From an uncultured Pelagibacteraceae bacterium (GTDB lineage: Bacteria > Pseudomonadota > Alphaproteobacteria > Pelagibacterales > Pelagibacteraceae): 37,142 nucleotides of DNA. Under the pieces are notes generated by a model. It had not been told where the DNA came from and searched no databases. It saw only the letters and a list, made by a program, of their open reading frames with translations. Where the stretch lies: NCBI GenBank assembly GCA_902603665.1, contig CACKVV010000006.1:1-37142 (forward strand), given 5' to 3'. The position numbers and the translations under genes are program-made. Below, one piece after another: positions 1-37,142 of the stretch; position 1 is the stretch's first letter, and every line of letters begins with the position of its first letter.

Positions 1-1
1 T

Positions 2-1207
2 AGAAAAGACGTAAATCTTAAAAGAACTTATAGATTTAAATATTCAAATAATGAATGGTCAGGCATTCCTATTATGGCTGCTAACATGGACGGAGTTGGT
101 GAATTAGGAATAGCTGAAAAATTATCAGAGTTTCAAATGATAACTTGTCTTACGAAACAACATGACATTAAAAAAATAAAAGCTTTTAAAAAAATTAAAT
201 CTATCCATCCAAATATTTCACTTTCAATTGGAATTAAAAAAAGTGATTTTGATAATTTAGACAAAATTTTGAAAGAATATAGTTTTATAAAGTTTATCTG
301 CATTGATGTTGCAAATGGATATTCAGAATACTTTTCTAAATTTTTAAAATCAGTTAGAGACAAATATCCAACTAAAACAATTATAGCTGGAAATGTTGTG
401 ACTGCTGACATGACACAAGAATTAATATTGTCAGGAGCTGATATAGTTAAAGTTGGAATAGGACCAGGTTCAGTTTGCACAACAAGATTACAAACTGGGG
501 TTGGATATCCTCAGCTTAGTGCTGTAATTGAATGTGCTGATGCTGCGCATGGTTTAGGTGCACATATAATTGCTGATGGTGGATGTACTTGTCCAGGTGA
601 TGTTGCAAAAGGGTTTGGTGGTGGTGCTGATTTTGTAATGTTAGGTGGTATGCTTGCAGGTCCAAAGTTTTTTAAATATATTCTAGATAAAGAGATTACT
701 TACATGGATTTTGTAGAATATAACAAATTATATTGTGCTGTATCAGGTTCATTAATAAGCCCTAATTCGACACCTGAGTTTGTATATTTAAAAGAAAATA
801 TAACTGAAAAGAAAATATGTGGTGAATATTATAGATGCTGCATACCATGTAGCTGTGATTTAATGAAATATTCAAAAACACAGAAAATGAAATATAAATT
901 CACTGATATTGAAAAAGAATTTTATGTATTAACAATTGATAATCCTTGTGGAAAAAAAGATTTTCCAATCCAAGTAAATAAAAATTATTTTTGCAATGGC
1001 GATAAGCTTGATAAGTCACAAGTAAGTGTCTTGGACAATAAATTAGTAATTGGTTATTTACATGATAGCAGACCATGCTTATCTTCTGACTTAGATTATA
1101 TCAATACCCATCAAGTAACTGGCAAGTTTTGTGAGTTTAGAAACAATACTCCTTTGGATCAATTAAAATCAGGAATGGGCGATATTTTCATAAAACTTGC
1201 AAGATAA
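2..1207 (+). CDS. Partial chimeric GMP reductase-like protein: GuaC-type barrel fused to a Cys-rich C-terminal domain
   Basis: Frame is open upstream of the listed ATG to the window edge ([33 protein letters not shown]). GuaC motifs [11 protein letters not shown] and [29 protein letters not shown] are present. The sequence then diverges from GuaC and contains [12 protein letters not shown]. Confidence 0.8.
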
Positions 1208-1239
1208 TTTTTTAATTTGTATAAGAATATTCAATCTAT

Positions 1240-1316
1240 GGCGGGGTAGCTCAGTTGGTTAGAGCGCGGGACTCATAAGCCCGAGGTCAGTGGTTCGATC
1301 CCACTTCCCGCTACCA
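1240..1316 (+). tRNA. tRNA with CAT anticodon (elongator Met-like; Ile2 not excluded)
   Basis: 77-nt cloverleaf with encoded CCA: D arm GCTCAGTTGGTTAGAGC, anticodon loop CTCATAA, T arm AGTGGTTCGATCCCACT, acceptor GGCGGGG/TCCCGCT plus ACCA. Confidence 0.92.
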
Positions 1317-1317
1317 T
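1270..1317 (+). repeat. 48-bp direct repeat, copy 1 (3' half of intact tRNA)
   Basis: gactcataagcccgaggtcagtggttcgatcccacttcccgctaccat, identical to 1892-1939. Confidence 0.97.
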
Positions 1318-1554
1318 TCTAGACGATCAACATCATTTTGCTCCAATAGTGCTCCAATGAGAATTAGAATTTAGAATTTCAGATCTCTAACTTTTATGGT
1401 ATAATTTAATTTATGATACTAAAACAAATCTTCAATTTTTGGAAACATTGGAATTGTAGTTTATTTGTTAAAGTTCTTTATTCTTCAGATATATAAAAAA
1501 TCTTTTTTACTAAATTTTCAATAATAATCGTTTAATTTTAATTAAAGGGCTCTA

Positions 1555-1755
1555 ATGAGTAAAAAAGCATTATTTTATAAATCAGTTATATGGCAAGTTA
1601 TCGGGATGATATGGATATCATTCCTCTCTTATTTATGGTTTGGTAATTGGATACGATCCTTAGGTTTTACTACTATGGTTGTGATTGTAAGTATCTTCGC
1701 ATACGTACTTTATGAAATGTTGTGGGATAAATTTACTAAAAATAAGAAATTTTAA
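1555..1755 (+). CDS. Small membrane protein, DUF2061-like
   Basis: 66 aa, two hydrophobic segments; KSVIWQVIGMIWISFLSYLWFG...YVLYEMLWDKF resembles DUF2061 proteins. Confidence 0.7.
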   Translation: MSKKALFYKSVIWQVIGMIWISFLSYLWFGNWIRSLGFTTMVVIVSIFAYVLYEMLWDKFTKNKKF

Positions 1756-1891
1756 TTCCTGCTCCATATACGCGTCAATGACATTGGTTCTTGACTAAGA
1801 TTCTTTAATTTGATTCAATATCACTAGAAAGGAAAGAGAGCATTTACAGGAGTAATTGCTTTAGAGTGAGTGAGCAGGGTTCATGGCGATA

Positions 1892-1939
1892 GACTCATAA
1901 GCCCGAGGTCAGTGGTTCGATCCCACTTCCCGCTACCAT
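1892..1939 (+). repeat. 48-bp direct repeat, copy 2 (partial tRNA, attR-like)
   Basis: Exact copy of tRNA anticodon stem-loop through CCA+t, without a recognisable tRNA 5' half upstream. Confidence 0.97.
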
Positions 1940-1985
1940 AATATTTTTACAAATTAAATTTTTAGCTGTTAAAATTGATGATAGT

Positions 1986-2786
1986 ATGTTTAAAATTTTA
2001 CTAATATTTTTTTGTTTTATATTTAATATAAATATAGCCATTGCAATCGATCAAATAGACGGATTTAAAGTTAAAAATCATTTTTCATCAAAGTTATTTT
2101 TAATTGATACTGCAAAGGCACCTACAATTATTTTATCTCATGGAAGCGGAGGTATATGGAAGCATATTTATATGTGGAAAGACATATTAAATAAAAATGG
2201 ATTTAATGTAGCAATTATTGATCATCACACAGAAAAAAAAATTAAACCTCATGTGGGCAAAAGAAATTATAAAGATTTTCCAGAAGAAAGAATAAAAGAT
2301 TTACTAAAATTTTCTCGATGGATAAAAAAACAAAAGTGGAATAAGAACAAAATTGGAGTAATTGGTTTTAGTTATGGTGGTGCAGGAACAAATCTTTTAG
2401 CAAATAGCCTCGAATTAGAGACAATAAAGACTTTTAAAAAAAAAGATAAAAATTTATTTGGTGCAATAGTTTCGTATTATCCTGGATGTGGCTTAGCTGG
2501 TGGATCCATACCACCAAAATCATATTTACCAATTATAATACATATTGCTGAGAAAGATGAATTAGTAACACCTTATTTAAATTGTGTAGAGCCTTTAAAC
2601 AATGAAAATTTAATTATTTATAAATATCCAGAGGCTCAACATTCCTTTGATGTTGATATACCAGGTTTTAAATATGAGGGTGTTATTTTTTCAACTGGTA
2701 GAAAGTTCACAAACATAGGTCATAAAAAATCCCGAGAATTAAGTATTAAAAGAACCCTAGCTTTTTTAAATGATAAATTAAAATAA
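1986..2786 (+). CDS. Secreted alpha/beta hydrolase (dienelactone hydrolase-like)
   Basis: N-terminal signal-like segment; nucleophile elbow GFSYGG; late DELVTPY and EAQHSFD acid/His regions. Confidence 0.75.
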   Translation: MFKILLIFFCFIFNINIAIAIDQIDGFKVKNHFSSKLFLIDTAKAPTIILSHGSGGIWKHIYMWKDILNKNGFNVAIIDHHTEKKIKPHVGKRNYKDFPEERIKDLLKFSRWIKKQKWNKNKIGVIGFSYGGAGTNLLANSLELETIKTFKKKDKNLFGAIVSYYPGCGLAGGSIPPKSYLPIIIHIAEKDELVTPYLNCVEPLNNENLIIYKYPEAQHSFDVDIPGFKYEGVIFSTGRKFTNIGHKKSRELSIKRTLAFLNDKLK

Positions 2787-2793
2787 TTTTTTT

Positions 2794-3321
2794 TCAGTGA
2801 CCAGGAAATTCAATTAAATTTTCAACTTTATAATTATTCTGTATTAATTTTTCACATCCTCCTAGGTCAAATAAATTAATTACAAAAATGAATGCAGCTA
2901 CTTTTCCTTTTGAGATTTCAACTAACTTTGCAGCAGCTTCTGCTGTACCTCCTGTAGCAATTAAATCATCAATTATTAGGACATTATCTTTTTCATTAAT
3001 TGAGTCTTTATGCACTTCAATTGTTGCTGTTCCATATTCAAGTTCAAAATCAACAGAATGTACATCAGCAGGTAACTTATTTTTCTTACGTAACATGATG
3101 AATGGTTTCTTTAAAAGATATGAAACTGCAGAAGCAAATACAAATCCTCTGGACTCAATTGCAGCTATCTTATCAACTTCGTATTTTTTTGATCTTTCAA
3201 TAATTTGGTTAACAGTATCTTCAAAAGCTTTTTCATTTTTAATGAGAGTTGTTATGTCTCTAAATAAAATGCCTTTTTTAGGATAGTCAGGTATTGACCT
3301 AATATATTCTTTTAAATCCAT
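2794..3321 (-). CDS. apt: Adenine phosphoribosyltransferase
   Basis: IRSIPDYPKKGILFRDITTL and PRPP loop VLIIDDLIATGGTAEAA. Confidence 0.95.
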   Translation of the reverse strand: MDLKEYIRSIPDYPKKGILFRDITTLIKNEKAFEDTVNQIIERSKKYEVDKIAAIESRGFVFASAVSYLLKKPFIMLRKKNKLPADVHSVDFELEYGTATIEVHKDSINEKDNVLIIDDLIATGGTAEAAAKLVEISKGKVAAFIFVINLFDLGGCEKLIQNNYKVENLIEFPGH

Positions 3322-3361
3322 ATTACTTAATTATAACTATTAAATAATTAATTTTTTAAAT

Positions 3362-4234
3362 ATGGCAAATAATAAATTAGCTATAATTGGTGGAAGTGGT
3401 CTTTACGATGTAGAGGAATTTATAGATAGAGAAATGTTGAGTATAGATACAGCTTGGGGAAAGCCATCCGATCAAATTTTAAAAACAAAATATAATAACA
3501 ATGAAGTATATTTTTTACCTCGTCACGGCCGAGGTCATTTTATATCTCCATCAAAAATAAATTTTAGAGCAAATATTGATGCCCTTAAACAACTTGGTGT
3601 AACAGATATTGTATCTATTTCTGCAGTAGGATCTTTAAAAGAAGATCATTCTCCTGGAAAATTTGTAATTGTTGATCAATTTATAGATAGAACATTTGCA
3701 AGATATAAAACTTTTTTTGAAGATGAAATAGTAGCTCATGTATCAATGGCTCATCCAACTTCAAACGGTTTAATGAATGCATGTGAGGAAGCAATAAAAT
3801 TAGAAAATATTAATTATCAAAGAGGTGGAACCTATGTAGTCATGGAGGGACCACAATTTTCTACATTAGCTGAGTCTAACTTATATAGATCATGGAAGGC
3901 TGATGTGATTGGAATGACAAATATGCCAGAAGCTAAATTAGCAAGAGAGGCTGAAATAAGATACGCATCAGTGTCAATGGTAACTGATTATGATTGTTGG
4001 CACCCAAGCCATGAAAATGTTGATGTACAACAGGTCATTAAAGTTCTTTTAGATAATGCTTCTAAAGCAAAAAATATGATTAAAAATTTGATCAAAAATT
4101 TTGAAAATCATATTGATCCAAATGATCCAACTAATAATTGTTTAGATGTTGCAATTATTACTGCTCCTGAAAAGAGATCCCAAAAAACAATTGAAAAACT
4201 AAAGTATATCGCTGGAAGAGTATTAAATAAATAA
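3362..4234 (+). CDS. mtnP: S-methyl-5'-thioadenosine phosphorylase
   Basis: AIIGGSGLYD, FLPRHGRGH, VVMEGPQFST, MTNMPEAKLAREAEI. Confidence 0.93.
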   Translation: MANNKLAIIGGSGLYDVEEFIDREMLSIDTAWGKPSDQILKTKYNNNEVYFLPRHGRGHFISPSKINFRANIDALKQLGVTDIVSISAVGSLKEDHSPGKFVIVDQFIDRTFARYKTFFEDEIVAHVSMAHPTSNGLMNACEEAIKLENINYQRGGTYVVMEGPQFSTLAESNLYRSWKADVIGMTNMPEAKLAREAEIRYASVSMVTDYDCWHPSHENVDVQQVIKVLLDNASKAKNMIKNLIKNFENHIDPNDPTNNCLDVAIITAPEKRSQKTIEKLKYIAGRVLNK

Positions 4235-5310
4235 TGAGAATTGAGGGAAAGAATTATAAAACTATCTGGTTTGATAAAAATTCAAAAAATGTCAAAATAA
4301 TTAATCAGACTAAATTACCTCATGAATTTATTATTAAAGACTTAGAAACTGTTAAGGATGCAATTAATGCAATAAAAGTTATGGAGGTAAGAGGGGCTCC
4401 ATTAATTGGGGCTACAGCAGCATTTGGTATTGTTTTAGCTATTAAAGAAAATAATGATTTAAATTTTATAAAAAAAAGTTCAGAAGATTTAGTAAAAGCA
4501 AGACCTACTGCAATTAATCTTCAATGGGCCGTTCATAGAATGAACAACAAAATCTCCATGATTAAATCTGAAAATCTATTTGAAGTTGCTTTAAACGAAG
4601 CTGAATTAATTTGTAATGAAGATGAAACATTTTGTGAAGAGATTGGAAAAAATGGTCTAAAGATAATAGAAGAAATTTATAATAAGAAAAAAAGCACTGT
4701 AAACATACTAACACATTGTAATGCTGGGTGGTTAGCAACTATTAATTGGGGGACAGCTACATCTCCAATATATCATGCACATAAAAAAGGTATACCAATT
4801 CATATTTGGGTAGATGAGACAAGACCCAGAAACCAAGGTGCAAATCTAACTTCATATGAACTTAATGAAGAAGAAATACCAAACACAATTATTGCAGATA
4901 ATACTGGTGGAATTTTGATGCAAAAGGGACAGGTTGATATGTGTATAGTTGGCACTGATAGAACATTATCTAATGGAGATGTTTGTAATAAAATTGGAAC
5001 TTATCTTAAAGCGCTAGCAGCAAATGATAATAATATTCCTTTCTATGTTGCGTTACCTGGCTCAACAATTGATTGGAATTTAAAAAATTCAAAAGATATT
5101 CCAATTGAAGAGAGAGATCCTAAAGAGCTTTCTCATGTAGATGGAATAATAGGAGATAAAATAATTGATGGAATTCAAATTTATCCTAAAAAAAGCAAAG
5201 CATTAAATTTAGCTTTCGATGTAACACCAGCAAAATATGTTACAGCTTTAATCACAGAGCGAGGAATATGTGAAGCATCTGAAGATGGCCTTAAAAGATT
5301 ATTTAAATGA
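4234..5310 (+). CDS. mtnA: S-methyl-5-thioribose-1-phosphate isomerase
   Basis: VMEVRGAPLIGATAAFG, LTHCNAGWLAT, DETRPRNQGANLT; 1-nt overlap with mtnP (taatg). Confidence 0.95.
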   Translation: MRIEGKNYKTIWFDKNSKNVKIINQTKLPHEFIIKDLETVKDAINAIKVMEVRGAPLIGATAAFGIVLAIKENNDLNFIKKSSEDLVKARPTAINLQWAVHRMNNKISMIKSENLFEVALNEAELICNEDETFCEEIGKNGLKIIEEIYNKKKSTVNILTHCNAGWLATINWGTATSPIYHAHKKGIPIHIWVDETRPRNQGANLTSYELNEEEIPNTIIADNTGGILMQKGQVDMCIVGTDRTLSNGDVCNKIGTYLKALAANDNNIPFYVALPGSTIDWNLKNSKDIPIEERDPKELSHVDGIIGDKIIDGIQIYPKKSKALNLAFDVTPAKYVTALITERGICEASEDGLKRLFK

Positions 5311-5939
5311 AAAATATAAAATCAGAAATAATTAAATTTTCAAAGTTGTTAAATAGCAGAAAATTATCAGCTCTTAGATCTGGCAATATCTCAGCAAGGT
5401 TTAAAAAAGGTTTTTTTATTACACCTTCTGGAAAGAAATATTCATCTCTTAAAAAAAAAGATATTGTGTATGTAAGTTTAAATGGAAAATTTGATAAAAA
5501 ATTAGGAATACCATCCTCTGAGTGGAAATTTCATCAAGATATTTATTTAAAAAAGGAAGAAGCTAATGCAATAGTGCATTCACATTCAACTAATGCCACT
5601 GCATTATCAGTTCATAAAAAATCAATTCCAGCTTTTCATTATATGGTAGCTTTAGCAGGCGGAAATGACATCAAATGCGCAAACTATGCAACCTATGGTA
5701 CCAGAAAGCTTTCAGTAAATATTTTAAAAGCTTTAAAAAATAGAAAAGCATGTTTGATTTCAAATCATGGCCAAATTGCATATGATGATAATTTATCCAA
5801 AGCTTTTGAATTAGCTGAAGAGGTTGAAAATCTCTCTTTGCAGTATATAACCGCACTCAAGCTTGGTAAGCCAAAGATTCTTTCAAATGTCGAAATGAAT
5901 AAAGTGTTGGCAAAGGCTAAAAATTATAAGAGAGGATAA
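5307..5939 (+). CDS. Class II aldolase/adducin family protein, candidate 5-(methylthio)ribulose-1-phosphate aldolase or MtnB-type dehydratase
   Basis: SGNISAR, PSSEWKFH, IVHSHSTNATALS, ISNHGQIA metal/active-site motifs; ATGA overlap with mtnA. Confidence 0.85.
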   Translation: MKNIKSEIIKFSKLLNSRKLSALRSGNISARFKKGFFITPSGKKYSSLKKKDIVYVSLNGKFDKKLGIPSSEWKFHQDIYLKKEEANAIVHSHSTNATALSVHKKSIPAFHYMVALAGGNDIKCANYATYGTRKLSVNILKALKNRKACLISNHGQIAYDDNLSKAFELAEEVENLSLQYITALKLGKPKILSNVEMNKVLAKAKNYKRG

Positions 5940-5942
5940 TTT

Positions 5943-6983
5943 ATGACTAAAGTAGGAGAACACATTACTTTAGATATAATTGGTACAAATAGAGAGTACG
6001 AACCTGCTTTCTTTGAAAAATTAGTTTATAAAATAGCAAAAGTTGCAAAAGTAACAGTTTTAGAAATTTCAAAATATAAATTTGAACCTCAAGGCTTTAC
6101 ACTTGTAGCACTTCTTGCCGAAAGCCATATAAGTTTTCACACTTTTCCAGAAAAAGGTATAATTAGTTTTGATTTCTTTACGTGTGGAAAAGTTTCACCT
6201 TCAGTTGCATTGAAAATTATTAAAGAGGAAATTCAACATACAAATATAATTAAAAAAGAATTCAATAGAGATACAATTGATCTTTACCATGATAATTATA
6301 GCTCACCTGGTTTAAACAAAGCATATGTAGTTAATAAAGTTTTAGAAAATTTTAAATCTAAAGTTGGTCAATATATTGAAATTCTTGATTTGGAGCAATT
6401 TGGAAAAGCATTATTTATTGATAACGAAATACAAGTTGCTGAAAGTGATGAACATCTTTACAGCTCAACATTTGTTAACTCTGGCCTTAAATTGAACCCT
6501 AAAAAAGAAAAAGCTGCAATTATTGGTGGAGGAGATGGTGGAATTGCAAGAGAATGTATTTCACAAAACTTTGGTTTTATAGATTGGTTTGAATTGGATC
6601 CTGAGGTAGTTGATGTATGCGATAAACATTTGAGCAAAATAGGTGAAAAGGCTACTGAAAAAAATTCGGTAAAATGTGTATGGGGAGATGCTTTTGAAAG
6701 TATAAAATCTGTTAAAGATGATACCTACGATCAAATATTTGTTGATTTAAATGATGATCAATTTTGTATAGATCTTGCAGCAAAAAATATGGAATCTTTA
6801 GTGAGAATATTAAAACCTAAAGGAGTTATTACAGCGCAGGTTGGAAGCCAAGATAAAAAACCAAAACAGGTAGATAGTTGGTTAAATGTTTTTAATGAAA
6901 ATTTTGGAAATACACAACTTTCAAGAGTTTATATCCCAAGTTTTGATTGTGCTTGGAACTTTTCTTCATCAATAAATCATTAA
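5943..6983 (+). CDS. Fused S-adenosylmethionine decarboxylase / spermidine synthase
   Basis: N-terminal AdoMetDC cleavage motif AESHISFHTFPE; C-terminal spermidine synthase motifs IIGGGDGGIAREC and DQIFVDLNDDQF. Confidence 0.92.
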   Translation: MTKVGEHITLDIIGTNREYEPAFFEKLVYKIAKVAKVTVLEISKYKFEPQGFTLVALLAESHISFHTFPEKGIISFDFFTCGKVSPSVALKIIKEEIQHTNIIKKEFNRDTIDLYHDNYSSPGLNKAYVVNKVLENFKSKVGQYIEILDLEQFGKALFIDNEIQVAESDEHLYSSTFVNSGLKLNPKKEKAAIIGGGDGGIARECISQNFGFIDWFELDPEVVDVCDKHLSKIGEKATEKNSVKCVWGDAFESIKSVKDDTYDQIFVDLNDDQFCIDLAAKNMESLVRILKPKGVITAQVGSQDKKPKQVDSWLNVFNENFGNTQLSRVYIPSFDCAWNFSSSINH

Positions 6984-7042
6984 TTTTTCTTTTTAAATAT
7001 CAATATTTGTGAAATAATAAATTTTATTATTTTGGAGGAAAA

Positions 7043-7894
7043 ATGAATAAATTTAAAACATTAGGATTAGGAATTTTAATTTCCTTTTTCTTAACTATCT
7101 CTTCAAATGCAGACTCTATTAAAATTGGAACAGAAGGTGCTTACCCTCCTTGGAATTCTAAAGATGCTTCTGGAAACCTTATAGGTTTTGAAGTTGAGCT
7201 TGCAAATGAACTATGCAAAATCATGAAAGCGGAGTGTACAATCGTCGAACAAGATTGGGATGGAATGATCCCAGCTCTATTAATGAGAAAATTTGATGCG
7301 ATCATGGCTGGTATGTCGATTACTGCAGAAAGACAAAAAACAATTACTTTTTCTCAAGGTTATGCTGATGAGGTTGCTTCTTTAGCGGTAATGAAAGGAT
7401 CTGATCTTGAAGGAATGGATACGCCAGAAGGTATAAATTTATCTTTAGGTGGATCTGATGTTAAAAAAGCTCTTAAAACACTTACAGGTGCATTAGCTGG
7501 TAAAACAGTTTGTGTACAAACAGCTACAATTCACCAAAACTTTTTAGATTCAGGTGATGTAGGAAGTGTAAATGTAAGAACTTACAAAACTCAAGACGAA
7601 GTTAATCTAGATTTAGCATCTGGAAGATGTGATGCTGCATTAGCAGCTGCTGTTGCTTTTACTGATTATGCTGATAAATCTGGTAAACCAGTTGTTCTAG
7701 TTGGACCTACTTTTTCAGGCGGTGCATTTGGAAATGGAGTAGGTGTTGGAATTAGACAAGGCGGAGATGATGCTATCGGAAAAAGAGATGCTAAACTTTT
7801 AAAAGATTTCAACAAAGCGATTGATAAAGCAAGAAAACAAGGAATTATTAGCAAACTTGCTATTAAACACTTTGGTTTCGACGCTTCTATGTAA
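7043..7894 (+). CDS. Polar amino-acid ABC transporter substrate-binding protein (Lys/Arg/Orn/opine type)
   Basis: Signal peptide, IKIGTEGAYPPWNSKDASGNLIGFEVELANEL; strong SD tttggaggaaaaATG. Confidence 0.92.
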   Translation: MNKFKTLGLGILISFFLTISSNADSIKIGTEGAYPPWNSKDASGNLIGFEVELANELCKIMKAECTIVEQDWDGMIPALLMRKFDAIMAGMSITAERQKTITFSQGYADEVASLAVMKGSDLEGMDTPEGINLSLGGSDVKKALKTLTGALAGKTVCVQTATIHQNFLDSGDVGSVNVRTYKTQDEVNLDLASGRCDAALAAAVAFTDYADKSGKPVVLVGPTFSGGAFGNGVGVGIRQGGDDAIGKRDAKLLKDFNKAIDKARKQGIISKLAIKHFGFDASM

Positions 7895-7904
7895 ATATTT
7901 CAGA

Positions 7905-7933
7905 TTTGGCGACTATATAATATAGTCGCCAAA
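7905..7933 (+). promoter_or_regulatory. Perfect intercistronic hairpin abutting the permease start codon
   Basis: tttggcgactata-taa-tatagtcgccaaa: 13-bp perfect stem, 3-nt loop, no following T-run, ATG at 7936. Confidence 0.85.
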
Positions 7934-7935
7934 CT

Positions 7936-8628
7936 ATGGAACTTCTCGCATTTGGCAAAACAGGTTGGGGTGATGAGTTATTTTATGCGACCCTAATGAC
8001 TTTAGCTGTTTCAATAACAGCTATGTTAATTGGATTTTTCTTTGCACTTATTTTTACTCCTTTAAAATTATCAAAACACAAATCACTAAATTTAATTGGT
8101 AATTTTTACACTACAGTTATTAGAGGTGTTCCAGAATTATTGGTCATTTATCTTTTCTTTTTTGGTGGAAGTGGAGCAATAATGTTTGTTGCTTCTATGT
8201 TTGGTTATTATGAATATATTGAAATTAATGCATTTATTACTGGTTCATTTGCAATAGGTATTATTTCAGGTGCATATTCAACAGAGGTATTTAGAGGAGC
8301 CATACAATCAATAGATAAAGGTCAGTTTGAGGCTTCAAAAGTTTTGGGGATAAAAAAACATATTCAATTTTATAAAATTATCCTTCCTCAAATGTTAAGA
8401 CTTGCAATTCCAAATCTAAGTAATGTTTGGCAAATTACATTAAAAGATACCTCTTTAATTTCAGTAACTGGGTTAGTTGAAATTATGAGACAATCATATA
8501 TTGCAGCAGGTTCAACTAGAGATCCTTTATTTTTTTACTCATTTGCAGCAGTTCTGTATTTATTATTAACGTTCTTGAGTATGAAACTAATAAACAAATT
8601 AGAAGTTAAATATAGTAGGGGATTTTAA
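7936..8628 (+). CDS. Amino-acid ABC transporter permease (HisQ/ArtQ type)
   Basis: TTVIRGVPELLVIYLFFFGG, EVFRGAIQSIDKGQFEASKVLGI. Confidence 0.9.
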   Translation: MELLAFGKTGWGDELFYATLMTLAVSITAMLIGFFFALIFTPLKLSKHKSLNLIGNFYTTVIRGVPELLVIYLFFFGGSGAIMFVASMFGYYEYIEINAFITGSFAIGIISGAYSTEVFRGAIQSIDKGQFEASKVLGIKKHIQFYKIILPQMLRLAIPNLSNVWQITLKDTSLISVTGLVEIMRQSYIAAGSTRDPLFFYSFAAVLYLLLTFLSMKLINKLEVKYSRGF

Positions 8629-9306
8629 ATGGATTTTGAATTGATGATTGGTAGCTTTCCTAAGTTATTAAGTGCAACAGTAATTACTCTGAAGCTTTTA
8701 TCATTATCTTTATTTTTTGGATTATTTATTGGTTTACTTTTTGCAATTTTAAGGATGAATAAAAATCCAATTGTAAATAAATTTGCATACGGATACTCCT
8801 ACGTTTTTAGAGGCACACCATTATTGGTTCAAATATTTATTATTTATTTTGGCCTTGGACAAATTGAATACTTAAGATCTACTTTTTTATGGGTGATACT
8901 TAAAGAACCGTATTGGTGTGCAATAATTGCCTTTGCATTAAATACAGGTGCATACACATCAGAAATATTAAGATCAGCTTTTCAAACTATTAAACCAGGA
9001 TTAATAGAAGCTGGAAAAAGTCTTGGTATTCCTAACAAAGTAATTTTTTATAAAATCCAAATACCTATAGCGATTAAACAGTCATTACCCGCTTATGGAA
9101 ATGAAATTATATTAATGCTTAAAGGGACATCACTTGCAAGTACAGTAACTTTAATGGATCTTACAGGAGTTGCTAAATATATTATTTCAACAACTTTTAA
9201 ACCAATAGAGGTATTCATAGTTGCTGGAGGTATATATTTATTTATGACCTTTTGCGTTCATAATTTAATAAAATTTCTTGAGAAAAAATACGGTTTTCAA
9301 ACTTAG
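8629..9306 (+). CDS. Amino-acid ABC transporter permease (HisM/ArtM type)
   Basis: YVFRGTPLLVQIFIIYFGLGQ, EILRSAFQTIKPGLIEAGKSLGI. Confidence 0.9.
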   Translation: MDFELMIGSFPKLLSATVITLKLLSLSLFFGLFIGLLFAILRMNKNPIVNKFAYGYSYVFRGTPLLVQIFIIYFGLGQIEYLRSTFLWVILKEPYWCAIIAFALNTGAYTSEILRSAFQTIKPGLIEAGKSLGIPNKVIFYKIQIPIAIKQSLPAYGNEIILMLKGTSLASTVTLMDLTGVAKYIISTTFKPIEVFIVAGGIYLFMTFCVHNLIKFLEKKYGFQT

Positions 9307-10613
9307 AATTTTAAATATATACGCTTGAAATAAAATCCCAAAGTTAGAGCTCTTAAAAAAAGAAAGATTGTAAAAGAAATCCACAAACCATGATTTGCAA
9401 AATTTTGGACTAAAAAATAAGAGGATAATAGATACAATATTACTGAAATAATCATTGCATCTCTAAGCTCTCTAGTTTGTGAAGCACCGATAAAGATTCC
9501 ATCAAATTGATAACAAAACGAGGATATAAAAGGTAATAAAATTAGCCAAATTGAAAACTGATAACTTATATTTTTAACACTTTCAATATCAGTCATAAAA
9601 TTAATGAATGTGTTATTTACAAAAAAATAAATAAAAGAAATTGCTGCTCCAGTAAATGAGCTTAATATAAATGAGTTTTTGACTGTATTTGAAAATAACT
9701 TTTTATTTTTTTTACCAATTGAAAATCCAATTATACCTTCTGTTGAAAAAGCATATGAGTCTAAGATAAATGCGGAAAGAAATATTAGGTTAATTAAAAT
9801 TGTGTTAGCAGCTATATACTCTTCTCCAATTTTACTACTTAAGTATGTAAACCAAAAAAAAGAAAAAGTTAATAAAATTGTTCTTAAAAATATATTTAAG
9901 TTTATTTCAATTAAACTTTTAATTTTAGAAATATTTAAAATTTCTTTAATATTTAAATTAATTTTTGTGTATTTTTTTAAGAAATGAAAACTGTAAGTTA
10001 AAAATATAAGGGAGGTTGCAAAAGTAGCTAATAGAGTTCCATACGCAACACCTTTAATATTTAGATCATATTCTAATACCAATATTGTACTTATTAAAAT
10101 ATTTAAAATTGATAAACTTCCAATTGCTAAACTTGATATTTTGGTTTTTTGTAATCCTATAAATAAACCAATTATAATATAAATAGTTAATTCAAATATT
10201 GATGAATAAATTCTAATATTAAAATAAACCTCGAAGTTTCTTTCAGTTTCTTCGGATAAATCAAAAAAAAATAGACATAAACTAAAAATCTGTTTTTTAA
10301 AAATTATCAAAAAAAATGAAATTAAAATTACAAAAAATAAATTTCTAAAAACCAAATTTAAAATACTTTTATAATCTTTTTTTCCGTACGATTGACTTAC
10401 AATGCCAACTGTTCCCATTCTTAAAAAACCAAAACTCCAAAAAATTAATGAAAAAAAACTTGTAGCTACACTTGTTGCAGCTAAAAAACTATTATTACCT
10501 GAATTTCCCATCAATGCTGTATCAACAATACCAACAAGAGGAATTGCAAGATTTGCAAAAAAAATAGGAATAGATAAGTTAATTATATATTTGATTGATG
10601 ACTTATCGCTCAC
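9303..10613 (-). CDS. MATE family efflux transporter (DinF-like)
   Basis: 12 hydrophobic segments; IPLVGIVDTALMGN and GIFIGASQTRELRDAMI motifs. Confidence 0.88.
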   Translation of the reverse strand: MSDKSSIKYIINLSIPIFFANLAIPLVGIVDTALMGNSGNNSFLAATSVATSFFSLIFWSFGFLRMGTVGIVSQSYGKKDYKSILNLVFRNLFFVILISFFLIIFKKQIFSLCLFFFDLSEETERNFEVYFNIRIYSSIFELTIYIIIGLFIGLQKTKISSLAIGSLSILNILISTILVLEYDLNIKGVAYGTLLATFATSLIFLTYSFHFLKKYTKINLNIKEILNISKIKSLIEINLNIFLRTILLTFSFFWFTYLSSKIGEEYIAANTILINLIFLSAFILDSYAFSTEGIIGFSIGKKNKKLFSNTVKNSFILSSFTGAAISFIYFFVNNTFINFMTDIESVKNISYQFSIWLILLPFISSFCYQFDGIFIGASQTRELRDAMIISVILYLLSSYFLVQNFANHGLWISFTIFLFLRALTLGFYFKRIYLKF

Positions 10614-10620
10614 TAAGTGA

Positions 10621-11010
10621 CTAGTAACTTGTATATTCTTTTATTTCTTTTATTTTTGAGCCTGTATGATTATTTATTTCCAATTTTATTTTAGCTCTTT
10701 CATCATTTAAGAAATGCACATCTCTTGATAGTTTTATAAATTCATCACCAAAATCTGAATTTTTTTCACATAATCTCTTATCATCCTCTATTACCCAAAG
10801 CTTATTATTAATTTCTTTAAGAAATTTAAATAAGCTATCAAGTTTTTCGTCAGATTTTACATTTTTGAGAAATTGATCTTTAAGTACATCATGTTCATTA
10901 TTTATAAATCTAAGTTTTTCAGGATCCTTAATTTTTTCTTTTTTAATTTCTAAAATTGAAATTTTATCTAAAAGCTCACCAACAGAGACCTCAACTACTA
11001 TTTTATTCAT
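10621..11010 (-). CDS. DUF6165-like small protein
   Basis: IVVEVSVGELLDKISILEIKKEKI; sits next to glycosyltransferase genes. Confidence 0.6.
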   Translation of the reverse strand: MNKIVVEVSVGELLDKISILEIKKEKIKDPEKLRFINNEHDVLKDQFLKNVKSDEKLDSLFKFLKEINNKLWVIEDDKRLCEKNSDFGDEFIKLSRDVHFLNDERAKIKLEINNHTGSKIKEIKEYTSY

Positions 11011-11042
11011 AATTTTTTATACTGTGTTAAGTTGTTACAAAT

Positions 11043-11984
11043 ATGTCTAATATATTAATTATTAAACACGGTTCATTAGGCGATATAGCTCAAGCGAGCG
11101 GTGTAATTCAAGATATTTCTGAAAATCATAAAGATGATGATGTATTTATTTTGACAACAAAACCTTATTTAGACTTATTTAGAAAAAATCCATATATTAA
11201 AGAGCCTATTTTAGATAAGCGATTATCAAGATTTAATCTTTTTTACCTATTTTCATTAATGAGAAGTTTAAAAAAGTATAATTTTTTAAAAATATATGAT
11301 TTACAAAATTCAAACAGAACATCCTTCTATAAAAATATCCTTTTTAAAAATTCTAATAAAGATATTTGGTCATCGTCTTTAACAACTTTGCCGGAGGGTA
11401 AAACAAAAGAAGAATTTGATAAGCTTTCGGTTTTAGATCGTTTTGATCATCAAATTAGAACCTCTAATTTAATTTCAAAACATACTCTTTACCCTGATTT
11501 TTCATGGGCCTGTTCTGATATTACAAATCTTAAAAATGAATACAATTTGAATAAATATATTTTGCTTTTCCCATTTTGTTCACCACACTTAACCATAAAA
11601 AGATGGCCGTACTATAATGAACTTTCAAACAAAATTAAAAATGAATTTAAAGATGAATACAAGATAATAGTTGCACCCGGACCAGAAGAAATAAAAGAAG
11701 CTTCAAATATAAACGCTGAATGTATTTTGGATAATGGAAAATCTCTAAATATTTCTCAATTAGCATCACTAATAAAAGATAGTACATTCGTAATAGCAAA
11801 TGATACTGGCCCTGCCCATATATCTGCCCACTTAGGTGTTAGAGGACTTGCATTATTTGGTCCTCACAAATCTGCAAAACTTGTAAGTATAGAGAGAGAA
11901 AAATTTAGAGCAATTCAGGTTGAAGATTTGAATAAATTATGTGCTGATAAGGTATTTGAAAGAATGATGGGGTTATTAAATTAG
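11043..11984 (+). CDS. Glycosyltransferase family 9 (heptosyltransferase-like)
   Basis: ILIIKHGSLGDIAQASGVI and VIANDTGPAHISAHLGVRGLALFGP. Confidence 0.88.
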   Translation: MSNILIIKHGSLGDIAQASGVIQDISENHKDDDVFILTTKPYLDLFRKNPYIKEPILDKRLSRFNLFYLFSLMRSLKKYNFLKIYDLQNSNRTSFYKNILFKNSNKDIWSSSLTTLPEGKTKEEFDKLSVLDRFDHQIRTSNLISKHTLYPDFSWACSDITNLKNEYNLNKYILLFPFCSPHLTIKRWPYYNELSNKIKNEFKDEYKIIVAPGPEEIKEASNINAECILDNGKSLNISQLASLIKDSTFVIANDTGPAHISAHLGVRGLALFGPHKSAKLVSIEREKFRAIQVEDLNKLCADKVFERMMGLLN

Positions 11985-11993
11985 CCTAAAAAA

Positions 11994-12410
11994 TTAAGTG
12001 TAAATCTTATCCGCTAAACCATAACATAGAATAGCACTTAAAATAGTTAATACTCCAGGTGCAATTACACCTTCAATTGAAGTTTTATCTGTGTGACCTA
12101 ATTTACTGATCTTAATTGCATAAATACCAATTAAGAATGCCATTAAATTTTGTACAAATATCAAATTAAAAAATCCCCAGGTATTTTCAACACCTCCAGA
12201 TCTTATTAACATAATATAAATAGCCATTAAAACTGATCCAAGAAAGAATGATCCAAAAAATCTTGTCATGATAGCCCCAGTTTTATCCATTGCGTATTGA
12301 TCTAAAAAAGATTGAGTAGCAAAAATACATCTATATGCGTAGAAAGCGTAACCTAGAAAATGAACAACGAATACAACTAGGTAAAATATTCCGTTAAATT
12401 TATCTATCAT
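11994..12410 (-). CDS. Small integral membrane protein of unknown function
   Basis: 138 aa, about four hydrophobic segments; no family recognised. Confidence 0.7.
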   Translation of the reverse strand: MIDKFNGIFYLVVFVVHFLGYAFYAYRCIFATQSFLDQYAMDKTGAIMTRFFGSFFLGSVLMAIYIMLIRSGGVENTWGFFNLIFVQNLMAFLIGIYAIKISKLGHTDKTSIEGVIAPGVLTILSAILCYGLADKIYT

Positions 12411-12419
12411 ATTCTAAAC

Positions 12420-13502
12420 CTATAAGATTCGTTTATAGCTTTCAATAATCTTATCCCAATGAAAATTTTTTGAATTTTCTTTAGCTGCTTTTCCATATTC
12501 AAAATATTTATTTTCTTTAAATATTTGATCTATACTTGAATAAATATCATCCAAATTATTACCATCACAAATTAAACCAGTTTTTTCATGTATAATTGCA
12601 TCTGAAGCACCACCATCTTTTCCTCCAATTGAAGGAATTCCATATTGAGCTGCTTCCACATAGGCTATACCAAATCCCTCAACTGATTTTTTGTAAATAA
12701 TAGATGGCATTATAAATACATTAGATTTTGAAATTAATGCATTTTTAAAATCACTAGGAATATCTTTTAAAAATTTTACTTGATCCTCTAATTTAAGCTC
12801 AATTACAAGTTTTTTTAAATTTTCTTCTTCATCACCATAACCTATACATATGTAGACAATATCTGGATAAACTTCTTTTAGATTTCTGATAGCCATTATT
12901 ACTTTTTCATGATTTTTTCGTTTATCATATCTTGAAACAGTAATAAGTCTTTCTTTTTTACCCATAAATATTTCATCAGCTTTTTTTAAATCTTTGCTCG
13001 GTATTTCCTTTACAGGATCAACACCTGGATTAATTACTAAAATTCTGTGTTCTTCAACACCAAGATTGATAGCGAGATCTTTTGTAAAATTAGAGTTTGC
13101 TATTACATGATCTACATTATTTAATACATTTAGTACTTTTGTATTTAATCTTGAGCCTCTTGGATGATTAATTTCTTTAGAATGCATTAAACATATTTTT
13201 TTTTTATTGGTTTGAATTAGTTCTAAACTCTTCCAATGATCTGCAATTAGACATTGAACATTATTATTATGTTTTAAATATTCATTTATTAAATACGATT
13301 TCCTGTATTTTCTAAATAACTTAACACCACTGACTCTCTCAATTGAAAAAGAGACTGAATTATCAAATTTTTCAAAACCATCTGTATGATCTGCAAAAAC
13401 TTTTATCAGGAAAAATTTAGATAAAGATCTAGCTAAACCCCACATTAAATTTTGCATTCCACCAACATCAGGTGGAAAAGTTCTCGTTATTATTAAATGC
13501 AT
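12420..13502 (-). CDS. Glycosyltransferase family 4
   Basis: TRTFPPDVGGMQNLMWGLA, VSRYDKRKNHEKVI, EGFGIAYVEAAQYGIPSIGG. Confidence 0.9.
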   Translation of the reverse strand: MHLIITRTFPPDVGGMQNLMWGLARSLSKFFLIKVFADHTDGFEKFDNSVSFSIERVSGVKLFRKYRKSYLINEYLKHNNNVQCLIADHWKSLELIQTNKKKICLMHSKEINHPRGSRLNTKVLNVLNNVDHVIANSNFTKDLAINLGVEEHRILVINPGVDPVKEIPSKDLKKADEIFMGKKERLITVSRYDKRKNHEKVIMAIRNLKEVYPDIVYICIGYGDEEENLKKLVIELKLEDQVKFLKDIPSDFKNALISKSNVFIMPSIIYKKSVEGFGIAYVEAAQYGIPSIGGKDGGASDAIIHEKTGLICDGNNLDDIYSSIDQIFKENKYFEYGKAAKENSKNFHWDKIIESYKRIL

Positions 13503-14059
13503 TAATTATTCAACCACTTAATATTACAGCCCATGCTAGGTATCTGATCTTTGGGACCATTGCCTGTTTCAGATATTTGTTTCATTGCTATATACAAATC
13601 ACTTTCTCCAGATCTTACAGGTTTGAGTTCTTTTAACTCTCTTATTCTTCCTCTGTATTGAAGTTCTAAATTTTCGTTATAACCAAAAAAATCAGGAGTA
13701 CACACAGCTTCATATTTTTTTGCAACATTTTGCGTATCATCGATTAAATATGGAAAACTAAAATTATGCTTTTTTCCAAATATGATCATATTTTCAAATG
13801 AATCCTCTGGATAATTGATTTGATCATTGGAGCATATTGCAACCGATTTAATTCCAAAATTTTCAAGTTTTTTGCAATCCTCAGCAATATCTTTGATTAC
13901 TGCTTTTACATACGGACAATGATTACAAATAAACATAATGAGAGTTCCTTTCTCACCTTTTATTTCATTTAAAGAAACAATTTTATTTTCGGTTGATTTT
14001 AGACGAAAGTCGTCAGCTTTTTTTCCAAAATCACATATTGGAGTTTTTGTAAGAGACAT
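13502..14059 (-). CDS. Thioredoxin-fold redoxin (AhpC/TSA-like)
   Basis: LIMFICNHCPYVKAVIKDI and YEAVCTPDFFGYN. Confidence 0.82.
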   Translation of the reverse strand: MSLTKTPICDFGKKADDFRLKSTENKIVSLNEIKGEKGTLIMFICNHCPYVKAVIKDIAEDCKKLENFGIKSVAICSNDQINYPEDSFENMIIFGKKHNFSFPYLIDDTQNVAKKYEAVCTPDFFGYNENLELQYRGRIRELKELKPVRSGESDLYIAMKQISETGNGPKDQIPSMGCNIKWLNN

Positions 14060-14076
14060 ATAATATTATATAAATT

Positions 14077-14589
14077 ATGTTTTACGATTTGGAAGATAAA
14101 AAACCAAAAAACTCTGGCGAAAATTGGGTTGCGCCTAATGCAGTAGTTATTGGAGATGTTACTTTAGAAAAAAATAGCAGTGTGTGGTTCAATGCTACTT
14201 TAAGAGGAGACATAGAAAATATCTTGATAGGAGAGGGATCTAATGTTCAAGATGGAAGCGTTTTACATACTGACCCAGGTTATCCTCTTAAAATTGGAAA
14301 AAATGTAACCATTGGACATTTGGTTATGCTTCATGGATGTACAATAGATGATAATAGTTTAATTGGAATTGGTGCTGTTGTTTTAAACAATGCAAAAATT
14401 GGAAAAAACTGCATCATAGGATCCAAAGCATTGATAACTGAAAACAAAGAAATTCCAGACAACTCTTTAGTTATGGGATCACCTGGAAAAGTTGTAAGAC
14501 AAGTTTCACCAGAAGAGGCAGAATTAATTACAAAAAACGCAGAAAGATATCAGGATAATTGGAAGAGATATTCTAAATCAATTTTTTAA
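14077..14589 (+). CDS. Gamma-carbonic anhydrase family protein
   Basis: Left-handed beta-helix hexapeptides; SVWFNATLRGD, NVQDGSVLHTD, IGHLVMLHGCTI. Confidence 0.92.
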   Translation: MFYDLEDKKPKNSGENWVAPNAVVIGDVTLEKNSSVWFNATLRGDIENILIGEGSNVQDGSVLHTDPGYPLKIGKNVTIGHLVMLHGCTIDDNSLIGIGAVVLNNAKIGKNCIIGSKALITENKEIPDNSLVMGSPGKVVRQVSPEEAELITKNAERYQDNWKRYSKSIF

Positions 14590-14635
14590 AAAATTTTAAG
14601 TATTTTATTCTTATAAAACAAACTAAGATTAATTA

Positions 14636-15655
14636 ATGAAAGTTTTTTTTTTATTCATTTTTTTTATATTTAAAATAAATTCAGTATTTGCTGGAACTTC
14701 GCCATTGTGGAGTTTGGGCCCATATTTTAAAGAAGCAAAAATTGTAAAAATACCATCATATAATTCTGGCCCATTTCCAAATGAATTTATGAGTTTGAAG
14801 GATGGTTCATATAAAAATTCCCCAGTTAAAATAGATGCGTTAATTGTATTTCCAGATAAAGGGCAAGGTCCATTTCCAGTATTAGTTTTTAATCATGCAA
14901 GCGGTGGATCATGGATGTGGAGCAACAAATGGTTTAAATTTGATAGATTAATGGCAAGACGGTTGCTTAAAAAAGGGATCGCAGTAGTGTTTGTCGATAA
15001 TTTTACTGGGAGAAGTGTAATAAGTGCAGATGAAAATCAATCACAAGTAACAACTTTTTCATTTTATATTGATGCATTTATGACTCTTGAATATTTATCT
15101 AAAGATCCAAGAGTAAATATTAAAAAAGTTGGCATTACTGGGTGGTCAAGAGGAGGGATGAATTCACTTGCAATATCAGAAACAAGAATAAGAGATGCAA
15201 TTCTAAGTAAAAATTTATACTATACTGCTTCGTTACCTAGGTCTGTAGAATGTCGTCAATCCGGACTTTTTAGAAATCCTAAACCTATAAAAGAAACAAA
15301 AATTTTGATGGTTAATGGTAAAATTGATGACGCTTCGCATGCACACATTTGTGAAGAATACGGAGAAAAAATGAAATTAAATGGAGCAGACATTAAAGTA
15401 ATCACTAAGCAAGGATGGGGTCATGGATTTGAAGCTAACTACTCAGCAGAATTTGAAAAAGGGCAAGAAGTTTGGCATGGATGTCCAGATTATTATACGG
15501 AAGACAATGGAATGCCTAATAAGGACGCTAAAATAGATGACACATGTATTACTTTTGATGGATATCATATTGGAGGAACCAGAAAAGGTGGCAAAAGCTG
15601 GGAAAAATTTAGAACAACTTTCTCAAAATTTTTTAAAAAAAATTTATTAAATTAA
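14636..15655 (+). CDS. Secreted dienelactone hydrolase family protein
   Basis: Signal-like N-terminus; GWSRGGMNSLA nucleophile elbow; GWGHGFEANY. Confidence 0.82.
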   Translation: MKVFFLFIFFIFKINSVFAGTSPLWSLGPYFKEAKIVKIPSYNSGPFPNEFMSLKDGSYKNSPVKIDALIVFPDKGQGPFPVLVFNHASGGSWMWSNKWFKFDRLMARRLLKKGIAVVFVDNFTGRSVISADENQSQVTTFSFYIDAFMTLEYLSKDPRVNIKKVGITGWSRGGMNSLAISETRIRDAILSKNLYYTASLPRSVECRQSGLFRNPKPIKETKILMVNGKIDDASHAHICEEYGEKMKLNGADIKVITKQGWGHGFEANYSAEFEKGQEVWHGCPDYYTEDNGMPNKDAKIDDTCITFDGYHIGGTRKGGKSWEKFRTTFSKFFKKNLLN

Positions 15656-16251
15656 GGAACTAACCAAGAATTTTTATTTGTTTTGAAATCAAATTTAGCT
15701 CGTCTATGACCTTTTGCAGCAAGATATAGCCATTCTATTGATTTTATATAACATTTAATAACAGTAAAATTTTTATAACCTTCCTCACTTTGTTCCATTG
15801 TATAATCAAAATCTTCTAACTTTGAAATCATACCTGAAGTAGGGTTTTCAGATACAGTTCCAGGAGGACTATCAGTTAAATAACATCTTCGACTAATGTG
15901 TTGAGTTTTCTTCCAAGATGCCTCTGTCACAGAATTTTGATTATTTATTTCACATTCAACTTTTACTCTTAATTGTATTTTTTCTTCTTTATCATAGAAA
16001 AGTAACGAAGCTTTATTATTGTTTTTAAGTATATCTACTTTTGGTGACCTTAAATCAGTATGAAATTGTAATAAATTATTTTCTCTGTCAGACTTCCTTA
16101 AAACAACTATTCTTCCCTCAATATCGTCTTTGTGTGAGCACATAAAAACTGGAATTCTAAAAGGCGAACCTCTATTGGTCACGGCATCTTCAAGCATAGA
16201 CCAGTACTTATTTTGTATTTCTGCTAAGTCTTCATAGTATGCTGGTTGCAT
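15652..16251 (-). CDS. Pyridoxamine 5'-phosphate oxidase-like FMN-binding protein
   Basis: GRIVVLRKSDRENNLLQFHTDLRSPKVDIL, ISRRCYLTDSPPG, EWLYLAAKGHRRAKF. Confidence 0.82.
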   Translation of the reverse strand: MQPAYYEDLAEIQNKYWSMLEDAVTNRGSPFRIPVFMCSHKDDIEGRIVVLRKSDRENNLLQFHTDLRSPKVDILKNNNKASLLFYDKEEKIQLRVKVECEINNQNSVTEASWKKTQHISRRCYLTDSPPGTVSENPTSGMISKLEDFDYTMEQSEEGYKNFTVIKCYIKSIEWLYLAAKGHRRAKFDFKTNKNSWLVP

Positions 16252-16254
16252 ACT

Positions 16255-17124
16255 TTATTTTCTAAATCTTTTTATTAAGCTAGAAGTATCCCAACGATTT
16301 CCACCCATTTCTTGAACATCGCCATAATATTTATCTACTAGCTCTGTAACAGGTAATAAAGAACCATTATTTTTAGCTTCTTCCATTGCAATTTTTAAAT
16401 CTTTTCTCATCCAATCAACAGCAAAACCAAAGTCAAATTTATCATCAATCATAGTTTTATATCTATTCTCCATTTGCCACGATTGAGCTGCTCCTTTTGA
16501 AATAACTTCAATTACATCTTCCATATTTAAACCAGCTTTCATTCCAAAATTTATACCTTCAGACAATCCTTGAACTAAACCTGCTATACAAATTTGATTA
16601 ACCATCTTAGCAAGTTGACCAGATCCAGCTTTTCCAAGTAACTTCATTTTTTTACTGTAACAATCAATTTTGTCTTCAGCTTTTTCAAAATCAGATTGAT
16701 CACCACCAATCATAACAGTGAGTGTACCATTCTCTGCACCAGCCTGACCTCCTGAAACAGGTGCATCTAATGCACCAAAATTATTTTTTTTAGCATAATC
16801 ATAAATTTCTCTTGCAATTGTTGCAGAGGCAGTTGTGTTATCAATATAAACAGATCCTTCTTTTATAGTTTTAAAAACACCATTGTCACCAAAGGTCACT
16901 TCTCTTAAATCATTGTCATTTCCAACGCAGGTAAAAATAAATTCTGCATCCTTTGCTGCTTCTGCTGGAGTTTCAGCCATTTTACCTTTGTAATCTTTAA
17001 TCCATTTTTCTGCTTTTGATTTTGTTCTATTAAAAACAGTTACATTATGACCACCTTTTGATATATAACCTGCCATCGGATAACCCATGACACCCAGACC
17101 AATAAAAGCAACATTACACGTCAT
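16255..17124 (-). CDS. NAD(P)-dependent beta-hydroxyacid dehydrogenase (3-hydroxyisobutyrate / tartronate semialdehyde reductase family)
   Basis: VAFIGLGVMGYPMAGYISKGGHNVTVFNR, DAPVSGGQAGAENGTLTVMIGG. Confidence 0.92.
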   Translation of the reverse strand: MTCNVAFIGLGVMGYPMAGYISKGGHNVTVFNRTKSKAEKWIKDYKGKMAETPAEAAKDAEFIFTCVGNDNDLREVTFGDNGVFKTIKEGSVYIDNTTASATIAREIYDYAKKNNFGALDAPVSGGQAGAENGTLTVMIGGDQSDFEKAEDKIDCYSKKMKLLGKAGSGQLAKMVNQICIAGLVQGLSEGINFGMKAGLNMEDVIEVISKGAAQSWQMENRYKTMIDDKFDFGFAVDWMRKDLKIAMEEAKNNGSLLPVTELVDKYYGDVQEMGGNRWDTSSLIKRFRK

Positions 17125-17132
17125 AATTTTCT

Positions 17133-18341
17133 ATGTTTAAAAGCTTAAGTTTAAAAGTAATTATATTTGGATTTATTTTTACATTTTTTTCAAGTTTTGG
17201 ACAGAGTTTTTTTATTGGTTTATTTAATCCGAGTGTAAGAGATGATCTAAATATTTCCCACGGACAATTTGGATCAATTTATGCAACCGCAACATTATTA
17301 AGTAGTTTTTTATTCATTTGGGTAGGAAAAAAAATTGACGATATTAATGTATTTAGATTTGCAATTTATGTAACAGTTCTTCTATCGTTTTCATGTTTTT
17401 TCTTTTCAAAAATTTCATCAATTGCATTTTTATTCATTGCTATATTTTTAATGCGATTTTCAGGTCAAGGGATGATGTCACATACGGCATCAACAACAAT
17501 CTCAAGATATTTTACTAAATCTAGAGGTAAAGCTTTAAGCATAGGATGGTTTGGTTTATCAGTTGCTGAATTTATTTTACCTGTAACAATAATATATCTT
17601 TTAACCATATATAACTGGCAAAATATTTGGATATTTATTTCATTGTTAGTTTTAGTTTTTCTTCCAATTGCATCTTACTTTTTAATTAAAGAACTAAATT
17701 TAGATTCAAGAGAAAATGCTGAAAATAACGAAGTTAAGAATAAAGACATTAAACAATGGGCAAGAATTGAGGTTATTAAGGATTATAGATTTTATATTAT
17801 AAGTGCAAACTTACTTGCCATGCCATGGATTGCCACTGGTGTTTTTGTTTATCAATCATTTATTACATCTTCCAAGGAATGGGGAGAATACGTTATTGCT
17901 CAATCTTTTATGGTTTATTCATTACTGTCAGTAATTACATTATTAATATCAGGTATCCTAATTGATAAGTTTACTAGCAGAAAATTATTAATTTTTATGA
18001 ATATACCTTTGCTACTTTCAACATTTGTTATTATTTTTTTTGATATTCCATTTACTGCATTTGTATTTTTAGGTTTAATTGGTATTTCAAATGGATTAGC
18101 TAACGTTTTAGGCTCATCCACATGGGCTGAGTTATATGGTGTAAAACACATTGGCTCTATAAAGGCTTTAACCACAGCATTGATGGTTTTTTCAACAGCA
18201 TTTGGAACAGCATTATTTGGTGTATTAATTGATTTTGGTTTTACGATTGAAAAAATTGCAATTGTTTCTTCAATCTATATATTTTCATCAATAGTTTTGC
18301 TTTTTTTTGTAAGAAAAAAACTCAATCCTGAATATATCTAA
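17133..18341 (+). CDS. Major facilitator superfamily transporter
   Basis: About 12 hydrophobic segments, FYISANLLAMPWIATGVFVYQSFI; MFS-like organisation. Confidence 0.85.
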   Translation: MFKSLSLKVIIFGFIFTFFSSFGQSFFIGLFNPSVRDDLNISHGQFGSIYATATLLSSFLFIWVGKKIDDINVFRFAIYVTVLLSFSCFFFSKISSIAFLFIAIFLMRFSGQGMMSHTASTTISRYFTKSRGKALSIGWFGLSVAEFILPVTIIYLLTIYNWQNIWIFISLLVLVFLPIASYFLIKELNLDSRENAENNEVKNKDIKQWARIEVIKDYRFYIISANLLAMPWIATGVFVYQSFITSSKEWGEYVIAQSFMVYSLLSVITLLISGILIDKFTSRKLLIFMNIPLLLSTFVIIFFDIPFTAFVFLGLIGISNGLANVLGSSTWAELYGVKHIGSIKALTTALMVFSTAFGTALFGVLIDFGFTIEKIAIVSSIYIFSSIVLLFFVRKKLNPEYI

Positions 18342-18384
18342 AAATAGCTTGATTTTTTATAGACCCAGGTATAAATAACCGGCC

Positions 18385-18903
18385 ATGGCTAGAGTTACAG
18401 TAGAAGATTGTATAGATAAAGTAGAAAGTCCATATGAGTTAGTGCTAGTAGCAAAAGAGAGAGCTACTCAACTAAATTCTGGGATAGAACCTACTTTAGA
18501 AAGAGACAATGACAAGAATACAGTTATCGCCTTAAGAGAGATTGCCGAAGAAACAATCAAAGTTCCAGATCTAACTGAAGCTGCAGTGTATAAATTAAGA
18601 AAACATGTAGAACAAGTTGATGATACAGGAGAAGAAGATGAAGATATTGGTGATGATTTTGAAAATTTATATAAAGGTGAAATATCTAAAAGTGGTGTTC
18701 CAATATTGCCTTCTAAAAGAGCTAGAAAAATTCCAGAAAAAATTCAAGTATCTAAAGATGATTTAGAAGAATTACAAAATTCAAATGAAACACCAATGGC
18801 TGATCCTATAGATACAAATGAGGAAAGTGGTGATGCTTCTTTAGAAGAAATGCAAGAAGAAGAAACTCTAGCAAACGAACAAGACCCAAATAATCAAGAA
18901 TAA
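18385..18903 (+). CDS. rpoZ: DNA-directed RNA polymerase omega subunit with extended acidic C-terminus
   Basis: [30 protein letters not shown]...[17 protein letters not shown], followed by an acidic low-complexity tail. Confidence 0.93.
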
Positions 18904-18906
18904 AAA

Positions 18907-18936
18907 AAAGGGCCTTGAAATTAATCAAAGCCCTTT
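18907..18936 (+). terminator. Intrinsic-terminator-like hairpin between convergent rpoZ and the ABC binding protein gene
   Basis: aaagggccttga-aattaa-tcaaagcccttt, 12-bp stem with one mismatch; A/T flanks suggest possible bidirectional use. Confidence 0.7.
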
Positions 18937-18958
18937 AATTTAAATAATTAATAAATAA

Positions 18959-19972
18959 CTATTTTGGTAACCAACTTTTCCATTTATCAGGATTGTTGTC
19001 CAACCACTCGTTAACAACTTCTTTAACATCTCTTTTTTTGATATCTACTTCAACTAACATTTTAGCTTGGTCGATATTTTCTAATCTCATTCTTTCAAAA
19101 AAAGCTTTTGCATCAGCATGCTCTGCTTTAGCAAAAGTAGCAGGATTTCCATAGTTCATGGTATAGTCTTTGTCCCATCCAGTTGCAGGCCATCCTTTTG
19201 TACCACAAGTCTTCCAGTTATTTGCTTCGGTAAATGTATCACCTTCACAAGTTGCGTACTCAGGAAGTTGAACACCTACCATGTCAAACTCTCCAAAAAA
19301 CCAATGTGGTGACCATAGGTATAATAAGAAAGGTTCTTTTCTCATGTAAGCAGCTTTTGCCTCCGCAATTGCAGCAGCCTCTGTACCTAGCTCATCTGCT
19401 TGGAAATCAATTCCTAAAAGATCTAGTCTTTTTTGATCATGACAGTTCCAACCAGCTACTGGACAACCAATTAGTCTTCCTTTACCACCTGTCTCAATAG
19501 TTGCAAATTTAGCTTTATGTTTGTTTAGGTCTCTCCAAGTTTTGATACCTAATTCATCCGCAGCATATTTTGGAATCCAGTAATCTGACATACCTATAAT
19601 TCCAGTAGTTCCTAAAAGGTCAACTGTTCCATCGCCTTTGTAAGATTTTACTACTTTGCCATCATAAATTAAATCTTCATTAAACATTACATCATCTGCT
19701 TCAGCATAACTTGGCCAGCTCTCACAAGCAAAATCCAGCTCACCAGCTGCAATAGCTTCCCATAGACCAGTTCCTGAAGGGAATACTGTTTGTTTAATTT
19801 TATAACCCATTTCTCTTTCAAGAATTGCTACAGCCACTTCACAAGTAATTATTCCACCTGTCCAGTCAGCAATAGCAGCATGTAGTCTTTTAGCAGCATT
19901 TGCTGTTCCAAAACTACCTACCATAAGCACTAAAGATAAAAATAGTGCTGATATTGTTTTTGATAACTTCAT
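18959..19972 (-). CDS. Betaine/proline/TMAO-type ABC transporter substrate-binding protein (OpuAC/ProX/TmoX-like)
   Basis: Signal peptide; IADWTGGIITCEVAVAILEREMGYKIKQTVFPSGTGLWEAIAAGELDFACESWPSY; many Trp residues compatible with a quaternary-amine aromatic box. Confidence 0.9.
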   Translation of the reverse strand: MKLSKTISALFLSLVLMVGSFGTANAAKRLHAAIADWTGGIITCEVAVAILEREMGYKIKQTVFPSGTGLWEAIAAGELDFACESWPSYAEADDVMFNEDLIYDGKVVKSYKGDGTVDLLGTTGIIGMSDYWIPKYAADELGIKTWRDLNKHKAKFATIETGGKGRLIGCPVAGWNCHDQKRLDLLGIDFQADELGTEAAAIAEAKAAYMRKEPFLLYLWSPHWFFGEFDMVGVQLPEYATCEGDTFTEANNWKTCGTKGWPATGWDKDYTMNYGNPATFAKAEHADAKAFFERMRLENIDQAKMLVEVDIKKRDVKEVVNEWLDNNPDKWKSWLPK

Positions 19973-20072
19973 ATGTTTTATCCTCTTTTTTAAATTTAAA
20001 AGTTTATTCTAGCTCAAAAATTTAGTGAATGTAAACTGTATATAAATTCAATACCTAAGACATTTATAGATT

Positions 20073-20097
20073 AAAAATGCGGTCTATTGACCATTTT
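20073..20097 (-). terminator. Putative terminator after the GcvT-like gene
   Basis: On minus strand aaaatggtc-aata-gaccgcattttt: GGTC/GACC core extended by A/T pairs, T-run following. Confidence 0.5.
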
Positions 20098-21271
20098 ATG
20101 GTTTATTTGGGATTGTACGGTCTATTCCTTTAACAATTTTTTTTTCATGATCAAAAAATGGTAATTTAACAACATTACAGTCATGGATTGTGCCATTAGG
20201 TAATTCTAACTTTAACTTTTTTCCAGGCCATTCTTTCGGTTCATAAAATCTCACATATCCAATTCCAAGTTTTAATGTAGGTGAGGGTACACCCGCAGTT
20301 ATATGTCCAACAACATTATCACCTTCTATAACTTTACTTCCAGAAGTTGGTGTATCAGTTTCACAAGTAACACCAAACAAACATGTTCCTTTATTTTTTT
20401 TTGATAACGCTTCCCTTCCAATAAAATCACCTTTATCCATATTTACAAAAAATTCTAAACCAGCCTCAAAGGGTGTCATAGTTGTATCAATATCAGTTAA
20501 ATTCCCAAATATTCCTCCTTCAATTCTTCTTATAGTCATTGCACGAGAGGATGATAATTCCATCCCAAAAGGCTTTCCACATTCCATAAGGTGATCCCAA
20601 AGAGCTAAGTGATCTGTCTTATCCCCATCAGAATAAATTTCAAAACCAAGCTCGTTTGTGAAACCAGTTCTTGAAACGTATAAATCCTGTCCACCAAGTT
20701 TAAAAAAACCTGATCTAAAATATGGCATGCTTTCATCTATATTTCCTTTTGATGCAGCTTTCATAATATCAATTGAAGCAGGACCTTGAATTTGTAGAAC
20801 CCTTGACTTCGGATCTGATATTTTGACATCAAAATTTTCACTATGGGCTAATAACCAATCTTCAAACGGACCGTCAGCTTGTACATACCAAAATTTATTA
20901 TCATTAAATTTAAAAATTACTCCATCCATAAAAATCCCACCTTGAGGAGTGCACGCTAACGAATAATAACCTCTACCTTCTTTTATTGATGAAATTTTTC
21001 TTGTTAATATTTTTTCTAAAAAGGGAATTGCATCCTTACCTGAAATTTCCACTGGCTTTTCTGGAACATCAAAAATTAATGCTTTCTGTCTTAGTAGCCA
21101 ATATTTTTCGATTGGATCTTCACCTATTGATATTGGAAAATATCGTCCAGCATAAACGCCACGGACCATTTTAGGACTATTGGTTCTTTCAATGTAAGGA
21201 GACTCTTCAAATCTTCTTGCACTAATTTTAATGGTTTTGTTAAGATCAGATTCTTCTTGTAGATTTCCCAA
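20096..21271 (-). CDS. Stand-alone GcvT/DmdA-like aminomethyltransferase-fold protein (folate-dependent)
   Basis: GRGYYSLACTPQGGIFMDGVIFKF, SRTGFTNELGFEIYSDGD, TPFEAGLEFFVNMDKGDFIGREAL, VGHITAGVPSPTLKLGIGYV. Confidence 0.87.
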   Translation of the reverse strand: MGNLQEESDLNKTIKISARRFEESPYIERTNSPKMVRGVYAGRYFPISIGEDPIEKYWLLRQKALIFDVPEKPVEISGKDAIPFLEKILTRKISSIKEGRGYYSLACTPQGGIFMDGVIFKFNDNKFWYVQADGPFEDWLLAHSENFDVKISDPKSRVLQIQGPASIDIMKAASKGNIDESMPYFRSGFFKLGGQDLYVSRTGFTNELGFEIYSDGDKTDHLALWDHLMECGKPFGMELSSSRAMTIRRIEGGIFGNLTDIDTTMTPFEAGLEFFVNMDKGDFIGREALSKKNKGTCLFGVTCETDTPTSGSKVIEGDNVVGHITAGVPSPTLKLGIGYVRFYEPKEWPGKKLKLELPNGTIHDCNVVKLPFFDHEKKIVKGIDRTIPNKP

Positions 21272-21281
21272 TTTAATCTCT

Positions 21282-23612
21282 CTAATTTGTTTTTGCGTTA
21301 GACCTTAAAATTGTTGGTGGATCAAATGCAGTTAATTTTGGAAGCGTATCATTATATTTTTCGATCTCAATAAGACAAGAATGTGCAATTGGACCTTGTC
21401 CAAGTTTAGATGTGCCTTTGTCAGGTGTTAATACATTTGGATTACCATGTTTACACATACTTCCATCTTGAGTAGGATTTTCTGGATCATACCAAGCACC
21501 AGTACTCATTTGTACTACTCCCTGCATTACATCATCTGTGATTTTTATACCTGCCAAACAAGATCCTCTATCATTAAACATTTTAACTACATCTCCATTT
21601 TTTAAATTACGTTTTTTTGCATCTATAGGATTAATTTCAAGCGGCTCTCTCTCATTTATTTTAAATGACTTACTATACTTTCCATGATCCATTTGGCTGT
21701 GTAGTTTATTTTTCGGTTGATTTGATATTAAGTGAAGCGGATATTTTTTATTTACTTTGCCCAACCATTCACAAGGCTCGAACCATACTGGGTGTCCTGG
21801 ACAATCATCATAATTAAAGTCAGCCACTGTTTTCGAGAAAATTTCTATTTTACCACTTGGTGTATTAAGTGGATTTTTTTGAGGATCTTCTCTAAAATCT
21901 TTCAACATTATTGTTGGTTCTGTTGGATCGCTAATTTTAAACCATTTTTGCTCTCTGAACTTTTCATATTTAGGTATCTCAATATTTGCAGCCGCTGCTC
22001 TATCAAATGTTTGTTTATAAATCCATTCTTGCCACTCATCTTGACTTTTTCCCTCAGTAAATTTTTCCTCAATACCCATTTTTTTTGCAATATTTGCAAA
22101 AATTTCAAAATCATTTTTAGATTGTCCGTAAGGTTCTATTATTTTATCCATAGATACTACAAATGGATCCCTGGGCGTCATCATTATGTCTGTTCTTTCA
22201 AGAGGAGTAGTGCAAGGCAAAACGATATCAGATCTTTTTGCAAGCGTATTCCAGCACCATTCATTTGAAATTATTGTATCTGGTTTTTCCCAAGCTTTTA
22301 TTAGTCTATTTAAGTCCTGGTGATGGTGAAAAGGATTTCCACCAGCCCAATAAACTATTTTAGTATCTGGATAGACATATGAATTTCCATTAAAGTCAAA
22401 TTTTTTTCCTGGGTTCAGTAAAAGATCACTAATTCGTGCAACTGGTATAAAATTCTCTATTTTATTTTCAGTTTGTGGAAATGCTGCTCCAGGTAAAACT
22501 TTAAATTGACCACCTATAAAATTGGTAGCACTATAACCAAAACCAAACCCACCTCCTGGTAATCCAATTTGACCAATCATAGAAGCAAGCATAATTGCCA
22601 TCCAAAACGGTTGTTCACCATGATCTTGTCTTGTTAAGGACCAACTAATAGATATCATACTTCTTTTTTTTACAATTTTTATCGCTAGTTCTTTAATTTT
22701 AGATGCTGAAATTTCACAAATATTTGAAGCCCATTCAGCATTCTTTACTACGCCATCATTTTTTCCCAAAAGGTAAGGTAAAAATTTATCAAAGCCCTCC
22801 GTATATTTATTTAAGAAATTAGTATCACTATGTCCTTCAGAATAAATTGTATGAGCCATCCCTAACATTAAGGCAGTGTCTGTGTTAGGTCTTGCTGCAA
22901 TCCATTCACCACTAACCTCATTAATTAAATCTGATTTAAGTGGACTAACATTTATAAACTCTATTCCTGAATTTGCAGATTCAATTAAATTTTCCTTTTG
23001 ATAATGATGACCCGTCCCACCTTGAGAAATTTGACCATTTTTAATTGGTATTCCACCAAAACAGAGAAAAACTTCAGTATTTTTTTTTATAGACTCCCAA
23101 CTAGTGCATGTATCAAGATAAGCACGATAACTCCCAAGAATATGAGGGACCATCGCCTCTGCAGCAGCAAAACTGTATGTAAATTTTGATCTAGTATATC
23201 CACCAACACAATTTAAAAATCTGTGTAATTGGCTTTGGGCATGATGAAATCTTCCTGCACTGGCCCATCCATATGAACCGCCAAATATAGAGGAGTTCCC
23301 ATGTTTATCTTTTACTCTATTAATTTCGTTTGCTACAAGTTCCTCTGCTTTATCCCAACTGACTGCAATAAATGGTTCAACGCCTCTTAAATTATTGTTT
23401 GCCCCCGGACCTCTTTCAAGCCAACTTTTTCTAACCATTGGCTTATCGATACGTGTTGGTCCGTCTAGAACATCAACAATTCCTTGTGCAATAGGTGATG
23501 GGTCTTTATCATGTTCCCATCCAACAAGTTCCTCAACCTTACCATTTTTAACTTTAGCTCTATAAGTACCCCAATGGTTACTTGTTAAAGGCAGACCTTT
23601 ATTTTTGGTCAT
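21282..23612 (-). CDS. BisC-like cytoplasmic molybdopterin oxidoreductase (S-/N-oxide reductase family)
   Basis: GGSYGWASAGRFHHAQSQLHRFLNCVGGYTRSKFTYSFAAAEAMVPHILG; IVYWAGGNPFHHHQDLNRLIKAWEKPDTIISNE; CPGHPVWFEPCEWLG; LTAFDPP. No Tat signal and no N-terminal Fe-S Cys cluster. Confidence 0.92.
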   Translation of the reverse strand: MTKNKGLPLTSNHWGTYRAKVKNGKVEELVGWEHDKDPSPIAQGIVDVLDGPTRIDKPMVRKSWLERGPGANNNLRGVEPFIAVSWDKAEELVANEINRVKDKHGNSSIFGGSYGWASAGRFHHAQSQLHRFLNCVGGYTRSKFTYSFAAAEAMVPHILGSYRAYLDTCTSWESIKKNTEVFLCFGGIPIKNGQISQGGTGHHYQKENLIESANSGIEFINVSPLKSDLINEVSGEWIAARPNTDTALMLGMAHTIYSEGHSDTNFLNKYTEGFDKFLPYLLGKNDGVVKNAEWASNICEISASKIKELAIKIVKKRSMISISWSLTRQDHGEQPFWMAIMLASMIGQIGLPGGGFGFGYSATNFIGGQFKVLPGAAFPQTENKIENFIPVARISDLLLNPGKKFDFNGNSYVYPDTKIVYWAGGNPFHHHQDLNRLIKAWEKPDTIISNEWCWNTLAKRSDIVLPCTTPLERTDIMMTPRDPFVVSMDKIIEPYGQSKNDFEIFANIAKKMGIEEKFTEGKSQDEWQEWIYKQTFDRAAAANIEIPKYEKFREQKWFKISDPTEPTIMLKDFREDPQKNPLNTPSGKIEIFSKTVADFNYDDCPGHPVWFEPCEWLGKVNKKYPLHLISNQPKNKLHSQMDHGKYSKSFKINEREPLEINPIDAKKRNLKNGDVVKMFNDRGSCLAGIKITDDVMQGVVQMSTGAWYDPENPTQDGSMCKHGNPNVLTPDKGTSKLGQGPIAHSCLIEIEKYNDTLPKLTAFDPPTILRSNAKTN

Positions 23613-25736
23613 TTATTTTTTGGCTAAACCTAATGCTATTCTTTGTTTCTTTGTCCAAGCAAGGCTTATTCTATCGATTATAATTGCTAAAAGGACTATC
23701 CCAACACCTGCTGCCAATCCTCTTCCAGTATCAGATCTAGCTAATCCATTAAAAACCTCTAGACCTAGTCCTTTTCCACCTATAAGTGGAGTAACAATTT
23801 GCATTGCAAACGCCATAATTACAGTTTGATTAAAACCTATTACTAAACTTGGTATAGCTAAAGGAAATTTTACCTTATTAAGAGTTTGCAAAAGTGATCC
23901 ACCAAAAGATCTAGAAACTTCTGAATAGGTACCAGATACTTGAGTTAATCCTAGCGCGGTTAATCTTATTATAGGAGGTATAGAATATATTACTGTAGCC
24001 AGAACTGCAGAAACTATTCCACCTCCAAAAAACATTAAAACTGGAATTAAATAACAAAAATATGGAAGAGTTTGCATAGCATCTAGTACAACATCTTGAA
24101 TATTTTTAAATCTTTCGCTGTAAGAGGCTATTATACCAAGAGGCACTCCTATTATAAAACATAACAATACTGAGACTAAAACCGAGGATAACGTAATCAT
24201 TGATTGGGGCCATATTCCACAAGCTCCAATAAACAATAAAAGTATTATTGTAATAATTGCAAATCTTAATCCAACTGTAAAATATCCGATACTTGCAAAA
24301 ACTGCTAATGTATACCACCAAGGCGTATGAGTTAAAAAAATATCTAAAGGCCTTAACAAATTTAGATAAACAAATCCTCTTAATCCTTTAGAAAATGCAA
24401 TAAAGCCTGGATCAACTGTCAAAGACTCTACAGCATTAGAAATCGGTTGTCTTATTGATAACTTCCACTCTTTAGGAAAAGTTCCTATTTCATATAAATT
24501 CGAGTCTATGAATGAAATAATAAATAAAGCTATCAATGATGGAATCAAATAAAATCTTCCACTTATAAATTCGCCGATATCATTTGCAGTATTTTTATTG
24601 AAAATAGAAATTAAAATACTTGTGAAAGATGCAATAAAATTTGTAATTTTAATACATATAAAGTCTAAAATTTTGCTCGTAATATCTAAAGGCATTTCCA
24701 AAATTCTTGCAATTTTATATTTTTCTAAATTTTGAGGAAGTAAATGAAATTTTTTTACATTTGATGGAAGTTTATCTTCTTTATTACTACAAGCTTTACT
24801 AAATCTATCAAACATTATTGCCATAAATAAAATACAAAGACCACCTTCCATTGCCCATCCGACATCAAGTCTTCTTATTGCTTGCCATACTTGTCCACCA
24901 ATCCCTTCTGCACCAATAAAACATGCTAATACAACAAGAGCTAACGCCATCATAATAACTTGATTGATGCCCATCATAATACTTGGCAGTGACATAGGAA
25001 TTTTAATTTTTAATAATAATTGCAATTTACTTGAACCAAACGAAGTTGCAGACTCTACAGTTTCTTTTGAAACTTGTCGAATACCAGTGTTGGTTAATCG
25101 AATTATTGGTGGCATTGAATAAATCATTGTAGCCAATATTGCAGGTGCCCCCCCAATACCGAAAAAAAATAATGCAGGAAATAAATAAACAAAAGCGGGC
25201 ATAACCTGCATTGTGTCCAAAACAGGTTTCATAAAATTTTCAAATCTATCACTCTGAGAGCACGCTATTCCAAGTAATACTCCAAAAAATACACATAAGA
25301 AAACTGATAATCCCATCAAAGCAAGTGTTTGTAGAGATGCTTCCCACATTCCAACAGCTCCCCAAAAATAAATTACAAAGCATGAAAACAAGCCTAATCT
25401 TAGCCCACCAGCTATAAAACAAGGAAGAGTTAAAATTGCGGCGACTAAAACCCAAGGTGACTCAAGCAAAAAATCTTCTAAAAAATAATAACCAGCTTTA
25501 ATGTAATTTGCTAAAATTTTTGTAATCCATCTGTAATTTTTCTTTAGATAATCTTCTCCTTCATTTACCCATGCTGTAAAAGTAAATTCATCAGTTACAA
25601 CTTTAGGAAATTTTGATGGTCCGTCATTTTGACTTGAAAGAAATAAGGCTCCAATAAAAACTAATAATACCAATGAATATTTTATAATACTTTTTGTATT
25701 ATTTTTATTTTCTATTGTTTTTTGGACTACATCCAT
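23613..25736 (-). CDS. Fused double permease of a betaine/TMAO-type ABC transporter (ProW/OpuAB/TmoW-like)
   Basis: Two homologous permease domains: LDTMQVMPAFVYLFPALFFFGIGGAPAILATMIYSMPPIIRLT and LDAMQTLPYFCYLIPVLMFFGGGIVSAVLATVIYSIPPIIRLT. Confidence 0.92.
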   Translation of the reverse strand: MDVVQKTIENKNNTKSIIKYSLVLLVFIGALFLSSQNDGPSKFPKVVTDEFTFTAWVNEGEDYLKKNYRWITKILANYIKAGYYFLEDFLLESPWVLVAAILTLPCFIAGGLRLGLFSCFVIYFWGAVGMWEASLQTLALMGLSVFLCVFFGVLLGIACSQSDRFENFMKPVLDTMQVMPAFVYLFPALFFFGIGGAPAILATMIYSMPPIIRLTNTGIRQVSKETVESATSFGSSKLQLLLKIKIPMSLPSIMMGINQVIMMALALVVLACFIGAEGIGGQVWQAIRRLDVGWAMEGGLCILFMAIMFDRFSKACSNKEDKLPSNVKKFHLLPQNLEKYKIARILEMPLDITSKILDFICIKITNFIASFTSILISIFNKNTANDIGEFISGRFYLIPSLIALFIISFIDSNLYEIGTFPKEWKLSIRQPISNAVESLTVDPGFIAFSKGLRGFVYLNLLRPLDIFLTHTPWWYTLAVFASIGYFTVGLRFAIITIILLLFIGACGIWPQSMITLSSVLVSVLLCFIIGVPLGIIASYSERFKNIQDVVLDAMQTLPYFCYLIPVLMFFGGGIVSAVLATVIYSIPPIIRLTALGLTQVSGTYSEVSRSFGGSLLQTLNKVKFPLAIPSLVIGFNQTVIMAFAMQIVTPLIGGKGLGLEVFNGLARSDTGRGLAAGVGIVLLAIIIDRISLAWTKKQRIALGLAKK

Positions 25737-25813
25737 TGTATTTATAAGTTAAAATATATTATTTTACATTTAAAGGAAAATATTGTCTATTTTGATCTTA
25801 ATATAAAGAAATT

Positions 25814-26860
25814 ATGAGTGGTTCTTCAAAAATAACTTGTTCAAATATTTGGAAACTTTTTGGGCCTGATGAAAAAAGAGTAATGAAGGAACTAGATCCG
25901 AAATTATCAATTAAAGAAGTACAAGAGAAAACTGGACATGTAGTTGCCGTTAAAGATGTAAGTTTTTCAATTCAAAAAGGTGAAACTTTTGTTGTAATGG
26001 GTTTGTCAGGAAGCGGAAAATCAACATTAGTAAGATGCATTTCAAGACTAATAGAACCAACTTCAGGAACAGTCAAAATGGATGACGTAGATGTAACAAA
26101 GATGAGTAATAGAGAGCTACTAGATTTGAGAAGAAATAAAATGAGTATGGTTTTTCAACATTTTGGACTTTTTCCACATAGGACAGTTGTAGAAAATATT
26201 GGTTACGGTCTAGAAGTAAGGGGAAGCAAAAAAATTGAGAGAATTGAAAAATCAATGGAAGTTTTAAAAATGGTGGGTTTAGATGGATGGCAAAATAATT
26301 ATCCTCGAGAATTATCAGGCGGAATGCAACAACGGGTCGGTTTAGCAAGAGCATTGGCTGTAGATCCTGAAATTTTAATATTTGACGAGCCTTTCTCTGC
26401 ACTTGACCCACTCATAAGAAGAGAAATGCAAGACGAACTATTAAGTATTCAAGAAAAAGTAAAAAAAACTATGGTGTTTATTACTCACGACTTTTTAGAG
26501 GCAATCAAAATGGCAGATCATATTGCAATAATGAAAGATGGAGAAGTATCACAAATAGGAACACCCGAGGAAATTGTTGCAAATCCTAAGGATCAATATG
26601 TAAAAGATTTTTGTGAGGATGTACCAAAGTATAAAGTTTTAAGTGCAGGAAAAGTAATGAGAAAAGATTGTTGTGATGATACTAAAAAACTTTATTCATC
26701 TAAATCAGATTGCATTCCTGACAATTCCAAAATTGAAACTTTAATAGAAAAACTTGTTGATACAGACAAAAAATTTCCCGTTATTTGTTCAGAAACTGGA
26801 GACTTGCTAGGTGAAATTGACCGTTCTATTGTGTTGAAATCAATGAGATCTGCTAGTTAA
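25814..26860 (+). CDS. Betaine/TMAO-type ABC transporter ATP-binding protein (ProV/OpuAA/TmoV-like)
   Basis: Walker A GLSGSGKST, signature LSGGMQQRVGLARALA, Walker B ILIFDEPFSALDP, GHVVAVKDVSFSIQKGE. Confidence 0.94.
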   Translation: MSGSSKITCSNIWKLFGPDEKRVMKELDPKLSIKEVQEKTGHVVAVKDVSFSIQKGETFVVMGLSGSGKSTLVRCISRLIEPTSGTVKMDDVDVTKMSNRELLDLRRNKMSMVFQHFGLFPHRTVVENIGYGLEVRGSKKIERIEKSMEVLKMVGLDGWQNNYPRELSGGMQQRVGLARALAVDPEILIFDEPFSALDPLIRREMQDELLSIQEKVKKTMVFITHDFLEAIKMADHIAIMKDGEVSQIGTPEEIVANPKDQYVKDFCEDVPKYKVLSAGKVMRKDCCDDTKKLYSSKSDCIPDNSKIETLIEKLVDTDKKFPVICSETGDLLGEIDRSIVLKSMRSAS

Positions 26861-27785
26861 TTTGTTTATTACCTTTTATACTTTTCTCATTAACTTTATC
26901 TCTCCAAATAATTATCATACCAGCTAATATTATTAAAATAACGCCAGGAAAAAGTTGAGCCCAAGGTGCCTCATTAAAAAATATCCACCCCAATACAAAT
27001 GATGATGGTATTCCTAAATATTCAAATGATGCCATTTTACTTGCGGAGATTAATCTATAAGAATAAATAAATAAAATAGCAGCTGTACCACCAAGAATAC
27101 CAGTTAGTGTCATTAAAAAAAAGTCTTGAACATTTTTGATTTCAACATGGCCGCTGGTTACAAAAAATAATACTATTCCACCCAGTACATTAAAAATTAA
27201 TGAGTATAATTGTATTTTTGCAGTTGAATGACCTTCGGGAATAAATTTTAGTATTATAACACTAATCGCCCATGCAAATGCAGTCATAATTGGAAATATT
27301 GAATAAAAACTAAATATCTCACTGGTTGGTTTCATAATTAGAACAACACCAAAGAAACCTAAAAAAATTGCAGACCATCTATATTTACCAACTTTATCTT
27401 TTAAAAAAAATATAGATAAAATTACAATGAAAAATGGTGATGAAAATGTCAAAGTCATTGCTGTTGCAAACTCTAAATTTATTACAGAAATAAATACAAA
27501 TATATTCATTGATAAAAATGCCAAACCTCTAAAAAAACTTAAAATTAAAAATTTTTTGTCAATTTTTCGAAAAATTGAAAAATATTCTTTCGTGAATATT
27601 ATTAGAAGAATTAAAGGAATAATTCCCGCTGCATTTCTAAAAACAGCTAGTTGAATAACAGAATATTCATCACCAAGAAATTTTATCACAACCATGTATA
27701 AATCTATACAAAGTATAGCCATGAGCATCGTAGTCACAGCAAGATAGGTTTTCTTCACATCTACTTTTTCAGATGATAATTTCAT
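26853..27785 (-). CDS. EamA/DMT-family transporter
   Basis: About 10 hydrophobic segments; FRNAAGIIPLILL, SSPFFIVILSIFFLKDKVG, WIFFNEAPW. Confidence 0.87.
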   Translation of the reverse strand: MKLSSEKVDVKKTYLAVTTMLMAILCIDLYMVVIKFLGDEYSVIQLAVFRNAAGIIPLILLIIFTKEYFSIFRKIDKKFLILSFFRGLAFLSMNIFVFISVINLEFATAMTLTFSSPFFIVILSIFFLKDKVGKYRWSAIFLGFFGVVLIMKPTSEIFSFYSIFPIMTAFAWAISVIILKFIPEGHSTAKIQLYSLIFNVLGGIVLFFVTSGHVEIKNVQDFFLMTLTGILGGTAAILFIYSYRLISASKMASFEYLGIPSSFVLGWIFFNEAPWAQLFPGVILIILAGMIIIWRDKVNEKSIKGNKQIN

Positions 27786-27827
27786 TGTAAAAATCTTTTA
27801 AAAAATTGTATAAACCTTACAAATAAA

Positions 27828-29018
27828 ATGAGTAACTTTAAACTAAATGAATCTGATATCTTATCAAATCAAGATTGGACTTTCCCAACCAATATTGCAT
27901 ACGGACCCGGACGTTTAAAAGAAATTGGAACAATTTGTAATAACTTAAATATAAAAAATCCCTTGATAGTAACTGACAAGGGAAGTCCAAAGTTGCCATT
28001 TATTTCGAATTTACAAAGTTATTTGTCTAATTCTAATGTAAAATCAGGTTTATTTTTCGATATATCCCCTAATCCAAGAGAGGATGAAGTTTCAGTTGGT
28101 TGCAAAAAATTTAAAGATGGAAATCATGATGCAATTATAGCTATAGGTGGTGGAAGTGCTATGGATGGAGGTAAATTAATTTGTTTAACAGCAAATAATG
28201 ATGTTCCACTAAGAGATTTTGAGTTTGAATTAACTCCTCCAATAATAAGTAAAGATAACCCATTTCCAAAAATTATAACTATTCCTACTACAGCAGGAAC
28301 AGGAGCAGAAACAGAAATTACAGCTATGGTAACTTATTTAAAAGAGGGAATGAAATTTTGCATGTGGCACCCAGATGTTAGACCTTCATTAGCATTAATT
28401 GATCCAGAATTAACAATAGGACTACCCGCTAATCTAACAGCATGGACAGGTGTAGATGCATTAATTCATGGAATTGAAGGATACTGCGTTCCAGGATTTA
28501 ATCCTATGTGTGATGGAGCAGCATTAGAAGGTCTATCATTGATATCCAAATCACTTGTAACTGCCGTAGAACAACCAGATAGTATTTTAGCAAGAGGTGG
28601 AATGCATGTTGGATCTTGTTTAGCAGGAATATCATTTCTAAAAGGATTAGGTAATGTACATTCTATATCTCACGTGGTTGGTGCTGAGTACAATACGCAT
28701 CATGGTTTAACTAATGCAATAGTTTTACCCGTAGTTTTACGTTTCAATTTACCTGGTATGGAGGAAAAAGTTCAAAGAATGTCTGAAGCAATGCAATATA
28801 AAGATCATTCAGTTGATGCATTCATTAAAAATATGGAAGATTTGTTAGATAGAGTAAAAATCCCTAAAAGCTTAAGTGAATTAAATGTTCCTGAGGACAG
28901 TGCAGCAAGAATTGCAGAGAAAGCAATGAAAGATCAAGCGTATGGCCAAAACCCTAAGAAAGTCTCTTTTGAAGAAATGAAAGAAATGGTTTTACAAAGT
29001 ATAAAAAAAGCTCGTTAA
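27828..29018 (+). CDS. Iron-containing alcohol dehydrogenase
   Basis: IAYGPGRLKEIG, IIAIGGGSAMDGGK, TIPTTAGTGAE, GNVHSISHVVGAEYNTHHGLTNAIVLP. Confidence 0.93.
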   Translation: MSNFKLNESDILSNQDWTFPTNIAYGPGRLKEIGTICNNLNIKNPLIVTDKGSPKLPFISNLQSYLSNSNVKSGLFFDISPNPREDEVSVGCKKFKDGNHDAIIAIGGGSAMDGGKLICLTANNDVPLRDFEFELTPPIISKDNPFPKIITIPTTAGTGAETEITAMVTYLKEGMKFCMWHPDVRPSLALIDPELTIGLPANLTAWTGVDALIHGIEGYCVPGFNPMCDGAALEGLSLISKSLVTAVEQPDSILARGGMHVGSCLAGISFLKGLGNVHSISHVVGAEYNTHHGLTNAIVLPVVLRFNLPGMEEKVQRMSEAMQYKDHSVDAFIKNMEDLLDRVKIPKSLSELNVPEDSAARIAEKAMKDQAYGQNPKKVSFEEMKEMVLQSIKKAR

Positions 29019-29024
29019 GCTTTA

Positions 29025-30440
29025 ATGCTTGATAATCTTTCAGTTGAAGAAATTCAAAAAAATATAAATAACCGACAAATCTCAATTAAAGAAGTCTTAG
29101 TTTACTACTTAGAAAGAATAGAAAAATTTAATAAAAATATTAATGCTATAGTTTTACAAAAAGATAGAGAATTATTAATTAAGGAAGCAGAACAGAAAGA
29201 TAATTTAAAAAATAGCAAAAAAATTTTAAATGGTTTGCCTATAGCAGTAAAAGATCTTTCTGATGTTGTTGGTTTAAAAACTACATATGGTTATGAAGGA
29301 TCAAAAAATAATAGCCCAAAAAAAAATTCACTATTTGTAGATAAACTAATAGATAATGGAGCAATCATAATTGGTAAGACAAATACTGCAGAATTAGGTG
29401 TTGGTGGACATACGACTAACCGTCTTTTTGGACCTACATCTAATGTTTATAACTTTGAAAAGTCTGCAGCAGGATCGAGTGGTGGAGCAAGTTCAGCGGT
29501 TGCAGCTGGATTACTTCCATTTGCAGATGGCACTGATCAAATGGGATCTTGTAGAGGTCCAGCAGCATATGCAAATATTTATGGATATAGACCAACTCCT
29601 GGTTTGATTGCTGCTGAACGAACATATCAAAATTTTGATATACCTATTTTAACCACACCGGGATGTTTTGCAAAAACACCAAATGATATGGCATTTTTAA
29701 TTGACGCTATTACTGGAAGTCATCCATTAGATAATATTTCATTTGATTTAAATAGTTCATTTAGAGACGCAAAGTTTTCAGAAAAAGAATTTTCTAATTT
29801 AAAGATTGGTTGGCTATCTGATATGAATAATAAATATATTATTGAAAAATCTATTTTAGATATATGTGAAAAAAAATTAAAAGATTTAGAAAAAAATAAT
29901 CTTGAGATTGAATATTTAAAGCCAAACTTAGATACTGATACTTTATGGAACAGCTGGACTACCTTTAGATCTAAAAGTATTTATCAAGATACATTAAGTA
30001 TGGGCATTAAAGATATTAATTCTATGACATTTCAAGTCATTTGGGAATATAATAAAGGTAAAGAAATTCAATCTGATAATTTAAAATTAGCTTTTGAACA
30101 AAAAAATAGATGTACTGAGCAAGTTAATGAAATTTTTGATAAATTTGATTTTTTAGCTTTACCTTCTGCTCAATTGTTTCCTTTTGATAAAAGTATTCAA
30201 TTTCCAAGTAAAATTAACGAGACCAGTCTCGATACGTATCATAGATGGCTAGAAGTTTTTATTATATCAAGCCTCTTGGAGCTACCAACTATAACTATTC
30301 CTGTTGGTTTTAATGAAAATGGTTTACCAATGGGAATGCAGATTATTGGTAAAAATAAAGATGACTTAAAACTATTTGCGTTTGCTAAAACTTTTGAGGA
30401 AATTTACAATAATTCAAATCACAAACCAAAATTAAACTAA
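29025..30440 (+). CDS. Amidase signature family protein
   Basis: GLPIAVKDLSDVVG (Lys), AAGSSGGASSAVAAG, FADGTDQMGSCRGPAAY. Confidence 0.92.
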   Translation: MLDNLSVEEIQKNINNRQISIKEVLVYYLERIEKFNKNINAIVLQKDRELLIKEAEQKDNLKNSKKILNGLPIAVKDLSDVVGLKTTYGYEGSKNNSPKKNSLFVDKLIDNGAIIIGKTNTAELGVGGHTTNRLFGPTSNVYNFEKSAAGSSGGASSAVAAGLLPFADGTDQMGSCRGPAAYANIYGYRPTPGLIAAERTYQNFDIPILTTPGCFAKTPNDMAFLIDAITGSHPLDNISFDLNSSFRDAKFSEKEFSNLKIGWLSDMNNKYIIEKSILDICEKKLKDLEKNNLEIEYLKPNLDTDTLWNSWTTFRSKSIYQDTLSMGIKDINSMTFQVIWEYNKGKEIQSDNLKLAFEQKNRCTEQVNEIFDKFDFLALPSAQLFPFDKSIQFPSKINETSLDTYHRWLEVFIISSLLELPTITIPVGFNENGLPMGMQIIGKNKDDLKLFAFAKTFEEIYNNSNHKPKLN

Positions 30441-31330
30441 TGGTAAGACATCGGCATCATTTTAAAATAGCTTTTATGTTAGCAATTGCAGCTGGATCGT
30501 GGGGAGTTTATTGGCTTCCTCAAAGATATTTAGAAAATGGTGGCTTAACTGGGGGGTGGGGAACTATTTCTCAAATGATGATAGGTATATTATTACTAAC
30601 CCCAATTTCTTTGTGGAGAAAATTTAAAGGTCGTTCGTCAGGATTAGAAATACCATTTGTTGGTTTTTTAACTGGAAGTGGTTTTATATGTTATGCCTTA
30701 AGTTTTTTATTAACAGATGTAGTACGTGCATTAATCATGTTTTACATGATACCAGTTTGGACAACAATTTTTGAAATAATTTTTTTAAAGAAAAGACCTG
30801 GCTTAGAAAGAGTTTTAACATTGGGTCTTGCTCTTGGAGGCTTATGGATTGTTTTTAGTAAATCAAATATTATACCACTACCTCAAAATGCTGGAGACTG
30901 GTTGGCGTTAGTAGGAGGTGTTCTTTTTGGTGGTGGGCTTATACGTTTGGAAATTACTAAAACAGATGGAGTATTTCCTGTAATATTTTCTTTTTTCTTT
31001 TATGGAACAATATTTAATATTTTCGCTGGTTATATTTTAAAAGATTATCTAGGACCTGTACCACCTGCAGAGGCTTTTCTCTCTATGTTTACTTTTTTGG
31101 TTCTTATTTCAGTATTTTATTTTATTCCTACGGGCGTAATAATAATGTGGTCACCATCAGTTCTAGGTGCTGGACTTTGTGCAATATTATATTTAAGTGA
31201 AATTGTTGTTGGGGTTGTGTCTGCTGGTATTTTAACGGATGAACCGTTTGGATGGCGAGAAATTGTTGGTAGTTCAATGATTGTGTTAGGGGGTGTGCTT
31301 GCAGTAGTGTTAGCCCCAAAAGAATCATAG
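30440..31330 (+). CDS. EamA/DMT-family transporter
   Basis: About 10 hydrophobic segments; start overlaps the amidase stop (taATG); WRKFKGRSSGLEIPFVGFLTGSGFICYALSF. Confidence 0.82.
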   Translation: MVRHRHHFKIAFMLAIAAGSWGVYWLPQRYLENGGLTGGWGTISQMMIGILLLTPISLWRKFKGRSSGLEIPFVGFLTGSGFICYALSFLLTDVVRALIMFYMIPVWTTIFEIIFLKKRPGLERVLTLGLALGGLWIVFSKSNIIPLPQNAGDWLALVGGVLFGGGLIRLEITKTDGVFPVIFSFFFYGTIFNIFAGYILKDYLGPVPPAEAFLSMFTFLVLISVFYFIPTGVIIMWSPSVLGAGLCAILYLSEIVVGVVSAGILTDEPFGWREIVGSSMIVLGGVLAVVLAPKES

Positions 31331-31333
31331 TAA

Positions 31334-32326
31334 ATGCTTTTCAAAGAAAAGCTAAAATCAAAAAATAAAATATTTTTAGATGGAGGAAACGGTTCTGAAA
31401 TAGCAAAACTTGGAGGCGACATGAGCCCTGCATTTTCTGCGTTAGCAACTTTAACATCACCAGATATCGTAATTAAAGTTCATGAAAATTTTATTGATGC
31501 TGGCTGTGATATTATTACTGCTAATACTTTTGCAACAAATAAACATAATTTGGAAAGTTTAAACAAAGGTGATCAAGTACATAAATTTATCTCAGACTCA
31601 GTTAAGCTTTCTAGAAAAGCGATATCAAATACTGGAAAAGAAAATAAAATTGCAGTAGCGGGTAGCCTATCAAACTTTTTTCCTCTAAAGGAAAATGAGT
31701 TTGTTCCAAATCCAGAATTTGTACCAACCTTTAAAAAAGAGGAAGAAAATTACAAAGAAGCTGCAAAAATTTTAAAAGAATCTGGAGCAGATTTATTGGT
31801 TCTAGAAATGCTTTTGGATGTAGACCACTCTAAAATTTTATTGAATGCAGCTCTCGAGACTGGTTTACCAGTATGGGTTGGATTGAGTTGTTGCGATAGT
31901 AAATTTGATAATACTGTTATTGGAAGAAATTTTAGAGCAGAGAAAGAAAAATCACTGATTTACGATGAGAATAAGTATAAAGACCAACCTAAATACTTAC
32001 CTGAAGATAAAATAATTTTACTAGAGGATATAATAAAATCACTTACGAGTTTAGGAGGTGATGTTTATGGAATAATGCACACTTGGTTTCAAGATAGCAT
32101 TGGTGGTTTAAAAATATTGAAGAATAATTGGAAAGGACCAATCATGTTTTATCCTGAAATACATAAATTTGACACTAATACACATAAAGCAATAATAACT
32201 ATGACAGAGGAAGAATTTTCAAACTCAATTTTAGAATTAATAGATGATCAAATTCAAATTGTTGGAGGCTGTTGTGGAGTTAACGACAAGCATTTAAAAA
32301 GACTTATACAATCTATATCTGAGTAA
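31334..32326 (+). CDS. Homocysteine S-methyltransferase family protein, paralog 1
   Basis: LDGGNGSEIAKLGGD, DAGCDIITANTFATNKHNL, IVGGCCGVNDKHL. Confidence 0.87.
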   Translation: MLFKEKLKSKNKIFLDGGNGSEIAKLGGDMSPAFSALATLTSPDIVIKVHENFIDAGCDIITANTFATNKHNLESLNKGDQVHKFISDSVKLSRKAISNTGKENKIAVAGSLSNFFPLKENEFVPNPEFVPTFKKEEENYKEAAKILKESGADLLVLEMLLDVDHSKILLNAALETGLPVWVGLSCCDSKFDNTVIGRNFRAEKEKSLIYDENKYKDQPKYLPEDKIILLEDIIKSLTSLGGDVYGIMHTWFQDSIGGLKILKNNWKGPIMFYPEIHKFDTNTHKAIITMTEEEFSNSILELIDDQIQIVGGCCGVNDKHLKRLIQSISE

Positions 32327-32443
32327 ATTAATTAATATTCAAAAAGTTTTAAAATTTAAAATTAAATTTTTTTATTGAAGTCAATTTAGTTACTATGATA
32401 GTTTTAAATATTAATAAATAAGATTATATCATTATATATTTAA

Positions 32444-33304
32444 ATGAGTTCAAATAAACTTAGAGTACGAAGAAGCTTTATATTTACACCGGGTTTAAAA
32501 CCAGAGATGTTTCCAAAAGCAATCGAGTCCGGGGCTGACATGGTTTGTATAGAATTAGAGGATGGTATAGCGCTTAAGGATAAGAATGATGCAAGAAATA
32601 ATACACTTAACGCTTTAAAAACGCTCAAGATTAAAGAAGATGTAGAATTAGTTGTAAGAGTTAATTGTCAAAGAACAAAACATGGATTGTTAGATTTAGA
32701 GGCCTTTGCCTCAAGTAAGATAAATATTGGTGCAATAATGCTTCCCAAAGTAAAAACACCAGATGAAATAAAATTTATCGATGATCTGCTTACAGATTGT
32801 AATTTAGATACAGACCTTCATGTAATAATGGAAACGAACGAGGCTTTAGAATGTATTTATGACATTGCGCATGCAAGCAAAAGAACGGTGGCATTGTATT
32901 TTGGAGGTGTTGATATGGCAGCTGAACTTAGATGTGAGCATAAATGGGAAAATTTAGTATACGCAAGATCAAAACTAGTTCATGCAGGCGCAAGTATTGG
33001 GGTTGATGTAATAGATGTTCCATACTTAGATTTAGAAAATATGGATGGAATGAAAAAAGAGGCAGAGCTTGCAAAAAATCTTGGTTTTACAGGCAAAGGC
33101 TCTATCCATCCTAAACAGATAGGAATTTTAAATGAGGTTTTTACACCTTCAAAAGAAGAAATTAGTCATGCAAAAAGAATTGTAGATCAATTTAACGAAT
33201 CAAATACAGGCTTGGTTGTAATTGACGGCAAACTTATAGAAAAACCTGTTTTAAGAGAAATGCAAAGAAAAATATTAATTGCAGAAAAAATAAACAAAAA
33301 TTAA
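32444..33304 (+). CDS. CitE / HpcH-HpaI family CoA-ester lyase (malyl-CoA lyase-like)
   Basis: RRSFIFTPGLKPEMFPKAIESGADMVCIELEDGIALKDKNDAR, LYFGGVDMAAELR, GFTGKGSIHPKQI. Confidence 0.92.
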   Translation: MSSNKLRVRRSFIFTPGLKPEMFPKAIESGADMVCIELEDGIALKDKNDARNNTLNALKTLKIKEDVELVVRVNCQRTKHGLLDLEAFASSKINIGAIMLPKVKTPDEIKFIDDLLTDCNLDTDLHVIMETNEALECIYDIAHASKRTVALYFGGVDMAAELRCEHKWENLVYARSKLVHAGASIGVDVIDVPYLDLENMDGMKKEAELAKNLGFTGKGSIHPKQIGILNEVFTPSKEEISHAKRIVDQFNESNTGLVVIDGKLIEKPVLREMQRKILIAEKINKN

Positions 33305-33307
33305 TAA

Positions 33308-34474
33308 TTAAAAATTATTATTAACTATTTCGTCCATCATATTAATCATATCTTTCTTATAATTTTCATCAGTTCCAGAATCTGTTTCAATTACAGAGAA
33401 ATAGCTTGCAACAACACCATTATTTAAATTTATTGCTAAAAATTGACCTCCAAGACCTGAATGGCCAATCCAATTACCACATTTCATTGTTGAATTTGAG
33501 TACTCTAAAAATTTATTTTTTGATAATTCCATATATTTAGTCCCTTTATTTTTTAATGTTTCATCTAAGAAAAATTCAGAACCGATTTTCCTATTTAATA
33601 CCCCATGCCCTTTTCTTGAAAAAAGAAGACCATATCTCAAAAAATCTCTAGAGATTAAACATCCGCCTCCCGAAATCCAAGGCATACTAAATCTATCTGT
33701 CCCCATATACATGGCATCTTCAAAACCTGCTGCTTCTACAGCCTCCAACAACCATTCTTTAAGTTTTTTTCCGCTTACTTTTTCAACTAATAAACCCATT
33801 ACATCTGTATTTGCTGATTTATAGTGAGATAAATCTGAAGTATTTTTTAAATCTTGATCTTTCAAAGATTTAATTGAATTTAAAAATTCTTCCTGGGTTA
33901 CTTTATAATTTAAATCATCGGGTAGTCTCCAACCACAAACTGGTTCATGTAAAAATGAAGAAGTATATGGATCTGTATAATCTTCGCTATAAGCATTTTG
34001 AATATTCATATCTAAAACATCTTGAATCGTTGCAGATGCATACCCAGAGCCAATATTAGGTAAATATTCTGAAACTTTTTTATTTAATTCAATAATTTTT
34101 TTTTCAACAAGTTCTCCAATAAATAAATTAATAAACATTTTTGTGATAGACATTATTGTTTGTGGGGTATTTTCGTTAAAATCATCTGCATATTTTTCAT
34201 ATAGAATGTCTTGATCTTTGCCTACCAACAATGAGCAAAAATATTTATGATTTATCATTTTATTTACTGATGGAATTTTTTCTATCTTGTCATTATATTT
34301 TTGGTTTAATTTTAATACATGATCAGATCTTAGAAGTAGACCATATCTGTTGATTTTATGTAAATTTCGGTAACCCTCTCTTCTTGTTTCCGGCAAATAC
34401 CATTTTGGTTTATTATCTCTTATAATTTTAAGCGTAGGATTTAATTCACTAATTATTTTTTTATCTTTTGTCAT
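33308..34474 (-). CDS. Serine hydrolase (class C beta-lactamase family)
   Basis: SITK (SxxK) motif, YKSANTDVMGLLVEKVSGK, WIGHSGLGGQFLAINL. Confidence 0.87.
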   Translation of the reverse strand: MTKDKKIISELNPTLKIIRDNKPKWYLPETRREGYRNLHKINRYGLLLRSDHVLKLNQKYNDKIEKIPSVNKMINHKYFCSLLVGKDQDILYEKYADDFNENTPQTIMSITKMFINLFIGELVEKKIIELNKKVSEYLPNIGSGYASATIQDVLDMNIQNAYSEDYTDPYTSSFLHEPVCGWRLPDDLNYKVTQEEFLNSIKSLKDQDLKNTSDLSHYKSANTDVMGLLVEKVSGKKLKEWLLEAVEAAGFEDAMYMGTDRFSMPWISGGGCLISRDFLRYGLLFSRKGHGVLNRKIGSEFFLDETLKNKGTKYMELSKNKFLEYSNSTMKCGNWIGHSGLGGQFLAINLNNGVVASYFSVIETDSGTDENYKKDMINMMDEIVNNNF

Positions 34475-34484
34475 TTCTTAAATT

Positions 34485-35402
34485 TTATTTTAAAACTGAG
34501 ATTGCACTTATTTTATCGGGACCAACACCACAACATCCACCTATAATCTGAGCTCCATTAGATATCCAATTTTTCGCTTCCTCTAAATATTTAGTCGGGG
34601 ATATATCATTAATTAATTTCCAATGAGGCTTTTCAAAGTAACCATTATTTGGATATGCACCTACAATTCCTTTGTGAACTTTTTTTAAAATTTTAACCGC
34701 TTCACCTGTAACTTTGATATCTGAATGTGCAACTAAAATTGGTCCTTCATGCATTTTACTAAATTTAGATAGGGAATTTTCTAAAGTATCGTAAAATTTT
34801 GCTTTTGAATTAGTTATACTCTCCTGATAGCCGTGCATTAATATATTTTCGTCTTCATTTATTGCACAAGAAATAGATAGCCAGATAGGTAATTTAACAT
34901 TTTTTGAGCACTCAATAATATTTTCAACCGTTCTATCCTTTGACGTCATGGCTTCTAAAATGATTAGGTCTACACCTGCTTCTTTTAAAATTTTTAAATG
35001 TTCATTAAAACCAGGTTTAATATCCTCTTCTGATAGTTTATCCCAACTGCCTGAAGTTGAAACTGATCCTGCAACAGCTATTTCTCTTTTAGAATGATTA
35101 GCAGCCTTTAAAGCTAATTTTACACTTTCTTCATTCCAAGCTTTCGTAAATTGATCATATCCGTACTCTTTCATTGATATCGGTGTAATAGCGTAGGTAT
35201 TTGAAGTAATGATATCTGCACCAGCATTAATATATTTTTCATGTACCTGAAGCATTTTATCCGGGTCATCTATTGCACATTTTCCAGCCCACAGATCTTT
35301 ATCCATCTTCGCGCCTGAACTTTCTAACTCTCCTCCATTTCCACCATCTAAAATAACTACACCATTAGCTTTTAATTTTTTCTCTACAAGATTGTATGAC
35401 AT
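34485..35402 (-). CDS. Homocysteine S-methyltransferase family protein, paralog 2
   Basis: VILDGGNGGELESSGAKM, GADIITSNTYAITP, IIGGCCGVGPDKI. Confidence 0.88.
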   Translation of the reverse strand: MSYNLVEKKLKANGVVILDGGNGGELESSGAKMDKDLWAGKCAIDDPDKMLQVHEKYINAGADIITSNTYAITPISMKEYGYDQFTKAWNEESVKLALKAANHSKREIAVAGSVSTSGSWDKLSEEDIKPGFNEHLKILKEAGVDLIILEAMTSKDRTVENIIECSKNVKLPIWLSISCAINEDENILMHGYQESITNSKAKFYDTLENSLSKFSKMHEGPILVAHSDIKVTGEAVKILKKVHKGIVGAYPNNGYFEKPHWKLINDISPTKYLEEAKNWISNGAQIIGGCCGVGPDKISAISVLK

Positions 35403-35405
35403 TTA

Positions 35406-35789
35406 TTATTGATTATTTGTAAAAGCGCAGATTTTATTTCCATCTAAGTCACGAATGTAAGAATAGTAAACTCCAGAGCCTTCGGGTCTCTCACCACCAG
35501 ATCCTTCGCTAGCACCTCCCAACTTAATTCCAACATCATGAAACTTATCAACCAATTCTCTTGAACTTGTTTGAAATGAAATTTGAGATCCATTACCAAC
35601 TGTTGCTTTTTCTTTGTTAAAAGGTTTTGTGACGTAAAATTCTATTTTTCCGTTGCTATTTTTTTGAGAATATCCAGCGCACACTTCATCTTTTTCAGTT
35701 CTTTCTAAATCTAAAACTTCTAACAATTCATCATAAAACTTAATGGACTGATCTAAATTGTTTGTGCCAACCATAACATAGCCAATCAT
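35406..35789 (-). CDS. VOC/glyoxalase family protein
   Basis: MIGYVMVGTNNLDQSIKFYDELLEVL...GVYYSYIRDLDGNKICAF. Confidence 0.88.
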   Translation of the reverse strand: MIGYVMVGTNNLDQSIKFYDELLEVLDLERTEKDEVCAGYSQKNSNGKIEFYVTKPFNKEKATVGNGSQISFQTSSRELVDKFHDVGIKLGGASEGSGGERPEGSGVYYSYIRDLDGNKICAFTNNQ

Positions 35790-35790
35790 A

Positions 35791-37140
35791 TTATTTTGGC
35801 CAACCAGTTACAGCTTTTACTTCTAAAAATTCATGTAATCCCCAAACACCACCTTCACGTCCATTTCCAGATTGTCTATATCCTCCAAATGGAGCACCAG
35901 GGTCTGCACCGTTTCCATTTACATAAATTGTTCCAGCCTTAAGCTTCTTGGCAACTCTTTTTGCTTTTTCTTTATCCTCAGTTTGTAAATAATTACCTAA
36001 TCCGTACTCGGTTTCATTTACAATTTGAATAGCTTCTTCCTCTGTCTCAAAAGGTATTATAGATAAAACCGGACCAAATATTTCTTCTTTTGCAATACGC
36101 ATATCATTTGTTACATCGGTAAAAATAGTTGGTTTAATAAAATATCCTTTATTCATTCCGTTAGGTAATTCCGGTCCGCCTGCTGCAAGAGTTGCTCCTT
36201 CGTCAATTCCACTCTGAATAAGGCTTATTATTTTATTGTATTGAATTTTAGAGACAACAGGACCTATATGATCTCCTTTTTTTGAGGCATGGTCGACCTT
36301 TATCAAATTTGCTTCTTCGACAGCCTCTTTAACTGCTCTTTCATATATTGATTTTTCAACAAGCATTCTTGTCGGTGCATCACATGACTGACCTGAATTA
36401 CTCATTACGTTTCTGATACCATCTCGTACAGCGTTAGGGTAGGAGTCTGCAAAAACAATATTTCCACCTTTTCCACCTAATTCCAGGCAAACTCTTTTGA
36501 TTGTATCAGCTCCATTTTTTAAAATTAATTTACCTGCTCTTGTTGATCCTGTAAAAGATACTAAATCAATATCAGGATGAGATGAAATATCTGTACCAAC
36601 GCCAGCGCCATCACCATTTACAAGATTAAATACACCAGCTGGAAAACCTGCTTCATCAATCATTTCCGCAAACAACATTGCTGACATTGGAGCTATCTCT
36701 GATGGTTTATGAATCATTGTACAACCTGTTGCAAAGGCTGGAACAACTTTTAAAGCTATTTGATTTATTGGCCAGTTCCATGGAGTAATTAATCCGCAAA
36801 CTCCAATTGGTTCATAACAAATATGATTATTAGAGTTTGGTTCAAATTGCTCATCAAACTTAAATTCTTTGAGTCTTTTTATAAAATCTTCTAGATGAGA
36901 TTGTCCGCTTGATGTTTGAACGTCAGTTGCCCAATCCATTGGGGCACCCATTTCCATAGATATAGCATCAGCCATCTCTCCATATCTTTTTTTATAAATA
37001 GATAGTAATTTTTCTAATAAATTTAATCTTTCATCTTTTGAACTTTCGCTCCAGCTAACTAAAGCTTTTTTGGCTGCCGAGACGGCAGCATTAGTATCTT
37101 CTATTGATCCTAATGATATCGTTGCAAAAACTTCTTCGGT
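35791..37140 (-). CDS. Aldehyde dehydrogenase family protein, 5' end outside window
   Basis: PWNWPINQIALKVVPAFATGCTMIHKPSE, SFTGSTRAGKLI, LELGGKGGNIVF, NSGQSCDAPTRM. Frame stays open upstream of the listed ATG to the window edge (TEEVFATISLGSIEDTNAAVSAAKKALVSW). Confidence 0.95.
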   Translation of the reverse strand, partial: TEEVFATISLGSIEDTNAAVSAAKKALVSWSESSKDERLNLLEKLLSIYKKRYGEMADAISMEMGAPMDWATDVQTSSGQSHLEDFIKRLKEFKFDEQFEPNSNNHICYEPIGVCGLITPWNWPINQIALKVVPAFATGCTMIHKPSEIAPMSAMLFAEMIDEAGFPAGVFNLVNGDGAGVGTDISSHPDIDLVSFTGSTRAGKLILKNGADTIKRVCLELGGKGGNIVFADSYPNAVRDGIRNVMSNSGQSCDAPTRMLVEKSIYERAVKEAVEEANLIKVDHASKKGDHIGPVVSKIQYNKIISLIQSGIDEGATLAAGGPELPNGMNKGYFIKPTIFTDVTNDMRIAKEEIFGPVLSIIPFETEEEAIQIVNETEYGLGNYLQTEDKEKAKRVAKKLKAGTIYVNGNGADPGAPFGGYRQSGNGREGGVWGLHEFLEVKAVTGWPK

Positions 37141-37142
37141 TG

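What the first reader, a model, noticed from the sequence alone, without database searches (positions are those of the whole stretch)
18959..26860. Osmolyte ABC transporter locus built around a cytoplasmic BisC-like molybdoenzyme and a GcvT/DmdA-like methyltransferase: candidate reductive-demethylation pathway
Seen: minus-strand fused double permease, BisC-like enzyme and GcvT-like gene are tightly packed (0 and 9 nt gaps), with the binding protein after a 123-nt gap and the ATPase divergent. Established: ProX/TmoX-type systems import quaternary amines, TMAO and DMSP; BisC/DorA enzymes reduce S- or N-oxides; DmdA and the GcvT part of Tdm pass methyl/C1 units to tetrahydrofolate. Inference: an oxidised methylated zwitterion (for example DMSOP, another sulfoxide, or an N-oxide) is imported, reduced in the cytoplasm by the Mo enzyme, then demethylated to THF by the GcvT-like protein. 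An oxic streamlined bacterium keeping a roughly 2.3-kb molybdoenzyme beside its own transporter suggests a dedicated substrate. I cannot say whether this gene order is already described.
Basis: partly seen in the sequence, partly recalled or inferred. Interest (0 to 1): 0.8.

Follow-up and report, generated by a model that had tools for sequence, protein, structure and literature searches.

The report
Ocean-bacterium sulfoxide-reductase/methyltransferase gene pair
Some SAR11 ocean bacteria carry a two-gene cassette, a molybdenum enzyme that probably strips oxygen from small sulfur compounds and a partner that probably moves methyl groups to folate, inside a gene cluster for using algal osmolytes; it may supply a missing route for sulfur osmolytes that the known enzymes do not handle.

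Summary
The window is a whole contig of a SAR11 genome. Its permease, cytoplasmic BisC/DorA-type molybdoenzyme (MoE), GcvT/DmdA-like methyltransferase, TmoX-like binding protein and divergent ATPase lie where stated.

The neighbourhood is conserved. MoE and GcvT are adjacent in 63 of 65 informative loci; the two exceptions have MoE elsewhere in the genome. The locus is larger than reported (18959-36975): it adds Fe-alcohol dehydrogenase, betaine-aldehyde-type dehydrogenase, CitE-like lyase, VOC protein and two homocysteine methyltransferases. The MoE-GcvT pair is an optional cassette: 102 of 399 sampled same-genus genomes carry the locus marker, 14 have MoE.

New evidence on function: all 33 MoE-less core loci with permease next to binding-protein gene carry an extra MsrA (methyl-sulfoxide reductase) gene; none of the MoE-positive genomes searched has it. 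This points to a methyl sulfoxide, not an N-oxide, as MoE's substrate. In Rhodobacteraceae and SAR116 the pair sits with a choline-dehydrogenase paralogue, suggesting a sulfur choline/betaine analogue.

The GcvT-like protein fails the DmdA, Tdm and GcvT cut-offs, and the genome has true DmdA. Order of steps, exact substrate and dedicated transporter are not shown. No activity was tested.

The parts
21282..23612 (-). MoE: cytoplasmic BisC/DorA-type molybdoenzyme (776 aa), probable methyl-sulfoxide reductase
   Evidence: Pfam Molybdopterin/Molydop_binding; TIGR00509 977.6 bits, curated cut-off 1017.55; aligns from mature residue 9 of DorA with Y114, W116, S147 in register, invariant in 18 homologues
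20096..21271 (-). GcvT/DmdA-like THF methyltransferase (391 aa), cassette partner of MoE
   Evidence: GCV_T + GCV_T_C; below cut-off for DmdA 167/410, Tdm 180/1100, GcvT 138/236; orthologues 68-99% identical; AlphaFold model equally close to T-protein and DmdA, TM about 0.78
23613..25736 (-). Fused double permease of a betaine-type ABC importer
   Evidence: two BPD_transp_1 stretches; TIGR03416 430 bits, cut-off 363
18959..19972 (-). TmoX-like periplasmic binding protein; four cage tryptophans kept, TMAO-binding Glu replaced by Ser129
   Evidence: OpuAC; best solved relative 4xz6 TmoX; alignment A2; TmoX residues from PMC8918994
25814..26860 (+). ATPase of the importer (ProV type)
   Evidence: TIGR01186 359 bits over cut-off 326.6
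27828..29018 (+). Fe-containing alcohol dehydrogenase; directly downstream of MoE-GcvT in Rhodobacteraceae
   Evidence: Fe-ADH Pfam; L066, L070, L077
26853..27785 (-). EamA-family transporter, conserved in the SAR11 locus
29025..30440 (+). Amidase-family hydrolase of the SAR11 core locus
30440..31330 (+). second EamA-family transporter of the core locus
31334..32326 (+). homocysteine S-methyltransferase homologue 1 (PF02574)
32444..33304 (+). CitE/RipC-like C-C lyase; also near GcvT in Rhodobacteraceae L076, L077, L085
33308..34474 (-). beta-lactamase-fold (PF00144) hydrolase; left side of the slot that holds MsrA in MoE-less loci
34485..35402 (-). homocysteine S-methyltransferase homologue 2; right side of the MsrA slot
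35406..35789 (-). VOC/glyoxalase-like protein; a VOC-like protein also lies between BetA-like and GcvT in SAR116 L120
35791..36975 (-). betaine-aldehyde-dehydrogenase-like ALDH, cut by the contig end
   Evidence: TIGR01804 365 bits, cut-off 668.6

Best explanation
MoE and the GcvT-like protein are a two-gene cassette that adds a sulfur branch to a SAR11 osmolyte-catabolism locus. The importer brings in methylated onium zwitterions. Alcohol and aldehyde dehydrogenases can turn choline-like alcohols into betaine-like acids. The GcvT-like enzyme transfers a methyl group from a methylated sulfur zwitterion (S-oxidised or not) to tetrahydrofolate. MoE, using cytoplasmic reductant, reduces a methyl sulfoxide, S-configured by analogy, to the thioether, so that it can enter thioether/methanethiol catabolism. 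The preferred order is demethylation, then sulfoxide reduction. Likely substrates are DMSOP or dimethylsulfonioacetate/sulfocholine-type compounds and their oxides. Shown by sequence: gene set, conservation, active-site residues, MsrA exchange, presence of DmdA elsewhere. Inferred: both reactions, their order and the substrate.
For: (1) MoE-GcvT adjacency in 63 of 65 informative loci, and MoE present elsewhere in the other two genomes. (2) MsrA exchange: all 33 MoE-less core loci with permease next to SBP have an MsrA gene over its curated cut-off (148.5 vs 108.1 bits for the G004 copy) between the hydrolase and homocysteine-methyltransferase genes; all 8 MoE loci with that slot visible on the same contig lack it; MoE genomes searched have at most a 48-58% housekeeping-type MsrA, never the 84-100% locus copy. 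The swap needs 4 changes on the ATPase tree and on the Fe-ADH tree, 3 of them forced by strong branches on the latter. (3) Tyr114, Trp116 and Ser147 of DMSO reductase are in register and invariant. (4) Related Mo enzymes (MtsZ, DorA, BisC) reduce S-configured sulfoxides (PMC5122715), the stereochemistry in MsrA's name. (5) In two further core loci the same slot holds a DddQ-type DMSP lyase. (6) In Rhodobacteraceae and SAR116 the cassette lies near a BetA paralogue scoring 634-669 bits against a 732 cut-off, and three of the four genomes with such a BetA-like gene on the MoE contig also hold a BetA over the cut-off elsewhere; BetI and BADH-like genes are there too. (7) The genome already has DmdA, so the partner probably has another substrate.
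Against: No activity, binding or expression data. The exchange rests on about 4 events in SAR11 lineages whose locus genes look mosaic. MsrA-bearing loci lack the GcvT-like gene too, so the exchange does not explain GcvT. Fe-ADH, BetA-like and ALDH families also fit ordinary choline catabolism. MsrA could serve free methionine sulfoxide next to homocysteine methyltransferases. Several MoE-positive assemblies are incomplete, so absence of MsrA is weaker there.
Confidence: 0.5

Rival explanations
1. One reading: an S-oxidised zwitterion such as DMSOP is imported, reduced by MoE to the sulfonium (DMSP), and the GcvT-like enzyme demethylates that.
For: Cassette in an onium-importer locus; a DddQ-type lyase in the same slot of two related loci; HTCC1062 uses DMSOP as carbon and sulfur source (PMC10686828).
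Against: The genome already has DmdA for DMSP and the GcvT-like protein is far below the DmdA cut-off. MsrA normally attacks sulfoxides, not sulfoxonium ions, so the exchange argues against a sulfoxonium substrate (inference from general knowledge). No alcohol or aldehyde step would be needed.
Confidence: 0.15
2. Methionine-sulfoxide scavenging or repair: MoE, like MtsZ/BisC, reduces free methionine sulfoxide or biotin sulfoxide; MsrA does the same in other loci; the GcvT-like gene serves an unrelated methyl donor.
For: MtsZ and BisC precedent (PMC5122715); homocysteine methyltransferases next to the MsrA slot; SAR11 lack MetE and MetH and depend on outside methionine sources (PMC12478193).
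Against: MoE is tied to GcvT, not to methionine genes, in SAR11 and Rhodobacteraceae; most genomes searched also have a separate housekeeping-type MsrA.
Confidence: 0.15
3. N-oxide pathway: MoE reduces an amine N-oxide (TMAO or a choline-like N-oxide) and GcvT captures a C1 unit, in parallel with Tdm.
For: SBP family is TmoX-like; the Rhodobacteraceae SBP keeps the position of TmoX Glu131; the best-scoring NCBIfam model for the GcvT-like protein is Tdm, 180 bits against a 1100 cut-off.
Against: Window SBP has Ser129 where TMAO-binding TmoX needs Glu (PMC8918994); MsrA exchange; Tyr114, reported (from memory) to favour DMSO over TMAO, is invariant; a Tdm-sized GcvT-domain protein (779 aa) is elsewhere in the genome.
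Confidence: 0.1
4. Ordinary choline/carnitine-to-glycine-betaine locus: the GcvT-like enzyme demethylates glycine betaine, and MoE is a general oxidative-damage repair enzyme.
For: gamma-butyrobetaine dioxygenase, carnitine dehydrogenase and BKACE near some loci; BetA/BetI/BADH-like genes in Rhodobacteraceae.
Against: Dimethylglycine/sarcosine-dehydrogenase-type genes are present in MoE genomes as in MoE-less ones, so no betaine step is visibly missing; does not explain why MoE and GcvT travel together.
Confidence: 0.1

Closest known systems
BisC/DorA/MtsZ S-/N-oxide reductases (TIGR00509)
   Same: Same family, Mo-ligand serine and Tyr114/Trp116; cytoplasmic and without leader, like BisC
   Different: Just below the family cut-off (977.6 vs 1017.6); genetically tied to a GcvT-like methyltransferase and an onium-osmolyte locus, which 16 informative relatives of 44-58% identity are not
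DmdA, DMSP demethylase
   Same: GcvT family, methyl transfer to THF expected
   Different: 167 bits vs 410 cut-off; the same genome has true DmdA
Tdm, TMAO demethylase
   Same: GcvT-type domain handling C1 from a methylated oxide
   Different: Only the GcvT part is matched (profile positions 389-762 of 763); no fused demethylase domain
TmoXWV / betaine-type ABC importers
   Same: TmoX-like SBP with four aromatic-cage tryptophans; ProV-type ATPase
   Different: TMAO-coordinating Glu replaced by Ser129; fused double permease; transporter exists without the cassette
Roseobacter choline operon (betIAB + choline importer)
   Same: Homologous regulator, dehydrogenases and importer around the cassette in Rhodobacteraceae
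   Different: BetA and ALDH are below the equivalog cut-offs; a BetA over the cut-off exists elsewhere in six of the eight genomes searched

Membership tests
BisC/DorA-type S-/N-oxide reductase | Mo-ligand Ser147 with Tyr114 and Trp116 | tested here: met
   in register with 1eu1 and invariant in 18 homologues
BisC/DorA-type S-/N-oxide reductase | TIGR00509 curated cut-off | tested here: not met
   977.6 vs 1017.55 bits, marginal
BisC (cytoplasmic form) | no leader peptide before the catalytic domain | tested here: met
   query residue 6 aligns with residue 6 of mature 1dms; precursor-numbered chains start the match at residue 48
BisC/DorA-type S-/N-oxide reductase | reduction of an S- or N-oxide | not testable with these tools
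   needs enzyme assay; indirect support from MsrA exchange
DmdA | NF009133 cut-off 410 | tested here: not met
   167 bits; DmdA-scoring genes found elsewhere in the genome, 569 and 521 bits
Tdm | N-terminal demethylase domain fused to GcvT; cut-off 1100 | tested here: not met
   180 bits, C-terminal part of the profile only
GcvT (glycine cleavage T-protein) | TIGR00528 cut-off 235.85 | tested here: not met
   137.6 bits
TmoX | Glu131 that binds the TMAO oxygen (PMC8918994) | tested here: not met
   Ser129, invariant in 13 homologues
TmoX / betaine SBP | aromatic box of tryptophans | tested here: met
   W37, W86, W175, W220 opposite TmoX W55, W102, W177, W222
DmpX (DMSP-specific SBP) | closer to DmpX than to TmoX | tested here: inconclusive
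   7yle, taken from memory to be DmpX, 37 bits vs 85 for TmoX
MsrA (replacement gene) | TIGR00401 cut-off 108.1 and GCFW motif | tested here: met
   148.5 bits for the G004 copy; motif in the sequence printed

The most novel reading that the evidence does not exclude
The cassette is an unrecognised demethylation pathway for a marine sulfur zwitterion that DmdA is not known to handle (dimethylsulfonioacetate, DMSOP or a sulfocholine-type compound): a GcvT-like demethylase coupled to a cytoplasmic Mo methyl-sulfoxide reductase, exchangeable in evolution with a dedicated MsrA.
Probability: 0.35. Interest if true: 0.75.

Novelty: new variant of a known kind. Interest (0 to 1): 0.6.

Why it matters
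Two published questions lack enzymes: PMC10686828 asks whether DMSOP is demethylated, and PMC7221440 reports methanethiol from dimethylsulfonioacetate by an unrecognised demethylation route that DmdA does not serve. A two-gene cassette in part of the ocean's most abundant bacteria, also in Rhodobacteraceae and SAR116, is a concrete candidate for either. If true it would place Mo-dependent sulfoxide reduction in aerobic organosulfur catabolism rather than in anaerobic respiration.

Tried and rejected
Homarine/trigonelline degradation, suggested by the amidase: no pyridine-ring genes seen, and the key 2026 paper was not held. MoE-GcvT as a substitute for dimethylglycine dehydrogenase or BHMT: those gene families are present in MoE genomes too. 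GcvT-like protein as the genome's DmdA: rejected. Fold comparison to separate T-protein from DmdA: uninformative. Plasmid records: no orthologue above 60% identity. No paper describing the MoE-GcvT pair was found in seven searches, but subscription papers and preprints are not in the library.
Full report
What is there. The window is the whole of contig C6 of an incomplete SAR11 genome (740 kb, 57.9% complete). Its relatives in the genome scan are Pelagibacteraceae single-cell genomes.

The locus is larger. To the right follow EamA, Fe-ADH, amidase, a second EamA, homocysteine methyltransferase 1, a CitE-like lyase, a beta-lactamase-fold hydrolase, homocysteine methyltransferase 2, a VOC protein and a betaine-aldehyde-type ALDH. 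Fe-ADH, ALDH and CitE-like genes flank MoE-GcvT in Rhodobacteraceae, and a VOC-like protein does so in SAR116, so they probably belong to the same pathway. This is an inference from gene neighbourhood.

Conservation. GcvT orthologues were found in 67 loci at 68-99% identity (L022-L088). In 63 MoE is next to GcvT; two contigs begin inside GcvT; the last two genomes, SAR116 MED-G116 and an Albidovulum bin, have MoE elsewhere. MoE homologues of lower identity are common in the class, but 16 informative loci of 44-58% identity had no such GcvT nearby. On the MoE tree the paired members form one supported clade plus one separate pairing in SAR116.

An optional cassette. In the same genus 14 of 399 sampled genomes have MoE, but 102 of 399 have the hydrolase that marks the core locus. 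I fetched MoE-less core loci. In 33 of them the permease is directly next to the binding-protein gene and the slot is visible, and all 33 have a 150-aa MsrA gene next to the hydrolase, on the side of homocysteine methyltransferase 2; the G004 copy passes the MsrA cut-off. In all 8 MoE loci with the slot visible on the same contig there is no MsrA (window, L199, L200, L203, L204, L205, G408, G217). Across the genomes, MoE-positive ones have at most a housekeeping-type MsrA at 48-58%, never the locus copy at 84-100%. The two states switch about four times on gene trees of the ATPase and Fe-ADH, three of them forced by strong branches on the latter. So the exclusion is real in the data, but it is a handful of events, not 41 independent ones.

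Meaning. Two unrelated enzymes replacing each other suggests a shared reaction. MsrA reduces methyl sulfoxides; the Mo relatives MtsZ, DorA and BisC reduce S-configured sulfoxides (PMC5122715). MoE keeps Tyr114, Trp116 and Ser147 and has no leader, so it is taken to be cytoplasmic. In two further core loci, with neither MoE nor locus MsrA seen, the slot holds a cupin most like DddQ DMSP lyases. These facts favour sulfur chemistry.

The partner. The GcvT-like protein is below the cut-offs for DmdA, Tdm and GcvT, and its genome has two DmdA-scoring genes and a Tdm-sized protein. Its model is equally close to T-proteins and DmdA. Methyl or C1 transfer to THF is therefore inferred from the family only.

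Substrate. In Rhodobacteraceae and SAR116 the cassette is near BetA-like and BetI-like genes. In four of the eight genomes searched, BetA-like genes of 634-669 bits lie on the same contig as MoE; in a fifth, G429, a BetA-like gene lies on a contig that carries a MoE fragment. Six of the eight genomes have a BetA over the 732 cut-off; two (G426 and G429) showed none. A choline or betaine analogue is suggested. Dimethylsulfonioacetate is made by algae and is not recognised by DmdA (PMC7221440); whether DMSOP is demethylated is an open question (PMC10686828). Neither is shown here.

Transporter. The binding protein resembles TmoX with the tryptophan box but has Ser129 in place of the Glu that binds TMAO. 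It is present at up to 94% identity without MoE, so it is not dedicated to the cassette.

Limits. Many genomes are incomplete single-cell assemblies. Nothing was assayed. Statements on MsrA chemistry toward sulfoxonium ions and on Tyr114 preference rest on general knowledge.

Noticed in passing
G208:C5 about 15.8-23.4 kb (L152, L153); G296:C7 about 30-38.8 kb (L148): Within about 25 kb of MoE lies a cluster with a second DmdA-scoring gene, a GcvT-like gene of about 400 aa, a TPP enzyme, a thiolase and an FMN alpha-hydroxyacid dehydrogenase homologue: possibly another demethylation pathway.
   Followed up: partly
L162:6011-6613 (-), L165:3634-4311 (+): DddQ-like DMSP lyase cupins in the slot otherwise held by MsrA; both contigs end before the MoE position, so MoE status there is unseen except by whole-assembly search.
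   Followed up: partly
L080:12363-13487; G217 (L155); L167-L197: gamma-Butyrobetaine dioxygenase, carnitine dehydrogenase and BKACE genes near the same SAR11 importer: a likely carnitine branch of the hub.
   Followed up: partly
L089-L094: Related SAR11 loci with the same importer type, Fe-ADH and EamA but without MoE; they carry a different GcvT family protein (31-33% identical) and a homocysteine methyltransferase.
   Followed up: partly
L120:9777-15577 (SAR116 MED-G116): Second, divergent MoE-GcvT pair (57% and 49%) directly beside a VOC-like protein and a BetA-like gene.
   Followed up: partly
G004, G110, G141, G256 and other MsrA-type genomes: A third MsrA paralogue of about 195-203 aa (37-39% identical to the locus MsrA) occurs in the MsrA-type genomes searched but in none of the 14 same-genus MoE-positive ones; a similar one is seen in some other MoE genomes such as G446, G452 and G453.
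   Followed up: no
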